From an uncultured Christensenellaceae bacterium (GTDB lineage: Bacteria; Bacillota; Clostridia; Christensenellales; UMGS416): a DNA stretch of 64,000 bases. Each line of letters opens with the position of its first letter. Positions within the stretch are counted from its first letter, which is position 1. The DNA is taken from NCBI GenBank assembly GCA_944376795.1, contig CALWDW010000008.1:1-64000 (forward strand), given 5' to 3'. The translations under genes and the position numbers were made by a program. Shown one piece after another: positions 1 through 64,000 of the stretch. The notes beneath the pieces were generated by a model that was not told the DNA's origin, did no database searches, and saw nothing but the letters and a program-made list of their open reading frames with translations.

Positions 1-70
1 GTACCAACATATCTGTGCACAGCATTTCTACTGCCTGTCGCTGCTCCGCTTCTTTCTTTAGCATCTTCAT
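1..70 (-). CDS. N-terminus of a possible IS transposase, cut by window edge
   Basis: The minus strand reads ATG-AAG-ATG from position 70 into the window edge, giving about 23 residues (MKMLKKEAEQRQAVEMLCTD and on). Closely spaced KxEQRxxVEM followed by a LV residue pair resembles the start of IS1182-type transposases as I remember them, but so few residues cannot prove this. A TATACT box on the minus strand lies just upstream (about 90-95). The rest of the gene is outside the window, so integrity and element ends cannot be judged. Confidence 0.35.
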   Translation of the reverse strand, partial: MKMLKKEAEQRQAVEMLCTDMLV

Positions 71-128
71 CACCTGACTTTAGTATATCAGAAAAGGCCG
101 CATGATGCGACCTTTTTTGACAGGCTGA

Positions 129-169
129 GGCGGGACGGGACAACCCTTTGCAGGGTATCCCGTCCCGCC
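129..169 (-). terminator. GC-rich hairpin downstream of the URO-D-like gene
   Basis: Arms 129-140 and 158-169 (GGCGGGACGGGA / TCCCGTCCCGCC) form a perfect 12-bp stem just past the stop of the minus-strand gene at 200. There is no U-run directly after the stem on the minus strand, only one about 10 bases on, so termination is likely but not certain. A smaller hairpin (about 93-117) ends in TTTTTT on the plus strand. Confidence 0.5.
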
Positions 170-199
170 TTTGGCGCAGCCGCCGCAAATAGGGGGAAG

Positions 200-1210
200 C
201 TACTCCCGGGCCGCCTGGGCCATGGCAAGGATGTTGGCCGCCGGGACATTGGGTAGGATCTCCTCGTGGCTGGGAGAGACCACCAGGCCCGGCCCCAAAA
301 TCCCCTTCACCCGGCGCACCTCCCGCCGGATTTCCTCCGGCGTGGCGTTGACGAAGAAGGACTGGGCGTCGATGCCTCCCACAAAGCAGAGGTCGTTCTT
401 GTACTGGGCCAGGTTTTCGGCGCTCATGCCGGCGGCCTGGGCCTGGATGGGGTGGAGGATGTCCACCCCGCTGTCGATGAGGTCGGGGATGATGCGGTAA
501 ATCGAGCCGCAGGAGTGGAGCATGATCCGCTTGCCGTACTTCTTTCCCACGGCGATCAGCCGCCGGAAGGCGGGCAGCACAAACTGCCGGAAGCTCTTGG
601 GGGAGATGAACAGATCCCGCTGGGTCCCGAAATCATTGCCAAAGAACATCACGTCGGCCCGGTCTCCCAGGCCGGCAAAGAACTTTTCGTTGGCCGCCAC
701 GTAGAAGTCCACAATCCGCTCGGTGAGGGCTTCCACCACTTCGGGGCGCTCGTACATCTTGATAAAGTAGTTCTCCATGCCGAAGAAGTCGGCCACCTGG
801 TGGAAGAAGGGGCTCCACATGCCGGTAAACACCATCTTGTCCTGATGCTGGTCGATCTGGGCGTAGATCTCCGTAAAGTCCAGGTGCTGGGGATCGGGCC
901 AGGGATAGTCTTCCAGATCGGCGGGAGTTTCGGCCTCGGCAAAGCAGCCGGGAGCCGAAAGCGTATCCCGGCGAACCCCATAGCTGGGATCGAAGGCCGG
1001 AAGCCCCTGGGGATGCTTATAGCCTGCGTCGGCGGGAATCCAGCGGCAGTCGTCGGCCAGGTATTGGAAGATGGCCTCCCGCGTGGGCTCGATATCCCAT
1101 TCTCGGGCAAAGAGGGGGATGGTTTTGTCGTTGGGATGACCGGTCCACATGACGCCTGGGGCGTTGGGGTCGTGCTGAAAGACCCGGGTAACCTTTTCAC
1201 GCGAAGTCAT
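200..1210 (-). CDS. Uroporphyrinogen decarboxylase (URO-D) superfamily protein
   Basis: 336 aa, the usual size of the URO-D/MtaA/CmuA superfamily. In this group most stand-alone members outside heme operons are cobalamin- or corrinoid-linked methyltransferases or unknown, so true heme synthesis is unlikely here. Family-like features are the C-terminal stretch LHSCGSIYRIIPDLIDSGVD (a metal-binding HxC) and the following DILHPIQ and GGID motifs, which match methyltransferase-type members. The ATG at 1210 has an AGGAGAG site at suitable spacing. It has its own promoter (1240-1268) and follows a MFS transporter gene on the same strand, suggesting import and conversion of one substrate. The substrate is not visible from sequence. 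Confidence 0.85.
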   Translation of the reverse strand: MTSREKVTRVFQHDPNAPGVMWTGHPNDKTIPLFAREWDIEPTREAIFQYLADDCRWIPADAGYKHPQGLPAFDPSYGVRRDTLSAPGCFAEAETPADLEDYPWPDPQHLDFTEIYAQIDQHQDKMVFTGMWSPFFHQVADFFGMENYFIKMYERPEVVEALTERIVDFYVAANEKFFAGLGDRADVMFFGNDFGTQRDLFISPKSFRQFVLPAFRRLIAVGKKYGKRIMLHSCGSIYRIIPDLIDSGVDILHPIQAQAAGMSAENLAQYKNDLCFVGGIDAQSFFVNATPEEIRREVRRVKGILGPGLVVSPSHEEILPNVPAANILAMAQAARE

Positions 1211-1239
1211 TTTTTCTCTCCTGTTGGGATGGTGCCCCC

Positions 1240-1268
1240 AGTATAGCCCGGGCCTAAGGGCCTGTCAA
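1240..1268 (-). promoter_or_regulatory. Promoter of URO-D-like gene
   Basis: On the minus strand TTGACA (1268-1263), 17-bp spacer, TATACT (1245-1240). Inverted arms GCCCCCA and TGGGGGC bracket the promoter (about 1234-1240 and 1269-1275), a plausible operator. Confidence 0.75.
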
Positions 1269-1280
1269 TGGGGGCTGCCG

Positions 1281-2534
1281 TCAATCCCCCTGGAGAATAA
1301 ACTGCCGCCATAGCGGACGCGCCGCCCAGCACAGGACAAAGCCCAGGACGCACAGCCCCAGCAGCACCCCATTGGCGGCCTGCCAGCCCCAGACCTGGGC
1401 TGTCAGCCCCAGGCCCCAACCCGACAGGGCGCTGCCCAGATAGGTAAAGGCGTTGGTGACCCCCGCCATGGTAGAGGTGCGGCCGTAGGCGGCGTAGCGC
1501 AGGGGGATGAAGCTGATGAGCACACTGTTGACCCCAAAGACGCAGGAGGACACCACCGAGAACAGCAGTACCGTCACCAGGGGGTGGGTTCCGCTGGTCA
1601 GCAGCAGCGCCCCCATGGTCAGGGCGGCCCCGGCGAAGAGATACCAGGAGATCCGTACGTCGTCCTGGCCCCGTCGGGCCAGCCAGCGCACCGCTTCAAC
1701 GCCCGACAGGTTCACCAAAGGCAGAGCCGCCGAGAGGAAAATGGACAGGGACGCGCCGGTGCCGTAGGTATCGGTGACCATCTGGGGCACCCAGGTGAGG
1801 ATGCCGTCCTTGAGCACCCCCATCACCAGGATGACGCCCAGCAGCAGCGGGAGTCCCGAAAGTACATACAGCGCCCGGAAGCCGCCGGTACGGCCGGCCG
1901 GCCGAGAGGGCGTCGGGGATGCGGCCGGCGTCCGCGGCAGCGCCCGGCACACGGGGACGGCAGCCAGCTGCCAGGCCAGTGTCACCGCCAGGATCAGGCC
2001 GCCCGCCGCCAGGAAGACGGCCTGCCAAGGGAATCGATCCACCATCAGGCTGGTAAAGACGTAGGTGAAGCATGTGCCCAGCGCCGTAGAGTATTGGAAG
2101 GTCAAAAGGGCACCGCGAAGCCTCTGGGGAGGCATACAGCCATTGAGCAGCCGCACCATAGGCGCCCAGATCAGCGAGCAGAAGATGCCGTTGAGCAGCC
2201 AAAGCCCCTGCATGACCCCCAGGCTGTGGGTCAGGCCCATGGCCAGGTTCACCGCTCCGCTGCCCAGCAGGCCGATGGTGATCAGGTGTTGGGGGGGCAG
2301 GCGATCCCCCAGCATGCCGCTGCATATCTGCCCCGCCCCATAGGAGAAGAACAGGGCGCTCACCACCAGCCCCAGCTGGGCGCTGGTAAAGCCCTCCGCT
2401 TCGCCGATGACCACCATGGCGGCAGCAAAGTTGTACCGCCCCAGGTAGTTGATAAAGTAAGCGATCCAGCCCATGATAAAAAGCTTCCGGTAGGCGGGGA
2501 TTCCGTGCCCTGCCTCTGGTATTGCCGCACCCAA
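1281..2534 (-). CDS. Major facilitator superfamily transporter (OPA/GlpT-like)
   Basis: 417 aa with about twelve hydrophobic segments. The N-terminal GWIAYFINYLGRYNFAAAM and the following FSYGAGQ...GDRL loop resemble organophosphate:phosphate antiporter type MFS proteins, which often carry glycerol-phosphates, hexose-phosphates or sugar acids. The start is TTG at 2534, preceded by AGGGAGGA at normal spacing; an internal ATG exists but would cut into the first helix. It has its own promoter at 2585-2613 and is divergent from a DeoR regulator, with the URO-D-like gene 70 bp downstream. Substrate unknown. Confidence 0.85.
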   Translation of the reverse strand: MGAAIPEAGHGIPAYRKLFIMGWIAYFINYLGRYNFAAAMVVIGEAEGFTSAQLGLVVSALFFSYGAGQICSGMLGDRLPPQHLITIGLLGSGAVNLAMGLTHSLGVMQGLWLLNGIFCSLIWAPMVRLLNGCMPPQRLRGALLTFQYSTALGTCFTYVFTSLMVDRFPWQAVFLAAGGLILAVTLAWQLAAVPVCRALPRTPAASPTPSRPAGRTGGFRALYVLSGLPLLLGVILVMGVLKDGILTWVPQMVTDTYGTGASLSIFLSAALPLVNLSGVEAVRWLARRGQDDVRISWYLFAGAALTMGALLLTSGTHPLVTVLLFSVVSSCVFGVNSVLISFIPLRYAAYGRTSTMAGVTNAFTYLGSALSGWGLGLTAQVWGWQAANGVLLGLCVLGFVLCWAARPLWRQFILQGD

Positions 2535-2584
2535 ACCGTATATCCTCCCTTTCCCGGGACGCTGGGGGTCCCAAACCGCACCCT

Positions 2585-2613
2585 AGTATAGTCCGGCCTG
2601 CCTGCCCTGGCAA
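2585..2613 (-). promoter_or_regulatory. Promoter of MFS transporter gene
   Basis: Minus strand TTGCCA (2613-2608), 17-bp spacer, TATACT (2590-2585). Confidence 0.7.
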
Positions 2614-2628
2614 GAGATGAAACAAAGA

Positions 2629-2685
2629 TTGAGTTTTGGTCAGAATCATGGTATGTTTTTGGAGAATGGTTCAATTATTCTGAAC
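2629..2685 (+). promoter_or_regulatory. Promoter and possible autoregulatory operator of the DeoR gene
   Basis: TTGAGT (2629-2634), 17-bp spacer, TATGTT (2652-2657). Downstream, GTTCA (2669-2673) and TGAAC (2681-2685) form an inverted repeat; TCAGAA (2640) and TTCTGA (2678) form a second nested pair. Position between promoter and start fits repression by the DeoR protein. Confidence 0.5.
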
Positions 2686-2698
2686 ATGGAGGGATTCG

Positions 2699-3475
2699 GT
2701 GAAGGAGAGACAGCAGAGAATTCTGGAGCTGCTTCAGCAGCGGGGCGGCTTGCGGATGCAGGAGCTGGAGGAGGCGCTGCGATACAGCCGCTCCACCATC
2801 CGGCGGGACGTCCTGGCCCTGGAAGCCTTGGGGGCGCTGACCCATCGCCAGGGCCGTGTCTATCCGGTGAGCTCCTCCGGGAAGGAAAAGCACTACAACC
2901 TCCGGCGGCTGGAGCACCTTCCGGAGAAGGCGGCCATGGCCGCCCTGGCACTGCCCTTTATCGAGGACGGCATGTCCCTTTTTCTGGACGCCAGCACCAC
3001 GGTGCAGCAGCTCTGCCCGCTGCTGGCCCGGTTTCAGAATCTGACCATCCTGACCAACAGCCTGGATACCGCCCGGATCGCCGCCGGCCTGCCCGGGGCG
3101 GACCTCTTCTTCCCCGGGGGCTACTACCGGGCGGATACCGGCTGCATCCTGGGGGAACCCGCCATCGAGTACATCCAGAAATTCCGGATGGACCTGTGCG
3201 TGCTCTCCTGCTACGGGCTGGACAAGGATGGGGCCTATGACGCCAGCACCCAGCACAGCTACCTAAAACAGGCCATGCTGGACCATGCCGATCGTGCCAT
3301 CCTGCTGTGCGCCGGCTACAAGGCCGGACATCGCTACAAATACCGTCTGGCTCCCTTTTCCCGCTTTGACGCCTGGATCTGTGATGTGCCGCCGCCCCTC
3401 CCGCTGCGGGAGGCCGCCCAGGCCGCCGGATGCCGGACGGTCTTCGGCCCGGAGCCGGAGGGATCCGGCAGGTAG
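2699..3475 (+). CDS. DeoR/GlpR family transcriptional regulator
   Basis: 258 aa, normal DeoR length. Residues 1-55 form the winged helix (RQQRILELLQQRG, then SRSTIRRDVLALEALG), and the remainder is the DeoRC sugar-phosphate sensor fold with LFLDASTTVQQL and LTNS motifs typical of the ligand site. The start is GTG at 2699; the SD is weak (GGAGGG) but no better start exists. It is divergent from the MFS/URO-D pair, so it probably controls those genes and itself. Family members usually respond to a phosphorylated sugar, which agrees with the OPA-like transporter. Confidence 0.9.
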   Translation: MKERQQRILELLQQRGGLRMQELEEALRYSRSTIRRDVLALEALGALTHRQGRVYPVSSSGKEKHYNLRRLEHLPEKAAMAALALPFIEDGMSLFLDASTTVQQLCPLLARFQNLTILTNSLDTARIAAGLPGADLFFPGGYYRADTGCILGEPAIEYIQKFRMDLCVLSCYGLDKDGAYDASTQHSYLKQAMLDHADRAILLCAGYKAGHRYKYRLAPFSRFDAWICDVPPPLPLREAAQAAGCRTVFGPEPEGSGR

Positions 3476-3547
3476 GGGGCACCCGGCGCCTTTCCGGGAT
3501 TTTTGGCGTTTTCTGTGACGCAAACCTGGGATCTTTTGACGGGAAGG

Positions 3548-3577
3548 TTGCCCAAAAGGTTGGGACTGTGTTATACT
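3548..3577 (+). promoter_or_regulatory. Promoter of DUF2284 gene
   Basis: TTGCCC (3548-3553), 18-bp spacer, TATACT (3572-3577). Confidence 0.55.
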
Positions 3578-3631
3578 GGAACCGTACATACCATCCTTTT
3601 GGCGTATGCCCGCAGGAGAAACGAGGCGACC

Positions 3632-4210
3632 ATGTCCGCATTCGATCAAGCGCTGATACAAGAGGTTCTTTCCTTAGGCGCCACCAAGGCTGCCATCATC
3701 GATCCGTCCACCATTGCCATCACCGACGAAATTCGCTCCATCTGTGAAAAGAATGGCTGCGGCCGGTATGGCACCAATTGGTGCTGCCCGCCCGGGATTG
3801 GAACACTGCCCGAGCTGCGGGAGCGGGTGGCCGGATTTGCTAAGGGGCTGCTCTTCCAATGCATCCGTCCCCTGGAGGATTCCTTCGACCTGGAGGGGAT
3901 GGAGGAGGCCGGACGGGACCATGCCCGGGTGGTGGCGCAGATGGCCGCGCGCATGCGGGAGAACCCCGCCTTGCCGCAGATCCTGCCCCTGGGGGCGGGG
4001 GGCTGCTCCCTGTGCAAACGCTGCGCCTACCTGGATGGGAAGCCCTGCGTCCGACCGCAGGAAGCCATTTCCTCGGTGGAGGCCTATGGCATGCATGTTC
4101 CGATGCTCCTGGAGGGCACGGGGATGCAGTATACCAATGGGGCCAATACGGTCTCCTATGTGGGGCTGATCCTCTATGACGATCAGGGCGGCGACGCCCA
4201 GGGGAGGTGA
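3632..4210 (+). CDS. DUF2284 domain metal-binding-type protein
   Basis: 192 aa from the ATG at 3632, which has an AGGAGAA site; an upstream in-frame ATG (3503) precedes the promoter and is not used. The sequence has the DUF2284 pattern of conserved cysteines: CEKNGCGRYGTNWCCPPG near the N-terminus and CSLCKRCAYLDGKPCVRP in the centre. These suggest a bound metal or iron-sulfur cluster, but the function of the family is not known to me. It is cytoplasmic, with no signal or membrane segment. Its TGA lies inside a GGAGGTGA sequence that may serve as ribosome site for the next gene. Confidence 0.85.
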   Translation: MSAFDQALIQEVLSLGATKAAIIDPSTIAITDEIRSICEKNGCGRYGTNWCCPPGIGTLPELRERVAGFAKGLLFQCIRPLEDSFDLEGMEEAGRDHARVVAQMAARMRENPALPQILPLGAGGCSLCKRCAYLDGKPCVRPQEAISSVEAYGMHVPMLLEGTGMQYTNGANTVSYVGLILYDDQGGDAQGR

Positions 4211-4234
4211 TCCGCCACGCTGCATCGCGTAATA

Positions 4235-6310
4235 TTGCCGCGGGAAAGGAGAGGTTTCTCCCGTTCCCTGGGAAGCTGCCTGCTTTTCCTGGCGCTCTGC
4301 GTCCTGTTCTGGGCCGCCCACCAGGCCGGCGCGCTGGCCGCCACCCTGTCCACCAGCGCCTCCTGGGATCCTCGCAGCCTCAAGGAGGGCGGGGAGGTCG
4401 CCGTGACCGTGACCCTGCAGAATGAAACCGAAGACATCACCGCCGAGGGCGTGGTGCTCCAGCGGGAGGGGACGGTGCTGGCCACCGTGGGCGATATGGC
4501 CCCGGGAGAGACCCGCACCGCATCCGCAACCTTGACCCTGGCCACCGAGGAGCTGGGGCAGCCCATTCCCCTGGATGTGGTCTGGGGGGAGGACGGAGCC
4601 CCCCGGAGCGCCAGCCTTTCCATCACTGTGTCCAAGCAGAACCCCACCCCCTCGGTGAAGTTCACCCGGAAGGTCTCTGCGGAGAGCGTCGTTTCCGGGG
4701 GCGAGGTGGTCATTACCTATACCGTCACCAATGTGGGGGATGTGGATATTACCGACATCTCCATCACGGATAACTTCGGCACCGTGGCCGAGAAGGACCT
4801 GTTGGCGGTGGGTTCCAATACCTGGGTCGCCACCAAAACCCTTACGCCCACCAAGGCCTTTGCCACCGAGCCTATCCTTACCTACAACGTAGGGGAGTAC
4901 ACCTACAACAATAAGGCCGATCCCGACTCCATTACCATTGGCATTGTCCAGCCCACCATGCAGGTGAAGCTGGAGGCCGACGTCACCACCCTCCAAGAGG
5001 GGGAGCCGGTGACTTTGGTGGGCACCTTGGTCAATAACGGCTCGGTGGCCTTCCGCAGCGTATCGGTGAAGGCCACCAACCTGGGGGAGATCTATACCGC
5101 CCAGGATCTGGCGGTGGGGGCTACCCGTTCCTTCTCCCAGAAGACCGTGATCGCCGAAACCACCAACTTCAAGCTTACGGTCACGGCGAAGGACGCCTCG
5201 GGAAAGACCTATACCTATACCAGCAATACGGTGACCGTCAAGCTGGAGGATACGCCGGCCCCAGTCTCGCTGGAGCTCTATGCCACCAGCGACATGCTTC
5301 AGCTCACCGCGCCCACCGACGTGACCTTCCAGCTGACCATGAAGAATACCGGCCGGGACGCCCTGGAGGGGATCCGGGTCACCGACCAGGAGGGCCGCCT
5401 GGTGGCCGAGTTCCAGTACTTTGCCACAGGGAGCCAGGAATTCAGCTATACCATCCCCATTGCGGAGGCTACCAACGTGGTGTTTACCGCCGCGGTGACA
5501 GACCCTTCCACCCAGGAGGAGATCCGCGTCAGCTCCCAGCCCATTGCCATTACCTACAACGCGGTAACCCCTACCCTGGATCCGGAAATGGTCACCGCGT
5601 CCCCCTCCGCCAGCCCCGGCCAGGAGGGAGAGCCCCTCGCGCCCGCCGATACGCCGCTGCCGGAGGTTCCCCAGGAGGACGACGGCAGCGTTGCGACGCT
5701 GCTGCTGGTGTTGGGCATCATACTGGCTGCTATCGCGGCGGTGGGGGTCATCCTGGTGATCGGTTCGGCTCGGGAGAAAAAGCGCCGGAAGCTGCGCCGT
5801 CCGTCCCATACGCCGGCGCCCTCGGCCCGCCCCGTCTCCCGGCCTAAATCCGGCGTCTCCCGGCCCAAGGGTTCTTCCGCCCGGCCTGCGGCAGCCAGCG
5901 GGACGCGCAGCCGTTACGACAGTCCCTCCGCCCGTGCCATCCGTGCCGGCGTAGTGGGGGCTGCGCGGACGCCCATGCCCCGAGAAGAGCTGCCTGGGGA
6001 CGATGCGGCGCCGCTCGGCGAGGAGACCACCCGGTTTGCTGGGGTGCCTCGGGAGCTGCGGGAGGATATCCCCATCGAGCCCCTTTCCGATACCATGCGC
6101 TTTACGGCGCTGAAGGCCGACGACTGGGGCGACGTGGACAGCGACGACCTGGGGACCACCCTGTCGGGAAAGCAGTCCTTCCCTGCCCTGGACCTTCCCC
6201 TGGCGGATGATGACATCGATTGGGAGGACATTCCTCCTGAGGATCCTCCGGATTCCCCGGTTTCCCAGGATACCATCCCCTTTACGCCGAAAGGGAGGCC
6301 GAAAGCATGA
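4235..6310 (+). CDS. Secreted, membrane-anchored repeat protein (CARDB/DUF11-like)
   Basis: About 691 aa. A signal peptide (residues about 8-34, LGSCLLFLALCVLFWAAH core) is followed by four or five beta-rich repeats of about 110 residues with the pattern of CARDB/DUF11 or BatD-like domains (GGEVVITYTVTNVGD, EGEPVTLVGTLVNNG). A proline/serine linker precedes a transmembrane helix (about 488-510) and a basic, then very acidic, cytoplasmic tail of about 170 residues. So the repeats face outside. The start is uncertain: TTG at 4235 is 24 bases from the SD GGAGGTGA, whereas an in-frame CTG at 4220 is at ideal spacing. It overlaps the next gene by 4 bases. Role unknown, perhaps cell-envelope binding. 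Confidence 0.75.
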   Translation: MPRERRGFSRSLGSCLLFLALCVLFWAAHQAGALAATLSTSASWDPRSLKEGGEVAVTVTLQNETEDITAEGVVLQREGTVLATVGDMAPGETRTASATLTLATEELGQPIPLDVVWGEDGAPRSASLSITVSKQNPTPSVKFTRKVSAESVVSGGEVVITYTVTNVGDVDITDISITDNFGTVAEKDLLAVGSNTWVATKTLTPTKAFATEPILTYNVGEYTYNNKADPDSITIGIVQPTMQVKLEADVTTLQEGEPVTLVGTLVNNGSVAFRSVSVKATNLGEIYTAQDLAVGATRSFSQKTVIAETTNFKLTVTAKDASGKTYTYTSNTVTVKLEDTPAPVSLELYATSDMLQLTAPTDVTFQLTMKNTGRDALEGIRVTDQEGRLVAEFQYFATGSQEFSYTIPIAEATNVVFTAAVTDPSTQEEIRVSSQPIAITYNAVTPTLDPEMVTASPSASPGQEGEPLAPADTPLPEVPQEDDGSVATLLLVLGIILAAIAAVGVILVIGSAREKKRRKLRRPSHTPAPSARPVSRPKSGVSRPKGSSARPAAASGTRSRYDSPSARAIRAGVVGAARTPMPREELPGDDAAPLGEETTRFAGVPRELREDIPIEPLSDTMRFTALKADDWGDVDSDDLGTTLSGKQSFPALDLPLADDDIDWEDIPPEDPPDSPVSQDTIPFTPKGRPKA

Positions 6311-6972
6311 CCTTTGCAGGCTTCACATCGGAGGCCTTCCAGTTCCTGCTGGATATCAAGTTCCACAATAACCGGGATTGGTTTGAGCAAAATCGGGAGG
6401 TTTACGTCCGCGCGCTGCAGAAGCCTTGCCTGGCTCTGGCCCAGGCCCTGGTTCCCACCATGCTGGCCATCGATCCCCGGTACGATCCCCGGCCCCAGCG
6501 GATTGTGGCCCGGATCCATCGGGACGTGCGCTATTCCCACGGCATCCCTTACAAGGACTATGTCTTTCTCTCCTTCAAGCCGGCGGGCGCCATGAACAGC
6601 CAGGTGCTAAGCTGTTACTTTTATCTGCAATATAACGCTTGGGGCTATGGAACGGGGTTCTATGCCCCAGTGCGTCCAGCCATGGAGGCCTTCCGGGCCC
6701 GGCTTCTCCGGGAAGGGGAGGCTTTCCGCGCCGCCCTGTCCCAGCCGGGTATGGAGCGGTTCCAGCTCTCGGGAGAGAGCTATAAGAAGCGCCGCGCTCC
6801 CGCATCTTTGGATGAAGCGCTGGCGGCTTGGTATGATAAGAAGAGCTTTTACCTGGAATGCAGCCATCCCGTGGACGATCTGGTGCGCTCTCCGGCCCTG
6901 GTGGACGAGCTTACCGAGGGCTTTGGCCTCCTGGCGCCCATTGTACGGTTCATCGCGCCCCCCGCGCTTTGA
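6307..6972 (+). CDS. DUF2461 family protein
   Basis: 221 aa. The family signature is clear: [19 protein letters not shown] near the N-terminus, then [20 protein letters not shown], then a GYGTGFYAP-type centre. DUF2461 proteins are widespread and of unknown biochemical function. It begins in an ATGA overlap with the upstream envelope-protein gene, so translation is probably coupled, although the proteins have no obvious link. It ends 41 bp before transketolase. Confidence 0.85.
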
Positions 6973-7013
6973 TTTTCTGCCTTGTCCCTTTGAATTCTTT
7001 GAGGAGGTATTCC

Positions 7014-8999
7014 ATGACAGCCATCGATCAACTCTGCGTCAATGCCATCCGCATTCTGTCCGCCGAAGGCGTGCAGGCCGCCAATTCCGGCCATCCCGGC
7101 CTGCCCATGGGCGCAGCCCCCATGGCCTATACCCTCTGGGCCAAGCACCTGCGCCACAATCCCGCCGATCCCCAGTGGGTGGACCGGGACCGCTTCGTGC
7201 TCTCTGCCGGCCACGGCTCCATGCTGATGTACTCGCTGCTGCACCTCTTCGGCTACGGGCTGACCACCGAGGATCTCAAGCAGTTCCGCCAGCTGGGCAG
7301 CCGCACCCCCGGCCATCCTGAGCATGGCCACACTGTGGGGGTTGAGACCACCACCGGTCCTTTGGGACAGGGAATTGCCAACGCTGTGGGATTTGCCATG
7401 GCCGAGGCGCGGCTGGCCGCTGAGTTTAATCGGGAGGGCTTCCCGGTGGTGGATCACTACACCTACGCCCTCTGCGGCGACGGCTGCATGATGGAGGGAA
7501 TCAGCTCCGAGGCCAGCTCCTTGGCGGGAACCTTGGGCTTAGGCAAGCTCATCGTGCTCTATGACGACAATGATATTTCCATTGAGGGGAATACCGATAC
7601 CGCCTTTGCCGAGGACGTCCCCGCCCGGTACCGTGCCTACGGCTGGCAGGTGATCATCGTGGAGGACGGCAACGATATCGATGCCATCAGCGCCGCCCTG
7701 GAGGAGGCCAAGGCCGATACCCAGCACCCGTCCTTGGTGGTGGTCCGTACCCAGATCGGCTACGGCTGCCCCGCCAAGCAGGGCAAGGCCAGCGCCCATG
7801 GCGAGCCCCTGGGCGCCGATAACCTCCTGGCCACCAAGAAGAACCTGGGCTGGCCCTCTTCCCCGGCTTTCTATGTCCCGGAGGAGGTCACCGCCGCCAT
7901 GGAGACCCTGCGCAAGTCCCTGGCTGCCCGCCAGACCCAGTGGGAGGCTCTCTTTGCCAGCTACTGCGAAGCCTATCCCGAGATGGCCATCCGCTGGAAG
8001 GCCTTCTTCGAGGGGAAGCTCCCCGACCTGTGGAACGATCCCGACTTCTTCAGCTTCAGCAAGCCCGACGCCACCCGGAACAGTTCCGGCACCGTGCTCA
8101 ACCGGCTGGCGGCCCTGCTGCCCAATATGTTTGGCGGCTCCGCCGACCTGGCCCCCTCCAATAAGTCCGATATGAAGGGCGTGCCCTACTTCTCCCGGGA
8201 GGACCACAAGGGCAGCAACATCCACTTCGGCGTCCGGGAGCATGCCATGGCGGCCATCTGCAACGGCATTGCCCTCCACGGCGGCCTGCGGCCCTACTGC
8301 GCCACCTTCTTCGTGTTCAGCGACTACATGAAGCACGCCATGCGTCTCTCCGCCCTGATGGGGCTCACTCTGCCCTATATTCTCACCCATGACAGTATCG
8401 GCGTAGGGGAAGACGGCCCCACCCATCAGCCCATCGAGCAGCTGGCCGGCCTGCGCTCTATCCCGGGAATGACGGTTTACCGTCCCGCCGATGGGGTGGA
8501 GACCGCTGCCGCCTGGCTCTATGCCATGGAGCATCACGGACCCACCGCCTTGGTACTGACCCGGCAGAACCTGCCCCTCTACGGCGAGACCGCCAAGAAG
8601 GCCCGCTACGGCGCCTATATTCTCTCCAACTCCCAGAAGGAGACCCCCGACCTGCTGCTCCTGGCCAGTGGTTCGGAGGTGGAGCTGGCCATGAAGACCC
8701 AGTCCGCCCTGTGGGAGCAGGGTGTGGATGCCCGGGTGGTCTCCATGCCCAGCTGGGAGGTGTTCGAGGCCCAGAGCGACGAATACAAGGAATCCGTGCT
8801 GCCCCGGGCGGTGCGGGCGCGCCTGGCCATTGAGGCGGCCTCTCCCTTTGGCTGGCACAAGTACGTGGGCCTGGACGGCGACGTGCTGTGCATGGAGGGC
8901 TTTGGCGCCTCCGGTCCCGCCGACAAGCTCTTTGAGAAGTTCGGCTTCACCGTGGAGAACGCGGTGCGGAAGGCCCTGGGCGTGCTGAAAAAGGACTAG
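7014..8999 (+). CDS. tkt: Transketolase
   Basis: 661 aa, full length for the family, acting in the non-oxidative pentose phosphate pathway with thiamine diphosphate and Mg. The start is the ATG at 7014 behind GAGGAGGT, not the upstream in-frame codons. Visible motifs are [11 protein letters not shown] (residues 24-34), the ThDP motif starting GDG at 155-157, and the pyrimidine-domain FGVREHAM and GEDGPTHQP regions with catalytic histidines. Codon use is strongly biased, as expected of a highly expressed gene. A strong terminator follows at 9020-9057. Confidence 0.97.
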
Positions 9000-9019
9000 T
9001 CTCGAAAAAACGGTCCTGT

Positions 9020-9058
9020 GGCCGGGGCGCCGGAAGGCGTTCCGGCCTGATTTTTTGG
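9020..9058 (+). terminator. Rho-independent terminator of tkt
   Basis: A 12-bp stem (9020-9031 with 9036-9047, two G-U pairs), GGAA tetraloop and TGATTTTTT tail. Confidence 0.9.
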
Positions 9059-9080
9059 CAATCCTAAGGAGGGGAAGCCA

Positions 9081-10058
9081 TTGCGTTTTGCGCCAATGAC
9101 GCGGGCCTGGGCCCAAGAGATCGCTGCCTGGCGGTACCCGGGCTTTTATGCGGTCTATAATCTGGGGGAAGACAGCCTGCCCGAGCTTCTGGAAGGCCGC
9201 TATGCCGCTGCCCTGGGGGAGGACGGCGAGCTGCGGGGCTTCTGCTGCTGGGGAGCCGCCGCCCAGGTGCCGGCCGCGGCGCGGCAGGGGCTGTATCCCG
9301 AGGGATGGCTGGACATCGGCCTGGGCCGGCGGCCCCAGGACTGCGGCCAGGGCAGCGGCGCGGCTTTTGTCCGGGAGGTTCTGGCCTTTGCCGGGCGCCA
9401 AGCCCCCGGCAGGCCTCTGCGGCTGACGGTGATGGAGGCAAACCTGCGGGCCCGGAAGGCCTACGCGGCCTGCGGCTTCGCGGAGGGCGCTTCCTTTGTC
9501 ACGCCGGAGGGCGTGGCTTTCCTCCTCATGACCGCCGAACCGCGCAGTACCGAATGCTGCGCGCAGCGAGAAAGGAGTCCCATGGAACGGCAAGCCAAAC
9601 ATGTCTATGAATCTCGAACCGAACAGATCCAGATCCTGATGCCTGGGCACATCAACGGCGCCCGCCGCCTCTTTGGCGGCCGGCTGATGGAGTGGATCGA
9701 CGTGGTGGCGGCGGTGACCGCCCGCCGCCATGCCGCCAGCGACGTGACCACGGCCTCGGTGGACCGGCTGGTTTTCGAGGCCCCGGCCCTGGTGAACAGC
9801 ACCATCATCCTCCAGGGGCAGGTGACCTATGTGGGCCGGACCTCCATGGAGGTCCGGGTGGATACCTTTGTGGAGGCGCTGGATGGCCGGCGTGATCGGG
9901 TCAACCGGGCCTATCTGGTGCTGGTGGCCCTGGGGGAGGACGGCGCCCCCCGGGAGGTGCCCCGGCTGCTGCTGGACACCGAGGAAGAGCGCCGGGAGTG
10001 GGAGGCCGGGAAGCGCCGCCGGGATCTCAGGCTCCAGAGGCAGCAGGAGGCCTTCTAG
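9081..10058 (+). CDS. GNAT acetyltransferase fused in frame to acyl-CoA thioesterase
   Basis: 325 aa from TTG at 9081 with an AAGGAGGGG site. Residues 1-155 look like a GNAT acetyltransferase (DIGLGRRPQDCGQGSGAAFV acetyl-CoA loop, then LRLTVMEANLRARKAYAACGF). Residues 168-325 are a hot-dog acyl-CoA thioesterase of the YkhA/BACH type (MPGHINGARRLFGGRLMEWID). No stop codon separates them. At 9582 an ATG (residue 168) with its own AAAGGAG site marks the expected start of a separate thioesterase, so the cell may make both the fusion and the short form. A sequencing error that removed a stop or a frameshift is the alternative. Confidence 0.85.
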   Translation: MRFAPMTRAWAQEIAAWRYPGFYAVYNLGEDSLPELLEGRYAAALGEDGELRGFCCWGAAAQVPAAARQGLYPEGWLDIGLGRRPQDCGQGSGAAFVREVLAFAGRQAPGRPLRLTVMEANLRARKAYAACGFAEGASFVTPEGVAFLLMTAEPRSTECCAQRERSPMERQAKHVYESRTEQIQILMPGHINGARRLFGGRLMEWIDVVAAVTARRHAASDVTTASVDRLVFEAPALVNSTIILQGQVTYVGRTSMEVRVDTFVEALDGRRDRVNRAYLVLVALGEDGAPREVPRLLLDTEEERREWEAGKRRRDLRLQRQQEAF

Positions 10059-10064
10059 CCCTGT

Positions 10065-10096
10065 CCCAATTGTCGCAGGGAGCCGCCCAATTGTCG
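10065..10096. promoter_or_regulatory. Two 11-bp direct repeats upstream of a promoter
   Basis: CCCAATTGTCG occurs at 10065-10075 and 10086-10096, 21 bp apart (two helical turns), each containing the palindrome CAATTG. They sit just upstream of a TACAAT -10 box at 10131-10136 and may be an activator or repressor site. Confidence 0.4.
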
Positions 10097-10166
10097 GGCA
10101 AGGCGGATGCAGCGCTGTCCGCCTTCGTGGTACAATGGGGACAGAAAACAAAGGGGAGGTGGCCTC

Positions 10167-10514
10167 ATGGCAGAGGCACGGTTTGTGGGGCGCGGGGACG
10201 CGGCGAGCGTGGCGTCTTGGATTGACGCGGCGGTGCTCAACAGCGGCATTTCTTGCGAGAAGGTGGGCAGCGCCACCGAGTCTGTGGGCGGCGTTACCGT
10301 CATCACCATGGTTTACGAGAAATACTACTGGCGGGCGGGAAACCGGGCATCCCTGACTGTCGTGCTGGTGGGCTGCCAGGGGGAAACCCGGGTCCATGCC
10401 ATTGGCGCAGGCGGCGGGCAGGGACCGATCTTCCGTTTCAGCTGGGGCGCGGAGGATCATTTTGTCGGCGTGGTGGCCCAGACGCTGGAGGGACACGGTT
10501 TCCGCCAGGGATGA
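10167..10514 (+). CDS. DUF6054-like small protein
   Basis: 115 aa from the ATG at 10167 behind GGGGAGGTGG. No signal peptide or membrane segment. The strings VITMVYEKYYWRAGNRASLTV and AIGAGGGQGPIFRFSWGAEDHF recall a small Firmicutes family listed as DUF6054; I recall this family but cannot check it here. It has its own weak promoter (TACAAT at 10131). Function unknown; it is followed by the promoter of the CNNM leader. Confidence 0.65.
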   Translation: MAEARFVGRGDAASVASWIDAAVLNSGISCEKVGSATESVGGVTVITMVYEKYYWRAGNRASLTVVLVGCQGETRVHAIGAGGGQGPIFRFSWGAEDHFVGVVAQTLEGHGFRQG

Positions 10515-10526
10515 GAGGGAGGGGCC

Positions 10527-10555
10527 TTTACATTTCCTGATGGTTGTGGTATACT
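10527..10555 (+). promoter_or_regulatory. Promoter of the leader of the CNNM/CBS gene
   Basis: TTTACA (10527-10532), 17-bp spacer, TATACT (10550-10555). Transcription would start near 10562, leaving a leader of about 200 bases. Confidence 0.8.
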
Positions 10556-10561
10556 GATACC

Positions 10562-10709
10562 TAAATTTGAGGAAAGAGACGGTGTCACCGTGGATCAACC
10601 TCCCTCACCCCGACGATGCCGGCCCTGGGGCCGGCCCACCCATAGACGCATAGCCAGACAGCTTCCCCAATAGGCTGGGGTGGCTGTCTTTTGCGCGTTT
10701 TTTTTGGAG
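10562..10709 (+). ncRNA. Structured leader, candidate riboswitch or attenuator
   Basis: The leader has three hairpins: ACGGTG-T-CACCGT (10579-10591), GCCGGCC/GGCCGGC (10618-10635), and a terminator with stem 10656-10669/10676-10689 followed by a U-rich tail to 10709. A stretch AGCCA (10652-10656) could pair with TGGCT (10681-10685) and disrupt the terminator. The terminator lies about 50 bp before the ATG of the membrane-transport gene, the usual layout of a transcription-terminating riboswitch. I do not recognise it as M-box, yybP-ykoY, NiCo or fluoride class. Confidence 0.5.
10656..10709 (+). terminator. Intrinsic terminator inside the CNNM leader
   Basis: Seven plus five paired bases around a small internal loop (10656-10669/10676-10689), then TTTT and a run of eight T at about 10698-10705. 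Confidence 0.75.
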
Positions 10710-10761
10710 AATGCGGGAAAACACCTCTTTTCCCTCCCACAAATAGGAGTCGAAGCAAACG

Positions 10762-12012
10762 ATGACCACAAGCGATTTATGGATGATTGCCACCATTGCC
10801 CTGATGCTGGTATTCTCCGCCTACTTCTCGGCCTCGGAGACGGCCCTGCTCTCTCTGAACCATGCCCGCCTGAAAAACCTGGCCTCCGCCGGGAACAAGA
10901 AGGCCGCCCTGGCCCTAAAGATGGCGGACAATTACGACGAGGTCATTTCCACCATCCTCATCGGGAATAATATCGTCAATATCGTGGCCGCCTCCCTGGG
11001 CAGCCTCTTGTTCACTAACTGGATGGGGACCGCCGGCGTGTCGGTGTCCACAGCGGTGCTCACGGTGCTGGTACTGATCTTTGGCGAGATCTCCCCCAAG
11101 GTCCTGGGAAAGGAGCACGCCGACAGCTTTTCCCAGTTCTCCGCCCCCATCCTGCGGGTGCTGATGGTGGTGCTCAAGCCGGCCAACTGGCTCTTCCTCC
11201 AGTGGCGCAAGCTCCTCTCCAAGATCTTCGTCTCCAAGGACGAAGGCGGCATGACCGGAGAGGAACTGATGACCATGGTGGAGGAGGCCGAGAGCGAGGG
11301 CGGCATTGACTCCCATGAGGGGCAGCTGATTCGGGCCGCCATCGAATTCGATGACCTGGACGCCGCCGATATCCTCACCCCCCGGGTGGATATTACCGCG
11401 GTGGATATGGATGATCCCCTGGAGGATGTCCGGGAGATTTTCCGCAGCCATGGTTTTTCCCGGCTGCCCGTCTATAAGGAGACTGTGGATTCCATCGTAG
11501 GCGTCATCCACGAGAAGGACTTCTTCCGCGCCTATGATGAGCCTGGGACGACCATTGCCAGCCTGATCAAGCCGGTGATCTATGCCACCCCCAGCATGAA
11601 GATTTCCAGCCTGCTCCAGCTGCTCCAGCGCTCTAAGACCCACATGGCCGTGGTGGTGGACGAGTTTGGCGGCACCGAGGGCATCATCACCATGGAAGAT
11701 ATTCTGGAGAACCTGGTAGGGGAGATCTGGGACGAGCATGACGAGGTTATAGAGGACTTCCAGCGCCAGGAGGACGGCAGCTACATCATTGCCTGTACGG
11801 CCAACCTGGAGGAGATGTTCCGCCTGTTTTCTATGGATCGGGATTATGACGCCACCACCGTCAGCGGATGGGTCATTCAGGAGATGGAGCGGATCCCCGT
11901 GCCGGGAGACACTTTCGACTATGAAAACCTTCATGTGCTGATCCGCCGCACGGATGCCCGCCGGGTGCTGGAGATCCAGGTCTGGGCCAAGCCCCTTCCC
12001 CAGGAGGATTAG
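10762..12012 (+). CDS. CNNM/CorC-type hemolysin-family membrane protein with CBS pair
   Basis: 416 aa. The N-terminal CNNM (DUF21) domain has about four membrane segments (FSAYFSASETALLSL, ILIGNNIVNIVAASL). Residues about 195-320 are a CBS pair with LTPRVDITAVDMD, and the C-terminus is a CorC_HlyC domain. Relatives export Mg or Co, or regulate them; the older name hemolysin III/C is misleading. It sits alone behind a strong promoter and a structured leader with terminator (10562-10709), which suggests control by a metal or other small ligand. A perfect terminator follows at 12101-12140. Confidence 0.9.
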   Translation: MTTSDLWMIATIALMLVFSAYFSASETALLSLNHARLKNLASAGNKKAALALKMADNYDEVISTILIGNNIVNIVAASLGSLLFTNWMGTAGVSVSTAVLTVLVLIFGEISPKVLGKEHADSFSQFSAPILRVLMVVLKPANWLFLQWRKLLSKIFVSKDEGGMTGEELMTMVEEAESEGGIDSHEGQLIRAAIEFDDLDAADILTPRVDITAVDMDDPLEDVREIFRSHGFSRLPVYKETVDSIVGVIHEKDFFRAYDEPGTTIASLIKPVIYATPSMKISSLLQLLQRSKTHMAVVVDEFGGTEGIITMEDILENLVGEIWDEHDEVIEDFQRQEDGSYIIACTANLEEMFRLFSMDRDYDATTVSGWVIQEMERIPVPGDTFDYENLHVLIRRTDARRVLEIQVWAKPLPQED

Positions 12013-12100
12013 TCCTCCCCCCGCAGAGAGCCGCGGGACCGGCGAGGGGCGGTTGTAAGCTGCCGCCTTGGGGCGAAGCCCCCATAAAGAGGCGGAATAC

Positions 12101-12140
12101 ACGGCGCGGAACTGCCAGCTGTTCCGCGCCGTTGTTTTTT
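12101..12140 (+). terminator. Terminator of CNNM gene
   Basis: Perfect 12-bp stem (12101-12112/12121-12132), 8-base loop, TGTTTTTT tail. Confidence 0.9.
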
Positions 12141-12200
12141 GGGCAGCCGTGATCGATTTATATAATTAACAAAAAGTTCCCTTTCTTTGGATGGACGGCG

Positions 12201-12209
12201 TGATATAAT
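12201..12209 (+). promoter_or_regulatory. Extended -10 promoter of the sfsA operon
   Basis: TGATATAAT gives TGn plus a perfect TATAAT (12204-12209); the -35 region (about 12181) is weak, as common for extended -10 promoters. Confidence 0.6.
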
Positions 12210-12228
12210 CATCCCAAGGAGGAGATCC

Positions 12229-12921
12229 ATGGAGTATTCCCAAGTATGCCGGGGCATTTTCCGGGAAAGACCCAACCGGTTTATCGCCCGGGTGGAGATC
12301 GAAGGCGTGACGCAGGACGTGCACGTGCGGAACACCGGCCGCTGCCGGGAGCTGTTGGTTCCCGGGGCTGTGGTCTACTTGGAGCCGGGCAGGGGGCCGA
12401 ACCGCCGCACCGCGTATTCTTTGGTGGCGGTGGAGAAGGCCGGCCGGCTGATCAATATGGATTCCCAGGCCCCAAACGCCGCCGCCCGGGAGTGGATCGC
12501 CGGGGGCGGCTTGGGCGGCGTCCCCACGCGCTTGGTTCCCGAGGCCGCCTGCGGCGGTTCCCGACTGGACTTTTACGTGGAAATCGGCCGCCGCCGGGCC
12601 TGTGTGGAGGTCAAGGGCGTTACCTTGGAGCGGGAGGGCCATGTGTATTTTCCCGACGCGCCCACGGCGCGCGGTGCGCGGCATCTGCGGGAGCTGGCCG
12701 CCGCTGTGGCCCAGGGCTGCGAGGGATGGGTCCTGTTTGTCATCCAAATGGAGGGCGCCGTGGATTTCGCGCCCAACCGGGAGACCGACCCGGCTTTTGC
12801 CGACGCCTTAGCCGCCGCCCAAGAGGCGGGGGTGCGGGCCGCGGCGGTGGACTGCCGCGTGACCCCGCAGTCTATGACGATCCGAGGCCCCGTGCCCTTT
12901 GCCGGAGCCGGAAAGGAGTAG
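12229..12921 (+). CDS. sfsA: SfsA family DNA/RNA nuclease-like protein
   Basis: 230 aa, normal SfsA length. The start is the ATG at 12229 behind AAGGAGGAG. SfsA motifs are visible: FIARVEI near the N-terminus, HVRNTGRCRELLVPG, and the C-terminal PD-(D/E)xK-like FYVEIG...CVEVKGVTLE. The protein was first named for sugar fermentation stimulation in E. coli; the fold suggests a nucleic-acid enzyme. The ABC ATPase gene starts 3 bases after its stop, so the three genes 12229-17231 form one operon, though a functional link is not obvious. Confidence 0.93.
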   Translation: MEYSQVCRGIFRERPNRFIARVEIEGVTQDVHVRNTGRCRELLVPGAVVYLEPGRGPNRRTAYSLVAVEKAGRLINMDSQAPNAAAREWIAGGGLGGVPTRLVPEAACGGSRLDFYVEIGRRRACVEVKGVTLEREGHVYFPDAPTARGARHLRELAAAVAQGCEGWVLFVIQMEGAVDFAPNRETDPAFADALAAAQEAGVRAAAVDCRVTPQSMTIRGPVPFAGAGKE

Positions 12922-12923
12922 CC

Positions 12924-13628
12924 ATGCCAGCGTTTATCCAGATGGAGGATGTTTACAAGCGTTACCAGATGGGGGAGGTGACCATCACCGCCTCCGATGG
13001 GGTGAACTTTGCTATCGAAAAGGGAGAGTTCGCCGTCATTGTCGGCTCCAGCGGCGCGGGAAAGACCACCGTGCTCAACCTGCTGGGGGGCATGGACAGC
13101 TGTGACGAGGGACATATCTGGGTGGACGGCCAGGATATCAGCCGTTACCGGGGGAAGCAGCTCATCCATTACCGGCGCTTTGATATTGGCTTTGTCTTCC
13201 AGTTCTACAACCTAATTCCCAACCTCACCGCCCGGGAAAACGTGGAGATGGCCACCCAAATCTGCCGCAGCCCCATGGACGCGGGAGAAGCCCTGGAGAT
13301 GGTGGGGCTGACCCACCGCCAGGAGAACTTCCCCAGCCAGCTTTCCGGCGGGGAACAGCAGCGCGTTTCCATCGCTCGGGCCCTGGCCAAGCGGCCGAAG
13401 CTCCTGCTCTGCGACGAGCCCACCGGCGCCTTGGATGACGGCACCGGCAAGGTTATTCTGGGCCTTTTGCAGGATACCTGCCGCAAGAGCGGCATGACGG
13501 TTGTGGTGGTTACCCATAACCAGGCCATTACCGCCATGGCCGACCGGGTAATCCGCATGCGGAACAGCCGCGTCCGGGATATTACCGTAAATCCCCATCC
13601 CCTGACGGCGGATGAGATTGCGTGGTGA
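12924..13628 (+). CDS. ABC transporter ATP-binding protein (MacB/LolD-like)
   Basis: 234 aa from the ATG at 12924 (AAAGGAG site). Walker [10 protein letters not shown] (41-49), Q-loop VFQFYNL (91-97), signature LSGGEQQ (140-146), Walker B LLLCDEPT (160-167) and the switch histidine VVTHNQ are all present, so it should hydrolyse ATP. The family pairs with FtsX-type permeases in mechanotransmission or in extrusion of lipoproteins or peptides. The partner permease begins 6 bp downstream. Confidence 0.95.
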
Positions 13629-13634
13629 GCCGCT

Positions 13635-16600
13635 ATGAAACGTTCGGCGCTGATCAAGGAGCTGTTCCGGGAGATCTGGCGGTCCAGGAACCGGTTCCTG
13701 TCTATATTGGCCATTATTGCCCTGGGAACAGGGTTCTTTGCCGGGGTGAAGTCGACCGCCCCGGATATGCTGGAGTCGGCCTGGAAGTACTATGACGACT
13801 CTCGGCTGATGGATTTTCGGGCGGTGACCACGCTGGGGATTACCCAGGAGGATCTGGATGCCTTGGCCCAGGTGGGAGATGTCATGCCCGGCTATTCCGT
13901 CACGGTGATGGGCCATGCCGAAGGCGATGATGCCGAGAAGGTCGTCCAGGTGCTGGATCTGGGGGATGGCTCCATGAATGTTCCCGAACTGGTGGAGGGA
14001 CGCCTTCCCCAGGCGCCGGGAGAGTGCGTGGTGGAGAATGGCGCGAATACGCCGGCCTCTTTCCAAGTGGGAGCTACGCTGGTGCTCTCCTCGGGGGATG
14101 AGGACAGTCCGCTTACCGATACGCTGGCCCATACGGAGCTCACGGTGGTGGGTGTGGTGGAATCCCCCCTATATATCTCCATGGAACGGGGATATACCAC
14201 GCTGGGCTCGGGGAAGGTAAACACCTTTATCTTGGTGCTGCCGGAGGAATTCGTGCTGGACGTCTATACGGATGCCTATATCCGTGTCCCGGAGGCCCAG
14301 GGGGTGGACCCTTTCTCGGACGCCTATGAGACGCTGGTCCGGGAGAAGACGGAGGAACTGGAGGCCATCGGCAGTCAGCGCGCGCCGCTGCGCCTGGAAG
14401 AGATCCGGGAGGACGCCCAGGCAGAGCTGGACGACGCCCGGGCGGAGCTGGAAGAGGGGCGCCAGACCCAGGCCCAGGAGTTGGCCGATGCCCGGCAGGA
14501 ACTGGACGAGGGCTGGGCGGAGCTGGAACAGGGCCGGCTGGACGCCCAGGCGGAGCTGGATGACGCCCGGGCCCAGCTGGATGATGGCTGGGACGCCTAC
14601 AACAGCGGTTTGGCCGACTACGAAGCGGGGCGGAAAACCATGGAGGACGGCATTGCCCAGGGCGAAGCCCAGCTGGAGGAGAGCCATGCCCAGCTCACCG
14701 CCCAGGAAGCCGTCTATGCCGAAAACCTGGAGGCCTATGAGGCGGGCCAAGCCGCCTATGACGAGGCCTATCCGGGGACCGTGGCCCAGCTGGAGGCGGC
14801 CCAGGCGCAGACGGACCAAGGCAGTGCAGCCCTGGCCCAGGCGCGGGAGCAGTGGACGGGGGTCCAGACGCTGGCCCAAGGGACGGCCGCCCTGATGGAG
14901 GTGTACCGCACGGCGGCGCTGCCCGGGGAGGCAGCCTCCCCGGCCGTGGTGTCCCAGGCGGCGGCGCTGGATGCCCTACTGACCCAAACCGGCGCCGAAG
15001 CGGTGGGTTTCCCAGAGCTGCTGGAACAGTATATTCGCCTGGATCCTGCCCAGGCCCCGCAGGAGAAGGCAGCGCTGGAACAGGCGCTGGAGACGGCCTT
15101 GGCCGGGGTGCAGGCCATCCTCGATGCCCAGCAGACGCAGCTGGACGCCCAGATGGAAGCCCTGGAGGCGGCCCAGGCGGAGATTGACGCCGGCTATGCC
15201 CAGCTGGAGGAGACCGGCGCCACACTCCAGGAGAGTAAGGCGGCGCTGGATGCCGGACGGGAAGCGCTGGATGCCGGGTGGGCCCAATATGAGGCCGGGG
15301 TGGAAGCCTTGGAGGCCCAGCGGACCCAGGGAGAGACCGAGTTGGCTGATGCCAAGGCAGTGTTGGATGCCAGCTTGGAGGAACTGAACCAGGGAGAGGC
15401 GGATTACGCCCAGGGGAAGGCCGAAGCTGAGGCCGAGCTGGCCGACGCCGAGGCCGAGCTGGAGCAGGGCGAAGCGGACTATGCCCAGGGGAAGGCCGAT
15501 TCGGATGCCGAACTGGCCGATGCCCAGCGGGAGATCGACGAGGGCCAGGCCGATGTGGATGCCCTGGAGGCGCCGGAATGGTATATCTTTGACCGGGACG
15601 ACAACCCCGGTTACAGCGAGTTTGAGACCAACGCCATGCGGGTGGACGCCATTGCCAAGGTTTTCCCGGTGTTCTTCATCATGGTGGCCCTGCTGGTTAG
15701 CCTGACCACCATGACCCGAATGGTGGAGGAGAACCGCACCCAAATCGGCACCATGAAGGCCCTGGGCTACGGCGGCGGCGCCATTGCCTCCAAGTATATC
15801 CTGTATGCCGCCATGGCCAGTGTGCTGGGAACGGTGCTGGGGTTAACAGTGGGCTTCTATCTCTTCCCCACGGTGATCTTTAACGCATATCGGATCATGT
15901 ACCGGATGCCGGGGGTGATGACCCCCTTCCGGTGGGATTATGCCATTGGCTGCGGGCTGACGGCGTGCCTGAGCACCACCGTCGCTGCGCTGATGGCCTG
16001 CGCCGGCGAGCTGCGGGCGGTGCCCGCTACCTCCATGCGGCCCCGTGCCCCCAAGTCGGGGAAGCGGATCTTGCTGGAGCGGGCCGGCGGCCTGTGGAGG
16101 CGGCTTGGATTTATGACCAAGGTTACCGCCCGGAACCTTTTCCGCTATAAGAAACGCCTGCTGATGACCGTGGTGGGCATCTGCGGCTGTACCGCCCTGA
16201 TGCTTACCGGCTATGCTCTGCGGGAGGCCATAACCTCTATTGAGACTCTGCAGTTCGAAGAAATTTTTACCTATGATCTGTTAGGATCTCTGGCGGAGGA
16301 TGCCGATGCCCAGGCCGTTGGGGAACTGCTGGAGGAAAATCCCCGGGTGGCAGACAGCACGCTCCTTTTGAGTCGCAGCTTGGATGTGGAGGCCAACAAC
16401 CAATCCCAGAGCGTAACCCTCTTCGTGCCGCAGAAGGTAGAGGAGATGGACCGGTACATTACGCTGCGGGAGCGGGTGGGTCATGTCCCGCTGACCCTGG
16501 AGGATGACGGGGTCATCATCACCGAGAAATTGTCCCGGCTGCTGGATCTGCAGGTGGGGGATACGGTTTTCCTCCGGGAGGAACTGGAGGGCCGGGAAGC

Positions 16601-17231
16601 CGTGGTGCTGGGGGTGACGGAGAACTACGTGAATAACTATGTGTACATGACCCCTGCGCTCTATGCCAGCCTCTGGGGGGAGGAGCCCCCTTACAATACC
16701 TTTGCGGCCAATATGGACAGCCCGGATTCTCGGGAGGCGCTGGCTTCCGATCTGCTGGAGGTGGAGGATATCCAGGGGCTCAGCTTCAGTTCCGATATTG
16801 CCTCCAGTTTCCGGGACGCCATGAAGAGCCTGGACCTGATTGTGCTGGTGATCATTGTGACCGCCGGTGCGTTGGCCTTCATTGTGCTCTACAACCTGAC
16901 CAATATCAATGTGGGGGAGCGGGTGCGCGAACTGGCCACTGTCAAGGTGCTGGGCTTCTATGACGGAGAAACCGCCGCCTATATCTACCGGGAGAATATC
17001 GCCGCCACTTGTATGGGCATTGCCCTGGGCCTGGTGGGAGGGATTTTCCTCAGCCGGTTTGTCATCCATACGGCAGAGCTGGATACCGTGATGTTCGCCC
17101 AGACCATCTCCCTCTCCTCGTATCTGGCGGCGGCGGCGCTGACGCTGGCCTTTACCCTGGTGGTCAATGTGGCGCTCTATTTCCGGCTCAAGCGGCTGGA
17201 TATGGTGGAATCCCTCAAAGGCGTAGAATAG
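13635..17231 (+). CDS. FtsX-family ABC permease with very long extracellular coiled coil
   Basis: 1198 aa. Residues about 20-40 are the first membrane helix ([19 protein letters not shown]). A MacB-type ectodomain follows, then about 400 residues (about 240-640) of extracellular alpha-helical repeats rich in A, E, Q and D, with recurring units such as [13 protein letters not shown] and EADYAQGKA. Two FtsX membrane blocks follow (about 670-790 and 1070-1195) with a second ectodomain between. This matches large clostridial permeases whose coiled coils reach into the cell wall. The ATPase upstream energises it. Substrate unknown. The palindrome cluster after its stop supplies a terminator at 17429-17471. 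Confidence 0.92.
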
Positions 17232-17342
17232 CGGCTTTTGCGGGGAGGCGATTCCTGCGGAGGAGATTTTTCGCGGGGGAGGGAAACCTTTTGCAAAAGG
17301 GCCTTCTCCCCCAAGGGAATACGGAGGTACGGCGGTCTCTGC

Positions 17343-17473
17343 GGGGGAGGGAAACCTTTTGTAAAAGGTTTCCCTCCCCCGGACCCCTGCCTTTCAAAAA
17401 TTTTTAGGAGAGGGTGGGGAGAGTAGAAGGGGAACGGTAGCAATCCGAATGCAGCCGTTCCCCTATTTTTTTG
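17343..17473 (+). repeat. Repeat unit B with complete palindrome and terminator hairpin
   Basis: Palindrome 17343-17380 has 18-bp perfect arms. The hairpin 17429-17463 ends in TATTTTTTT. Confidence 0.8.
17429..17471 (+). terminator. Terminator after the FtsX operon (within repeat unit B)
   Basis: Stem GGGGAACGG (17429-17437) with CCGTTCCCC (17455-17463) and a T-rich tail. It is about 200 bases past the operon stop. Confidence 0.75.
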
Positions 17474-17663
17474 TAATTTACAAAACGCGGCGGCGTGTAC
17501 GGCACGTTTTGCCCGATGAGGGGTGGCAAGCGCAGCGCAGCCACTGCGGGGTGCGGGGGCCGCGAAAGGCTCCCGCCCTTTGTAATCAAGGTCGCGGAAA
17601 GCCTGCTTTCCGCGATAAGCCCCCGCAGGAATCTGTGAGGATTCCGAGGAGGCGAGAGTTTGC

Positions 17664-17797
17664 GGGGGAGGGAAACCTTTTGCAAAAGGTTTCCCTCCCC
17701 CGCGCCCCCACCTTTCTAAAACTTTTAGGGGAGAAGGTTAGGGAGAGTAGAAGGGGAACAGCTGAAATCAGGATGCAGCCGTTCCTCTATTTTTCGT
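17664..17797 (+). repeat. Repeat unit C
   Basis: Palindrome 17664-17701, spacer, and hairpin 17753-17787 followed by TATTTTT; arms slightly diverged from unit B. Confidence 0.8.
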
Positions 17798-17800
17798 AAT

Positions 17801-18000
17801 GGAGCGGATCAAAGGCGAAGCCGCTCCAAGGTTTTCGCCCGCCTTTTGCAAAAGGCGGCGGGGTCGAGGGGCAGCGCCCCCGTCGTCCTCCGCAGAGGAC
17901 GAAATCCTCCTGCCCCGCAAAGCGCAGGAGAGGCGTCCAGCGTCCTGGAGGACGCTGGACGGCGGGGAACCCTCGCCGGGGGTTCCCCGGGGGAAGCGTG
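17801..18000. repeat. Run of unrelated hairpins between repeat units C and D
   Basis: Successive dyads: GGAGCGG/CCGCTCC (17801-17827), CCGCCTTTT/AAAAGGCGG (about 17840-17859), GGGGC/GCCCC, GTCCTC/GAGGAC, GCGTCCAGCGTCC/GGACGCTGGACG, and GGGGAACC/GGTTCCCC. Similar chains occur downstream of genes in related Clostridia as I recall; their role is unknown. Confidence 0.7.
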
Positions 18001-18026
18001 GAGAGCTTGTGGAGGCGGGATTTGGC

Positions 18027-18158
18027 GGGGGAGGGGAACCTTTTGAGAAAGGTTCCCCTCCCCCGCGCCCCCACCCTTCTAAAACTTTTTGGGGGATGGT
18101 TGGGAGTGTGTGAAGGGGAACGGCTGCAAGAAGAGCACAGTCGTTCACTCGCTTTTTT
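18027..18158 (+). repeat. Repeat unit D
   Basis: Palindrome 18027-18064; the terminal hairpin (about 18115-18150) has decayed arms but keeps a TTTTTT tail. Confidence 0.75.
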
Positions 18159-18197
18159 CCGGCAGTCCTTTCCCCTAAGGTTTTGGGGGAAAGGGGT

Positions 18198-18239
18198 TTG
18201 GGGGAGAGGGCCCTTTTGCAAAAGGGCCCTCTCCCCCAA
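18198..18239. repeat. Perfect 42-bp palindrome
   Basis: The left half 18198-18218 is the exact complement of 18219-18239, centred on GC; a near copy lies at 18440-18481. Confidence 0.9.
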
Positions 18240-18270
18240 GAGATGAGGATTCCGAGGAGGCGAAGTATGC

Positions 18271-18400
18271 GGGGGAAGGGAACCTTTTGAAAAAGGTTCC
18301 CCTCCCCCGGGCCCCCACCCTTCTAAAACTTTTAGGGGGAAGGATGGAGGAAGTGAAAAGGGAACGGCTGGAAGAAGAATACAGCCGTTCCCCAGATTTT
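18271..18400 (+). repeat. Repeat unit E
   Basis: Palindrome 18271-18308 and hairpin 18360-18392 followed by a short T-run. Confidence 0.8.
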
Positions 18401-18709
18401 CCCAGCTGTCCCTTCCCCAAGGTTTTGGGGGAAAGGGGTTTGGGGGAGGGGGCCCTTTTGCAAAAGGGCCTTCTCCCCCAAGAGCTGCGGATTCTGAGGA
18501 GGCGGGGAATGCGAATCGGAAAAATCTGCAGAGTTCACAATTATTCCGCTGAAAGTGTGGTATACTTTTTTATGAAAAAATATGCGGAGCTGGTGTTCCC
18601 TTCGCGGAGCTGGCGCTTTCCAGGGCCGAAGCGGTTGACGGGGTCCGCTTTGCCGTGGTATAGTGTTAAGGCGCGTGCCTGTCTAAAGGCAGCGGTAAGG
18701 AGGCCTCAC

Positions 18710-20575
18710 GTGCTGAAAGAGAAACTGTCTAAACTGCTTCCCCTGGTGCAGAAACCCGCCCGGTATACCGGAGGCGAGATCCACGCGGCCATGAAGGACC
18801 CGGCGAAGGTATCCGTCCGCTATGCCTTTGCCTTCCCGGATGTCTATGAGGTGGGCATGAGCCACTTGGGCCTGCGGATTCTCTATGAAGCACTGAATCG
18901 GCTGGATTTCCTGTGGTGCGAGCGGGTCTTTGCTCCGTGGGGTGATATGGAGGCGCTGCTGCGGCAGGAGGGGCTGCCTTTGGCTACGCTGGAGAGCGCG
19001 ACGCCCCTGCGGGATATGGATGTCATCGGCTTTACGCTGCAGTACGAGATGAGCTATACCAATTTGCTCAATATACTGGATTTGGGCGGGCTGCCTCTGC
19101 GCAGCTGCGACCGGGGAGAGGATATGCCCCTGGTGATGGCCGGCGGTCCCTGCGCCTACCACCCTGAGCCCTTGGCGCCCTTCATCGACCTGTTTTTTAT
19201 GGGAGAGGCGGAGGAGGCGCTCCCCGCGCTGATGGAACGCTACAGGCAGGCCAAGGCCCAGGGAGCCACCAAAGAGGAGTTCCTGCTGCAGGCGGCTTCC
19301 CTTCCGGGCTGGTATGTTCCGGCTTTCTATGACGCCGTATACAAGGAGGACGGCACGCTACAGGCCACCGTTCCCAATCGTCCCGGCGTTCCCGAGCGGA
19401 TTACCAAGCAGATCGTGCGGGACTTTGAGCATTCGGTGTGGCCGATGAGCCCCATGGTTCCCTACCTGGAGGTGGTGCATGACCGGATCACCCTGGAGCT
19501 TTTCCGGGGCTGCACCCGGGGCTGCCGCTTCTGCCAGGCGGGGATGATCTACCGTCCGGTGCGGGAGCGCTCGGTGGAGACGCTGCTGGCCCAGGCCCTG
19601 GAGAACATGCGGGCCACCGGCTATGACGAGATCTCCCTCACCAGCTTGAGCACCGGAGACTATAGCGCCCTGACCCAGCTGATCGGCGCCCTGAGCCGGG
19701 AGACCAAGGATTGCCATACCATTCTTTCTTTGCCTTCCCTGCGCATTGACGCCTATGCCAAGGATTACATGGAGGGCGTGGACAACGACCGCAAGGCGGG
19801 GCTGACGCTGGCTCCCGAGGCCGGCACCCAAAGAATGCGGGACGTCATCAATAAAAACGTCACCGAGAATGACCTGATGGCTTCGGTGGAGGACGCCTTC
19901 CGCAACGGCTGGGATCGGGTGAAGTTTTACTTCATGCTGGGACTGCCTACGGAGACCGACGAGGATGTGGAGGGAATTGCCGACCTGGCAGGGAAGGTGA
20001 CGCGCCTCTACCGGAGGATCCCACGGGAGGTGCGCAGTAAGCGCCGGCTGACGGTCACGGTGAGCACTTCCAACTTTGTTCCCAAGCCCTTTACCCCCTT
20101 CCAGTGGTGCCCCCAGGATACCCTGGAGAACTTGGGCCGCAAGCAAGGCATCCTGCGGCGGGCGCTGAAGCCCCTGGGCGTCTCCTATAACTGGCATGAG
20201 TCCAGCGTCTCCCGGCTGGAGGCTCTGGTGGCCAGGGGAGACCGCCGGGTGGCCGATGTGCTGGAGGCCGCCTTCCGCAAGGGCTGCCGCTTTGACGGAT
20301 GGAATGATCTCTTCCGCCTCTCCCTTTGGGAGGAGGCCATCGCCGAATGCGGGATTGACCCGGATTTCTATATCAACCGTCCCCGTTCCCGGGAGGAGAC
20401 GCTTCCCTGGGACCATATTGACGTGGGGGTGAGCAAGGAATTCCTGTGGCAGGAGTACCAAAAGGCCCTGCGCGGGGAGACCACGCCCGACTGCCGCGGG
20501 GCTTGCCAGCGCTGCGGCATGGCGGGTACGCTTTGTAAGGGAGGGCCCAGCTATGCGGGTGATCTTTCGGTTTGA
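18710..20575 (+). CDS. Radical SAM protein, TIGR03960 type
   Basis: 621 aa from GTG at 18710 behind TAAGGAGG; the open frame continues further upstream only into repeats. An N-terminal B12-binding-like region (YAFAFPDVYEVGMSHLGLRI) is followed by the radical SAM centre with the cluster motif CTRGCRFCQAG, so it should bind a 4Fe-4S cluster and SAM. The C-terminus holds CRGACQRCGM. The family is nearly always followed by a DUF2344 protein and RNase G, exactly as here; its reaction is unproven. It overlaps the next gene by 23 bases. Confidence 0.93.
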   Translation: MLKEKLSKLLPLVQKPARYTGGEIHAAMKDPAKVSVRYAFAFPDVYEVGMSHLGLRILYEALNRLDFLWCERVFAPWGDMEALLRQEGLPLATLESATPLRDMDVIGFTLQYEMSYTNLLNILDLGGLPLRSCDRGEDMPLVMAGGPCAYHPEPLAPFIDLFFMGEAEEALPALMERYRQAKAQGATKEEFLLQAASLPGWYVPAFYDAVYKEDGTLQATVPNRPGVPERITKQIVRDFEHSVWPMSPMVPYLEVVHDRITLELFRGCTRGCRFCQAGMIYRPVRERSVETLLAQALENMRATGYDEISLTSLSTGDYSALTQLIGALSRETKDCHTILSLPSLRIDAYAKDYMEGVDNDRKAGLTLAPEAGTQRMRDVINKNVTENDLMASVEDAFRNGWDRVKFYFMLGLPTETDEDVEGIADLAGKVTRLYRRIPREVRSKRRLTVTVSTSNFVPKPFTPFQWCPQDTLENLGRKQGILRRALKPLGVSYNWHESSVSRLEALVARGDRRVADVLEAAFRKGCRFDGWNDLFRLSLWEEAIAECGIDPDFYINRPRSREETLPWDHIDVGVSKEFLWQEYQKALRGETTPDCRGACQRCGMAGTLCKGGPSYAGDLSV

Positions 20576-21239
20576 GAAAGGGGAGACCGTGCGCTACGTC
20601 TCCCATCTGGACATGCTCCGGGCTATGCAGCGGACTCTGGGTCGTTCCGGGCTGCCGGTGGCGTACTCCCAGGGGTTCCATCCTCATATGCTGGTGACCT
20701 TTGCCATGCCGCTGCCGGTGGGCGCCACCTCCCAGGGAGAGTACATGGACGTGGTGTTTCGGGAGGGGCCCGGTGTGGAAGAGATTGCCGGGCGACTGGC
20801 GGAGGCGCTGCCACCGGGCTGGACGGTGACCGGAGCGCATACCGTGGCGGATTCCGCCCCGGCGCTTATGGCCATGACCGCCCAGTGCGACTGGCAGATC
20901 GATTTCCCCGGAATGGAGGCGGAAGCCCTAGGGGCGCGTGTTGCCTCCCTTATGGCGTCTTCTCAGGTCCTGGTGACCAAGACCTCGCCAAAGGGCCCGC
21001 CGAAAGAGGTCAATATCCGAGACGGTATCCTGACGCTGAAGACCGCCGCCGTTCCTGACGGCGCGCGGGTTTGGGCGCGTCTGGCTGCCGGAAGCCAGCT
21101 CAATATTGGCCCGGGACTCTTGGTGGATGCCCTGGCGCCGGGGATCGATGCGCGCCGCCTTCTGCTTCACAGGCTGGAGCTCTATGGGCTGTGGGAGGGA
21201 AAACCCCTGCCCCTGCTGGAATTGGCCGCTTGCTACTAG
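20553..21239 (+). CDS. TIGR03936 / DUF2344 radical-SAM-associated protein
   Basis: 228 aa. The start RVIFRFEKGETVRYVSHLDMLR and the following AYSQGFHPHMLVTFAMPLPVGA are the DUF2344 signature. In many Firmicutes this domain is fused to or overlaps the TIGR03960 radical SAM partner; here the overlap implies coupled translation and a complex. No catalytic motif is known to me. RNase G starts 56 bp downstream. Confidence 0.93.
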   Translation: MRVIFRFEKGETVRYVSHLDMLRAMQRTLGRSGLPVAYSQGFHPHMLVTFAMPLPVGATSQGEYMDVVFREGPGVEEIAGRLAEALPPGWTVTGAHTVADSAPALMAMTAQCDWQIDFPGMEAEALGARVASLMASSQVLVTKTSPKGPPKEVNIRDGILTLKTAAVPDGARVWARLAAGSQLNIGPGLLVDALAPGIDARRLLLHRLELYGLWEGKPLPLLELAACY

Positions 21240-21295
21240 AATCCGATCCGGCGACAGCCGGTCAGAAATATTTCTTTACTTCGAGGGATGAAGGT

Positions 21296-22756
21296 ATGTC
21301 CAATAAGATCATCGTGGATGTGCAGCCGCGGCAGACCCGGGTGGCGCTGATGGAGGACCGGCTTTTGGCCGAGTACTACGTGGAGCGGCCGGGGAAGGAA
21401 CGCCTGGCGGGCAACATCTATGAAGGACGGGTGGAGAATGTACTGCCCGGTATGGAGGCGGCCTTTGTAAATATCGGCCTGGAACGCAATGCTTTCCTCT
21501 ATGCCGGGGATGTGGCGCTGAATCCCGATGAGTTCGAGTTCGAAGATCAGCCCAGCCAGTCTCCCAAGGTGAGCCATGCGATTAAGGACCTGGTCTCCAC
21601 CGGTCAGGAGCTGATGGTGCAGGTCACCAAGGACCCGGTGGGCACCAAGGGCGCGAGGATTACCACCCACGTAACCCTTCCCGGTCGGCTGATGGTGCTG
21701 ATGCCGACGGTGGACTACGTGGGCGTGTCCCGCCGCATCGTGGACGAGGAGGAACGTACCCGGCTGAAGGCCCAGGTGGATGCACTTCGGCCCGCCGGGA
21801 TGGGCGTCATCGTGCGCACGGCCTGCCGGGAGGCCGACCTGGAAGATATGCGGGCCGAACTGGAGAGCTTGGAGCGGATTTGGAGGCAGATTTTAGCCCT
21901 GTCCAAGCATACCCGCGCGCCGGCACGGCTGTACTGCGATTCCGACCTGCTGCTGCGCGCGGTGCGGGACCTGATGAATGAGGAAGTGAGCGAGTTCATC
22001 GTCAACGACCCGGAGGCCTTTCAAAGGGCGCGGGAACTGGCGGAAAAGATTTGCCCCCAGTTTGTGGATAGGTTCCGTCTCTTTACCGAGGGGTACGACG
22101 TCTTTGATTATTACAACCTGGAGGAGAAGGTGGATAAGTCCTTCTCCCGCCGGGTTTGGCTGAAGAGCGGGGGTTACCTGATTATTGACCACACCGAGGC
22201 GCTGACCACCATCGACGTTAACACGGGGAAATACGTGGGGGAGCGGGACCTGCAGAAGACCATCCTGAAGACCAATCTGGAGGCCGCCCAGGAGATCGCC
22301 CGGCAGGTGCGGCTCCGGGATATCGGCGGCATCATTATTCTGGATTTTATCGATATGCTGGAGACCCAGAACCAGACCATGGTGGTGGACGCCCTGAAGG
22401 AGGCCCTGACAAAGGACCGCACCCGTACCAATGTCCTGGGGATGACCAGCCTGGGGCTGGTGGAGATGACCCGCAAAAAGGTCCGGCAGCGGGTATCCAC
22501 CATGCTGCACTGCACCTGCCCCTACTGCAACGGCACCGGCCGGGTGCTGACCGCCGAGTCCGTGGCCCTGAAGGTGCTCAAGGAGATCCGGCGCCAGCGG
22601 GCCCAGACCAATATCTCTCGCTTCATCCTCAAGGTGCATGCCGATGTGGCCGACTACCTGGAGCAGGAGGGGCTGCTGGAGGACGATATCGAGGTCTACC
22701 GCAGCCGCAGCGCGCATATTGAGTCCTTCCGCCTGTCCAGCGCCGACGACCTTTAG
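21296..22756 (+). CDS. rng: Ribonuclease G/E family endoribonuclease
   Basis: 486 aa from ATG at 21296 (GAGGGATGAAGG upstream). Motifs include the S1 domain (GNIYEGRVENVLPGMEAAFVN, residues about 37-60), the catalytic DNase-I-like region with ALTTIDVNTG and GGIIILDFID (metal-binding aspartates), and the zinc-link CPYCNGTGR near residue 410. It lacks the long RNase E C-terminal scaffold, so it is RNase G-like, for rRNA and mRNA processing. It belongs to the radical-SAM operon; L21 has its own promoter downstream. Confidence 0.95.
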   Translation: MSNKIIVDVQPRQTRVALMEDRLLAEYYVERPGKERLAGNIYEGRVENVLPGMEAAFVNIGLERNAFLYAGDVALNPDEFEFEDQPSQSPKVSHAIKDLVSTGQELMVQVTKDPVGTKGARITTHVTLPGRLMVLMPTVDYVGVSRRIVDEEERTRLKAQVDALRPAGMGVIVRTACREADLEDMRAELESLERIWRQILALSKHTRAPARLYCDSDLLLRAVRDLMNEEVSEFIVNDPEAFQRARELAEKICPQFVDRFRLFTEGYDVFDYYNLEEKVDKSFSRRVWLKSGGYLIIDHTEALTTIDVNTGKYVGERDLQKTILKTNLEAAQEIARQVRLRDIGGIIILDFIDMLETQNQTMVVDALKEALTKDRTRTNVLGMTSLGLVEMTRKKVRQRVSTMLHCTCPYCNGTGRVLTAESVALKVLKEIRRQRAQTNISRFILKVHADVADYLEQEGLLEDDIEVYRSRSAHIESFRLSSADDL

Positions 22757-22788
22757 ACGCCGGATTTCGGAAAAATAGGTTTTTTTCG

Positions 22789-22817
22789 TTGACAAATGCC
22801 TGAAAATCCTGTAAAAT
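22789..22817 (+). promoter_or_regulatory. Promoter of rplU-rpmA
   Basis: TTGACA (22789-22794), 17-bp spacer, TAAAAT (22812-22817). Confidence 0.85.
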
Positions 22818-22823
22818 GGCTTG

Positions 22824-22906
22824 GTAACCGCACGGGCCGGGCTTGTAAATGCGCGCAGGCGCTGCCTCGTTGTGTCCGGCGAGTCTCTTGTAAGGAGGTG
22901 TAAGCA
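22824..22906 (+). promoter_or_regulatory. Candidate ribosomal protein L21 leader
   Basis: About 80 untranslated bases between promoter and rplU. Firmicutes often carry an L21 autoregulatory leader here, and the string TGTGTCCGGCGAGTCTC recalls its 3' part, but I cannot confirm the fold. Confidence 0.5.
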
Positions 22907-23212
22907 ATGTATGCAGTGATCAAAGCGGGCGGCACGCAGTTCAAGGTAGCTGTGGGCGACACCATTTATGTGGATAAGCTCCAGGCGGCCGACAATGCTT
23001 CCGTGGAGTTCGACGCGCTTCTGGTGGCCGACGGGGATAAGATCACCGTGGGTTCTCCCCTGGTGGAGGGCGTCAAGGTCACGGGCAAGGTGGTTCGTCA
23101 GGTAAAGGGGAAGAAGATCATCGTCTTCCGCTATAAGGCCAAGAAGAATGTCCGTGTTAAGAACGGGCACCGTCAGCCCTATACCCAGGTGGAAATTACC
23201 GCCATCGGATAA
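22907..23212 (+). CDS. rplU: 50S ribosomal protein L21
   Basis: 101 aa, full length. MYAVIKAGGTQFKVAVGDTI and the C-terminal KKNVRVKNGHRQPYTQV are diagnostic. The ATG follows TAAGGAGGTG. It is the first gene of a two-gene ribosomal operon with its own promoter and leader. The prp (ysxB) protease gene often found between L21 and L27 in Firmicutes is absent. Confidence 0.98.
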   Translation: MYAVIKAGGTQFKVAVGDTIYVDKLQAADNASVEFDALLVADGDKITVGSPLVEGVKVTGKVVRQVKGKKIIVFRYKAKKNVRVKNGHRQPYTQVEITAIG

Positions 23213-23289
23213 GAGGGACGTCCGTTTTCCGCAGGCCTCCTGGGGGAGGTATCCGCCGGCCTGGCCGGTAAGCAAGAGAGGTGACAAGC

Positions 23290-23559
23290 ATGGCTCATAA
23301 GAAAGGTATGGGATCGACCCGTAACGGTCGCGATTCCAACGCGCAGCGACTGGGGACCAAGCGTACCGATGGTCAGCATGTGACCGCCGGCAACATCCTT
23401 GTCCGTCAGCGCGGCACCCATATCCATCCTGGGAACAATGTGGGCATCGGCAGCGACGATACCCTGTTTGCCCTGGTGGACGGCGTGGTGAAGTTTGAGC
23501 GTAAGGATAAGACCCGCCGCAAGGTCAGCGTCTATCCGGTTTCCGCACCCGCCGAGTAA
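23290..23559 (+). CDS. rpmA: 50S ribosomal protein L27
   Basis: 89 aa from the ATG at 23290 (GAGAGGTG site); a GTG nine bases upstream would add only three residues. The sequence begins [19 protein letters not shown], so it lacks the short N-terminal extension that the Prp protease removes in many Firmicutes, consistent with the missing prp gene. A terminator follows immediately; obgE, the usual next gene, is not here. Confidence 0.97.
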
Positions 23560-23576
23560 TCAGAATCCTGTATTGC

Positions 23577-23622
23577 AAGGGCCCGCCCGGAACTTTGTGT
23601 TCCGCGGCGGGCCCTTTCCGTT
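23577..23622 (+). terminator. Terminator of rplU-rpmA
   Basis: 11-bp outer stem (23577-23587/23606-23616) and 6-bp inner stem (23588-23593/23599-23604), then CCCTTTCCGTTT. Confidence 0.85.
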
Positions 23623-23656
23623 TGCCATTTTGGGCGCCTTGGCCGGCGCGTAGGCC

Positions 23657-24436
23657 TTACAGCAGTTTGGGGATGTCACCCACGCCCTCCAGCACGTAGT
23701 GGGGGCGGTAGGGGAATCGGTCAATGTCGGCGCGGGAGGTCACGCCGGAGAGCACCAGCACGGTGTCCAGCTCAGACTCCACCCCGGCCACGATATCGGT
23801 ATCCATGCGGTCGCCGACAATGGCGGTTTCCTCCCGGGTCGTGCCCAAAAGGGTGAGCCCGCCCCGCATCATCAGGGGGTTGGGCTTGCCAATGTAGTAG
23901 GCTTGCCGGCCGGTGGCCCGTTCAATGGGGGCGATGAGGGAACGGCAGGCCGGCGCGATGCCGGTCTCGGTGGGGCCGGTCAGGTCGGGGTTGGTGCCGA
24001 TCAGCCGGGCCCCATTGAGGACCAGGCGGATGGCCTTCTCGATACGCTCATATCCGTAGGAACGGGTTTCCCCCATGATGACGTAGTCCGGGCTGTAGTC
24101 GTCCATGATAAAGCCCGCGTCATAGAGGGCGTTGGTCAGGCCGGTTTCGCCGATCACAAAGACCCGGCCGCCGGGGCATTGGGTCTTCAGGAAGAGAGCG
24201 GTGGCCATGGCACTGGTGTAGAAATGCGTCTCATCCACGTCAATGCCCATGCGGGAGAGCTTCTGAGAGAGTTCCCGGGGGGAGCGTTCCGGGCTATTGG
24301 TGAGGAAGAGGTACTTTTTGTCATTCTCCTGCAGCCAGGTGACAAACTCCTGGGCCCCAGGCAGCAGGCGGGTTCCGTGGTAGATGACACCATCCATATC
24401 GATGATGAAGCCCTTTTTGTTGCGTAAGCTTTCCAT
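23657..24436 (-). CDS. HAD-IIA sugar phosphatase-like protein (NagD family)
   Basis: 259 aa. Motif I IIDMDGVIYHG (nucleophile Asp13, acid Asp15), motif II FLTNSPER, and motif III/IV YIGKPNPLM with AIVGDRMDTDI are intact, so phosphatase activity is likely. NagD/AraL relatives dephosphorylate sugar phosphates, nucleotides or 4-nitrophenyl phosphate. It is transcribed alone from a promoter at 24464-24491, convergent with the ribosomal operon. Confidence 0.93.
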   Translation of the reverse strand: MESLRNKKGFIIDMDGVIYHGTRLLPGAQEFVTWLQENDKKYLFLTNSPERSPRELSQKLSRMGIDVDETHFYTSAMATALFLKTQCPGGRVFVIGETGLTNALYDAGFIMDDYSPDYVIMGETRSYGYERIEKAIRLVLNGARLIGTNPDLTGPTETGIAPACRSLIAPIERATGRQAYYIGKPNPLMMRGGLTLLGTTREETAIVGDRMDTDIVAGVESELDTVLVLSGVTSRADIDRFPYRPHYVLEGVGDIPKLL

Positions 24437-24463
24437 GGGTTCCTCCTTGGCAATATACTTCTA

Positions 24464-24491
24464 TTATCTCCTGTGCCGCAGGAATTGTAAA
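24464..24491 (-). promoter_or_regulatory. Promoter of HAD gene
   Basis: Minus strand TTTACA (24491-24486), 16-bp spacer, GATAAT (24469-24464). Confidence 0.55.
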
Positions 24492-24597
24492 GTAAAATGC
24501 AGGTCAAAAACCCATGAAATGGAAGCTTGGAAGAGGGCCGGTTTCGAAGAGAGGTTCTGTGGGACTGGGGAGCATGCCGAAGGGCTGCCAGGCGGCT

Positions 24598-25644
24598 TTA
24601 CGGCGAGGGTGTCATACAGTCAAGACGCTGCTCTAAGGCGGCTAGAGCGGTGCGGAGAGAGCGAATCTGCCCATCCAGAGAGGACAACCGCTGCTCTTGT
24701 TCTCGCAGCTGGGCCGCCAGGCGCTCCCAAGTTTGGGACTGCGGGGAAGGAGGCGCGGCCTGGGTGGGGAGAGGAATGCCCGCAAATAGGCGAGTGATGC
24801 CATTTTCGCCAACCCAGTAACCGATTTCCCCTGTGGGCGCGGGCGGCGGAGCGGCGGGGGAAAAGCCCTGGGGACGCAGCTCCATCGCCCGGGGGATACC
24901 TTCCTGGAGGTATTGGCAGAGCAGAGCGTCCTCCCGCAGGGAAAGGCAGAGCCGGGAACAGCCGCCTTCCAGGGAAAGGGGAGCGCCGTCCACGAAGGGC
25001 TGCCCTTGGCAGAGGTAGCCGCTGTGAAGCTGGCCATCTGGGCCGGCCGTCACCTGGAAGTCCTCAAAGGGCAGCGGCACGGAGAGGAAATCTTGGGGCG
25101 CTGGGGGCGGATCCACCAAAGTGAGCCTTTGAACGGTGGCCCGGTCGGGGCCTACGCCCTGCAGGAAAAGGTACAGATTTCCCCGTTCTCCCATAAGATG
25201 GGTTAGGCGTACCGGCTGCCCTGACGGGAAAGAAGCGATGCGCCGCCCGCGCCAGCCGCCGGCAGGGTCATAGCTGTAGTGAATCAGGGCGCTGCCCTGG
25301 GCTGTACATAATAGATAACAAACATGCAGGCCTTGGTAGCAAGCGATCAGCGGCGTAACCAATTGCAGCGCTGGGGAATCCAGGACGCTGAGAAGGTGCC
25401 GGGTCCACTTGATGCCGTCGCGGGTGCGGGCGTAGACGAGCTGTGCATCGGCCGTGAAGAGCAGCGCGTGGAGCACGCCTCTCTCCTGGCAGAGGGCCAG
25501 GCTTTGTAGGCTCCGAGCCTCGGGGGAGACGGCCTCTCCTTCGCCGGCCAACATTTTGCAGAGCAGCTGGCGGTCTTTGCCGCTGTACAGCAGCAGCCGG
25601 TGTTCGGATAGGGGTACGACGGCAGGAAGACAGGAGTCGGGCAT
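24598..25644 (-). CDS. Unknown beta-rich protein with C-terminal coiled coil
   Basis: 348 aa from the ATG at 25644 (AGGGGGA site); an earlier in-frame start lacks one. No signal peptide. The first about 250 residues alternate hydrophobic strands and turns (LLYSGKDRQLLCKML, VCYLLCTAQGSALIHYSYD), like a WD/beta-propeller-type repeat fold. A proline-rich linker leads to a helix of heptads at the C-terminus (about 305-345, RLAAQLREQEQRLSSLDGQI). Function unknown. It is divergent from the Cys-rich gene at 25761; together they might act at the spore surface, but that is a guess. Confidence 0.7.
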   Translation of the reverse strand: MPDSCLPAVVPLSEHRLLLYSGKDRQLLCKMLAGEGEAVSPEARSLQSLALCQERGVLHALLFTADAQLVYARTRDGIKWTRHLLSVLDSPALQLVTPLIACYQGLHVCYLLCTAQGSALIHYSYDPAGGWRGRRIASFPSGQPVRLTHLMGERGNLYLFLQGVGPDRATVQRLTLVDPPPAPQDFLSVPLPFEDFQVTAGPDGQLHSGYLCQGQPFVDGAPLSLEGGCSRLCLSLREDALLCQYLQEGIPRAMELRPQGFSPAAPPPAPTGEIGYWVGENGITRLFAGIPLPTQAAPPSPQSQTWERLAAQLREQEQRLSSLDGQIRSLRTALAALEQRLDCMTPSP

Positions 25645-25760
25645 AGGTTTTCCCCCTTCACATATTGGGATCTTGTCACATAGTATGCTAATAGAATTCC
25701 GGTCATTCAAGGAACGCCCGCGCAGCGCGGAGCGTGGACCGGGTCAAAGGAGGGGAAACA

Positions 25761-26420
25761 ATGTCCTTTTATTCCAACAAGAACGCCGAGTGCGACTGCA
25801 GCCCCGGCCGTGTGCAGAGCAACTGCAGCTGCGGCGTGCGGGAGAAGGTCTGCGTCCAGGTGAAGAAGGTCTATGACGCCTGCATGCAGCAGGAACAGAT
25901 CAACTGCATCCGCGTAGCCCTTTGCGATATCCGGCCCACCAACGAGCGTCCCGTGCCGCCCTACGAGTTTGTGAGCTGCCGTTCCAGCGCCATCAAGGGC
26001 GAGCTGCGGGACCTCACCGTGCAGCGGATTCCCGACCGAGAGCACTTTGCCCGGGTACGCGGCATCGTGGATATTCCCATTGACGTGGTGTTCACCGATG
26101 CCTGCGGCAAGGAGTTTACCGGGCGCGCGTGCATCTCGCTGCGCAAGGATGTGGTGCTCTATGTTCCCTGCGACTCCATCATCCCCTTTACGGTGGATAA
26201 TGTGGTCAGCGCAGTATGCGTTACCGGAGAGCATGTCTGTGATACTACGTTTGACTTGGCCATCTGCGTCACGGTTATTCTCAAGGTGGTGGCGGAGGTC
26301 GATCTGCTGATGCCCTGCTATGGCTTCTGCACCACGCCTCCCTGCGAATCCTTTGCCGAGAATGTCTGCGACGAGTTCTTTGGCCTTCCCATCTTCCCGC
26401 CGCAGCTGGAGGATTGCTGA
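25761..26420 (+). CDS. Cysteine-rich protein, unknown function
   Basis: 219 aa from ATG at 25761 (AAAGGAGGGG site). It has some 24 cysteines scattered along the whole length, for example CDCSPGRVQSNCSCG near the start, CMQQEQINC, ACGKEFTGRAC and CYGFCTTPPC. No signal peptide or membrane helix. The VKKVYDACMQQE string recalls clostridial proteins of spore coats or outer layers, but I cannot name a family. Hairpins with CCGGTC/GACCGG arms lie in the upstream region (25700-25742). Confidence 0.7.
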   Translation: MSFYSNKNAECDCSPGRVQSNCSCGVREKVCVQVKKVYDACMQQEQINCIRVALCDIRPTNERPVPPYEFVSCRSSAIKGELRDLTVQRIPDREHFARVRGIVDIPIDVVFTDACGKEFTGRACISLRKDVVLYVPCDSIIPFTVDNVVSAVCVTGEHVCDTTFDLAICVTVILKVVAEVDLLMPCYGFCTTPPCESFAENVCDEFFGLPIFPPQLEDC

Positions 26421-26506
26421 GGATCATGCCGGCCGCTTTCACCCAAGGCAGTTGACACGCGCCTTGGGCGCGCGGCTGTTGCCATCCCCAGGAAATAGGC
26501 GATATT

Positions 26507-26545
26507 CCAGGGGCCGGGCCTTCGGGCTTCGGCCCTTGGTTGTTG
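26507..26545 (+). terminator. Hairpin after the Cys-rich gene
   Basis: CCAGGGGCCG (26507-26516) pairs with CGGCCCTTGG (26530-26539), followed by TTGTTG. A first dyad CCCAAGGC/GCCTTGGG lies at 26442-26468. No gene is seen in 26421-26680. Confidence 0.5.
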
Positions 26546-26680
26546 CGCCTGGAAAGGCAGCGGCCGGGGGACGGGGAAAAACGCGGCGGAAGGACAAGCC
26601 GCAGCGCGTTGTTTTCCAAGAAAGTAGGAACTTTAGCGGTTTTTTTGCGTCCCATTTTTAGTTCCGTGCGTGGTTTGCGC

Positions 26681-26711
26681 TTGACAGGGTCCGCGCATCG
26701 TGGTATATATT
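26681..26711 (+). promoter_or_regulatory. Promoter of LCP gene
   Basis: TTGACA (26681-26686) and, after 17 bp, TATATA (26704-26709) within an A/T run. Confidence 0.75.
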
Positions 26712-26756
26712 ATACAATTGTGCCCACAGGGAGCACCGACTAAGGGAGGAAGAACC

Positions 26757-27944
26757 GTGGCTAGCAAGCGGAAACAAAACCCGGAGAATTATCCCTCCGA
26801 GGACGAGATGAATCTGAATGAGGAGAGCGGGCGCCCTACGCGGAAGCGCCACAATGTCACCGGCGGCGGGAACAAGCCGCCCAAGAAACGCCATCCCGTG
26901 CTACGGGTGCTGGCATTTTTCCTGGTGGGACTGCTGCTCGTTTGCGGCGGGCTCTTCGCCTATGGATGGAGTCTTTTGAGCAGTATGCGTCTGAATCCCT
27001 ACGCTACGCCCAATCCCGACGCCACCATGGAACCCGGCCTGGATGACGGGAGTCTGCAGGACGATCCGGAGGCTGAGGATCCAGAGGCGGACGATTTGGA
27101 AGCGTATGATCCCAGTAAGACGGTGGCGCCGGTGGAAATGGCCGAAGAGGATGACCAGATTATCAATTACCTCTTGGTTGGCTTGGACGCCCGGAAGATG
27201 ACCGACACCATTTCGGGCAATACCGACGTCATGATCATCATGACCCTGGACAAAAAGCACAACAAGATTAAGCTTACCAGCCTGATGCGGGACATTCTGG
27301 TGGAAATGCCCGGCCAGTCCTCCATGAAGCGCCTCAATGCCGCCAATAGCTATCTGGGGATTGATGGGGCCATCCAGCTCATTGAGGATACCTTTGGCAT
27401 TCCTATTGACGGCTTTGCGGCGGTGAACTTTATCGGCGTGGCCGACGCGGTGGATATCCTGGGCGGCGTGACGGTGGATGTGCTGTCCAACGAGGTGAAC
27501 GAGCTGAACAACTGCCTTCGCGCCCAGAAGGAGAGCTACGGCTATGACAATGTGACCTATGTGCGTAGCTCTGGCGTGCAGACGCTCAACGGTCAGCAGG
27601 CCCTGGCCTATATGCGTATCCGGCACATCTCCGGCGGCGATTTCAACCGTACCGCCCGGCAGCGCAAGGTGCTCAGCGCGGTGTTTGACAGCGTCAAGGA
27701 CATGAACGAGCTGCAGATGATCCAGCTGGCCACCAAGCTGTCGGGAAGCGTCCGCACCAACCTCACCGAGATGGAGATGCTGGCCGCGGTTTCGGATATG
27801 TACAGCCTGCGAGGCGCCACCCTGGAGGAGCTGCGCATCCCCATGGATGATACCTACAAGAACGCCAATTATAAAGGCATGGCCATTCTGGATATTGACT
27901 TTGAGGTCAATTCCCAGGCGATGAAGGACTTTATTTACGAGTAA
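26757..27944 (+). CDS. LytR-CpsA-Psr (LCP) family envelope protein
   Basis: 395 aa from GTG at 26757 behind AAGGGAGGA. A basic N-terminus, one membrane helix (about 48-72, VLAFFLVGLLLVCGGLF), an acidic linker rich in D and E, then the LCP domain: YLLVGLDARK, TDVMIIMTLDKKHNKIKLTSLMRDILVEM and AYMRIRHISGGDFNRTARQRKVL. LCP enzymes attach teichoic acids or polysaccharides to peptidoglycan from undecaprenyl-pyrophosphate carriers; the conserved Arg and Asp residues of the active site are present. Single gene with its own terminator. Confidence 0.96.
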   Translation: MASKRKQNPENYPSEDEMNLNEESGRPTRKRHNVTGGGNKPPKKRHPVLRVLAFFLVGLLLVCGGLFAYGWSLLSSMRLNPYATPNPDATMEPGLDDGSLQDDPEAEDPEADDLEAYDPSKTVAPVEMAEEDDQIINYLLVGLDARKMTDTISGNTDVMIIMTLDKKHNKIKLTSLMRDILVEMPGQSSMKRLNAANSYLGIDGAIQLIEDTFGIPIDGFAAVNFIGVADAVDILGGVTVDVLSNEVNELNNCLRAQKESYGYDNVTYVRSSGVQTLNGQQALAYMRIRHISGGDFNRTARQRKVLSAVFDSVKDMNELQMIQLATKLSGSVRTNLTEMEMLAAVSDMYSLRGATLEELRIPMDDTYKNANYKGMAILDIDFEVNSQAMKDFIYE

Positions 27945-27954
27945 CCAAGCATGG

Positions 27955-28003
27955 AAGGAGACCGAAACGGGTTTTGCGCCCGTTTCGGTCTCCTTTTGTT
28001 TTG
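27955..28003 (+). terminator. Terminator of LCP gene
   Basis: Perfect 17-bp stem (27955-27971/27979-27995) and TTTTGTTTTGG tail. Confidence 0.95.
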
Positions 28004-28170
28004 GAAGGTGGTACGCTGTGGCCGCAGAGAAGGGGCCTTTTCCACGGTCATGGAAGCACGGGGCAAATGTAATGGAACTGTATCGAACCTGTAATATGTT
28101 AAGGCAGGGATCCTAACCGGCGCGAACGAATCATAAGCTGGTTTTAGTGAAACGGTTAGGAGGAGATGCA

Positions 28171-28590
28171 TTGGATTGGGATTTGGCCGCGGAGACGGTG
28201 CGTTTGCAGCTGATGGGACGGTCGGAGGCGCCCTATCCGGACTATCGGTACCAAATTGTCTCGTCTGCTCAGGGGGTGGTGGGGGAGATCCATCTGCGGA
28301 TTGGCAATGCCCGGACGCTTTGCTATGAGGGAAATATCGGCTATTATATTCTGCCGGCATACCGGGGGCGGGGATATGCCACCGAAGCCTGCCGGAAGGT
28401 GGCGCTGGAGGCTGGGCGCTTGGGCGTCACCCGCCTAATTATCACCACCGATCCTGCCAATCTTCCATCCCGCCGGGTTTGCCAGAAGCTGGGGGCGGTG
28501 TTCCTGGAGGAGGTGCGGGTGCCCCGTAGCAGCCCACTCTATCGCCAAGGCGAGCGCAAAAAGTGCCGCTATATGTGGGCCGTGCCGTAG
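28171..28590 (+). CDS. GNAT family N-acetyltransferase
   Basis: 139 aa from TTG at 28171, which lies 5 bases after AGGAGGAG; the upstream GTG at 28147 has no ribosome site. The pattern GYYILPAYRGRGYATEACRKV (acetyl-CoA pyrophosphate loop) and LIITTDPANLPSRRVCQKLG is clear GNAT, closest to RimJ/RimL-like enzymes. Acceptor unknown. Confidence 0.88.
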   Translation: MDWDLAAETVRLQLMGRSEAPYPDYRYQIVSSAQGVVGEIHLRIGNARTLCYEGNIGYYILPAYRGRGYATEACRKVALEAGRLGVTRLIITTDPANLPSRRVCQKLGAVFLEEVRVPRSSPLYRQGERKKCRYMWAVP

Positions 28591-28694
28591 GGGATCCTGA
28601 CGGCGCGGCGGAAGCTTTGTCCCGCGGAGGTTCTGCGACTTTTTTTATATTGCCCCTTGGATGGAAACAAACCATGAACGCCCGGGGGTGTAAC

Positions 28695-28723
28695 TTGCCC
28701 GCGGCGGGGAATCATGATACAAT
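28695..28723 (+). promoter_or_regulatory. Promoter upstream of the lipoprotein-sdaA genes
   Basis: TTGCCC (28695-28700), 17-bp spacer, TACAAT (28718-28723) with an upstream TG. Confidence 0.75.
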
Positions 28724-28776
28724 AGGGGTACTCTGGATAGAGTCTTGTATTTATCGATTGGAAAGGATGAACACCT

Positions 28777-29175
28777 ATGAAAGGCAATGGTTTCCGCGCC
28801 CTGGCGGTGGCGCTGCTTCTGGCGCTTGTGGCGATCCCCATGACGGGGTGCTTCCGGGAGGTGCTCTATGGCAATTGGGATCTTCAATACACCTCGAAGG
28901 TGGATGGAAGTGATGAGAGCAAGCCTCCCTTCAGCGTAGTCATGACCCTTATGGACGATGGCACGGTGCTGCTCTATGGCAGCCCCTTTGGTACCTTTAC
29001 TCGGGATCGGGATAATTTCACCCTCACCATAGCGGGAGATGACGGAGAGGAAGAGACTTATATGACCGGAGGCTGGGAGGTCAATGGCAGCAATCTGATC
29101 ATTTATCCGGACGGTCAGGATCTGCGGTACGTGTTCGCCAAGGTGGCGGCCAACACGGAAGCGCCGGCAGAGTAG
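28777..29175 (+). CDS. Small lipoprotein of unknown function
   Basis: 132 aa. A signal peptide (ALAVALLLALVAIPMTGC) ends in a lipobox with the lipidated Cys at residue 25. The mature part is about 108 residues, acidic, with beta-strand pattern (GNWDLQYTSKV, SVVMTLMDDGTVLLYGSPFGTFT), like small lipocalin-type or Lipocalin-like DUF folds. It lies 6 bp before the serine dehydratase gene and probably shares its transcript, but no functional link is evident. Confidence 0.8.
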   Translation: MKGNGFRALAVALLLALVAIPMTGCFREVLYGNWDLQYTSKVDGSDESKPPFSVVMTLMDDGTVLLYGSPFGTFTRDRDNFTLTIAGDDGEEETYMTGGWEVNGSNLIIYPDGQDLRYVFAKVAANTEAPAE

Positions 29176-29181
29176 CCCGCC

Positions 29182-30777
29182 ATGGATCTGTTTGACATCA
29201 TAGGCCCCGTAATGGTGGGGCCTTCCAGCTCCCATACGGCGGGCGCCGCGCGCATTGGGCTGATTGCTATGCGCCTTTTGGGCTGTGTGCCGGATACCTG
29301 CCGCATTGTGCTACATGGCTCCTTTGCCGCCACAGGCGTGGGACACGGCACGCAGCACGCGCTGATTGCCGGACTGATGGGCATGCTGCCCGATGACCCG
29401 GCCCTTCCTTCGAGTCCGCAGTTGGCCCGGGAACGCGGCCTGGAGGTCTCCTTTACCCAAGAGGACCTGGGAGACGTCCATCCCAATACCGCGCGGCTCA
29501 CGCTGCGCAAAGAAGAGCGGCAGCTGACGGTTATGGCCAGTTCGGTGGGAGGCGGACGCATCCGCGTCCGGGAATTGGACGGCATGGCGGTGGACTTCTC
29601 CGGGGAGACCCATACCCTGGTGATCGCCCACTGGGATGAGACCGGGCGCATTGCCACCGTCAGCCAGCTCTTAGCGCTGCATGGGGTGAATATTGCCACC
29701 CTGCAGGATTTCCGGGACCAGCGAGGCGGCCGGGCCGTGATGGTGGTGGAGACCGACCAGCCCATCCCTGCCCAGCTGGTGGAGGTGATTGCCTCGGTGC
29801 CGGGGATTTTGCGGGTTAGCGTATTGGAGGCTCTGCAGGGGTCGACTGCCGCCGGCAGGGCGATGGCATGCGACCCGGTGCCCCAAGGCTTTGCCGAATC
29901 GGGCCCGGCGGACAGGCTGGAGACGCTCTGCCAGGAATCGGAGGCTTGGAATGCCGGCCTTCCCGAGATACTGCTCTGGCGGGAGAGCCTGGCGCAGGAT
30001 CGTCCGCCCCAGGAGATCCTGGCACAGATGGGAGAGGCCTACCGGGTAATGAAACAGGTGCGGGACCAGTATGATCCCCAAGAACGTTCCCGCAGCGGCC
30101 TGGTAGGAGGCGAGGGCGCAGCCATGGAGGAGGCCTTGCGGCAGGGAACGGCCCTGAGCGCCGGGCTTTACGGCCAGGTCATTGCCGAAGCCCTGCGCCA
30201 TAGCGAGGCTAACGCCTGCATGAAGCGGATCGTAGCCGCGCCCACCGCCGGCTCCTGCGGCGTGCTCCCTGCCGTATTGCTCTCGCTCCAGCAGGAGAAG
30301 GGCTATGATGATGGGACGATGGTCCGGGCGCTGGTGACGGCTGCCGGGGTGGGACTTGTGATTGCCTCCCGGGCCTCCATCTCCGGCGCGGAGGGAGGCT
30401 GCCAGGCTGAGGTGGGGGCTGCCAGCGCCATGGCTGCCGCCGCGCTTGTCTATTGCCAGGGCGGTTCGCCCCGGGCCTGTATGGAAGCCGCGGGCATGGC
30501 CCTGAGCAACCTCATGGGGCTGGTCTGCGATCCGGTGGCTACCCTGGTGGAGGTCCCCTGCGTGAAGCGCAATGTGATTGGCGCGGTGGGCGCGCTGGCA
30601 GCGGCGGATATGGCGCTGGCGGGCATCCAACTGAAAATTCCCGCCGACGAGGTGATCGACGCCATGAAGCGGGTGGGGCGCGCGCTGCCGGAAACCCTGC
30701 GGGAGACCGGAGAGGGCGGGCTGGCTGCCACGCCTACCGGCGTTGCCCTGCGCCGGAGCATCTTGGGAGATTTCTAA
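29182..30777 (+). CDS. L-serine ammonia-lyase, fused beta-ACT-alpha chain
   Basis: 531 aa. The first about 145 residues are the beta part (MVGPSSSHTAGAARIG), residues about 150-215 an ACT domain (GRIATVSQLLALHGVNIATL), and about 290-531 the catalytic alpha part with PTAGSCGVLP, SGAEGGCQAEVGAA and CDPVATLVEVPC, whose cysteines bind the 4Fe-4S cluster. It converts serine to pyruvate and ammonia. Most Firmicutes encode the two parts as separate genes (sdaAB, sdaAA); here they are one chain. The ATG is coupled to the preceding lipoprotein gene; its own SD is weak. Confidence 0.93.
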   Translation: MDLFDIIGPVMVGPSSSHTAGAARIGLIAMRLLGCVPDTCRIVLHGSFAATGVGHGTQHALIAGLMGMLPDDPALPSSPQLARERGLEVSFTQEDLGDVHPNTARLTLRKEERQLTVMASSVGGGRIRVRELDGMAVDFSGETHTLVIAHWDETGRIATVSQLLALHGVNIATLQDFRDQRGGRAVMVVETDQPIPAQLVEVIASVPGILRVSVLEALQGSTAAGRAMACDPVPQGFAESGPADRLETLCQESEAWNAGLPEILLWRESLAQDRPPQEILAQMGEAYRVMKQVRDQYDPQERSRSGLVGGEGAAMEEALRQGTALSAGLYGQVIAEALRHSEANACMKRIVAAPTAGSCGVLPAVLLSLQQEKGYDDGTMVRALVTAAGVGLVIASRASISGAEGGCQAEVGAASAMAAAALVYCQGGSPRACMEAAGMALSNLMGLVCDPVATLVEVPCVKRNVIGAVGALAAADMALAGIQLKIPADEVIDAMKRVGRALPETLRETGEGGLAATPTGVALRRSILGDF

Positions 30778-30803
30778 GGGCCAGGACGGAAAGGAAGAAT
30801 TCC

Positions 30804-31826
30804 ATGCGGTATGCGTTACTGATCCAGCCCTCGCACAATCGGGTCTATGCGGCCCAGGCGCCCCAGCTGGCCTTGGCAGAATTGGACTGCCTGCGCCGGG
30901 GCATGGGGGTGAATATGGAAAACCTTCGTACCGGGAGACTGGGTGGGGCGGACTGCCTGCGGTGGGAACAGGCGGAGCCCCTGACGGAGACGTCCGTGCG
31001 CCTGCTGGCCAGGGTGTCGGCGGCTTTGCTGCTTCTGCAGGAGGAGGAGGGGGCCTATTTCCCGGTGGAAATGGTCCGCCTGGCGCCCGAGGATGAGGAC
31101 CTGGTGACCATCCCCAAGTATTCCGGACGTACCAATGAGCAGTTTACCCGGCTTATGATCAATGCCGCGCTGTTCAGCACGCCGTACTTTTCGCTTCCCG
31201 CCCGGGAGGTTCGGATCCTGGATCCCTTGTGCGGCCGGGGGACGACGCTGCTGGAGGCGCTGGTACAGGGGCACGATGCCGCGGGGATTGAGATTGATAA
31301 GAAAGAAGTGGAGTGGTTCAAAAACTACCTGGCCACCTACCTAAAGCATAAGCGGGCCAAGCACACCGTCACCCAAGAGAATATCACCAACCACAAGGGG
31401 ACGCTGGCCCAGCGGGTTTCCTTTACCTTTGCCCCGGACAAGGAGACCATGAAAGTCTCTCCCCGGTCCTGTCAGGTGGTCCGAGGAGACACCCTGCTGG
31501 CAGGACGGTATTTCCCGGCCGGACGCTTCCACGTGCTGGCGGCTGACCTGCCCTATGGGGTGCAGCACGGCGCCGTCAATAAGGGGGGAGACCTCTCCCG
31601 GAGGCCCAAGGAGCTATTGGAGGCGGCGCTGCCGGTGTGGCACGGCCTTCTAGCCCAGGAAGGCGCTCTGGCTCTGGCCTACAATACCCGAACGCTGGCG
31701 CCGCCCACTCTGCGGGCGCTGGTGGAGGGCGCCGGGTATCGGGTGTTGGAGCCGGAGAGGGGAAGCTTTGCGCACCGGGTAGACGCATCCATCCAGCGGG
31801 ACCTGCTGCTGGCGGTAAAGGCATAG
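30804..31826 (+). CDS. Trm11/UPF0020-type RNA (guanine-N2) methyltransferase-like protein
   Basis: 340 aa from ATG at 30804 (AAAGGAAG site). The N-terminal about 120 residues resemble a substrate-recognition region; the C-terminal half is a Rossmann methylase with the SAM motif LDPLCGRGTTLLEAL and catalytic motif DLPYG. This pair is characteristic of Trm11/TrmG10/RlmL-like enzymes that methylate exocyclic amino groups of guanine in RNA, so tRNA or rRNA is the likely target. It may be translated from the serine dehydratase transcript 26 bp upstream. Terminator at 31831-31862. Confidence 0.85.
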   Translation: MRYALLIQPSHNRVYAAQAPQLALAELDCLRRGMGVNMENLRTGRLGGADCLRWEQAEPLTETSVRLLARVSAALLLLQEEEGAYFPVEMVRLAPEDEDLVTIPKYSGRTNEQFTRLMINAALFSTPYFSLPAREVRILDPLCGRGTTLLEALVQGHDAAGIEIDKKEVEWFKNYLATYLKHKRAKHTVTQENITNHKGTLAQRVSFTFAPDKETMKVSPRSCQVVRGDTLLAGRYFPAGRFHVLAADLPYGVQHGAVNKGGDLSRRPKELLEAALPVWHGLLAQEGALALAYNTRTLAPPTLRALVEGAGYRVLEPERGSFAHRVDASIQRDLLLAVKA

Positions 31827-31830
31827 TGCG

Positions 31831-31862
31831 AGGCGGCTTCTTTTGGGAGAGGCCGCCTTTTG
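31831..31862 (+). terminator. Terminator of the methyltransferase gene
   Basis: AGGCGGC with GCCGCCT extended to 11 bp (31831-31841/31848-31858), followed by TTTG. Confidence 0.7.
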
Positions 31863-31970
31863 ACACAGCATATTAGGCAATTTCCTCCATGTGCGGCGCA
31901 AGAACGGCCATAGCGGCTGCTGCGCGGGAGGCGTATCATGAGCAGAGAGTGATTCGCAAGGAGGTTCACT

Positions 31971-33362
31971 ATGCAGTACGAGATTCCTGTCATCCCCTAT
32001 CCCAAAACGGCAGCCTTGGAGGGTGGGAGCCGGCCCTTTCCCCTGGAGATTGCAGCGCCGGACGCCCTAGGGGAGGAAGCCGCCCGGCTGCGCGGACAGC
32101 TTGCCCGGCTTACCGGCCTGCCTGTGGGCGGCGCTGCCGGAGGGATTGCCTTGGCCGTAGACGAGAGCCTGCCCGACGAGGCCTATCGCCTGCATATCGG
32201 GCAGACGGTTGCCCTGACCGCGGCGGGGTATACGGGCTTCTGCCGTGGCCTGGCGACGCTGCTGGGCATGGGTTCCTTGGAGGACGGCATGCTGTCTCTT
32301 CCCTTGGGACGGGTAGAGGATGCGCCGGACCGGCCCTTCCGCGGCATCATGCTGGACTTGGCGCGGGTCTATCATCCCATGCCGCAAGTCCTGTCCTTTT
32401 TGGATGTGTGCTTCTATTTGAAGCTCAACGTACTGCACCTGCACTTTACCGACGATCCGCTGTACACGCTGCCCTCGGCGGCCTATCCCAAGCTCAATAC
32501 GCCCGGCGCCTCCTATTCCCGAGAGGAGATCGCCCAGTTAACCGCAAGGGCCCGGGACTTGGGCGTCCAGCTGCTGCCGGAGATCGATCTGCCCGGCCAT
32601 GCAGGATCGCTGCTGCGGGCCTATCCCCAGGAACTGGGCACCCGTCCCTTCAGCGACCGGGCGCTGGGAATGGGCCGGGAGTCGGTCTATCAGGCGGTAG
32701 ATACCCTGATCGGTGAGGTCTGCGACCTCTTCCCCGATGCCCCCATGATCCACATTGGCGGCGATGAAGTCGTGGACGCCGGCTGGCGGGCCTGCCAGGA
32801 CTGCGCCCAGTATATGCGGGAGCACGATATCCCTTCGATTGAAGCGCTTTACAGCCACGCCGTGGGACGTATCGCCGCTATGGTGCTGGCGCGGGGCCGC
32901 CGGCCGGCGGTCTGGGAGGGATTCCCGCCGGAGGGGGCCTCCTGGATTCCGCCCGAAACCCTGGTGATGCCCTTTGAGTGCGCTTACCACCAGCCGGGTG
33001 AACTGGTGCGCCGGGGCTTCCAGCTGGTCAGCGCTTCCTGGAAACCCCTGTATATCACGCCGGATATCTTCTGGCCCTGGACGGACATTTACGGGGAGTG
33101 GTCGCCGGGGGTCTGGCGTAACTGGGTGCAATTCTCCGCGGCATATCCCGAGCCGGTGGTGGTGGAGGATACGGATAAGATTCTGGGCGCCCAGATCTAC
33201 AGCTGGGAGTGCAGCTATGACCAGGAGTGGTCTCCCCTGATCCGCAACGCCATGGCCCTGTCCGAACGGCTTTGGTATGAAGATGCTCCCTTTGCCAGTG
33301 AAGAATTCCGGGCCCGGCTTGTCCGGGGAGAACGCGCCCTGGACCGTCTGCGGGTGCGCTGA
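31971..33362 (+). CDS. GH20 beta-N-acetylhexosaminidase
   Basis: 463 aa, ATG with AAGGAGG site. A short GH20b-like N-domain (about 1-118) precedes the TIM barrel (about 120-463). The catalytic pair is visible as HIGGDEV: Asp265 and Glu266. RGIMLDLARVYHP and LLPEIDLPGHAG are also family hallmarks. It removes terminal GlcNAc or GalNAc from glycans. There is no signal peptide, so it should act inside the cell on imported sugars. It stands alone, with a strong terminator downstream. Confidence 0.95.
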   Translation: MQYEIPVIPYPKTAALEGGSRPFPLEIAAPDALGEEAARLRGQLARLTGLPVGGAAGGIALAVDESLPDEAYRLHIGQTVALTAAGYTGFCRGLATLLGMGSLEDGMLSLPLGRVEDAPDRPFRGIMLDLARVYHPMPQVLSFLDVCFYLKLNVLHLHFTDDPLYTLPSAAYPKLNTPGASYSREEIAQLTARARDLGVQLLPEIDLPGHAGSLLRAYPQELGTRPFSDRALGMGRESVYQAVDTLIGEVCDLFPDAPMIHIGGDEVVDAGWRACQDCAQYMREHDIPSIEALYSHAVGRIAAMVLARGRRPAVWEGFPPEGASWIPPETLVMPFECAYHQPGELVRRGFQLVSASWKPLYITPDIFWPWTDIYGEWSPGVWRNWVQFSAAYPEPVVVEDTDKILGAQIYSWECSYDQEWSPLIRNAMALSERLWYEDAPFASEEFRARLVRGERALDRLRVR

Positions 33363-33436
33363 CGCGCAACGCCACTGGGCATAAGCAAGGGGCTGCTGCA
33401 AAACGGATGCACAGAGAAACCCCACAAAAAGAGACG

Positions 33437-33495
33437 ATCCGGGACCTTTGAAAGCATTTTTCTCTCAAAAAGGTCCCGGATTTTGTGTATTTTAT
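33437..33495 (+). terminator. Terminator of GH20 gene
   Basis: 13-bp stem (33437-33449/33469-33481) and TTTTGTGTATTTTATTT tail. The stretch 33496-33709 has several short dyads but no gene. Confidence 0.92.
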
Positions 33496-33709
33496 TTCTG
33501 ACGGGCTATTTTGCGGCAGACTCTTTGGCCGCCGCGAAAGCCGGACCGCGGAAATCCTCCCGCCAATCTTTCCCTGCCGGCGGTGCGCCAGGGAAAAACC
33601 CGCCATCCTTCACAGAGGAAGAATGCCGCTAGGGAATGCCGGACGGAGAAAACCTCCGCCGGGATTCCCGTTTTCCGGGATTTGGGAAGCCTTCCGCTTG
33701 CCGGAACCC

Positions 33710-35266
33710 CTACGGGGCGGCCAGCAGGGTGGCTTTAATCAGGCCGTGGGTATGGCGGCCGTTCAGGGAGATGTCACAGACCAGCTCGACCTTGGGCGCG
33801 GAGAGGGCCTCCAAGGTAAAGGTGAAGGCCAGCTCGTTTTTCTCCAGGTACTGCCAGGCCAGGAAACAGGCTGCCGTAGAGGAGGGAGAGACCGTGACCC
33901 CTTCGGGAAGATACCAGCGCACCAAGGCCCACTGCTGCAGGCAGCCGAATTCCCCGCTGTCGTGGAGAACCAGCTTGAGGGTCTTGGGTTCTCCGGCGCG
34001 GATATAGGGATCCTCGCCATAGTCCAGGAGCGCATGGAAGCCCGGGAAGGTGTAGCGCAGGGCGTGGGGGCTCTCCTCCAGCAGCTGGGGGATGGTGGGG
34101 AGCTTGGGCTTGCCGCTGCCGTTGATGCCGGGGATATAGAGAGGGCCTTTCGCGCAGAACAGCGCGTCCCCTTCCAGGCAGTCGATGGTGTAGCCGCCCG
34201 GAGCCAGCAGGTCGCAGAGCTCCCGGCCTAGGAAGAAGGGGGTTAGGCGCAGGAGCCGGTCGGTGAGCTCGGTGACAGTAGCCGGGATGGAGAGGCCGCC
34301 GTTGACCTTGTTGATGCAGACCGTGCTGATCTTGTCGTCCAGGGGGCGCAGCCACTCCGCAGGGAGAGCGGCGCCGCCCAGCAGGATGCCCAGGAGCGCG
34401 CCCAAAGTGGCGGCGGTGCAGTCGGTGTCCTCGCCGCAGTTGACGGCAATGCAGAGGCTCTTGCCAAAGTCGCCGCCGCCGTAGAGCCAGGCCAGAATGG
34501 TGATGCCGATATTGCCGGGGGCGTCAAAGCCCGGCGCGCCGGCCGGGATCTGGCGGGTATCGATGTCGGAGAGCCGGCTCGACTGGACGCCGAAGGTGCC
34601 GGGTGCGGCGCACAGCACATCAATGCGGGCCTCCTGCCAAGTTTTGCCTGCCTGGAAGGCGGCTATGGCGGCCTTCACCGCCCGGGTCACCGCGCAGTCT
34701 GCGGGAATGTAGGATAGGCCGATTTCGATGAGCCGCTGTGTATCGCTCTCTACGAAGGCTGCGCTCTGCATGGCCGCACAGAAGATTTCGCCGTAAAGAC
34801 CTTCAGAGGCGTGGTCCACGCAGCCGTCCTCGTAGGCGTAGCGGGCGGCCAACTCCGGACGGCCGGGGGCCAGGCAGGCCCATAGCTCGCTGCGGATGAA
34901 GCAGCCGCAGCTGTCCTTATATACATTGCCCAGGGCGCCGCTGAGGGGCGGCGCAATCCCCATGCGCATATTGTTTTGGCCCGCGCCGTACTCCACCCAG
35001 TCAGGAATGATGAAACTGAGCCAATAGTCTCCCAGAATACGGGCGTTGACCCCGCGGCCGTACCGCTCTACGGCGTTCATCCAAACCAACTGGAGGTCCA
35101 GGTCGTCATTGGGCACGGGATTATGCTCCAGGTCCTCCTGCACGTAGAAGTCAATGTCATGGATTGCGCGGATGCCTTCAAAGGGCGCGCCTAGCACGCC
35201 GCCGATGTTCTTGCCGGCCCAGCAGCCGGTGAGCTTGTCTTTGTAGGTGGCAAAGTCCAGTTTCAT
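33710..35266 (-). CDS. ADP-ribosylglycohydrolase family protein with C-terminal beta domain
   Basis: 518 aa, about 150 longer than a plain ADP-ribosylglycohydrolase. Family motifs: GCWAGKNIGGVLGAP near the start, NDDLDLQLVW (residues about 53-62, metal-binding aspartates), and NCGEDTDCTAATLGALLG (the second metal motif). So Mg-dependent cleavage of an ADP-ribose or N-glycosidic bond is plausible; in Clostridia such proteins often sit in sugar loci and may act on other glycosides. The C-terminal 150 residues are beta-rich. It follows the AraC gene by 33 bp on the same strand and is likely co-transcribed. Confidence 0.88.
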   Translation of the reverse strand: MKLDFATYKDKLTGCWAGKNIGGVLGAPFEGIRAIHDIDFYVQEDLEHNPVPNDDLDLQLVWMNAVERYGRGVNARILGDYWLSFIIPDWVEYGAGQNNMRMGIAPPLSGALGNVYKDSCGCFIRSELWACLAPGRPELAARYAYEDGCVDHASEGLYGEIFCAAMQSAAFVESDTQRLIEIGLSYIPADCAVTRAVKAAIAAFQAGKTWQEARIDVLCAAPGTFGVQSSRLSDIDTRQIPAGAPGFDAPGNIGITILAWLYGGGDFGKSLCIAVNCGEDTDCTAATLGALLGILLGGAALPAEWLRPLDDKISTVCINKVNGGLSIPATVTELTDRLLRLTPFFLGRELCDLLAPGGYTIDCLEGDALFCAKGPLYIPGINGSGKPKLPTIPQLLEESPHALRYTFPGFHALLDYGEDPYIRAGEPKTLKLVLHDSGEFGCLQQWALVRWYLPEGVTVSPSSTAACFLAWQYLEKNELAFTFTLEALSAPKVELVCDISLNGRHTHGLIKATLLAAP

Positions 35267-35299
35267 GCGCAGCCTCCTATAAATTTTGATGGTACCCTT

Positions 35300-36259
35300 T
35301 TAGGATACGCCGCCGTCTTCCGAAACGCAAGGAGGAGTTTGAACCGGATCGTGGGGTTTGTTTACTTCCCGCAGGGAGGCGCGGTAGCCGCCGGGGGTGG
35401 TACCGGTCTGGGCGCGGAAGGCGGCGTAAAACTGCTTTTTGTCCCGATACCCGACCCTGGAGGCAATGGCCTCCGCCGGGAGACCGGTTTCCCGCAGCAG
35501 CCGCAGGGCTTCGTGTATGCGGCGCCCCGTCAGGTAGTCGGTGAGGGTCATGCCGCAGGCATCCTTGAAGAGCCGGGAAAAGTAGCTGGGATTGTAGAAG
35601 CAGGCGCGGGCCAGTGCCGTGAGGGTGATCCGTTCCCCTAGGTGGGCGTCGATATAGTCCAGCGCCCCTGCCAGCAGCCGCAGCGGCATGCCTTCCGGCT
35701 CCTGGGCGTCCATCTGGCGGAAGGTCTTGGCCAGCAGCACCTCCAAATAGCCGCGAATGACCGTCTGGTAGCCCCGCAGCCCCAGTTGGGACTCGCGAAG
35801 CATGGCGGCAATGACGGCCTCCACCTCCAGCATGGTGGGGGGATCAAAGCGAACCCGCGGCGACGGATGGCTGACCTGCCCGCCAAAGTCCCGAAAGACT
35901 GCCAGCGCCAGCAACTCGTAGGCGTTCTCTGCGTGCAGCAGACGCTCACTGATGCATTCGGGTCGTAGAAGGATATTAGCCAGCTCCATGCCGGGGCCGG
36001 TGAAGGCGTGCACCTGGTGATAATTGATAAAAAGCATGTCGCCCCGGCGGACGGGGATGGCCTCTCCGTCTACGCTGTGCATGCCCTGTCCGGCAAGAAT
36101 GTAGACGAGTTCAATAAAATCATGGGTGTGAGGCGGCTGGTCCTCCTGGACGCGCTGGGTATCTATGTGGAAGGGAGCCCCGTCTGTCCGAAGCTCTCCC
36201 AGGGTGAATTCCCGCAGGGCGCCGTCGGGGACGGGCTGTTGGTTATGGCGTATTTCCAT
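35300..36259 (-). CDS. AraC family transcriptional regulator
   Basis: 319 aa from the ATG at 36259 (AAGGAGGCGCC); an earlier in-frame start (36346) overlaps the promoter. N-terminal cupin (PHTHDFIELVYILAGQG, RRGDMLFINYHQVHAF) binds a ligand, C-terminal double HTH (ITLTALARACFYNPSYFSRLFKDACGMTLTDYL ... IASRVGYRDKKQFYAAFR). It is the first gene of a two-gene transcript with the ADP-ribosylglycohydrolase, and divergent from azlCD. Ligand unknown, probably a sugar. Confidence 0.93.
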   Translation of the reverse strand: MEIRHNQQPVPDGALREFTLGELRTDGAPFHIDTQRVQEDQPPHTHDFIELVYILAGQGMHSVDGEAIPVRRGDMLFINYHQVHAFTGPGMELANILLRPECISERLLHAENAYELLALAVFRDFGGQVSHPSPRVRFDPPTMLEVEAVIAAMLRESQLGLRGYQTVIRGYLEVLLAKTFRQMDAQEPEGMPLRLLAGALDYIDAHLGERITLTALARACFYNPSYFSRLFKDACGMTLTDYLTGRRIHEALRLLRETGLPAEAIASRVGYRDKKQFYAAFRAQTGTTPGGYRASLREVNKPHDPVQTPPCVSEDGGVS

Positions 36260-36304
36260 GGCGCCTCCTTGTAGGCAAGGCCTTGGCAGGTACAGGTTTT
36301 TCTC

Positions 36305-36333
36305 ATTATACGCCGCCGGATTTCCTCTGTCAA
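36305..36333 (-). promoter_or_regulatory. Promoter of araC-ADP-ribosylglycohydrolase
   Basis: Minus strand TTGACA (36333-36328), 17-bp spacer, TATAAT (36310-36305): a consensus promoter. Confidence 0.88.
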
Positions 36334-36339
36334 ACGCCC

Positions 36340-36369
36340 TTGACAAGCTCTGTACGGCCGGGATACAAT
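36340..36369 (+). promoter_or_regulatory. Promoter of azlCD
   Basis: TTGACA (36340-36345), 18-bp spacer, TACAAT (36364-36369). Its -35 is only 6 bp from the -35 of the divergent promoter, so both cannot be bound at once. Confidence 0.82.
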
Positions 36370-36402
36370 AAAAAACAGACTGCTTGTGAGAGGAGGACGT
36401 CC

Positions 36403-37107
36403 ATGGGTGGGAGCTTCACCAAGGGTTTGCGGGATGGCTTGCCCATTGCGCTGGGCTATGTGTCGGTATCCTTTGCCTTTGGCATGATGGCGGTGCAGGG
36501 GGGGCTTTCCATCTGGCAGGCGGTGCTGATTTCCCTGACCAACGTCACCTCGGCGGGGCAGTTCGCCGGGCTGAACCTGATGCTGGCGGGGGCGCCGCTG
36601 CTGGAGATGGGGCTCACCCAGCTGGTGATCAATATCCGCTATGCGCTGATGTCCCTCTCCCTCTCCCAAAAGCTGGACGGCACCATGACCTTGCCCCACC
36701 GGATGCTCTTTGCCTTCTGCAATACCGATGAGGTTTTCGCGGTGGCCAGCGGTCAGCCGCAGCGGGTGGGACGCCGGTATCTTTACGGCCTGACGGCGCT
36801 GCCCTACCTGGGATGGGCCCTGGGGACGCTGCTGGGGGCGGCGGCGGGGACGCTCCTGCCCGAGGGGATCCGTACGGCCCTGGGCGTAGCGATTTACGGT
36901 ATGTTTCTGGCCATTATCATCCCGCCTGCCCGGAAACTTGCGTCGGTACGGGCGGTGGTGGCCTGTGCAGTGGGCCTTAGCTGCGCCATGCGCTATCTTC
37001 CCCTGCTGCGGGAGGTCTCCAGCGGCTTTGCCATCATACTTTGTGCGGTGGCGGCGTCGGCGCTGGGCGCCTGGTTTTTCCCGGTCAAGGAGGTGGAGGA
37101 GGAATGA
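36403..37107 (+). CDS. azlC: AzlC family branched-chain amino acid permease
   Basis: 234 aa from ATG at 36403 (GAGAGGAGG). Family signature GLPIALGYVSVSFAFGMMA and SLTNVTSAGQFAGLNLM; about seven membrane segments. With AzlD it exports branched-chain amino acids or analogues (azaleucine resistance in B. subtilis). It overlaps azlD by 4 bases (ATGA), so the pair forms a complex. The promoter is shared back-to-back with the AraC operon. Confidence 0.92.
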   Translation: MGGSFTKGLRDGLPIALGYVSVSFAFGMMAVQGGLSIWQAVLISLTNVTSAGQFAGLNLMLAGAPLLEMGLTQLVINIRYALMSLSLSQKLDGTMTLPHRMLFAFCNTDEVFAVASGQPQRVGRRYLYGLTALPYLGWALGTLLGAAAGTLLPEGIRTALGVAIYGMFLAIIIPPARKLASVRAVVACAVGLSCAMRYLPLLREVSSGFAIILCAVAASALGAWFFPVKEVEEE

Positions 37108-37421
37108 CGCCGTCATACTTTTTTCTGCAGCTCTCGGTGATGGCGGGAGTTACCTACCTGATCCGGATGCTTCCCCTGGCGGCGGTGAAGGGGCGGATTC
37201 GCAGCCAGTTTGTCCGTTCCTTTCTCTTCTACGTTCCTTATGCGGTGCTGGCGGCCATGACTTTCCCCGATATTCTGTACAGCACGGGGAATCTTGCCTC
37301 GGCAGCGGCGGCGCTGGCGGTGGCCCTGGTCTTGGCCTGGCAGGAGCGTTCCCTACTGACGGTGGCCCTCTCCGCCTGCGGCGCGGCGCTGCTTTTTCAG
37401 CTGGCGGGCGGCCTTCTGTAG
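37104..37421 (+). CDS. azlD: AzlD family small subunit
   Basis: 105 aa from ATG at 37104 (GGAGGA). Three or four helices; SVMAGVTYLIRMLPL and FLFYVPYAVLAAMTFPDIL match the AzlD family. Translated by coupling with azlC. Confidence 0.9.
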   Translation: MTPSYFFLQLSVMAGVTYLIRMLPLAAVKGRIRSQFVRSFLFYVPYAVLAAMTFPDILYSTGNLASAAAALAVALVLAWQERSLLTVALSACGAALLFQLAGGLL

Positions 37422-37422
37422 C

Positions 37423-37451
37423 TGGACAAATTCGATAAAATAGGATATACT
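37423..37451 (+). promoter_or_regulatory. Promoter of sulfite-reductase-like gene
   Basis: TGGACA (37423-37428), 17-bp spacer, TATACT (37446-37451), starting at the azlD stop. Confidence 0.7.
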
Positions 37452-37492
37452 ACACCCAAGATTTCAAGGAAGTAAGCACAGGAGGAGCATGC

Positions 37493-38410
37493 ATGGCTGT
37501 AACACCCAAGCAAAAGCAAGCCGTTAAGGTCCAGGGCTTTCTGAACAACCGGGGTACGGAGAAGTTTTCCGCCCGAATCCTTACGGGAAACGGGACCATG
37601 ACCGCTGAGCAGCTGGCGGTGGTATCCCAGGCTGCCAAGGAATTTGGAGCGGGCACGGTATCTTTCACCAGTCGCCTGACGGTGGAGGTGCCTGGCATCC
37701 CCTTTGACCGGATCCAGGAGTTCCAGGATTATTTGGCGCCTGCCGGCTTGGTGACCGGCGGGACCGGCGCAAAGGTGCGGCCCGTGGTGGCTTGTAAGGG
37801 TACGGTCTGCGTTTTCGGCCTGATCGATACCCAGGGCTTGGCCCAAGAGATCCACGAGCGCTTTTTTGTAGGCTATGGCGGCGTGGCACTGCCCCATAAG
37901 TTTAAGATTGCCGTGGGGGGCTGCCCTAACAGCTGCGTCAAGCCCGATCTCAATGATATCGGCATTGTGGGCGCCCGCACGCCCCGCTATCTGGCGGACC
38001 GGTGCAAGGAGTGCAAGGTCTGCGCCGTAGCCAACCAATGTCCCATGAAGGCCGCAGTCAAGGGAGAGGATGGCCCCATGACCATTGATAAGGAAATCTG
38101 CAATGATTGCGGCCGCTGCATTGAGAAGTGCCCCTTCTCCGCTGTTCCCGATGGAGAGGTGGGATATAAAATCTTCCTGGGCGGCCGTTGGGGCAAGGTG
38201 CGGCGCATGGGCACGCCGCTGGGCGTGATCCTCACCCGGGAAGAGGCCCTGGATATGGTGGAAAAGGCGATCCTCCTCTACAAGAAGGAGGGGCAGAAGG
38301 GCGAGCGCTTTGGTTCCATGATCGATCGGCTGGGGATTGACGCGGTGCGCGCCGTCCTTTTGACGGGGGATCTGCTGGCCCAGAAGGAAGAAATCCTCCG
38401 CGCCGAGTAG
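37493..38410 (+). CDS. Siroheme/4Fe-4S sulfite or nitrite reductase-like protein (AsrC-like)
   Basis: 305 aa. N-terminal ferredoxin-like half domain, then siroheme-cluster cysteines: Cys101 and Cys106 (ACKGTVCVFG) and Cys144 and Cys148 (GGCPNSC). Two 4Fe-4S ferredoxin motifs follow (Cys171/174/177/183 and Cys203/206/209/213). This layout matches subunit C of anaerobic sulfite reductase and small clostridial siroheme reductases; spacing CX4C in the first motif is one residue shorter than the common CX5C. The gene stands alone, without asrA or asrB, so its electron donor is encoded elsewhere. Confidence 0.88.
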   Translation: MAVTPKQKQAVKVQGFLNNRGTEKFSARILTGNGTMTAEQLAVVSQAAKEFGAGTVSFTSRLTVEVPGIPFDRIQEFQDYLAPAGLVTGGTGAKVRPVVACKGTVCVFGLIDTQGLAQEIHERFFVGYGGVALPHKFKIAVGGCPNSCVKPDLNDIGIVGARTPRYLADRCKECKVCAVANQCPMKAAVKGEDGPMTIDKEICNDCGRCIEKCPFSAVPDGEVGYKIFLGGRWGKVRRMGTPLGVILTREEALDMVEKAILLYKKEGQKGERFGSMIDRLGIDAVRAVLLTGDLLAQKEEILRAE

Positions 38411-38482
38411 ACACGGAGATCCTCCGGCGGGGACCGGGACCTGGGCGGCGGAACTTATTCCTCCGGCTGCCTACGGGATATG

Positions 38483-38571
38483 GCGCAAGGGAGGCCGCAG
38501 CGCACCTTGGCTGACGGGTGCTTTGCCTGGGAAGCCCAGACGCGGGAGCGGCCTCTGTTTATTCCCTGCGC
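38483..38571 (+). ncRNA. Candidate structured RNA of unknown class
   Basis: The segment folds as a three-way structure: P1 38483-38492/38563-38571, P2 GGCCGC/GCGGCC (38493-38498/38548-38553), with two inner hairpins GCACC/GGTGC (38502-38506/38517-38521) and CTGGG/CCCAG (38527-38531/38535-38539). An intrinsic terminator follows 20 bases on (38592-38624). No start codon or coding signal fits, and no plus-strand gene lies downstream. It is not recognisably 6S, SRP or a known riboswitch. Confidence 0.45.
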
Positions 38572-38591
38572 ATAGGGATGCTGCATGACGG

Positions 38592-38624
38592 CCCGGCCGG
38601 CGCTTTTACGCCGGCCGGGTTTTG
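38592..38624 (+). terminator. Terminator of sulfite-reductase-like gene or of the candidate RNA
   Basis: Perfect 11-bp stem (38592-38602/38609-38619) and TTTTGT tail. Confidence 0.88.
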
Positions 38625-38707
38625 TACGGCAAGGGAATTCTGGAGGGATTCCGGCCAGGCGGCGCCGCTTTCCCTCAAGTTCTCTGGAGAGGGTCATCTC
38701 CAAGGCA

Positions 38708-38758
38708 AATAAAAAAACCGAAGTACGGCAGAAAATTTCCCCTTGCCGGCTTCGGCTG
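38708..38758 (-). terminator. Terminator of PiT-DUF47 operon
   Basis: On the minus strand AGCCGAAG pairs with CTTCGG(T), with inner pairs CCGGCA/TGCCG, followed by a run of seven T (38714-38708). Confidence 0.85.
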
Positions 38759-38776
38759 TCAATAATAGAACGGGAA

Positions 38777-39403
38777 TTACGCGTTCTTCATCATGACGCT
38801 TTCGACAATATTGGCTACCTCTTCGCAGGCATCGCAGCAGCGCTCCAGATAGTGATAGGTCTCCGTCCAGGAGATAATTTCTACCGGATCAGACCCGCTG
38901 GTATAGAGTTCTCGCATGGCCTGGGTATAGAGCTGGTCTCCATCCTCCTCCAGCCGGTTGACCTCGATGATCAGCTTGGGCAGGCTGGTGGAGCGGCGGA
39001 AGTTGTGGAATTCATTCATAACTTCCTGAAGGGCTTGGCAGCAAGAGAGGATAACCTGGCAGAACTGCAGCGCATGGGGACGGATGACGGTGATGTTGAA
39101 CATATACATCCGGATGAGCACGTCCTCGATCTTGTCGGTGACGTCGTCTACCGCCTGGGCCAAGAGGATGATGTCTTCCCGTTCGATGGGAGGAAGAAAC
39201 TCCTTGACCAACTTTTCCATCAGGTGATGCTTCTCTACGTCGGCGCCGTGCTCAATGTCGTGCATCTGGGGCAGAGCGTCATGCAGCTTGGAGGCGTCAT
39301 AGTTTGTCAGGGTGTCGCTCAGGAACTGGGCCGCCTGGCAGGAGACCCCTACCAGTGAGGCAAACATGGCAAAGTAGTCGTTTCCTTTGGCATTTTTTGG
39401 CAT
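38777..39403 (-). CDS. DUF47/PhoU-like phosphate transport accessory protein
   Basis: 208 aa, all helical. HDALPQMHDIEHGADVEKHHLM and IILLAQAVDDVTDKIEDV repeat the acidic E/DxxxD metal-binding motif of the DUF47 (PhoU-like) family. Such proteins control or assist PiT transporters. It lies 15 bp behind the PiT gene in the same operon, the usual arrangement. Confidence 0.93.
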   Translation of the reverse strand: MPKNAKGNDYFAMFASLVGVSCQAAQFLSDTLTNYDASKLHDALPQMHDIEHGADVEKHHLMEKLVKEFLPPIEREDIILLAQAVDDVTDKIEDVLIRMYMFNITVIRPHALQFCQVILSCCQALQEVMNEFHNFRRSTSLPKLIIEVNRLEEDGDQLYTQAMRELYTSGSDPVEIISWTETYHYLERCCDACEEVANIVESVMMKNA

Positions 39404-39418
39404 ATTGGATTTCCTCCG

Positions 39419-40468
39419 TTAAAAGATGCGCAAGAAGAGTAAGGCCATTAGGTAACCAATGAGTCCGCAGCCCGGGAAGGTCAGAACCCAGGTCAGCACC
39501 ATTTCCTTAACCACCGACCAGTTGACCGCTCGCAGGCTTCGGGAGGCGCCTACGCCCATGATGGCGGTGGTTTTGGTGTGGGTGGTGCTCACCGGGACGC
39601 CGGTCAGCGAGGAGAGCAGCAGGCAGCCGGCGGCGGCCATGTCGGCGGCGAAGCCTTGGTACTTCTCCAGGCGCACCATGTCCATGCCTACGGCCTTGAT
39701 GATCCGGTAGCCGCCGATGGAGGTGCCCAGCGCCATTACTAGGGAGCAGAGTACCATCAGCCAAATAGGAATGGTAAAGACCGTCACGTTGGCTTGTCCC
39801 TGGGCCAGGAACATCCCCAGCAGGAAAACGGCCATGAACTTCTGGCCGTCTTGGGCGCCGTGCATGAAGGCCATGGCAGCGGCGCTGCTGACCTGGGCAT
39901 ACCGGAAGAAGGGGAGGGTGCGGCGACGGTCCATCCGCCGGCAGACAGCCTCGGTGAGCCGTGCGCTGAGCCACCCCATGACGAAGCCCAGCAGCGTGGA
40001 AAGGCCTAGGCCGTAGATAACCTTAATCCATTCGGCGCCGTTGATGCCGTCCAGTCCGCCGTGCAGGGCGATAGCCGCTCCCGAGACGCCGGCGATCAGC
40101 GCGTGGCTTTCACTGGTGGGAATCCCGAAGCGCCAGGCGGCAGTGGCCCAGGTCACAATGGCGAAGAGTGCGGCGCACAGGGCAATGAGTGCCTGTCCGG
40201 GGTCTCCGCCAAAGTCCGCCATGTTGTAAATGGTCTCGGCCACGGTGGCGTTGAGAAGGGTCATCACCAGAACCCCCAGGAAGTTGAACACTGCCGCCAT
40301 GGCGATGGCTGCCTTGGCGGAAATGGCCCGGGTGGCTACACAGGTAGCAATAGCGTTGGGCGCATCGGTCCATCCGTTGACCAGTATGACGCCCAGTGTC
40401 AGCAATACCGTAATGGCCAGTGCGGGGCTGGAGAAGAGCTGGGGCAGAAATTCACCTAGGGAAATCAT
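39419..40468 (-). CDS. pit: Inorganic phosphate transporter, PiT family
   Basis: 349 aa. Family motifs at both halves: VNGWTDAPNAIATCVATRAI and GVPVSTTHTKTTAIMGVG, with about ten membrane segments. It is a low-affinity cation-coupled phosphate (or metal-phosphate) importer. Its promoter (40518-40546) is consensus-like and its partner DUF47 is downstream. Confidence 0.95.
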   Translation of the reverse strand: MISLGEFLPQLFSSPALAITVLLTLGVILVNGWTDAPNAIATCVATRAISAKAAIAMAAVFNFLGVLVMTLLNATVAETIYNMADFGGDPGQALIALCAALFAIVTWATAAWRFGIPTSESHALIAGVSGAAIALHGGLDGINGAEWIKVIYGLGLSTLLGFVMGWLSARLTEAVCRRMDRRRTLPFFRYAQVSSAAAMAFMHGAQDGQKFMAVFLLGMFLAQGQANVTVFTIPIWLMVLCSLVMALGTSIGGYRIIKAVGMDMVRLEKYQGFAADMAAAGCLLLSSLTGVPVSTTHTKTTAIMGVGASRSLRAVNWSVVKEMVLTWVLTFPGCGLIGYLMALLFLRIF

Positions 40469-40517
40469 GCTGTGGGCACTCCTTTACATTGGGTGGATTT
40501 CGTAGGGGCACAGCAAA

Positions 40518-40546
40518 ATTATAGCATGACCTGCCAAACAAAACAA
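40518..40546 (-). promoter_or_regulatory. Promoter of PiT operon
   Basis: Minus strand TTGTTT (40546-40541), 17-bp spacer, TATAAT (40523-40518) preceded by TGC, an extended -10. Confidence 0.8.
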
Positions 40547-40598
40547 TTTGTTTTTGATTATCGCGTAAAGTTTGTAAAAATTAGGAGAAATTCCCCCG

Positions 40599-40627
40599 TT
40601 GAAGTTGTCAGACAAATCCTTTACAAT
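40599..40627 (+). promoter_or_regulatory. Promoter of NimA-like gene
   Basis: TTGAAG (40599-40604), 17-bp spacer, TACAAT (40622-40627). Confidence 0.7.
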
Positions 40628-40664
40628 ACAGGCGGGGCGCGGACGGCGCACCGGGAGGTGGAGT

Positions 40665-41132
40665 ATGCGAAGAACCGATCGTGCGGTACAGGATCCTGCC
40701 CAGGAGGAGGAGATCCTCCGGGCGTGTGACGTGCTGCGTCTGGGCCTGGTGGACCGGGGCCTGGCCTATGTGGTACCGCTGTGCTTTGGCATTGTCCGGG
40801 AACATGGCGTCTTAACCTTTTACGTCCACTGTGCGGACACGGGGCGCAAGCTGGATCTGCTGGAGGCCAATCCTCGGGCCGCCTTTGAAATGGATACCGA
40901 CCATGTTCTTCGGCCAGGGGATGCGGCCTGCGGCTGGAGCATGGGGTACCGGTCGGCTATGGGGGTGGCTTCCCTGCGGCGGGTGGAGGATCCAGAGGAA
41001 AAGCGCCGCGGCCTGGATGCTATTATGGCTCACTACACCGGGAAGGGCAGCTGGCCTTATCCCGCCGCTGCCCTGGATCGGGTGACGGTGCTGGCGCTGC
41101 GGGTGGAGGAGATTTCGTATAAGAGGTCCTAG
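40665..41132 (+). CDS. Pyridoxamine 5'-phosphate oxidase-family, NimA-like flavoprotein
   Basis: 155 aa from ATG at 40665 (GGGAGGTG). The split-barrel FMN fold is suggested by VLRLGLVDRGLAYVVPLCFGIV, FYVHCADTGRKLDLLEANPRAAFEMD and GYRSAMGVASLRRV, all typical of NimA/nitroimidazole-reductase relatives. Probably a small FMN or heme-binding reductase; no specific substrate can be named. Divergent from the PiT operon. Confidence 0.88.
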   Translation: MRRTDRAVQDPAQEEEILRACDVLRLGLVDRGLAYVVPLCFGIVREHGVLTFYVHCADTGRKLDLLEANPRAAFEMDTDHVLRPGDAACGWSMGYRSAMGVASLRRVEDPEEKRRGLDAIMAHYTGKGSWPYPAAALDRVTVLALRVEEISYKRS

Positions 41133-41224
41133 CCTGAGCGGCTTTCCTGCCAGGGGCGGGGAGCAAGGGCGGGGTGGGGGGGATATGCTTTGGAGTTATC
41201 CCTGGGGAACGAAGGAGGATACAA

Positions 41225-41830
41225 ATGGAGAAGCTGCGAAACTGGCTGGAGAGGACGTTTGCGGTGGGAGAGACCCACATCAAGGGATGGCAGATCCTGG
41301 TATCCTGCTTGGTGCTGCTGGCTTTGGCCGGCGGCATGGTGGCCGTGCTGGCGGCCCAGCGCCCCCAGGAGGCGGTTCCCGTTACGTTGGCCCAGGAGGG
41401 CGCCGGAGCGGGTTTTACCTTCCGTTACCCGGATGGATGGACCTTGGATGCTTCTCGCTCGGATCGGGTGGGGATCGCGAGCCGTGAAGAAGACGCCTGC
41501 CTTTATTTTGCCGACGTGAGCAGCTTGTATGAGAACCTTGCCCAGGAGGAGGATCCGCTCTGTGCCCTGGTGGAGGCCATTGCCGCAGAGATGGAGCCGG
41601 TGGGAGAGGTGCGCAGCCAGAGCTACGACTACGAAGGGGAGCCGTGGGGGCATGCCTCCTTCTCTGTGCTGGGGGAGGAAGGAGCTTATTACACGGTGGA
41701 AATCAGCGCCGGGCCCCTGGATGGACGGATGGCGGCAGACGTCTTGGCATATGGGCCGGCGGCGGACCTGACGCAGATTCAGGCCGTTTACGTGGCGGTG
41801 ACGGAAAGCCGGGCCTGGGCCGCGTCGTAG
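41225..41830 (+). CDS. Membrane-anchored extracytoplasmic protein, unknown
   Basis: 201 aa from ATG at 41225 (AAGGAGG). A basic amphipathic start, one helix (about 22-44, WQILVSCLVLLALAGGMVAVL), then an outside domain of about 155 residues beginning with GAGFTFRYPDGWTL. That opening resembles PsbP/DUF1795-like beta-sheet domains (FxxPxGW), which bind surfaces or metals. Function unknown. Downstream is a terminator-like hairpin complex (41864-41942). Confidence 0.75.
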   Translation: MEKLRNWLERTFAVGETHIKGWQILVSCLVLLALAGGMVAVLAAQRPQEAVPVTLAQEGAGAGFTFRYPDGWTLDASRSDRVGIASREEDACLYFADVSSLYENLAQEEDPLCALVEAIAAEMEPVGEVRSQSYDYEGEPWGHASFSVLGEEGAYYTVEISAGPLDGRMAADVLAYGPAADLTQIQAVYVAVTESRAWAAS

Positions 41831-41863
41831 GCCGGCCGCAGGCGGGAGCCGCTGGACGCCGGT

Positions 41864-41942
41864 AAGGAGGCGTGAATTCCCAGCATTTTCTGGGGCGGTG
41901 CGGGCATTACGCTCATGCCGCCTCCTTTTTGGCGAAAGCCTA
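41864..41942 (+). terminator. Large compound hairpin ending in a T-run
   Basis: AAGGAGGCG (41864-41872) pairs with CGCCTCCTT (41929-41937) and encloses a CCCAG/CTGGG hairpin (41879-41894); the tail is TTTTT. The stem buries a perfect SD-like sequence. Confidence 0.6.
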
Positions 41943-41943
41943 T

Positions 41944-41982
41944 AAAAGCCGCCCGCGGGGGAAGTTATCCTCTGCGGGCGGC
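41944..41982 (-). terminator. Terminator of the YhfC-lipoprotein operon
   Basis: Minus strand GCCGCCCGC/GCGGGCGGC (41982-41974/41956-41948) followed by TTTTATA. Confidence 0.8.
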
Positions 41983-42005
41983 AGCAAAAGCGGGATGGCA
42001 CGGGA

Positions 42006-42410
42006 CTAGCGCAGATAAAAACCGATGAGAGATAGATCCTTGTCGAAGACGATGGTGTATACCACCTGCTTGGCGGCATATTTGACTACCAAGACCACCA
42101 TGGCGCAGGACGCGCCGGTTTGGGGGTCTGTCGTTCCCTGAACGGCTTGATCCCGGAAGGCGATAAGCTCCCCCGCGTCGGCTAGGACCAGGGCAGCCGC
42201 CTCTTCCAGTACAGCGGCGCTGAGCTCTGTCTGCAGGTCTTCCCGCACGCAGGAGGCCAGGGTGGCGTAGTCCCCGGCGGAGAAGAGCTTTACTGCCGCT
42301 TGGGCGCCGGCAGCGGCTTGGTCGGCGGTTACGCCTTCCGGGAGAGCAGGGGCGCAGCCCGACAGCAGCAGGAGCGTTGCCAGCAGAACGGCTAGACTAC
42401 GTTTACGCAC
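42006..42410 (-). CDS. DUF3887-like lipoprotein
   Basis: 134 aa from GTG at 42410, which has AGGAG seven bases upstream; the longer frame has no ribosome site. Signal peptide with lipobox LLLLSGC, lipidated Cys about residue 19. The mature domain (AGAQAAVKLFSAGDYATLASCVREDLQTEL ... VYTIVFDKDLSLIGFYL) follows the DUF3887 pattern of a small cystatin-like fold. It overlaps the end of the YhfC gene by 8 bases, so the products may cooperate at the membrane. Confidence 0.8.
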   Translation of the reverse strand: MRKRSLAVLLATLLLLSGCAPALPEGVTADQAAAGAQAAVKLFSAGDYATLASCVREDLQTELSAAVLEEAAALVLADAGELIAFRDQAVQGTTDPQTGASCAMVVLVVKYAAKQVVYTIVFDKDLSLIGFYLR

Positions 42411-43200
42411 GGCGGAGCTCCTGGAATCTGCGCCGCACCCAGAAGGCATACCAGCCCAGGGGGGCCGTCATGGCCAGCACGATGCCTTCCAAGGCCAGGG
42501 TGGACAGAGGAAGGTAGGCTACGATGATGGAAGTAATGCTATCCACTAGGGAGTGGGCGCCCACAGCCAGCAGTAGCCCGCGTACCGGGCGTCCTTCCCG
42601 TAGGCCGTTCAGCAGCATCAGGGTAAAGGCCACATGCATGACCATGGCCATGAGCCTTTCTGCGGCTACCAGCAGCGTATCCTGGACGGTAATGGCTTGT
42701 ACCGCCTGGACGATTTCCATGGCCTGCTCGGCTTCCAGCTGCAGGTGGACGCCGTTCTGCACGGCGGAAAAGGCGGCTAGGTTGCTAACCAGGCCCAGCC
42801 CGGCCACCAGGATGGCTTCCAGCCAGGCGTGCCCCAGCCCCATGGCCAGCCCGTCCACATAGCGGCGGTTGCGGGGCATGAAATTGGCCAGTACGACGAG
42901 CCGGCCGCACTCTTCCAGGATTCCGGCACTCAAGCCGTAGACCAATCCCATCGCCCAGGGGTTGGCCTGCAGCCAGGCATAGCCCGGAAGGCCGGGAAGC
43001 AAAATGCCAATGATGATATTGCGCACCAAAACGCTGGCCACTAGGAAGGTGAGAATTCCCCACAGAAAGCTCAGGCTGACATGCTGGCGGCGGATCTGCA
43101 GGGCGGCGTATCCACCCAGAGGCACGAGCAGGCAGACAAGCAGGCTGAGCCAGGTGCATAGTACGACGGAGGTGGGTATAGACACGGAGAGTTCGGACAC
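42403..43200 (-). CDS. YhfC-family glutamic-type intramembrane protease
   Basis: 265 aa from GTG at 43200, behind AAAGGAGGCG; upstream in-frame ATGs lack this. About seven or eight membrane helices. The protease motif ILEECGR places catalytic-type Glu96 and Glu97; GHAWLEA and GAHSLVDS give the histidines of the ABI/CAAX-like fold. B. subtilis YhfC is the namesake. Substrate unknown; the co-encoded lipoprotein is a candidate partner. The promoter is at 43238-43266. Confidence 0.88.
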   Translation of the reverse strand: MSELSVSIPTSVVLCTWLSLLVCLLVPLGGYAALQIRRQHVSLSFLWGILTFLVASVLVRNIIIGILLPGLPGYAWLQANPWAMGLVYGLSAGILEECGRLVVLANFMPRNRRYVDGLAMGLGHAWLEAILVAGLGLVSNLAAFSAVQNGVHLQLEAEQAMEIVQAVQAITVQDTLLVAAERLMAMVMHVAFTLMLLNGLREGRPVRGLLLAVGAHSLVDSITSIIVAYLPLSTLALEGIVLAMTAPLGWYAFWVRRRFQELRRA

Positions 43201-43237
43201 GGGACGCCTCCTTTGCTGGGATAAAGTATACATGGGC

Positions 43238-43266
43238 AGTATACCATGGATCCTGTGGCGGAGCAA
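43238..43266 (-). promoter_or_regulatory. Promoter of YhfC operon
   Basis: Minus strand TTGCTC (43266-43261), 17-bp spacer, TATACT (43243-43238). A second TATACT lies at about 43230-43225. Confidence 0.6.
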
Positions 43267-43298
43267 TGCCTGCAGGGGAAAAGTCCCGGCGCGGCCGG

Positions 43299-43703
43299 TC
43301 AGCGCTCGTCCAGTCGCCGCAACGCCGTGCGATGGAGCGTAAAGCAGTGATCCACGCTGTAGTGGGTGGTTTCGGCTACCTCCGCCCAGGACATCCCGTC
43401 CATATAGCGGGCGCGGAGCACCTGGCGCATGGGAGCAGGGAGGGAGTCCACCAAGGCTTCGGCCTCATACCGTGCCTGCTCCAGCGCCACGCAGCGGGTC
43501 AAAAGGCGGCAGCGCAGTGCTCGCGCCTGCTCTGCACAGTCCGGTGCGTTTTCTGGATGCAGTCGAACAGCCTCGCTCTCCACCTCCTGGAGGCGCTGGA
43601 TCCGGCGGCGGAGGCTGTCAAGGGCGGACTGCAGATCCAGGCAGCGTTCCAAGACGTCCCGGGCGCTGCCCTGCGCACCGGAACGGCGCATCAGAGCGGG
43701 CAT
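43299..43703 (-). CDS. Phage-type sigma-70 region 4-like regulator
   Basis: 134 aa from ATG at 43703 behind GGGAGGCG. The C-terminus is a sigma region-4 HTH: MRQVLRARYMDGMSWAEVAETTHYSVDHCFTLHRTALRRL. The N-terminus is a helical coil (LDSLRRRIQRLQEVESE). This size and layout match DUF1492 or ArpU-like late regulators of phages and integrative elements in Firmicutes. Its ATG overlaps the stop of the 57-aa Cys-rich gene, and it ends the island operon. Confidence 0.82.
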   Translation of the reverse strand: MPALMRRSGAQGSARDVLERCLDLQSALDSLRRRIQRLQEVESEAVRLHPENAPDCAEQARALRCRLLTRCVALEQARYEAEALVDSLPAPMRQVLRARYMDGMSWAEVAETTHYSVDHCFTLHRTALRRLDER

Positions 43704-43876
43704 CACGGCGCCTCCCTGCGTACGCACTCCCGGCCAGTGACCCGCTGCCACATTTGGGCAAACCACGCCCGCCAGCGCGGGCACATGGCTCCCGAATGGG
43801 CCGGACAGGCCCCGCAGGCCTCACAGGGCGAGGGATCGATGGGGGTGGGGGAAACTTTGGGAATTATGGAAATCAT
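43703..43876 (-). CDS. Small cysteine-rich mobile-element protein
   Basis: 57 aa from ATG at 43876 behind AAAGGAGGAT. CEACGACPAHSGAMCPRWRAWF has a CX2CX2C pattern plus another Cys, then a WxxxW helix. Proteins like this often precede the sigma-like gene in clostridial prophages. Role unknown, perhaps a zinc-binding adaptor. It is translationally coupled to the next gene. Confidence 0.65.
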   Translation of the reverse strand: MISIIPKVSPTPIDPSPCEACGACPAHSGAMCPRWRAWFAQMWQRVTGRECVRREAP

Positions 43877-43892
43877 GGAAATCCTCCTTTCT

Positions 43893-44078
43893 TTATCGAT
43901 CAAAAAATAAGGTCCAAGGAAAATGCAGAGCTGCCGCGATGGCCTTGGCTGTAGCGATACCAGGGCGTTTGCGTCCAGTTTCAATATTGGCATAGGTACT
44001 CTGGGCCACATGAGATCGCTGTGCAACCTGGCTTTGGGTGAGGTTTTGCTGGGATCGAATTGCTTTGAGCCATGTCAT
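43893..44078 (-). CDS. Cro-like XRE helix-turn-helix protein
   Basis: 61 aa from ATG at 44078 (MTWLKAIRS), with AAAGGGG upstream; a longer start at 44099 has no ribosome site. NLTQSQVAQRSHVAQSTYANIE is a full XRE HTH. It is divergent from the S24 repressor at 44219, the layout of a phage cro/cI switch. It is transcribed from the promoter at 44115-44142. Confidence 0.88.
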   Translation of the reverse strand: MTWLKAIRSQQNLTQSQVAQRSHVAQSTYANIETGRKRPGIATAKAIAAALHFPWTLFFDR

Positions 44079-44107
44079 TTCAGAAAAAACCCCTTTCATA
44101 TATTGTG

Positions 44108-44195
44108 TAGCTATATTATACAGCGCAGCGCGTAATAGTCAATAGCTATTTGCTATAAAATAACTGTTGCGTTGTATTGCCTTTAGCTATATAAT
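44108..44195. promoter_or_regulatory. Cro/CI-like divergent switch with three TAGCTAT operators
   Basis: TAGCTAT occurs at 44108, 44143 (inside the palindrome AATAGCTATT) and 44184. Minus promoter: TTGACT (44142-44137), 16 bp, TATAAT (44120-44115). Plus promoter: TTGCGT (44167-44172), 17 bp, TATAAT (44190-44195). Each operator overlaps a -10 or -35 box. Confidence 0.8.
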
Positions 44196-44218
44196 GAAGG
44201 GGAAAGGAGGAGTCACGC

Positions 44219-44809
44219 ATGCATCCGATGAAGAGGCTGCGGGAAAGCCGTGGAATTGACCAGAAGGAAATGGCGCGTGCCCTGGGGGTTACCCAGCCCA
44301 CCATCAGCGACTGGGAGAATGGAAGAAAGAGCCCTTCGGTGGCCAATATGGAGAAGCTTGCCAACTACTTCGGTGTGAGTACCGACTATCTGCTGGAGAG
44401 GGAGACCGCCCGGCAGGGCGTGCAGATCCCGGTGCTGGGCAGGGTGGCGGCGGGTCTGCCCATCGCGGCGGCCGAGGATATTCTGGACTATGAGGAGATT
44501 TCCCCGGAGATGGCGCTGCGGGGCGAATTCTTTGCCCTGCAGATCCGCGGGGACAGCATGGAGCCTAAGATTTCCGACGGGGACGTGGTGATTGTCCGTC
44601 AGCAGAATTGTGTGGAGAGCGGCGAGCTGGCGATTGTCATGGTGGGGAAGGAGGACGCTACCTGTAAGAGGGTCATGTTCCATGAGCGGGGCGTCAGCCT
44701 GGTTTCCAGCAATCCCAAGTATCCGCCCATGTTCTACACGGCGCAGGAGGTGGAGGATCTTCCCCTTGTTATCATCGGCAAAGTGCTGGAGCTGCGGGCT
44801 AAGTTTTAG
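44219..44809 (+). CDS. XRE-S24 phage-type repressor (CI/LexA-like)
   Basis: 196 aa, SD AAAGGAGG. N-terminal HTH (residues 4-58, DQKEMARALGVTQPTISDWENG); C-terminal S24 peptidase with cleavage site AAG-L at residues 77-80 (GRVAAGL), catalytic Ser113 (RGDSMEP) and Lys150 (TCKRVMF). So RecA-stimulated self-cleavage upon DNA damage is expected. It faces the Cro-like gene across three operators. A bidirectional terminator follows (44838-44883). No phage structural or integrase genes are nearby. Confidence 0.93.
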   Translation: MHPMKRLRESRGIDQKEMARALGVTQPTISDWENGRKSPSVANMEKLANYFGVSTDYLLERETARQGVQIPVLGRVAAGLPIAAAEDILDYEEISPEMALRGEFFALQIRGDSMEPKISDGDVVIVRQQNCVESGELAIVMVGKEDATCKRVMFHERGVSLVSSNPKYPPMFYTAQEVEDLPLVIIGKVLELRAKF

Positions 44810-44837
44810 CCAAGGTATACTGGAGGCGCTGTCCAGC

Positions 44838-44883
44838 AAAAAGGGAACGCCGCACATTTTTCTGCGGCGTTCCCTTTTTGTCT
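44838..44883. terminator. Bidirectional terminator
   Basis: Perfect 17-bp stem (44838-44854/44863-44879) with A-run on one side and TTTTTG on the other; it serves the repressor gene and possibly the minus-strand DUF4363 gene. Confidence 0.9.
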
Positions 44884-44970
44884 TTATGGTGACGGTTGCT
44901 GTGTCTGTTGCCGTACGTGGTTCTGTTTCAGACGGCTTTTTTCATACCGGGCTTCCCCACCGGCGGAGTA

Positions 44971-45354
44971 TTATAGAATATTAACCAGTGTGAAGCGTAG
45001 CTGCTCGGGAAAACTGTCCAGGATCCGCATGAGCTCGGCCAGGGTGGACGCCAGCTCGGCGCCGCCGTCGGGGCGGATCGTGGGCTCTATGCGGGCGATG
45101 ATGACATCGGCCTGGTCCACATGGCTGTGCTCAAAGAGCAGATTGAGCCGGGAGCGCACCACGACCCAGTGGGCGGTGAGCTCCTGGTAGCACTGATGGG
45201 CCTCCCGGTAGTCTTCGGCGGCTACTGCCTGGGTTAGGGCGTAGGTATGCTCCCGCATGGACTGGGTTACCTGCTCTACGTAAACGCGGCTGGCAATATC
45301 CAGCCCTGTGATGATGAGCACAACGCATAGAATGATAATCCCTGCCTGCTTCAT
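44971..45354 (-). CDS. DUF4363 family membrane-anchored protein
   Basis: 127 aa. One N-terminal helix (AGIIILCVVLIITGLDIAS) and a helical outside domain (YREAHQCYQELTAHWVVVRSRLNLLFEHSHVDQ) typical of DUF4363. Its gene overlaps the end of the DUF421 gene by 4 bases. The pair is common in spore-forming Clostridia; function unknown. Confidence 0.88.
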   Translation of the reverse strand: MKQAGIIILCVVLIITGLDIASRVYVEQVTQSMREHTYALTQAVAAEDYREAHQCYQELTAHWVVVRSRLNLLFEHSHVDQADVIIARIEPTIRPDGGAELASTLAELMRILDSFPEQLRFTLVNIL

Positions 45355-45857
45355 GGTGCGGCATCCTTTCTGGCGGCCGTGTCCACCAAATCGCCGTAGG
45401 TCGCGGGCTGCGCCTTGCGTTTGAGGAGGACGTTGAGCTTACCGCTGGTCTCCAAAATGGCATATTTCACGTCTTGGGGGGAGAATACGTCCTTTTCCCG
45501 CAGCAGTTCCTCAATGTCGCTTTGGGTGTAGCGCAGCTTACGCAACATCGCGTAGTCCATTTTTCCTTCCGTAATGACGATCACAGGCTTTCCACAGAGG
45601 ATGTCGCGGATTCTGCGGCTTTTGATCATGAGGAAGGAAAAAACCAAATGGATCAACAGCAGGGTGATGAGAGGCAAAATGCCGTAAAAAATGGGGATAC
45701 CTGTATTCCCCATGGGTGTGGCCGCTAGGTCGGCCATCATCAGGGCGATGACAAATTCAAAAGGCTGGAGCTGTCCCAGCTCTCGCTTGCCCATCAGCCG
45801 GGTCACCACCAGCACCAGAATATAGAGGACACAGGCCCGCACGCAGATTACCAGCAT
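45351..45857 (-). CDS. DUF421 (YetF-type) membrane protein
   Basis: 168 aa. Three N-terminal membrane helices (YILVLVVTRLMGKRELGQL, FVIALMMADLAATPMG) and a cytoplasmic domain (IVITEGKMDYAMLRKLRYTQSDIEELLREKDVF) are the DUF421 signature. Relatives such as YetF and YdfS are tied to sporulation or germination in Bacillus. The stop overlaps the DUF4363 start. Confidence 0.9.
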   Translation of the reverse strand: MLVICVRACVLYILVLVVTRLMGKRELGQLQPFEFVIALMMADLAATPMGNTGIPIFYGILPLITLLLIHLVFSFLMIKSRRIRDILCGKPVIVITEGKMDYAMLRKLRYTQSDIEELLREKDVFSPQDVKYAILETSGKLNVLLKRKAQPATYGDLVDTAARKDAAP

Positions 45858-45952
45858 TCTGGAAGCTCCTTCCCGACGTTCTTTTCCCTAGTTTGGACAG
45901 GGTGCGGGGAAAATATGCCGGCATTCGAGCCGAGATCCCGAGGGGCGGCGGG

Positions 45953-46195
45953 TTACTGAATCTGCGGGTCGGTGCTGTGAAAGCTTTCGGCGTCAAAGAA
46001 CTCGGCCAACGAGATCCCCAGGCCGTCACAGAGCAACTTAATGGTTACAATACCTGGATTTTTACTTTCTCCGTTGATAATATTTTTGAGCGTGGAAGGC
46101 GGTATGGCAGAACGACGCGCCAAAGCGTTCAGGGCCCAATTCCGTTCCTCGCAAAGCTGTAGGATTCTTTCGGCAACCGCTTGCCTGGTATCCAT
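45953..46195 (-). CDS. Small XRE family regulator
   Basis: 80 aa, ATG at 46195 with CGGAGGTGA. HTH at about 23-45 (NALARRSAIPPSTLKNIING) followed by KNPGIVTIKLLCDGLGISLAEFFD, the usual shape of clostridial SinR-like XRE proteins. It is divergent from a small 81-aa gene across a region of operator-like repeats (46213-46327), suggesting autoregulation. The base composition is somewhat lower in GC in this intergenic region. Confidence 0.88.
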   Translation of the reverse strand: MDTRQAVAERILQLCEERNWALNALARRSAIPPSTLKNIINGESKNPGIVTIKLLCDGLGISLAEFFDAESFHSTDPQIQ

Positions 46196-46212
46196 TTTGT
46201 CACCTCCGTTCT

Positions 46213-46327
46213 TAAACTATGCCCAGTTTATGCGAATTCTAGAGAGAAGAGTGACCATATATGGACTTTTTGCGCGTGCTATGGCATGATGGACTGTATA
46301 TGGTCCGTAATGGTCCATATCTGGTCT
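46213..46327. promoter_or_regulatory. Operator-like repeats between XRE gene and 81-aa gene
   Basis: An inverted repeat TAAACT-N6-AGTTTA (46213-46230) lies close to the XRE start. Farther on are the palindrome CCATATATGG (46255-46264), the imperfect palindrome 46291-46306, and direct repeats TGGTCC at 46301 and 46311 plus TGGTCT at 46322, spaced 10-11 bp, one helical turn. Confidence 0.6.
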
Positions 46328-46348
46328 ATGCGCAAGGGGAGAAGGAAC

Positions 46349-46594
46349 ATGAAGGCGACTTTGTTGGAAAAGAAGAGAATAAAAAAGACCCTTCCGAAGG
46401 AAGACGGAAGGGAGACGCTGTGCCGCCTCTACCGGATGCAGCGGAAGAGGCTGGAAGATTTGGCGGCGCAAGCCCTTGCGGAGGGGAAGACCCTCTGCGA
46501 GCCAACGCTGCTGCGAGAGTCGGAGGGCTTGGATGAACGGGTGCTTCGGCTCATGGCCTTAGGGATTCGGTCGGAGGAGCTTGTACGGGAATAA
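46349..46594 (+). CDS. Small hypothetical protein, 81 aa
   Basis: 81 aa from ATG at 46349 behind AGGGGAGAAGG. Very basic, helical: KATLLEKKRIKKTLPKEDGRETLCRLYRMQRKRLEDLAAQ, then an acidic C-terminus. No membrane helix, no HTH recognised. It faces the XRE gene across phased repeats and is probably its target. Function unknown, perhaps an element-derived accessory protein. Confidence 0.6.
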   Translation: MKATLLEKKRIKKTLPKEDGRETLCRLYRMQRKRLEDLAAQALAEGKTLCEPTLLRESEGLDERVLRLMALGIRSEELVRE

Positions 46595-46626
46595 AAGCCG
46601 CCCCTTTCCCAGAAGAGAGGGGCGGC
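46593..46626 (-). terminator. Terminator of the aldo/keto reductase gene
   Basis: Minus strand GCCGCCCCT/AGGGGCGGC (46626-46618/46605-46597), followed by TTTTATT. Confidence 0.85.
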
Positions 46627-46640
46627 ACGCGGAAAAACGG

Positions 46641-47492
46641 CTAGAAGGGGATGCTGTCGGGATCCCGGGAGGGACCGCAGCAGTCGGTCATGGCGGCAAT
46701 GGTCTGGATATCTGCAGGATCCAGTGTGAAATCAAAGATTTCTGCGTTCTCGGCGATGCGAGACGCAGTTACTGACTTGGGCAAGGGGAGGTAACCGCGG
46801 TCCAGACACCAGCGCAGGCAGATCTGGGCCACCGACTTGTGGTATTTTTCGGCAAAGACCGCCATCTCCGGCACATGGAAGATCTCGCCCGATCCCAGAG
46901 GACTGTAGGCTTCCAAGAGGATGTTCCGCTGGGCGCAGTAGGCGCTGGCGGCGGGCTGGGTCTCTCCGGGGCAGAGGCGGATCTGGTTGACCATGGGCAT
47001 GACCTTGGCGGTCTCCAGCAGGGCGTCCAGGTGATGGGGCAGGAAGTTACTGACGCCCAGGGCACGGATCTTTCCGTCGGCGTAGAGCTCTTCAAAGGCT
47101 TTCCAGGTGCCGGCATTGGCTTCTTGCCAGTGGTCGCGGACCGAGATGGGGTTGGGCCAGTGGATCAGGTACAGGTCCAAGTACTCCAGACCCAGGCGCT
47201 CCATGCTCTCCTTAAAGGCGGCATGGGTCTGTTCATAGCCATGGCAGGTGTTGTGGAGCTTGGTGGTGATGAAGAGCTCTTCCCGGGGAATGCCGCTGCG
47301 GCGGATGGCTTCTCCCACGCTGCCCTCGTTACGGTAGGCGGCGGCGGTGTCAATATGGCGGTATCCCACCCGGAGGGCTTCCTCCACCGCGGCGATGGCG
47401 GTGTCGCCGTCGGGAGCCTTCCAGGTGCCGAAGCCTACGCAGGGGATTTTCACGCCGTTGGAAAGGGTATAGCAGTCGGTCAGCGATTGCAT
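46641..47492 (-). CDS. Aldo/keto reductase
   Basis: 283 aa from ATG at 47492 behind AAAGGAGG. The AKR catalytic tetrad can be placed: Asp and Tyr in YRHIDTAAAYRNEGSVG, Lys in LFITTKLHN, His in YLIHWP. Highly similar in pattern to the 2,5-diketo-gluconate reductase/YvgN group (AKR5). It should reduce sugar or methylglyoxal-type aldehydes with NADPH (PKSVTASRI nucleotide motif). Divergent from the sugar-phosphate isomerase gene over a shared dyad. Confidence 0.94.
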   Translation of the reverse strand: MQSLTDCYTLSNGVKIPCVGFGTWKAPDGDTAIAAVEEALRVGYRHIDTAAAYRNEGSVGEAIRRSGIPREELFITTKLHNTCHGYEQTHAAFKESMERLGLEYLDLYLIHWPNPISVRDHWQEANAGTWKAFEELYADGKIRALGVSNFLPHHLDALLETAKVMPMVNQIRLCPGETQPAASAYCAQRNILLEAYSPLGSGEIFHVPEMAVFAEKYHKSVAQICLRWCLDRGYLPLPKSVTASRIAENAEIFDFTLDPADIQTIAAMTDCCGPSRDPDSIPF

Positions 47493-47522
47493 GGCATGTC
47501 CTCCTTTTTTGTAGCTGCATCC

Positions 47523-47603
47523 ATTATACCAGGGCCGCGGACAGCGGGGCAATGGAAGAACCGGAGATTTCCCGTTCCCAATTTCTCCGGTTCATAGTAT
47601 AAT
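47523..47603. promoter_or_regulatory. Divergent promoters with a 10-bp inverted repeat
   Basis: Minus promoter TTGCCC (47552-47547), 18 bp, TATAAT (47528-47523). Plus promoter TTCCCA (47575-47580), 17 bp, TATAAT (47598-47603). The dyad GAACCGGAGA (47558-47567) and TCTCCGGTTC (47584-47593) straddles the plus -35 and is a likely shared operator. Confidence 0.7.
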
Positions 47604-47670
47604 CGAGCTGGACGCTGGGATGGCGACAGATAAAAGTTTTGCGGGCGCGTGCCCGCCGAGGAGGTACCCT

Positions 47671-48573
47671 ATGCGGATTGGATTGAGCTCGTATTCTCTG
47701 GATCGGGAGATTGAGGCGGGTCGGATGACCCTGGCAGAGGCCATGGATTGGGCCGCGCGGATGGGCGCGGAGTGCATGGAGCTGGTACCCTTTGCCTTTG
47801 ACTTTGAGGATGCGGAGGGCGGTATCGATGACGCAGCCATTGCCCGGGCCCGGCGGCAGGCCCAGGACGCGGGGATTGCCCTGTGCAACTACTCGGTGCT
47901 GGCCGATTTGTGCAAGGAAGATCCAGCGGCCCAGCAGGCCGAGATTGCCCGGGTCAAGAAGCATGTGGAGATTGCGGCCCGGCTGGGACTTTCACGGATG
48001 CGCCACGATATCTCGGCCTTCCGCCGGCCTCGGGGGGAGAACGGCTGGGTGGACTACGAGCGGCTCTTCCCCCAGATGGTGGATGCCGCCGGGACGATTG
48101 CCGACTTTGCCGCCTGCCTGGGAGTGACCACGCTGGTGGAGAACCATGGCTTCTTTGTCAACGGCTGCGACCGGGTGGAGCGCCTGGTGCGGACCGTGAA
48201 CCGGGACAATTACAGCCTGCTGCTGGATACCGGCAACATTGCCTGCGTGGACGAGGATCCCTCGGCGGCGGCCAAGCGCTTGGCGCCCCTGTGCTCGATG
48301 ATCCATCTGAAGGACTTCTACATCCGCCGCCGGGATCCCGGGGATGCCACCAGCTTTGACTGCGCGGGCAGCTGGTTTACCTCCATGGCGGGACGGTATC
48401 TCCGGGGCGCGATCCTGGGCCAGGGGGATCTGGACATTTACGAGATCCTGGCCGCCATCAAGGGCGCGGGCTATGACGGGGATATCGTCATTGAGTTCGA
48501 GGGCATGGAGGACGCCCGCTACGCCAGCAAGGTGGGGTTGGACAACGCCCGCCGGATCTGGGACGCGGTGTAG
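47671..48573 (+). CDS. Sugar phosphate isomerase/epimerase-type TIM barrel protein
   Basis: 300 aa from ATG at 47671 (GAGGAGGT). Xylose-isomerase-like AP-endonuclease-2 fold: LVPFAFDFED, VTTLVENHGFF, LLLDTGNIA and MIHLKDFYI carry the metal-binding Glu, Asp and His residues. Members act on ketoses or inositol derivatives; the exact substrate is unclear. A GCGGGC/GCCCGC hairpin (47641-47656) lies just before the ribosome site. It begins the carbohydrate region and is followed by a strong terminator. Confidence 0.9.
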   Translation: MRIGLSSYSLDREIEAGRMTLAEAMDWAARMGAECMELVPFAFDFEDAEGGIDDAAIARARRQAQDAGIALCNYSVLADLCKEDPAAQQAEIARVKKHVEIAARLGLSRMRHDISAFRRPRGENGWVDYERLFPQMVDAAGTIADFAACLGVTTLVENHGFFVNGCDRVERLVRTVNRDNYSLLLDTGNIACVDEDPSAAAKRLAPLCSMIHLKDFYIRRRDPGDATSFDCAGSWFTSMAGRYLRGAILGQGDLDIYEILAAIKGAGYDGDIVIEFEGMEDARYASKVGLDNARRIWDAV

Positions 48574-48583
48574 TGCCGGCCGG

Positions 48584-48622
48584 GGCTCCCGGGGAACTTG
48601 GGTTCCCCGGGGGCCTTTTTTG
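48584..48622 (+). terminator. Terminator after the isomerase gene
   Basis: 14-bp stem (48584-48597/48602-48615, one G-U) with TTGG loop and TTTTTTG tail. Confidence 0.92.
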
Positions 48623-48644
48623 TGCGGAAGATTTTCCCCGGGGG

Positions 48645-48672
48645 TTGACACGGGAAGGCGGCTTGCTATAAT
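48645..48672 (+). promoter_or_regulatory. Promoter of DUF4091 gene
   Basis: TTGACA (48645-48650), 16-bp spacer, TATAAT (48667-48672), with an upstream TGC. Confidence 0.85.
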
Positions 48673-48758
48673 GAAGGCGATTGCAGCAAAACAGGCATAG
48701 CGGAAACAGAAAAGGCCCACGACGGGCCGCTAGGAAACAAAAAGGAGATGCCAATGCG

Positions 48759-50297
48759 ATGAAGTACATTGTAGTAGACAATACGGAGTGGACCTATCCT
48801 GACTTGGATTTTGCCAGCTACCCCACCGGGGCGTTGGAACTGCAGGCGGATACGCCGCGGAATACCTCGGTGGGCTTCCAGGTGCTGCTGAGAGAGGTGC
48901 CGGAAGATGCCGCCCCGGCCATTGCCCTGGAGGGTGTGGATGGAGAGGTTTTGGAGCTCGTCCCCGTCTATGTGGAAGGGAATCCCGGCCTGACCCCGGA
49001 GAATGCCCTGCCCCATTTCCCGGAGCGATGGGGGCCCTACTGGATCTATGACTGCGTCCGCACCCGGGGGGAGCGGCTCCATCCCAAGGACGGCGTAGCC
49101 GGCCTGTATGTCCTGGTGCGGATCCCCGCCGGCGCCGCCGTGGGGCGCCTTGAAGGGACACTGCGGGTGGGGGAGCTGTCCATCCCGATTCGGCTGCAGG
49201 TTCACCGCGCCGTGGTGCCGGATGAAACCCAGCTGAAGTTTATCAATGGCTACAATCGCCGCTGTGTGGCCCAGTTCCATCACCTGGATCCGGAATCCCC
49301 GGCCTTTGACGCCATGGATACGGCGTATCTGACCATGCTGCGCCGGATGCATCAGAACATGCTGTATGCCCCGGCGGCCGCGGTAACCGAGCTGGGGGAC
49401 AATCGCTACGCTTTTGACTTTGCGCCGCTGGAGGCCTTTATCAACAAGACCTGGAACCTGGGCTTCCGTTACTACAACCTGGGTGGGATCGGCGGGCGCC
49501 GCAGTTGGAAGGAGTCTACCATTCTGGTACACGGCATGCCGGCCATGGGCTATGAGGCCTACCGCTATATGGCCCAGTATCTCCCGGCGCTGCAGGACTT
49601 CCTGGAGCGGCACGGGTGGCTGGAGCACTGCTATCTGGGCATTGCCGACGAGCCCAATGAGGCCAATGCCACCGAATTCCGGGCCCTGGCGGGGATTGTG
49701 CGCAAGCTGGCGCCCCGGATCAAGCTCCAGGACGCCATGAGCTACGGCCCGATCCACGGCGCTTTGGACGTGTGGATCCCTCTCAATTCTGAATACCAGG
49801 AGCATCGGGAGCAGATTGAGACCTTCCGGGAAGGCGGGGACGAGATCTGGCACTATGTCTGCTGCGGCCCGCGGCTGCACGGCTACATCAACCGCTTCAT
49901 GGATATCCCCCTGCTGGCCACCCGGTATCTCTTCTGGGGGAACTATGCCTATGACCTGAAGGGCTACCTCCACTGGGCGGCCAACAGCTACCAGCCCGGA
50001 CAGGATCCCTTCCTGCAGAACAATCCTGAGCATCACAATGCCGACAGCATGACCATCCTCCCGCCCGGGGATACCCACCTGATCTATCCCGGGGAGGACG
50101 GCCCCTGGATGAGCCTGCGGCTGGAGGCCCAGCGGGAGAGCGCAGAGGACTATGAGCTGCTGACCATGCTGGCCCGGAAGGACCGGGCGGCAGCCGACGC
50201 CCTGTGCGCCCAATGCTTCACCTCCTTCAACCAGGTAGAGTACGACCCCAACCGGTTCAAGGCGGTTCGGACGCAGCTGCTGGAGGCTTTGGACTGA
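48759..50297 (+). CDS. DUF4091 glycoside-hydrolase-like protein
   Basis: 512 aa from ATG at 48759 (AAAGGAG, 12-base spacing). The N-terminal about 160 residues are beta-rich; the rest is a TIM-barrel-like domain with HCYLGIADEPNEANA and VWIPLNSEYQEH that match the DUF4091 family and its glycosidase-like acidic residue (the Asp-Glu in IADEP). No signal peptide, so cytoplasmic. Specificity is unknown. It is convergent with GH29, separated by a good terminator. Confidence 0.85.
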   Translation: MKYIVVDNTEWTYPDLDFASYPTGALELQADTPRNTSVGFQVLLREVPEDAAPAIALEGVDGEVLELVPVYVEGNPGLTPENALPHFPERWGPYWIYDCVRTRGERLHPKDGVAGLYVLVRIPAGAAVGRLEGTLRVGELSIPIRLQVHRAVVPDETQLKFINGYNRRCVAQFHHLDPESPAFDAMDTAYLTMLRRMHQNMLYAPAAAVTELGDNRYAFDFAPLEAFINKTWNLGFRYYNLGGIGGRRSWKESTILVHGMPAMGYEAYRYMAQYLPALQDFLERHGWLEHCYLGIADEPNEANATEFRALAGIVRKLAPRIKLQDAMSYGPIHGALDVWIPLNSEYQEHREQIETFREGGDEIWHYVCCGPRLHGYINRFMDIPLLATRYLFWGNYAYDLKGYLHWAANSYQPGQDPFLQNNPEHHNADSMTILPPGDTHLIYPGEDGPWMSLRLEAQRESAEDYELLTMLARKDRAAADALCAQCFTSFNQVEYDPNRFKAVRTQLLEALD

Positions 50298-50319
50298 TTT
50301 ACAGCCCGTTGGCATAAGG

Positions 50320-50358
50320 AAAGACCGGACGAAGCATCTCTTCGTCCGGTCTTTCTAT
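50320..50358 (+). terminator. Terminator of DUF4091 gene
   Basis: 14-bp stem (50320-50333/50341-50354), loop GCATCTC, then CTATG; the stem itself ends in TTT. Confidence 0.85.
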
Positions 50359-50439
50359 GTTTAAAACGGTAAGCCCCCTTGGAAGGCAGAAAGCCCATTC
50401 AGGCCACTGCTTTTTGGAAGGCGGGGCTGGGTCTAGGAG

Positions 50440-51402
50440 CTATCCCCGGCCTACAGCCCGGAAAATGTCTGCGGCGGGGCCCGGAATACGGCCCAGGGCG
50501 TCAGGTCCCACGTTCAGCAGGTAATTGAGGCCCCGGTCGTTGAGATGCCGCTTGATCTCCAGCACGCGCCGGGCATCCTTCCAGTTGTTGTCATAGCTCT
50601 TGTAGCCCCAGGTGTCGTTGAGGGTGCAGGCCGACTCATAGAGGCCTTCGCCCATGGCGTCCTCGGGGATTTCGTTGTCGCCCATGGACTGGTAGTCTCC
50701 CAATCCGTTGCCCACCCGGGAATTGACCAGGCAGTCCGGCTGGTAGTGGTGCACCATGTCCACCAGCTCCCGGCTCTGGGCGGGGGAGATGGTCTGGGGG
50801 GTGTCGAACCAGATCAGGCACAGGGGACCGTAGCCGGTGAGAAGCTCCTGTACCTGGGGCTTAATCTTGGACTCGTAGCAGCGGGTATAGTCCTTGGCCG
50901 CGTTGTCGGGGAAGTCCCAGTCGTTGGTCCAGACCCCGGCCCCGTCGCACCAGGTGCGCCCGGCGGTATAGCCGCCGCCATCGGGCTCACTCCAGTCCAG
51001 GTCCTGAGAATAGTATAGGCCCAGCTTCATGCCGTGGCGCGCACAGGCTCCGGCCAGTTCCTCCAGGACATCCCGCTTGAAAGGGGTGGCGTCCACGATA
51101 TTGAAGGGGCTGACCCGGGAGCGGTACATGGCGAAGCCCTCATGATGCTTGGCGGTGATGACAATGTAGCGCATGCCGGCGTCCTGGGCCAGCCGGACCC
51201 AGGCGTCCGCATCGAAGAGAAGCGGATGGAAGGCCTGGGCCAAGGGATGGTATTCCCGGTTGGGAATGCGGAAATAGGCCTGGAGCCATTCGCCGATGTA
51301 GGGCATGCGCTTCCCCTTCCATTCCCCGGCGGGCAGGCAGTACAGGCCCCAATGGATCATCATGCCAAACTTTGCCTCACGGAACCAAGCTTTGCTGTCC
51401 AC
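50440..51402 (-). CDS. GH29 alpha-L-fucosidase, catalytic domain only
   Basis: 320 aa from GTG at 51402 (AAAGGAGGACAACC). Only the GH29 TIM barrel is present; the usual C-terminal beta domain of about 100 residues is missing, but the frame ends cleanly. Family sequences: KFGMMIHWGLY, VITAKHHEGFAM (His triad) and LIWFD with nucleophile Asp200; the acid/base is not clear. It lacks a signal peptide. Promoter at 51448-51476 is on the same strand. Confidence 0.92.
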   Translation of the reverse strand: MDSKAWFREAKFGMMIHWGLYCLPAGEWKGKRMPYIGEWLQAYFRIPNREYHPLAQAFHPLLFDADAWVRLAQDAGMRYIVITAKHHEGFAMYRSRVSPFNIVDATPFKRDVLEELAGACARHGMKLGLYYSQDLDWSEPDGGGYTAGRTWCDGAGVWTNDWDFPDNAAKDYTRCYESKIKPQVQELLTGYGPLCLIWFDTPQTISPAQSRELVDMVHHYQPDCLVNSRVGNGLGDYQSMGDNEIPEDAMGEGLYESACTLNDTWGYKSYDNNWKDARRVLEIKRHLNDRGLNYLLNVGPDALGRIPGPAADIFRAVGRG

Positions 51403-51447
51403 AGGTTGTCCTCCTTTTGACGGCGTATTGCGCCGCGTCTGCTGGGA

Positions 51448-51476
51448 AGAGTATACGGGAATTTTCCCGGCTGCGC
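51448..51476 (-). promoter_or_regulatory. Promoter of GH29 gene with palindrome in spacer
   Basis: Minus strand TTGCGC, 17-bp spacer, TATACT (about 51476-51448). The spacer carries CGGGAA-AA-TTCCCG, a likely operator. From 51477 to 51715 there is no credible gene. Confidence 0.65.
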
Positions 51477-51719
51477 AAGGGGCTCATGCGCATTGCGGTC
51501 TGCCCCAAAACCTGGGGACGCACGCCGCTGCAAGAAAGATTGCGTATACCGGGAACCCCTGCGAGGAATGGGGACGAAAGCTTTGCGGCAGATTCTTTCC
51601 CCCAAAGCCCGTCGTTTCTTACGCAGGCAGTCCAAGGCGGGCCCTTACCGTTTTTCCTGAAAAGCTTCCGGAAGGTTCCCTCTCCCCCGCAGAAGGCGGG
51701 ACATCTTCCTGAGAACAAA

Positions 51720-51756
51720 TAGAAAAGGCCCGCGCACCATAACCGAACGCGGGCCC
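51720..51756 (-). terminator. Terminator of feo operon
   Basis: Minus strand GGCCCGCG/CGCGGGCC (51755-51748/51734-51727) followed by TTTTCTATTT. Confidence 0.85.
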
Positions 51757-51764
51757 AGGGGGAA

Positions 51765-51941
51765 TTAGGGCTGCTTATGGCACATGCCGGAGCAGGCGCA
51801 CTGGCCGCAGCTGCCGCCGCAGGCGCAGGCGGCCCCCTTTTTGCGTGCGCGGCGCAGGGAGAGGAAGGCCGCGATCACGGCGGCGGCCAATAGCGCGCTT
51901 ACCAGAATCGTTCCCCAGTTTTCTGTAAGAAAGTCCAACAT
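51765..51941 (-). CDS. FeoB-associated Cys-rich membrane protein
   Basis: 58 aa from ATG at 51941 behind AGGAGGC. It starts LDFLTENWGTILVSALL with one membrane helix, then RRARKKG, and a tail CACGGSCGQCACSGMC of six cysteines. This is the family found next to feoB, thought to pass or sense iron at the membrane. It ends the feo operon, 14 bp after the feoB stop. Confidence 0.93.
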   Translation of the reverse strand: MLDFLTENWGTILVSALLAAAVIAAFLSLRRARKKGAACACGGSCGQCACSGMCHKQP

Positions 51942-51955
51942 GAGGAAGCCTCCTT

Positions 51956-54367
51956 TTAGATGGTAACCTTAGCCCGCAGGGAAGTGCTTTCCTTGTAAGG
52001 GCGGAAGAGAAGATACAGGATCAGGCCCAGCACGGCCAGCGCCGCGATGGCCCCCGCTACGCTGCCGCTGCCGGAGAAAAGAGAGCCTAGCTGGTAAAGG
52101 ATCAGAGAGGCTGCGTAGGCGAATACGCACTGGTAGCCGATGGCAAACACGGTCCACTTGGCGTTGTTCATTTCCCGCTTGATGGCGCCCATGGCGGCAA
52201 AGCAGGGGGCGCAGAGCAGGTTGAACACCAGGAAGGAGTAGGCGGCCAAGGGCGTATAGACGGCGCGCATATTGGCCCAGATCTGCCAGCCGTTTTCGGC
52301 TACTTCGTCAAAACCGCCGTAGAGTATGCCGAAGGTATTGACCACGTTTTCTTTGGCGATGAGGCCGGTGATGGAGGCCACGGCGCTCTGCCAATCTCCC
52401 CAGCCCAGGGGCGCGAAGAGCCAGGCAATGGCGCTGCCGATGGCGGCCAGGATGGAGTTATTGAGATCCTTCACCATGCCGAAGCTGCCGTTTTCCACAC
52501 CGAAGCCCTGAAGGAACCAAAGCACGATGGCCGAGAGCAGGATGATGGTGCCGGCCTTCCGGATGAAGGACCAGCCGCGTTCCCACATGGAGCGGAGCAC
52601 ATTGCCCAGGGTGGGCCAGTGGTAGGCGGGAAGCTCCATGACGAAGGGAGCGGGATCCCCGGCGAAGATCCGGGTCTTTTTCAGCATGATGCCCGAGACC
52701 ACAATGGCGAGAATGCCCACGAAGTAAGCGCTGGGGGCCACCCACCAGGCTCCTCCAAACAGCGCGCCGGAGATCAGGGCGATGATGGGGAGCTTGGCGC
52801 CGCAGGGGATGAAGGTGGTGGTCATGATGGTCATGCGCCGGTCCCGTTCGTTCTCAATGGTGCGGGAGGCCATGATGCCGGGGATGCCGCAGCCGGTGCC
52901 GATAAGCATGGGGATAAAGGACTTGCCTGACAGGCCGAATTTCCGGAAGACACGGTCCATCACAAAGGCGACGCGGGCCATATAGCCGCAGCTCTCCAGG
53001 AAGGCCAGGAAGAGGAAGAGCACCAGCATCTGGGGCACAAAGCCCAGCACCGCGCCGACGCCGCCCACGATGCCGTCCAGGATCAGCCCTTCCAGCCAGG
53101 GCGCACAGCCGATGGCCGTCAGGACATTGCCCACCAGCACCGGAATGCCGGGGACCCACCAGCCAAAGGCAGCAGGATCGGGTTCCTCGATGGCGGCGGC
53201 CTCTTGGTAGGCGGCGAAATCCACCGGGAGCTCTTCGGTGACGTTGCCGTTATCGTCATAGAACACGGCGGTGGCCGTCAGATCGCTGGCCTCCGCGGGA
53301 TCGATGCCGGCCTCTTCGGCCGCGCTCTCGAAGGCTTCCACCATGGCGCCGGGGACGGCATAGGCCTCGGCCGCCTCTTCGTAGGCGGCCGAACCCACCC
53401 CAAAGAGCCGCCAGCCCTCGCCGAAGACGCCGTCATTGGCCCAGTCGGTGGCCCAGGTGCCCACCGTGGTCACCGAAACATAGTAGACGATGAACATGAC
53501 GGCGGCGAAGATGGGCAGCGCCAGGAAGCGGTTGGTGACCACCCGGTCGATTTTGTCGGAGATCGAGAGCTTTCCGGCGTTCCGCTTCTTATAGGCGCTC
53601 TTGAGCACCGAGGCGATGTAGACGTATCGCTCGTTGGTGATGATGCTCTCCGCATCGTCGTCCAGCTCCTTTTCGGCGGCCTGGATATCCTGCTCGATGT
53701 GGGCCATGGTTCCGGCGGGGATTTTCAGGCTTTGGAGCACCCGCTCGTCCCGCTCGAAGATCTTGGTGGCGTACCAGCGCTGTTGTTCGGCGGGGTAGTC
53801 GTGGAGGACCGCCTCCTCGATGTGGGCGATGGCGTGCTCGACCGGGCCGCTGAAACGGTGCATGGGTACGGCCTTATCTTCTATGGCGGCCTGGATGGCG
53901 GTTTCGGCCGCTTCGGTGACGCCGGTCCCCTTTAGGGCGGAAATCTCTACCACCTTGCAGCCCAGCTGACGGGACAGCTCTTCGGTGCGGATGGTGTCGC
54001 CGGATTTCTTGACCACGTCCATCATGTTGATGGCTACCACCACGGGGATCCCCAGCTCGGTCAGCTGGGTGGTTAGGTAGAGGTTGCGCTCCAGATTGGA
54101 GCCGTCCACAATATTGAGGATGGCGTTAGGCCGCTGGTTCATCAAGTAGTCCCGAGCTACTACCTCCTCCAGGGTGTAGGGAGACAGGGAATAGATGCCG
54201 GGCAGGTCGGTGATGACCACGTCGCTGTGCCGCTTCAGCCGTCCCTCCTTTTTCTCTACGGTGACCCCCGGCCAGTTGCCCACAAACTGATTAGAGCCGG
54301 TGAGGGCGTTAAACAGGGTGGTTTTGCCGCTGTTTGGATTCCCCGCTAGGGCAATGCGAATCTCCAT
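51956..54367 (-). CDS. feoB: Ferrous iron transporter FeoB
   Basis: 803 aa. N-terminal G protein: G1 GNPNSGKT (9-16), G3 DLPG (54-57), G4 NMMD (114-117). Residues about 280-803 form the membrane pore with GTGCGIPGIMASRTI and the second gate region APCFAAMGAIK. It imports Fe(II) driven by GTP-linked gating. A large soluble insertion of about 110 residues rich in Ala and Glu (about 318-400) follows the first helix. The operon order is feoA, feoA, feoB, Cys-rich protein. Confidence 0.97.
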   Translation of the reverse strand: MEIRIALAGNPNSGKTTLFNALTGSNQFVGNWPGVTVEKKEGRLKRHSDVVITDLPGIYSLSPYTLEEVVARDYLMNQRPNAILNIVDGSNLERNLYLTTQLTELGIPVVVAINMMDVVKKSGDTIRTEELSRQLGCKVVEISALKGTGVTEAAETAIQAAIEDKAVPMHRFSGPVEHAIAHIEEAVLHDYPAEQQRWYATKIFERDERVLQSLKIPAGTMAHIEQDIQAAEKELDDDAESIITNERYVYIASVLKSAYKKRNAGKLSISDKIDRVVTNRFLALPIFAAVMFIVYYVSVTTVGTWATDWANDGVFGEGWRLFGVGSAAYEEAAEAYAVPGAMVEAFESAAEEAGIDPAEASDLTATAVFYDDNGNVTEELPVDFAAYQEAAAIEEPDPAAFGWWVPGIPVLVGNVLTAIGCAPWLEGLILDGIVGGVGAVLGFVPQMLVLFLFLAFLESCGYMARVAFVMDRVFRKFGLSGKSFIPMLIGTGCGIPGIMASRTIENERDRRMTIMTTTFIPCGAKLPIIALISGALFGGAWWVAPSAYFVGILAIVVSGIMLKKTRIFAGDPAPFVMELPAYHWPTLGNVLRSMWERGWSFIRKAGTIILLSAIVLWFLQGFGVENGSFGMVKDLNNSILAAIGSAIAWLFAPLGWGDWQSAVASITGLIAKENVVNTFGILYGGFDEVAENGWQIWANMRAVYTPLAAYSFLVFNLLCAPCFAAMGAIKREMNNAKWTVFAIGYQCVFAYAASLILYQLGSLFSGSGSVAGAIAALAVLGLILYLLFRPYKESTSLRAKVTI

Positions 54368-54425
54368 ACCTCTTTCTCTCCTCCTGCAATTAGCTGAAAC
54401 TAACTTATTGACATGATTGAATGGG

Positions 54426-54647
54426 CTATGCGACCTCGATTTGGCCGGCGTCGGCCTTGCGGATGGAGAGCTCGTACCCCCGCACGGTGATCTCCACCGG
54501 GTCCCCCAGAGGGGCTACCTTGCGAACGTAGATCTCCACCCCCCGGGTGATCCCCATGTCCATGATCCGACGCTTTACGGCTCCTTCGCCGTGGAGCTTG
54601 ACGACGGTGACGGTTTCGCCCACCTTGACCTGCCGCAGTGTTTTCAT
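54426..54647 (-). CDS. feoA: FeoA domain protein (second copy)
   Basis: 73 aa from ATG at 54647. SH3-like FeoA fold: KTLRQVKVGETVTVVKLHGEGAVKRRIMDMGITRGVEI. It is the one adjacent to feoB, 58 bp before it. FeoA binds FeoB and aids uptake. Confidence 0.92.
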   Translation of the reverse strand: MKTLRQVKVGETVTVVKLHGEGAVKRRIMDMGITRGVEIYVRKVAPLGDPVEITVRGYELSIRKADAGQIEVA

Positions 54648-54668
54648 GCTTGCGCCTCCTTTGACACC

Positions 54669-54878
54669 CTATACCATGATTTTGCTGGCCATTTCCCGGC
54701 TGATGGCCACCCGGGTCCCCTTGACCTGGACGATGAGATTGCCCCCCATGGAGGCCACCACCGTGACGCTGCCTCCGGGCACAAACCCCAAATCCTCCAA
54801 ATGGCCGCGGATCTGGGGATTCCCCCCAACTCTGCGGATCTGATTTTCCTCTCCCGCGTTGGCAAATGTTAACGGCAT
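54669..54878 (-). CDS. FeoA domain protein (first copy)
   Basis: 69 aa. MPLTFANAGEENQIRRVGGN then HLEDLGFVPGGSVTVVASMGGNLIVQVKGTRVAIS fits a diverged FeoA. It opens the feo operon just behind the iron-box promoter; 21 bp separate it from the second feoA. Confidence 0.9.
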   Translation of the reverse strand: MPLTFANAGEENQIRRVGGNPQIRGHLEDLGFVPGGSVTVVASMGGNLIVQVKGTRVAISREMASKIMV

Positions 54879-54926
54879 TCCCCTTATTCCTTTCTGCCGA
54901 CGGCACGCGCCGGCCCCATTCCCTGA

Positions 54927-54979
54927 GGTTAGTCTTATCTAACCGATAGTATGTTAGCATAGACTAACCTTGATGTCAA
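54927..54979 (-). promoter_or_regulatory. feo promoter with two DtxR-type boxes
   Basis: Minus strand TTGACA (54979-54974), 17 bp, TAACAT (54956-54951). Boxes: GTTAG-N6-CTAAC (54953-54968) covering the spacer and -10, and GGTTAG-N6-CTAACC (54927-54944). The TTAG...CTAA arms resemble DtxR/IdeR iron boxes; centres are 25 bp apart. Confidence 0.8.
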
Positions 54980-54983
54980 GAAG

Positions 54984-55007
54984 AAATTTCCGTTCCAACG
55001 GAAATTT
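54984..55007 (-). terminator. Hairpin after the AraC gene at 55016
   Basis: AAATTTCCGTT (54984-54994) and AACGGAAATTT (54997-55007) are perfect arms with a 2-base loop. The U-run after it on the minus strand is poor (CTTCTT), so it may be a terminator or a shared dyad next to the feo -35. Confidence 0.45.
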
Positions 55008-55015
55008 TCCTTCGG

Positions 55016-55939
55016 TCAAAGAGCCGGGGGCGGCACGGGCGGCGCGGCAAAGGAATCTCCCTGGCGCTGGCCCTGCCGGTAGGCCGAGGGGGTCATGGCC
55101 ATAATGGACAGGAACTCCCGATTGAAGTAGCTGATGCTGTTAAAGCCGCACTCCGAAGCAATGGTCCCGATCTTGGCGTCGGAGTGGGCCAGGCGCATGC
55201 AGCTCTGCATCACCCGGAAGCGGCGGATATAGCCAAAGGGGGTGTCCCCGGTGAGCTGCTTGAAGCTGCGGCAGAACTGCCGGGGACTTAAATGGGCCGT
55301 TTGGGCCAGGGCGGCCAGGGTCATGTCCGAAGCAAAATGATCCCGAATGTAGCGCAGGGTGGGCTCCAGCTGTCGTTCCAGCCGGTTCTTGGCGTGGGCG
55401 CCTTGGATTGCCGCAATGTGACCGGCATAGAGGCGCTGCCAGAGCAGCAGCGTGAGGCCGCAGACCGCCAGCTCCTTCTCGGGAGCTTCCTCTTCTGCGG
55501 TGCGGAAAATGACGTCCAGGCAGGCCAGAATATCCCGTTCCCAAGGCTTCCCGTGGGAGAGTACGCAGATGTAGTCCCGGTTATGCTCCAGCACGGGAGC
55601 CAGGCACCGGGCGATTTGCCCGGCGTCCATGGCGCCGGCCAGGAAGTCCGCCGAGAAGACCAGGGCCCGGAAGCAGCCGCCTTCCTCCCCGGCGCAGCGG
55701 GCCGTGTGCAGAAGATTGGGGGGAATAAAGACCGCTTCTCCTGGACGCAGGGGCAGCTTACGATCCTCAATAACCAGTTCCAGGCAGCCTTCCGCCATGT
55801 AGAGGAACTCCATCTCGGGATGCCAGTGGAGGTACAGCGCAGGGGCGGCATGGGGGGAGAAAAAACTCTCGTGGACCGCATAGGGCCGGGTCCGGGTGAT
55901 GTGGGGCACGGGTTCGAACAGCTCCTGTTTATTGGGCAT
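55016..55939 (-). CDS. AraC family transcriptional regulator
   Basis: 307 aa from ATG at 55939 behind GGAGG; the in-frame ATG at 55981 lies in the promoter. Cupin N-domain (HWHPEMEFLYMAEGCLEL, RPGEAVFIPPNLLHT) and C-terminal AraC double HTH (SDMTLAALAQTAHLSPRQFCRSFKQLTGDTPFGYI ... IASECGFNSISYFNREF). Divergent from the GH31 gene, so it probably activates that gene on a sugar ligand. Candidate operator 55982-55994. Confidence 0.94.
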   Translation of the reverse strand: MPNKQELFEPVPHITRTRPYAVHESFFSPHAAPALYLHWHPEMEFLYMAEGCLELVIEDRKLPLRPGEAVFIPPNLLHTARCAGEEGGCFRALVFSADFLAGAMDAGQIARCLAPVLEHNRDYICVLSHGKPWERDILACLDVIFRTAEEEAPEKELAVCGLTLLLWQRLYAGHIAAIQGAHAKNRLERQLEPTLRYIRDHFASDMTLAALAQTAHLSPRQFCRSFKQLTGDTPFGYIRRFRVMQSCMRLAHSDAKIGTIASECGFNSISYFNREFLSIMAMTPSAYRQGQRQGDSFAAPPVPPPAL

Positions 55940-55981
55940 GGATAACCTCCAATGCGGAAGATGATGGCCATATTGTATCAT

Positions 55982-55994
55982 AAATCGTCGATTT
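55982..55994. promoter_or_regulatory. 13-bp palindrome between AraC and GH31 genes
   Basis: AAATCG-T-CGATTT lies between the AraC and GH31 starts, overlapping the AraC-side promoter spacer (TACAAT -10 near 55970 on the minus strand). Confidence 0.5.
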
Positions 55995-56095
55995 TGTGGA
56001 AGATATTTGCCACCGCTTGGGGTAGAGTAGTCTCCATAGGATCAAAAGATGAGCGAAGGACGCTTCGCTTGCCAAACCCAAAGGAGGATGCTTTC

Positions 56096-58093
56096 ATGGG
56101 ATTTTTTGAAAAGCGGGACAATTGCCTCATTTTTCGGGAGAACGGCGAGACGGTGCAGCTGACGCCCTGGGGAGAGGACAGCCTGCGGGTGCAGGCGGCC
56201 ATTCTGTCGGACATCGATCCGGCCTGCGCGGCGCTGCTTCCCCAGCCTCCCCGGGAGGCGGAGATTACCATCGGGGAATGGGAGGCCAGCATCCGCAACG
56301 GGAAGCTTCGGGCCGACCTGCGGGTAGAGCCCTGGGGACGGGCGCTGCAGATCACCTACCGCAACGAGAAGGGCGAGGTGCTGCTGCGGGAGATCTCCAA
56401 TGGCGGAGCCTTGGCGCTGAAGGCACGCAAGTTCAAGCCCCTGCCCGGCGGGGCCTTCCAGCTGAAAGTGAGCTTCGAGGCCAGCCCGGGGGAGAAGATC
56501 TACGGCATGGGGCAGTACCAGCAGGAGCGGATGGACCTGAAGGGCTGCAATCTGGAGCTGGCGCACCGGAATTCCCAGGCCAGCGTGCCCTTCTACATTT
56601 CCAGCCTGGGCTACGGTTTCCTGTGGCACAATCCGGCCATCGGCGAGGTGCATTTCGGCGCCAATACCACCCAGTGGGAGGCGGTCGCCACCCGGCAGAT
56701 GGATTACTGGATCACCGCCGGGGACACTCCCGCCCAGATTGAGGCCCACTATGCCCAGGCTACGGGCACCGCGCCGGAAATGCCCGAATATGGGCTGGGC
56801 TTCTGGCAGTGCAAGCTGCGCTACTACAACCAGGAGCAGGTGCTCTCCATCGCCCGGGAGTATAAGAAGCGGAACATTCCGGTGGATGTGCTGATTATCG
56901 ACTACTACCACTGGCCCCGGTGCGGGGACTGGCGATTTGACCCGGAGTACTTCCCGGACCCCGCCGCCATGATCCGGGAGCTGCGGGAGATGGGCATTCA
57001 CGCCATGGTCTCCATCTGGCCCCAGGTGGATACCCGCAGCGAGAACTATGAGGAGATGAAGCAGCAGGGGCTGCTGGTCAAGAGCAACGCCGGCGTGGAC
57101 GTGCAGATGCTCTTCCATGGGAACAACGTGTTCATGGACGCCACCAATCCCCGCACCCGGGCCTATGTCTGGCAGAAGTGCAAGCAGAACTATGCCGATC
57201 TGGGGATTGAGACATTCTGGCTGGACGAGGCGGAGCCGGAGTATGGCACCTATGACTTCGACAGCTACCGCTATCATGCCGGCCCGGTGGCCGAGGTGGG
57301 GAATATCTATCCCCGGGAATATGCCCGACTCTTCTATGAGGGGCTCAAGGAAATGGGACAGGGGCCGGTGGTCAATCTGCTGCGCTGCGCCTGGGTAGGC
57401 AGCCAGCGGTACGGTGCGCTGGTCTGGTCGGGGGACATCATGTCCAACTATGAGGACTTCCGTAAGCAGATCTGTGCGGGCATCCACATGGGCCTGAGCG
57501 GCATTCCCTGGTGGACCACCGATATCGGCGGATTCCATGCCGGGGAGACCGCCAATCCGGACTTCCGGGAGCTGCTGGTGCGCTGGTTCCAGTTCGGCGC
57601 CTTCTGCCCGGTGATGCGTCTCCACGGCAGCCGGGTGCCCCACACCCCCATTGTCAACGCCGCGGGGGAGGTACGGGAGCAGACCGGTGCGGACAACGAG
57701 GTCTGGAGCTTTGGCGAGGAGGCCTATCCCATTTTGGTGAAGTTCATTGGCATCCGGGAGCGGATGCGGGACTACACCCGGGAACTGATGCGCCAGGCCC
57801 ACGAGCAGGGGCATCCGCTGATGCGGGCGCTGTTCTACGAGTTCCCCGACGATCCCGCCTGCTGGGATGTGACCGACGCCTATATGTTCGGCCCAGATAT
57901 CCTGGTGGCGCCCGTCTGTCACAAGGGGGCCCGCGCCCGGGAGATCTACCTGCCTGCCGGAGCTTCCTGGACCCATGCGGGCACCGGGAAGGTTTATGAG
58001 GGAGGAGCCACCTATACCGTGGAGGCGCCGCTGGATACCCTGCCCATCTTCCTCCGGGATGGACGGCAGGACTACCTGGTGGGGATGATCTAA
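56096..58093 (+). CDS. GH31 alpha-glycosidase, alpha-xylosidase/glucosidase type
   Basis: 665 aa from ATG at 56096 (AAAGGAGG). Beta-sandwich N-domain, then a TIM barrel with nucleophile Asp377 (FWLDEAEPE) and acid/base Asp447 (LVWSGDIMS), followed by beta domains. KIYGMGQYQQERM and DVLIIDYYHWPRCGDWRFDPEYFPDP are typical. No signal peptide. YicI-type alpha-xylosidases and alpha-glucosidases both fit; sequence alone does not choose. Divergent AraC regulates it; a long hairpin terminator follows (58298-58345). Confidence 0.95.
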   Translation: MGFFEKRDNCLIFRENGETVQLTPWGEDSLRVQAAILSDIDPACAALLPQPPREAEITIGEWEASIRNGKLRADLRVEPWGRALQITYRNEKGEVLLREISNGGALALKARKFKPLPGGAFQLKVSFEASPGEKIYGMGQYQQERMDLKGCNLELAHRNSQASVPFYISSLGYGFLWHNPAIGEVHFGANTTQWEAVATRQMDYWITAGDTPAQIEAHYAQATGTAPEMPEYGLGFWQCKLRYYNQEQVLSIAREYKKRNIPVDVLIIDYYHWPRCGDWRFDPEYFPDPAAMIRELREMGIHAMVSIWPQVDTRSENYEEMKQQGLLVKSNAGVDVQMLFHGNNVFMDATNPRTRAYVWQKCKQNYADLGIETFWLDEAEPEYGTYDFDSYRYHAGPVAEVGNIYPREYARLFYEGLKEMGQGPVVNLLRCAWVGSQRYGALVWSGDIMSNYEDFRKQICAGIHMGLSGIPWWTTDIGGFHAGETANPDFRELLVRWFQFGAFCPVMRLHGSRVPHTPIVNAAGEVREQTGADNEVWSFGEEAYPILVKFIGIRERMRDYTRELMRQAHEQGHPLMRALFYEFPDDPACWDVTDAYMFGPDILVAPVCHKGARAREIYLPAGASWTHAGTGKVYEGGATYTVEAPLDTLPIFLRDGRQDYLVGMI

Positions 58094-58142
58094 GCATATT
58101 GGCCGCGCTTGGGGCCCTCTGATGCGGCGGCTGCGCGGCTCT

Positions 58143-58187
58143 TTGGGGGAGGGAAACCTTTTGGGAGGGTTTCCCTCCCCCAAACCC
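58143..58187. repeat. Distant copy of the GGGGGAGGGAAACC palindrome
   Basis: The element found in 17275-18308 recurs here as one palindrome (arms of about 18 bp with loop TTTTGGGA). It is about 40 kb from the cluster. Confidence 0.8.
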
Positions 58188-58297
58188 TTTTCTTGTGAAA
58201 GCTGGAGCACGGGCCTTTTGCCCGGAGGTTTTTTCCGCAGCCTAGGACCCCCAAGGGGGTTCCCCGGGCGCTGCGGAGGGGCTGGGCAGACATACGA

Positions 58298-58345
58298 GAC
58301 GCTGCGCAGAGCGCCTTATCAGGCGGCTCTGCGCAGCGTCTTTCT
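58298..58345 (+). terminator. Long hairpin terminator after GH31
   Basis: Arms AGACGCTGCGCAGAGC (58298-58313) and its complement form about 20 bp with one bulge; TTTCTGCTCTC follows. Confidence 0.85.
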
Positions 58346-58386
58346 GCTCTCTGTCCGAATTCAATTGTCTAAAGAATACGGGATGC

Positions 58387-58947
58387 TCAGGCGTCCCTTT
58401 GCGGCGGGAGCCGGTATTCCTGCACCACACCGCCGTCCAGATCCTTCCAGAGGAAGCCGCCGTTCTCGTAGATCATGTAGCCGTGGACGCTGTTCTCCTT
58501 GGGAATGGAGACCGACCCGGGATTCAGGTATAGATAGTTTTCGTGCTGCACATATCCCGGCACGTGGGTGTGACCGTGCAGTAGAATATCTCCCGGCTGC
58601 AGGGGAGGCAGGTGGGCCTCGTTGTACTGGTGCCCATGGGTGGCATAGACCATGCGTCCCCCGATATAGAGAATGCAGGTATCCGAAAGGATGGGGAATT
58701 CCAGCAGCATTTGGTCCACCTCGGCGTCGCAGTTCCCCCGGATGCAGAGGAGCTTGGCCTTGGCGGCGTTGAGCATGGCGGCCACCTGCTGGGGATCATA
58801 GTCCTGGGGGAGGGCATTGCGGGGGCCGTGGTAGAGGATGTCTCCCAGGAGGAGGAGCTTATCGGCCCCTTCGGCCCGGAGCCTGTCCAGCATCTGGCGG
58901 GTATAGAGAGCCGAACCGTGGAGGTCGGACGCGATCATGAGCTTCAT
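58387..58947 (-). CDS. yfcE: YfcE-type phosphodiesterase (metallophosphoesterase)
   Basis: 186 aa. Dimetal motifs: ASDLHGS, LLGDILYHG, GNCD, THGHQYN and HGHTHVPG all present with metal-binding Asp and His residues. NPGSVSIPKE ends the fold, as in YfcE. It hydrolyses phosphodiesters in vitro; cellular role unclear. Promoter at 58995-59023 has TATAAT (59000-58995). Confidence 0.95.
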   Translation of the reverse strand: MKLMIASDLHGSALYTRQMLDRLRAEGADKLLLLGDILYHGPRNALPQDYDPQQVAAMLNAAKAKLLCIRGNCDAEVDQMLLEFPILSDTCILYIGGRMVYATHGHQYNEAHLPPLQPGDILLHGHTHVPGYVQHENYLYLNPGSVSIPKENSVHGYMIYENGGFLWKDLDGGVVQEYRLPPQRDA

Positions 58948-58994
58948 GGCAGTGCTTCCTTTCTTTGTGGAATCCGGCGGCGCCGGACAGGGTC

Positions 58995-59023
58995 ATTATA
59001 CCATGAAACGCCAGGTTTGGGAA
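58995..59023 (-). promoter_or_regulatory. Promoter of yfcE
   Basis: Minus strand TTCCCA (59023-59018), 17 bp, TATAAT (59000-58995). Confidence 0.7.
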
Positions 59024-59034
59024 AGGACGGCGCG

Positions 59035-59595
59035 TCAGTGGGCGGGAAGGCAGGGAATATCCGTTTCCGCGGCGGCCAAAGCTTCGTCCAGGTCCATGCC
59101 GCCCTGCAGCCAGAGCTGATGCAAAGACGGGGCGAGCAGCAGCGGAAGCTGGAGCTGTCCCGGCGCTTCCCGGGTCAGGATGACGAAGCAGGGAGTGGGC
59201 TGGCCGCGTTCGATGCGATAGATTCCGGCCATATACAGCGGACGGCCATGGGGATGGCAGAGGATCCGGCGCGTTTTGCGGGCGCTGGGATCCTCCCAGA
59301 TGCAGCAACGGCTGGCGGGGAGAAGGCAGCGGCTTTCGGCCAGCGGCCGGCGGAACATAGGACGCTGGCAGGCGGTTTCTCCGCGGGCGCAGAGAATGAG
59401 TCCCGATACGTCATAACGGTGGAAGCCCCAGCGCAGAACCCGGGGCCTGTCTGCCAGGGCGGGCGCGGCTTGGGCGGGACGGATGTCTTCCAGCGGCACA
59501 AGAGGAAGCCGTCGGGCATCCGGCCCTGCGGCGATATCCCGGAAAAGCTCCCGGAACAGGGGGTGTTGGACGTCGATGGAGTATTTTTCCACCAT
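59035..59595 (-). CDS. Degenerate SRAP (YedK/HMCES)-like protein
   Basis: 186 aa from the second ATG at 59595, whose spacing to AAAGGAGG is normal (first ATG 59601 is too close). The centre reads VLRWGFHRYDVSGLILCARGETACQRPMFRRPLAESRCLLPASRC, which follows the SRAP pattern WGl.P..-NARaET-F-RCL-PA; but the invariant Cys2 that crosslinks abasic DNA is absent (MVEKYS), GFYEW is replaced by RCCIWE, and the HxRMP region by LQLPLLLAPS. So it likely lost abasic-site crosslinking and may have a new role, or be a decaying copy. No partner gene is obvious. Confidence 0.7.
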   Translation of the reverse strand: MVEKYSIDVQHPLFRELFRDIAAGPDARRLPLVPLEDIRPAQAAPALADRPRVLRWGFHRYDVSGLILCARGETACQRPMFRRPLAESRCLLPASRCCIWEDPSARKTRRILCHPHGRPLYMAGIYRIERGQPTPCFVILTREAPGQLQLPLLLAPSLHQLWLQGGMDLDEALAAAETDIPCLPAH

Positions 59596-59701
59596 AAACA
59601 TCCCTCCTTTCCCGCCTAGTATGCCGCAAAAGCGGCGGCGTCAGCCTCTGCCGTGGGCATCGGAAAGGAAGGGAAATGCTGGAATCCGGGGCCGGTACAG
59701 G

Positions 59702-60151
59702 TTAAGACGCGGGGCACAGGGCAGCAAAGAAGCTCCGGGCCCGGTCCAAGTCGGCCTGGCTGGGGAGCCCCTTGCCGCTGCCGCCCACCCAGCGGAAGGG
59801 GCCGAAGGTATTGTACCCCCGGCAGCCGAATTCGCCCAGCAGGATTGCGTCCTTTTCCGCCGCAGCCTTGGCGATGGCTTTGGCGCCGCTGCCCTTGGCT
59901 CCGCCATAGGTATAGACAAAGAAGACGCGTTTTCCCCGGGGGAGACGCCGCCGGGCAAAGTCGATCACCGACGGATGGAAGGAAAAACCGTAAATGCCGG
60001 AAGCAAAGCCGATGAGATCGTAAGCCTCCAGGGAGGCGTCGGGTTGGGCGGCAATGTCAATGAGGTCCACGTCTCGGCCCTGGGCCATGGCCTGGACCAC
60101 CTTTCGGGTATTCCCATGGTGATACGAAAAGTAACAGATGGCAGTTTTCAA
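59702..60151 (-). CDS. Flavodoxin-like protein
   Basis: 149 aa. FMN loop YFSYHHGNTRKV near the start (phosphate-binding), YDLIGFASGIYGFSFHPSV (flavodoxin-like loop) and FFVYTYGGAKG. Likely an NAD(P)H-dependent or electron-carrier flavodoxin. It overlaps the SDR gene by 4 bases and belongs to its operon. Confidence 0.9.
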   Translation of the reverse strand: MKTAICYFSYHHGNTRKVVQAMAQGRDVDLIDIAAQPDASLEAYDLIGFASGIYGFSFHPSVIDFARRRLPRGKRVFFVYTYGGAKGSGAKAIAKAAAEKDAILLGEFGCRGYNTFGPFRWVGGSGKGLPSQADLDRARSFFAALCPAS

Positions 60152-60864
60152 ATCGATTCCTCCTCCTGCAGCGTCCAGCCAAAGTCGTTGTGGTAAATCA
60201 TCTGCCGGGTCATGCCGCCGTCAATGCAAATATTCTCGCCCGTGATGAAACCGGCCTGCTCCGAGGCCAGGAAGAGGGCCATATGGGCGATATCCATGGG
60301 GTTTCCTACGCGGCCGGCCGGGTGCTGGGCGGCGTCCGGGCCCTCATACTGGGTATAGGCCGTGTCAATCCAGCCGGGAGAGATGGAATTGACCCGGGCG
60401 CGCCCTGCCAGCGTGACTGCCAGGGCGTGGGTCAACGCGGCAATGCCGCCCTTGGCGGCGGTGTAGCTCTCGGTCTGCGGCTGGCTCATCCGGTCCCGGG
60501 AGGAGGAGATGAGCAGGATGGACGCGCCGGGCGCCAGATAGGGGGTCAAGAGCTTGGTCAGATAGAAGGGCGCCGTGACCCCCACCCGCAGCGCTTCATT
60601 GAACTCCTCATACGTACAGGTATCCAGGCCCTTGGACAAGGGCGGGGCATTGTGCACCAATACGTCCACCCTTCCATAGGCGGTGATGATTTTCTCCGCA
60701 AAGGCCTCCAGCGCCGCCTTGTTCCCTACGTCCCCTGTGAAGAAATCGTTGGGCTGCCTGTCGATGATACAGACCTGCGCCCCGGTCCGGCGAAATTCGT
60801 CGGCGATGGCTTTCCCAATGCCCTGTGCGCCGCCGGTAATGACGGCGACCCGGTCCTGCAGCAT
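60148..60864 (-). CDS. Short-chain dehydrogenase/reductase (SDR)
   Basis: 238 aa from ATG at 60864 (AGGAGGGAA), not the longer start at 60924 which falls in the promoter. Cofactor motif ITGGAQGIGKAI, NAP region VHNAPP, catalytic Ser-Tyr-Lys in LLISSSRDRM...SYTAAKGG, and PGWIDT. So a classical SDR using NAD(P). Substrate unknown; co-translated with the flavodoxin gene. Confidence 0.94.
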   Translation of the reverse strand: MLQDRVAVITGGAQGIGKAIADEFRRTGAQVCIIDRQPNDFFTGDVGNKAALEAFAEKIITAYGRVDVLVHNAPPLSKGLDTCTYEEFNEALRVGVTAPFYLTKLLTPYLAPGASILLISSSRDRMSQPQTESYTAAKGGIAALTHALAVTLAGRARVNSISPGWIDTAYTQYEGPDAAQHPAGRVGNPMDIAHMALFLASEQAGFITGENICIDGGMTRQMIYHNDFGWTLQEEESI

Positions 60865-60922
60865 AGCATTCCCTCCTGACGGCGCGGCGCCCTTCTGATG
60901 GGGAGCCGCGTTTCTTTCTTTC

Positions 60923-60952
60923 ATTGTACCACGGAACGAAGGACGCTGCCAA
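60923..60952 (-). promoter_or_regulatory. Promoter of SDR-flavodoxin operon
   Basis: Minus strand TTGGCA (60952-60947), 18 bp, TACAAT (60928-60923). Confidence 0.7.
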
Positions 60953-60971
60953 CCGGTCTGGGAAAAGGGGC

Positions 60972-61000
60972 TTGATTATTCCAAAATGACGGTTTACTAT
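60972..61000 (+). promoter_or_regulatory. Possible promoter of MATE gene
   Basis: TTGATT (60972-60977), 17 bp, TACTAT (60995-61000); leader of about 115 bases before the ATG at 61121. Confidence 0.5.
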
Positions 61001-61120
61001 ATTAACATAGGTTCTTTACATGGGAGATGGCATGCGTACAACCGGAACCGATCCGTCTGTCTCCAACGGGGCGGGCCGCGGCATGGCGGACGCAGGAAGC
61101 GCGAGGGAAAGGAGTTATCT

Positions 61121-62509
61121 ATGGAGAAAACCGCGTGGAAAGAATACCTGGGGGATCGGGAATTTTATAGTACCATTTTGAAAATCGCCATTCCGATTTC
61201 GTTGCAGCAGCTTATTACGGTGGGCATCAATCTAATGGATACCGTGATGCTGAGCAGCATGGGAGATATCCAGCTTTCGGCGTCCTCTCTGGCGGGGCAG
61301 TTTATCAACCTGTTTCAGATCTGCTGTATGGGCATCGGCATGGGGGCGTCCGTGCTGACCGCCCGCTACTGGGGCATGCAGGACCGGGATGGCTTGCGCA
61401 AATCCATTACCATCATGCTGCGGCTTTGCCTGGCCTTCAGCACGGTGTTTACGCTGGCGACGTTGGTCAGCCCCGGACTGATCATGCAGATCTATACCTC
61501 CGATCCGGATACCGTGCGGCATGGGGTTACCTACCTGCAGTGGCTTCTGCCTACGTACTACTGTATGGGCCTTTCCCTTACCTGTACCATTGTGCTGCGC
61601 AGTGTGGGACAGGTGAAGCTTCCGCTGCTCAGCTCCATTTTGGCGTTCTTTATCAATATTTTCTTCAACTGGGTCTTCATCTTTGGCAGGTTGGGCGCTC
61701 CAAGAATGGAGATTGCCGGGGCGGCGCTGGGAACTTTGATTGCCCGGGTATTTGAACTGGTGTTTATCTGCGGCTACTTTTTCTTTCGGGACGAACGGAT
61801 TGGATACCGGCTGCGCATGCTCTTTATGCGCTGTGGGGACCTGGTGCGGGAATACCTGCGGATCAGCATCCCCGTACTGATCAGCGACGGGCTGCTGGCC
61901 CTGGGCAATAACTCTGTTGCCATGATTATGGGGCGGATCGGAACCACCTTTGTGGCAGCTAACTCGGTAACCATGGTGGTACAGCAGCTCAGCTCGGTGC
62001 TGACCCAGGGAGTATCCAATGCCAGTGGCATCATGACCGGACACACCATGGGCCGTGGCGAGTACGATAAAGCGCAGAAGCAGGGCTATACTTTCCTGGG
62101 CCTTGGATTTTTGGTGGGCTGCCTGGCGGCCCTGGTGATCCTACTGCTGCGGGGACCGATTATCAACTATTATCAGGTGACCGCCGAGGCGAAGGCCATC
62201 GCCTGGGAACTTATGGACGCCATCAGCTTTATCGTCATTTTCCAGGCGATGAATTCCATCCTTACCAAGGGCGTGCTCCGGGCTGGAGGCGATACCAAGT
62301 TCCTGATGATGGGGGATATTTTATTCCTATGGGTGGCTTCCATCCCGTTGGGGGCGCTGGCCGGCCTGGTGCTGCATTGGCCCTCCTTCTGGATCTATAC
62401 CATGCTGAAGATCGACCAAATCATCAAGTGCGTTTGGTGTTACTTCCGGCTGCGGAGCCGGAAATGGATGAAGAAGATCTCCTCGACGGCAGATCTGGAA
62501 GGCCGTTAA
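61121..62509 (+). CDS. MATE family efflux transporter
   Basis: 462 aa from ATG at 61121 (AAAGGAG). Twelve helices; ISLQQLITVGINLMDTVMLSSMGDIQLSASSLAGQF and NALGN-type repeats VSNASGIMTGHTMGRG fit NorM/DinF-like MATE proteins. It exports drugs or cations with Na or proton exchange. The ASCH-domain gene begins 12 bp downstream. Confidence 0.94.
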   Translation: MEKTAWKEYLGDREFYSTILKIAIPISLQQLITVGINLMDTVMLSSMGDIQLSASSLAGQFINLFQICCMGIGMGASVLTARYWGMQDRDGLRKSITIMLRLCLAFSTVFTLATLVSPGLIMQIYTSDPDTVRHGVTYLQWLLPTYYCMGLSLTCTIVLRSVGQVKLPLLSSILAFFINIFFNWVFIFGRLGAPRMEIAGAALGTLIARVFELVFICGYFFFRDERIGYRLRMLFMRCGDLVREYLRISIPVLISDGLLALGNNSVAMIMGRIGTTFVAANSVTMVVQQLSSVLTQGVSNASGIMTGHTMGRGEYDKAQKQGYTFLGLGFLVGCLAALVILLLRGPIINYYQVTAEAKAIAWELMDAISFIVIFQAMNSILTKGVLRAGGDTKFLMMGDILFLWVASIPLGALAGLVLHWPSFWIYTMLKIDQIIKCVWCYFRLRSRKWMKKISSTADLEGR

Positions 62510-62521
62510 GGGGGGCGTATC

Positions 62522-63019
62522 ATGGATCGGGCACAGCTTCTGATACGGCTTATGGAACATGTCCAGTCGACGGGTCATCCCTATTGGAAAGGCCGGCTGG
62601 CCGCTCTGCCTCCCGGCCGGATCCATGCGGCCATCCTGGTGGAGCCCTATTGTTCCAGGATCTTATCAGGGGAAAAGACCATGGAATCCCGGTTTTCTGT
62701 GAAAAGGGTCTCTCCATGGCATCGTATTGTCCCGGGGGACGCGGTGTTTCTCAAGCGGTCGGGAGGGGAATTTGTGGGAATCTTTGAGGCGGGAGAAGTG
62801 CGGTTCCGCCAGCTCCGCTCGGCGTCTGACTGGTTGGAGATCCAAGGCGCCTTTGGAGAGCAGCTCTGTGTGGAGGATGACTTCTGGGAGAGAAAAAGGG
62901 ACAGCCGGTATGCCACGCTGATCGCTATCTCCCGGCTGCTGATCTTGGAACCTTTCTCGATACGCTTTGCCAACCGCCAGTCCTGGATTGACTTCGGGGC
63001 GCCGCCGGGGGAGCATTGA
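62522..63019 (+). CDS. ASCH domain protein
   Basis: 165 aa. HAAILVEPYCSRILSGEKTMESRFSVKRVSPWHRIVPGDAVFLKR matches the ASCH (PUA-like) fold, including the GxKxxExR motif (GEKTMESRF). ASCH proteins act on or bind RNA or nucleosides. It is close behind the MATE gene and likely on one transcript; no link is clear. A terminator follows at 63078-63110. Confidence 0.85.
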   Translation: MDRAQLLIRLMEHVQSTGHPYWKGRLAALPPGRIHAAILVEPYCSRILSGEKTMESRFSVKRVSPWHRIVPGDAVFLKRSGGEFVGIFEAGEVRFRQLRSASDWLEIQGAFGEQLCVEDDFWERKRDSRYATLIAISRLLILEPFSIRFANRQSWIDFGAPPGEH

Positions 63020-63077
63020 CAGGGGGAAGGGGACAAAAGACCGTGGAGAACCGGGCCGGGTTTTAATTCGCATAGGA

Positions 63078-63110
63078 AAAGGGGGGCGGAAGCCTCCCTT
63101 TCTTTCTCTC
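63078..63110 (+). terminator. Terminator after ASCH gene
   Basis: 10-bp stem (63078-63087/63092-63101, one G-U), GGAA loop and a T/C-rich tail. Confidence 0.7.
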
Positions 63111-63243
63111 GCTATATTCCGCTCAAATTGTGCGGAACGCTCGGCTTGCATGAAAACCACTGGGGTTTCGGTGGGTTTCCCCAATGTGTGTTTCTTAAAG
63201 CCGTAGGAAATAGGCTTTTCTGCGGTTTCGGATAAGGTGGTTT

Positions 63244-64000
63244 TTACTTCAGTTCAACCGGAATCCATACTTCATAGTATCTTTTTTCTTTTCGCCTATC
63301 ACGGTCTGTCCATAGATGCAGCACTTCGATTGCAAGGTCATATTTGTGCCTATACTCTGATGCGGGAAGCCAGGAATCAAAAATCAACTCGAACAGCTTC
63401 GGGAACTCTTCCCAAGCAAGTCCGCCGCACGCGGTTTTGAATGCCGCGTAAGTACCGGCAGGAAGTTTGCGCATCTCAAGCTCATCCGTCTTGGTATCGG
63501 ATCGCCTGCGGGCAATCATATATTTGCCATCCTGCCATATTCCGTACCATACGCCATCATAGGATGTGCTCCCGGGCTGATTCCATCGGCCCTCACAGAG
63601 CTGACCGGGAACGTCATGGCAATTTTCGGCCCACATAGCGTGGCGTAGTTCCTCGCGGTTTTTGTAGTCCATGTCCTCGTACTGCTTTGATACACCGTAC
63701 ACATCGGTGCCTTCGAACTCGATGATTCTGAAATCCATTTCTTTTGCTCCTTTGATCATAATGTGAAAGGAAGCAGGTGGATATACCTTGAGAGAACCGC
63801 CGTTTTTTCGGTAGGCCGACGGTGTAACGCCATGCTGTTTCGCAAAGGCTCTTGAGAAAGCTGCCGCACTGCTATACGCGTATTTCGTAGCAATGTCCAC
63901 GATTGGTGCCTTGCTGTGCTGCAGATCCTGCGCTGCGAGAGTCAGGCGTCTGCGTCTTACATATTCGGTCAATGTCATACCGGTCATATAACTGAAAAAC
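63244..64000 (-). CDS. AraC-type HTH plus GyrI-like effector domain, N-terminus outside window
   Basis: Partial, more than 250 aa. The C-terminal part of an AraC HTH (SYMTGMTLTEYVRRRRL ... IATKYAYSSAAAFSRAFAKQHGVTPSAYR) is followed by a GyrI-like/bacterial effector-binding domain (FRIIEFEGTDVYGVSKQYEDM ... YYEVWIPVELK). This layout is that of Rob/TipAS-type drug-responsive regulators. The open frame runs off position 64000. Its GC is visibly lower than its neighbours', suggesting recent transfer. It probably controls an efflux or stress gene beyond the edge. Confidence 0.85.
   Translation of the reverse strand, partial: FFSYMTGMTLTEYVRRRRLTLAAQDLQHSKAPIVDIATKYAYSSAAAFSRAFAKQHGVTPSAYRKNGGSLKVYPPASFHIMIKGAKEMDFRIIEFEGTDVYGVSKQYEDMDYKNREELRHAMWAENCHDVPGQLCEGRWNQPGSTSYDGVWYGIWQDGKYMIARRRSDTKTDELEMRKLPAGTYAAFKTACGGLAWEEFPKLFELIFDSWLPASEYRHKYDLAIEVLHLWTDRDRRKEKRYYEVWIPVELK

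Follow-up and report, generated by a model that had tools for sequence, protein, structure and literature searches.

A genome-wide, modular family of fold-back repeats in one orientation at the 3' ends of genes, with a layout related to dispersed elements in other Clostridia

Several classes of intergenic repeats are related to the elements described here. REPs owe their mobility to Y1 transposases (RAYTs) and form mosaic clusters (PMC2817692). They are extragenic, present in high copy number and located 3' of genes, between convergent or tandem ORFs, and GTAG and CGTC tags define their super-families; the CGTC REPs are palindromic repeats that have no dedicated transposase (PMC3733652). Pneumococcal BOX elements are modular composites with a fixed first module and variable later ones, and SPRITE elements are dispersed and have the shape of an intrinsic terminator (PMC3049150). 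Searches of open-licence papers returned these related classes and no description of the family reported here, designated PAL-MID. It resembles familiar bacterial palindromic repeats but is laid out differently, and no enzyme is known to move it.

The window (the whole 64-kb stretch of DNA that was analysed) contains an array of four units of approximately 130 bp with interleaved modules, spanning positions 17272-18484. Each unit is composed of a palindrome (PAL), a linker (MID), a hairpin (HP) and a T-run. PAL-MID-HP was named module A; the module behind it is of one of three types, B1 (approximately 185 bp), B2 (approximately 225 bp) or B3 (approximately 80 bp). The order in the window is A-B1-A-B2-A-B3-A-B3. 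The first-pass annotation of this DNA had described four units of palindrome, hairpin and T-run, all of which were present, and had overlooked the modules between them, including the relation of B3 to PAL-MID. The features are as follows.

13635-17231, + strand: upstream gene, FtsX/MacB-like ABC permease
17272-17312, + strand: hybrid palindrome, the first of the cluster, its left arm that of PAL and its right arm that of PAL2, 41 nt past the stop of the upstream gene (repeat analysis, covariance-model (CM) matches)
17341-17470, + strand: unit 1, module A (PAL 17341-17381, MID 17382-17428, HP 17429-17463, then the T-run)
17471-17655, + strand: module B1 after unit 1, with the F motif (17636-17654) at its end
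17662-17794, + strand: unit 2, module A (perfect 42-bp PAL at 17662-17703, MID, HP with mismatches, T-run)
17796-18020, + strand: module B2 after unit 2 (repeat comparison)
18025-18156, + strand: unit 3, module A (PAL arms compensated, GGGGAACC/GGTTCCCC; weaker T-run)
18157-18239, + strand: module B3 of unit 3, MID' plus a perfect 42-bp PAL2 (18198-18239), a diverged reverse complement of PAL-MID
18244-18262, 17636-17654 and 18486-18504, + strand: F motif TGAGGATTCCGAGGAGGCG, between units (repeat family D5)
18269-18400, + strand: unit 4, module A (repeat analysis, folding, T-run scoring)
18401-18481, + strand: module B3 of unit 4 (PAL2 at 18440-18481, whose sense strand contains G-U pairs)
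18710-20575, + strand: downstream gene, radical SAM protein (Radical_SAM_N2)
58142-58203, + strand: lone degenerate PAL-MID copy, between convergent genes

As annotated before, the cluster is free of genes: gene calling gave no credible candidate from 17231 to 18710. No match to Rfam above the gathering score was obtained in the window, and the array thus corresponds to no known RNA family. Two of the four units start exactly with GGGGGAGGGAAACC, the remaining two with GGGGGAGGGGAACC and GGGGGAAGGGAACC. PAL is a palindrome of 40-42 bp, preceded by TTTGC or TTCTGC and followed by CGSGCCCCCACC; the MID linker carries the motif CCCCCACCYTTCTAAAACTTTT, and the HP arms of the window units are GGGGAACGGCTG...CAGCCGTTCCCC. 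Besides the four unit PALs, related palindromes were found at 17275-17312 (hybrid arms), 18198-18239 and 18440-18481. One palindrome perfect over 42 bp had been reported previously; there are actually two (17662-17703 and 18198-18239), and the next longest in the window measures 22 bp. With up to three mismatches, half of PAL (GGGGGAGGGNNACCTTTTG) was found 15 times, approximately thirty-fold above the expected 0.48, and shuffled sequences yielded at most 2 matches, which excludes a chance origin. Units 1 and 2 have good T-runs, units 3 and 4 weaker ones. The lone copy at 58142-58203 is flanked by genes for a GH31 glycosidase and a metallophosphatase, and a separate strong terminator-like hairpin (58297-58345) is present nearby.

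The window cluster is one site of a dispersed repeat family that extends over the entire genome carrying it (G000, from an uncultured gut-type bacterium; 2.68 Mb, 95% complete). Unit 2 used as a query recovered approximately 65 places in approximately 32 clusters. The MID motif had 102 exact matches in the 2.68 Mb, versus 0 for the reversed control, and a PAL-MID covariance model (R1) gave at least 150 matches. Complete PAL-MID-HP units numbered 74 in the 47 loci examined. Module B1 had 18 further matches in this genome at 87-96% identity, and module B2 approximately 13 further full or partial copies, most of them 89-97% identical; neither was found in 60 relatives. Copy number is underestimated by these counts, because many contigs end at the repeats.

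The objection considered in the first-pass annotation, that the repeats are absent elsewhere and result from misassembly, was refuted by the genome-wide searches, which returned dozens of loci with distinct flanking genes. Mis-joining of repeats in a metagenome bin is hardly credible as an explanation of the arrays. It would fit the many contigs that end in or near repeats and the two contigs (C44 and C45) that begin with the same stretch, but the window array lies well within one contig of 194 kb, many positions distinguish its four units, and independent genomes share the motif. In C44 and C45 (loci L146 and L147) the first 127 bases are identical, an assembly-graph overlap inside a repeat unit.

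The modules follow a simple grammar. B3 corresponds to PAL-MID in reverse-complement, diverged form, with 61-nt arms that are 70% complementary, so that A-B3 forms a fold-back element of approximately 213 bp. Genome-wide, the spacing from one A module to the next fell into three classes of 233-244, 309-324 and 360-366 bp (approximately 240, 320 and 363 bp), matching the lengths expected for A-B3, A-B1 and A-B2, with three exceptions (393, 494 and 498 bp). Neighbouring A modules had the same orientation in 24 of 24 pairs (head to tail); each of the two 'opposite' pairs recorded at 81-85 bp consists of both arms of one A-B3 element. Terminal inverted repeats as in MITEs (short non-coding elements) are present in A-B3 and absent from A-B1 and A-B2. 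The first nine bases of the T-run contain on average approximately 7 T in the B1 and B2 types and 5 in the B3 types; T-run strength follows the module type (strong for B1/B2, weak for B3), not the position behind a gene. The HP loop was inverted (ACTCTTCTT versus the usual AAGAAGAGT) at L127:2336, L138:6757, L231 and L236, which suggests hairpin template-switching or recombination between inverted copies.

Identity between A modules averaged 83% and was equal within a locus (0.839) and between loci (0.833). The units are therefore not simple local duplicates, and recent tandem duplication was ruled out, with the exception of one 96% pair in locus L137. Equal identity could also come from gene conversion. 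The dispersed family is probably mobile.

For 30 arrays both neighbouring genes were called: the genes were convergent in 18 cases, tandem in 11 and called divergent in one (L144). In L144 a TIGR01440-family gene was confirmed on the minus strand, which makes this gene pair tandem, not divergent. Background gene pairs with gaps of at least 80 bp were convergent in 9 cases, tandem in 31 and divergent in 25, and the arrays thus showed an excess of convergent (Fisher test, p=1.2e-5) and a deficit of divergent locations (p=1.7e-4). The distance from an array to the nearest stop codon had a median of 33 nt (quartiles 17-52). The array ran in the same direction as the genes in 5 tandem pairs and in the opposite direction in 6, or 6 versus 6 after correction of L144. 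A strict sense orientation behind genes, an early impression, failed once the tandem gene pairs were taken separately. Since orientation is free in tandem pairs, the placement rule concerns the 3' end and not the strand. This parity also counts against a pure terminator role, which does not predict it. The genes flanking the arrays have unrelated functions.

PAL, PAL2 and HP are all strong predicted hairpins, those of PAL reaching -35 to -40 kcal/mol with z about -7 to -8. The predicted fold of A-B3 (-134 to -140 kcal/mol) consists of PAL, a MID:MID' stem tipped by HP, and PAL2, and a consensus fold over 29 A-B3 copies had the same architecture. Pairing in A1 was modestly higher than in shuffles (95.9% versus 95.1%; reached by 0 of 500), and its covariation score was reached by 2 of 500. 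HP with its T-run has the GC-rich stem and U-run of an intrinsic (Rho-independent) terminator and is a predicted terminator; a simple terminator scan missed it because its loop is longer than the 8-nt limit of the scan. In several units HP or the T-run has decayed.

More informative than these shuffle controls was a strand comparison: on the sense strand of HP, 74 G-U cells were counted versus 36 A-C cells, corresponding to approximately 40 versus 16 inferred origins (p=0.002); these origin counts are approximate, being based on parsimony over short recombining repeats and weakened by shared ancestry and recombination. The MID:MID' stem contains approximately five near-fixed G-U pairs and zero fixed A-C. 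In PAL this bias was reversed (8 G-U versus 19 A-C cells), and two-sided changes at 5 of its 18 pairs preserve the palindrome without strand preference. As the wobble bias of PAL is opposite to that of HP, PAL may be maintained as DNA. The sequence pattern supports pairing of HP and the MID stem as sense RNA, with a putative role as terminator or 3'-end hairpin. The first-pass annotation had proposed a transcription block behind the FtsX operon. The idea is plausible, since HP resembles the hairpin of an intrinsic terminator and its pairing is seemingly preserved on the sense strand. Such a block would not be peculiar to the FtsX operon, and among the arrays in tandem pairs half are antisense.

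Tight placement near stop codons, a stable conserved fold and the G-U bias could all be explained by a selected regulatory or structured-RNA module at 3' ends, i.e. terminator or stabiliser cassettes spread mainly by gene conversion and not by transposition. The redundant tandem copies, the antisense copies in tandem pairs, the unrelated functions of the flanking genes and the lack of the repeat in all seven genomes of the same family make this explanation distinctly improbable. A more serious possibility, though one that we doubt, is selfish or inert fold-back DNA without an RNA function, which would grow by template-switching and homologous recombination and survive where it is harmless, 3' of genes. 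Avoidance of divergent regions alone would account for the location; sense/antisense parity, the decay of HP or T-runs and the inverted HP loops, as a mark of template-switching or inverted-copy recombination, all agree with it. It does not account for sense-strand pairing kept through G-U in HP and in the MID:MID' stem, and these pairs cannot be put down to a general mutational strand bias either, because PAL shows the reverse.

The Y1_Tnp domain (PF01797) had no match in the genome carrying the window or in six other carriers (G047, G020, G072, G049, G128 and G536), whereas E. coli and other controls were positive; carrier G090 had one partial match only. Since the genome carrying the window is 95% complete, absence of the enzyme is likely, not certain. 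A search for IS91-type Y2 enzymes was uninformative, as its controls were silent. The foot of PAL had neither a GTAG nor a CGTC tag; in some copies only, a non-conserved GTAG precedes HP by two bases. RAYT mobilisation was rejected on the PF01797 result, and we consider it very unlikely that the repeats are a true REP/BIME family whose Y1 RAYT is missing from the assembly or lost. The family does share with REP/BIME elements a high copy number, extragenic palindromes (with some compensatory changes), mosaic clusters (PMC2817692), a location 3' of genes between convergent or tandem ORFs (PMC3733652) and a patchy distribution between genomes. It differs in its head-to-tail instead of alternating units (although PAL2 in B3 is an inverted PAL), its near-perfect 42-bp palindromes, its embedded terminator-like hairpin and its three interchangeable long modules, as well as in the missing RAYT and tag. 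With CGTC REPs it has in common that it is palindromic and that no dedicated transposase was found, but it has no CGTC tag and its composite units are much longer. In layout, and with no sequence relation expected, the elements are modular like BOX, with a fixed first and variable later modules, and carry a terminator-like hairpin like SPRITE, but palindrome, hairpin and modules are joined in one element.

PAL-MID (E<=0.001) was detected in 24 of 200 genomes of the order, patchily spread over many families (0 of 7 genomes of the same family). High-copy carriers in the order have genome-specific arms: G047 (at least 150 copies), G090 (148), G072 (140), G020 (131) and G128 (68). At the phylum level 3 of 398 genomes matched, one of which is the genome carrying the window, and among named genomes 1 of 40 had a match, a weak one. 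G536, a genome from the same class but a different order, contains nine dispersed copies of an element of approximately 225 bp with the layout PAL-MID-stem-MID'-PAL: a palindrome, a MID-like CCCCCTCACTAAAACTT, a stem TTTTTGGCGAGGGGTAATT...AATTACCCCTCGCCAAAAA, a MID'-like part and a palindrome. The surroundings of the copies differ, apart from outer inverted ends common to several, for which reason the element looks MITE-like; no clear target duplication was legible in the aligned copies. The radical SAM protein of the window is 66% identical to its counterpart in Ca. Parachristensenella avicola (L044), the closest relative with a name; there, the genes upstream of the radical SAM gene are different, which made this locus invalid as an orthologous empty site. 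A-B3 and the G536 element resemble MITEs and Correia-type elements in being short and non-coding with terminal inverted repeats, but each arm of a PAL-MID element is itself a palindrome, and neither a target duplication nor a parent transposon was identified; no autonomous copy was noticed in the loci examined.

The suggestion in the first-pass annotation of REP-like sites or miniature mobile elements is consistent with copy number, 3'-end location and fold-back layout, but is weakened by the lack of a REP transposase, the head-to-tail order and movement that is indirectly deduced. Given the negative outcome for RAYT, tag and alternation, the family does not belong among the RAYT-REPs; in its workings it is comparable to REP/BIME or MITE elements, combined with a modularity as in BOX and a terminator hairpin as in SPRITE.

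The explanation we favour, with moderate confidence, is that the window cluster is an array of a dispersed, non-autonomous fold-back family (module A plus B1, B2 or B3) that was mobilised in trans and accumulated head to tail behind stop codons, its sense hairpins terminating transcription. The ancestral PAL-MID...MID'-PAL element was presumably moved in trans by some enzyme other than a RAYT that could be detected here. Every element would start with module A (PAL-MID-HP) and end with B1, B2 or B3, giving three lengths, and arrays probably grew by copying or insertion beside existing elements and by recombination that reshuffled them via shared modules. When transcribed in sense, the elements would form stable hairpins, and HP with its U-tract should halt RNA polymerase, leaving a hairpin-protected 3' end. 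Behind genes, insertions would thus do no harm or even be of use, and in promoters they would be costly. For the PAL-MID family we infer mobility, a mobilising enzyme and transcription termination; against the favoured explanation, neither an empty site nor a target duplication was shown and the enzyme was not found. It seems unlikely that the repeats form a class of their own in gut Clostridia, not described before, of transposable fold-back elements or structured 3'-UTR RNAs, with PAL-MID as its signature, Y1-independent addition of new elements in one orientation beside existing ones, and delivery of a terminator to the gene ahead. If the favoured explanation is true, this order harbours a large repeat family that shapes many 3' gene ends, interrupts metagenome assemblies and spreads in the absence of the enzyme by which REPs are explained elsewhere. 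The one-way arrays of three lengths would also be a testable model for the growth of mosaic intergenic repeats, a question still open for the CGTC-type REPs without a dedicated transposase.

A phage origin was rejected, as the MID pattern in viral contigs amounted to three chance matches without palindromes. A further array type in the genome carrying the window consists of PAL-MID without the standard HP, spaced approximately 135 bp or approximately 84-120 bp (L224, G000:C8:68700-73200; L225, G000:C21:4200-8600). In G047 (L187, L193, L195) a second common repeat, CGCCCCACCCCTACCCCTCCCACGGAGGGGAATT, occurs beside PAL-MID and is apparently another intergenic palindrome family, and in G090 (L205, L212, L213) a further dispersed repeat, GTCATTGCGAGGAGCGCGAA...GCGCGACGCGGCAATC, is located near PAL-MID.

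Follow-up and report, generated by a model that had tools for sequence, protein, structure and literature searches.

The window analysed here, a stretch of 64,000 nucleotides, carries on its minus strand an ORF (59035-59601) that is open over 186 codons, with no stop or frameshift, and encodes an SRAP-fold protein whose catalytic residues are lost (59035..59595, minus strand; 186 aa from the ATG at 59595, or 188 aa from an alternative ATG at 59601). The ribosome-binding sequence AAAGGAGG (59603..59610, minus strand) lies 7 nt 5' of the ATG at 59595 and only 1 nt 5' of that at 59601, and the protein begun at 59595 aligns without gaps with MCGRYFIEEDDPL and MCGRYYIDAEDQE of its two nearest relatives, its N-terminus reading MVEKYSID where theirs read MCGRYFIE and MCGRYYID; the spacing and the gap-free alignment make 59595 the better start. 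Between the ORF and the upstream stop, the 13 in-frame codons include no ATG, GTG or TTG. Nor do MCGR, GFYEW-like or HxRMP strings occur in either of the two remaining frames of the minus strand. An upstream start or a frameshift that restores the MC motif, the outcome that would have undone the original prediction, is thereby ruled out, and, given also the ribosome site and the N-terminal alignment, residue 2 is truly Val and the coordinates and start first proposed are right. Codon adaptation is 0.618 in the SRAP frame, compared with 0.386-0.542 in the other five frames, with a mean of 0.667 (sd 0.074) over 30 long ORFs of the window delimited by a crude caller, and with the higher values of its three neighbours (0.673-0.692). 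The antisense ORF at 58612-59619 on the plus strand was rejected as a gene; among the compared neighbourhoods it resembles only mirror ORFs, and ORFs of this kind were taken as mirrors of other SRAP and YfcE genes.

Upstream of the SRAP gene lies a gene for a flavodoxin-domain protein (59702..60151, minus strand), which overlaps an SDR gene (60148-60924) by 4 bases, and downstream lies a gene for a YfcE-type phosphodiesterase (58387..58947, minus strand). The interval from the flavodoxin-domain gene to the SRAP gene showed neither a promoter-like nor a terminator-like site, and it is possible that the two genes share one transcript. Directly after the SRAP stop, a promoter-like site (TTCCCA-17-TATAAT, 59023-58995, minus strand) fits separate transcription of the YfcE gene; the stretch scanned for such sites has three promoter-like ones, against a mean of 0.9 in shuffled sequence, and no terminator-like sites. 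The neighbours (YfcE, flavodoxin and SDR) include no adjoining repair, translesion polymerase or other SOS gene. They are of an ordinary kind, the window has no tRNA gene, and 50000-64000 gave no match to Rfam, so that no sign of mobile origin was seen. Relatives of the YfcE or flavodoxin genes are absent beside the other SRAP genes compared, except at one locus (L076), where the second SRAP of G054 has a YfcE homologue at a distance of about 2.8 kb. Weak SDR-type matches (27-41%) lie 1.3-2.4 kb from SRAP genes in L083, L086, L092 and L133, MATE-type matches (21-30%) occur in L074, L096, L106 and L112, adjoining the SRAP gene in L096 and L112, and AraC-type matches occur near SRAP genes in L099, L100 and L103; because these are large families, nothing was drawn from such matches.

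The protein matched the Pfam family PF02586 with 48.9 bits (cut-off 27.1; 7.8e-13), over profile positions 55-187 of 214, so that the N-terminal part is unscored, and its nearest NCBIfam model scored far under the cut-off (24.9 against 349). In a phmmer search, the rows at 4.6e-5 to 1.5e-4 were 2f20 and six of YedK, the next four rows being unrelated (0.23 to 0.85). The AlphaFold2 model has a mean pLDDT of 95.7 and a pTM of 0.91, its input alignment being 42 relatives drawn from the best 80 of at least 431 contig relatives; the model shows that the sequence suits the SRAP fold, which is not proof of stability, as the canonical relatives in the alignment help the fold. At E <= 0.001, Foldseek returned 17 matches to the model, comprising 13 to YedK or HMCES, those to 2f20 (two chains) and 2bdv, which we take to be SRAP structures, and one to 1zn6. 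The last is named as an SRAP in PMC3765255. VIA-align listed 15 entries, with Z of 16.4-18.5 and aligned lengths of 165-182 residues, the first aligned residues being 2 and 2 in all of them except 2icu; for the listed entries of E. coli YedK and the human HMCES SRAP domain, which have the same fold, Z was 17.3-17.9 over 165-181 residues. The protein, which passes the PF02586 cut-off and has a BB1717-like fold in the model, is thus an SRAP by descent and fold, as proposed from its fold motifs, and the suggested comparison of a predicted structure with YedK bears this out.

YedK uses Cys2 to form its crosslink to abasic (AP) sites; Glu105 and His160 act as acid-base catalysts, and Asn75 lies close by. 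Of these, Glu105 is second in importance to Cys2, and the effect of N75A is mild (PMC9436759). The window SRAP lacks all of these residues. Codon 2 (59590..59592) encodes Val instead of the Cys2 that forms the crosslink, codon 69 (59389..59391) puts Cys at the position of Asn75 (YedK numbering), and codon 99 (59299..59301) has Ile for Glu105, within a box whose sequence is RCCIW, compared with WYYEW and RYFEW in the sisters; at codons 147-150 (59146..59157; all on the minus strand), a 5-residue deletion removes His160 and leaves QLP of the HDRMP-type motif. In YedK numbering, the changes are C2V, G3E, R4K, N75C, E105I, deletion of H160, R162Q and M163L, and the residues kept are P40, the W of WGF, R77, E79, T80, W106, T149 and P164. 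The original prediction had listed as altered Cys2, the box GFYEW and the histidine region of the RMP motif, and each of them is. According to PMC9436759, the C2A mutant of YedK retains Schiff-base and lyase activity that depends on Glu105, and the lyase of the C2A E105Q double mutant is 25-fold slower than that of C2A. By analogy with this biochemistry, it follows that the window SRAP would form no thiazolidine DNA-protein crosslink, since it has no Cys2 thiol, and that the ring-opening, Schiff-base and lyase steps should be crippled as well, since Glu105 and His160 are gone; the claim that the protein cannot crosslink abasic DNA is thus supported by the YedK mutants. The Cys, His and Glu earlier proposed as an autoprotease triad of SRAP (PMC3765255) are also lost.

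To place these losses, the window SRAP was aligned with 155 other ORFs, 144 full-length and 11 shorter pieces. Among the full-length ORFs, Cys2 is present in 143 of 144 (V in one), Asn75 in 142 (H in one, Q in one), Glu105 in all 144 and His160 in 143 (Q in one); all four residues occur together in 140 of 144, and the remaining four ORFs lack one each and none lacks more. The window SRAP is therefore the only full-length row with more than one catalytic residue missing, and it has lost all four. The search patterns used for the contig relatives required an [EI]W box or a [YM][ML]AG stretch, and because that set leans to canonical boxes the whole-genome loci were counted separately; the 74 full-length rows found there with no choice by motif gave C in 74, N in 72, E in 74 and H in 73. 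Trimming of the rows sought an MC-type start, which biases these counts towards finding Cys2, and the aligned rows are related rather than independent. Over all 155 rows the Cys2 column holds C in 148, V in one, T in one and a gap in five, but two of these Cys are stray letters of fragments (second pieces of L153 and L045), and the full-length counts are preferred. The single row with V at this position (L119) is without any MCGR segment.

The two nearest relatives, L048 and L004, are 42% and 41% identical to the window SRAP over residues 3-185 (41% and 40% in another alignment); judging from the removal of identical rows, they appear to be the same ORFs as L079, from an uncultured Clostridia bacterium, and L080, from an uncultured Christensenella species. 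Their N-termini align with that of the window SRAP without a gap, and both, unlike it, keep the full MCGRY, INAR, YEW/FEW and HxRMP motifs. In a quick tree the three form a clade with an SH-aLRT of 100; the end branch of the window SRAP, a row marked as unusual in composition and length, measures 1.54, and those of the sisters 0.44 and 0.36. Counting for each protein only the sites at which the remaining two agree, changes number 51 of 109 in the window SRAP, 17 of 75 in L004 and 15 of 73 in L048. Longer branches occur in the same tree, such as those of L014 (3.15) and of the second SRAP of the host genome (2.81).

Matches to the window protein were found in four of the eight genomes of the family and in 74 of the 396 of the order, its own genome counted, and every match from the 396 order genomes was aligned. 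A second search of genome contigs confirmed at least 431 relatives, of which the best 80 were kept; those named among these 80 include Christensenella, Pullichristensenella and many other Clostridia, and the host is probably a bacterium of this sort. Pattern scans detected no SRAP sharing the altered pocket in genome contigs and none sharing the altered motif in viral contigs; phages gave 3 and plasmids 60 distant records, both sets outside the alignment, and searches queried with the window protein miss remote SRAPs. None of the 155 other aligned ORFs has the altered motif, the genus being represented by one genome in the data, so that nearer kin are invisible. A conserved altered-motif subfamily, which the original prediction had proposed to look for, thus finds no support among the relatives examined, of which the two nearest are canonical and 143 of 144 full-length ORFs keep Cys2; the retention of Cys2 by the homologues, an outcome that the original prediction had named as refuting, tells against a subfamily, and the observation of the altered gene itself stands. 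Because no relative examined shares the losses, the gene gives the impression of an isolated pseudoenzyme and not of a new family.

The host genome, a draft of 62 contigs estimated to be 95% complete, so that a further SRAP could be missed, encodes a second SRAP (L001, 1435-2037, minus strand; contig C17 of G000) that matches the family with 88.8 bits. In contrast to the window SRAP, it keeps Cys2, Glu105 and His160; Asn75 is replaced by His and Trp106 by Arg, and its branch is long. It adjoins a Y-family polymerase, with a 91-aa ORF in between (SRAP, 91-aa ORF and polymerase at 1435-2037, 2016-2291 and 2308-3504, all on the minus strand), and SRAP genes are known to occur in operons with DinB (PMC3765255). 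The 91-aa ORF has no Pfam match; our guess is that it is an ImuB-C domain.

Of 27 alignment columns at least 90% conserved among 114 full-length relatives, 19 are kept in the window SRAP, and the eight lost are the four catalytic columns together with R4, G36, R162 and M163; outside the catalytic four, 19 of 23 conserved positions are thus retained. At sites where the sisters agree, the numbers kept, from the most to the least conserved class, are 19/27, 9/16, 11/18 and 19/48. By hand arithmetic, the chance that all four catalytic columns fall among 8 lost of 27 is 70/17550, or 0.004. We then simulated neutral evolution from each sister gene by point mutations only (His160 was in fact lost by deletion) and scored as the target pattern no stop, all four catalytic sites changed and at most 4 of the 23 other conserved sites changed; none of the 11 ages tried produced this pattern in more than 8 of 20,000 runs. 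Of 2,000 genes simulated to 20 neutral amino-acid changes, 39% had no stop, and the chance of having none fell to 0.044 at 60 changes (2,000 runs). The kept scaffold, the open frame and the rarity of the pattern under neutrality argue that the folded SRAP stayed under selection after its chemistry had been lost. The simulation may also be compatible with a recent relaxation that followed such selection.

We consider it probable, without great assurance, that the window gene is a second chromosomal SRAP turned pseudoenzyme, folded and serving a non-covalent role. The protein would still be made and used, in the simplest case as a weak binder of single-stranded or junction DNA that uses the leftover groove (Pro40, the Trp of WGF, Arg77 and Thr149, residues that presumably line the SRAP DNA groove). 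Alternatively, it might act on the other SRAP of the host, either as its partner or in competition with it; the protection of AP sites might be left to that other copy, beside its Y-family polymerase. A new binding role, as the original prediction suggested, may go with such a protein; the sequence itself shows a preserved scaffold whose pocket is dismantled. Against the pseudoenzyme reading, the altered pocket is common to no relative examined, hence no conservation of the state is seen, and the fast branch also fits relaxed selection, although several other SRAP branches are longer; the codon adaptation below that of the three neighbours and the lack of an adjoining repair gene count against it as well. 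The main rival, less likely yet a serious contender, is a relic heading to a pseudogene, its function lost and its ORF open by chance. An active site wholly gone, the fast branch, the occurrence in one genome only, a codon adaptation below that of the neighbours and the presence in the same genome of another SRAP with Cys2, Glu105 and His160 are all in keeping with such a relic, and after a short recent decay of 20 amino-acid changes an open frame is common enough in the simulation. A longer decay agrees poorly with 186 codons that hold neither stop nor frameshift, the stop-free chance being so low at 60 changes; purely neutral runs hardly ever kept the scaffold while the catalytic sites went, and the ribosome site is good.

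Three further explanations concern the pocket and the gene model. The window SRAP has 8 Cys, compared with a mean of 3.3 (sd 1.2, maximum 7) in the 114 full-length relatives, none of which reaches 8, and three of those gained lie at the pocket, Cys69 at the position of Asn75 and Cys97 and Cys98 immediately preceding the missing Glu105; a pocket re-tooled as a metal or redox site, or as support for other chemistry on the SRAP fold, would account for them, but the excess was noticed post hoc and the cysteines are common to no relative, and we regard this as quite improbable. A somewhat broader possibility, itself improbable, is that the SRAP fold has been re-used without chemistry, the pocket with three new cysteines and no HxR loop binding another ligand (a metal, an altered base or a partner protein), in which case the protein would read damaged single-stranded DNA instead of crosslinking it. 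An initiator Met followed by Val is usually removed, and the Val amine at the N-terminus could then give Schiff-base or lyase chemistry, making the protein an AP-site enzyme by another route. The activities kept by YedK C2A speak for this, but that chemistry needs Glu105 (both from PMC9436759), which here is Ile, and His160 is gone as well, so that such a route is very improbable. Finally, the draft state of the 62-contig genome invites the thought of a mis-called start, a frameshift or an assembly error; with losses at four places within one unbroken frame, and no alternative minus-strand frame or start that restores a motif, the probability of an artefact is close to negligible.

If the pseudoenzyme reading is adopted, a precedent lies among SOS paralogues that are inactive, SulA/ImuA of RecA and ImuB of UmuC, which are non-catalytic paralogues of repair enzymes; unlike the window SRAP, seen once, they are described across many bacteria (PMC3765255). 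Among the matches listed by searches of the open-licence PMC literature, we saw no SRAP described as catalytically dead and, in a search by residue names, no structural paper on YedK. A natural SRAP with the four catalytic residues gone and the scaffold mostly kept is a ready-made control for functions of the fold that need no crosslinking, namely the binding of DNA junctions and of protein partners, although a single-genome case defines no system by itself.

Some irregular SRAP genes were also observed among the relatives. The N-termini of L119 and of L038, a shorter piece with MCGRY in another frame just upstream, together with L212, L045 and L153, present N-termini that are missing or frame-broken, or internal breaks, and these represent either decay or assembly errors. 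In addition, two species of one genus (g37) encode divergent SRAPs with an MCER/MCEQ start, L014 (G037) and the ORF at 7903 on the plus strand of L181 (G097), which keep Cys2 and Glu105 and have a changed NAR motif (NVW and QVE), L014 also having Gln for His160; as a divergent group of paralogues, they may prove more informative than the window gene.
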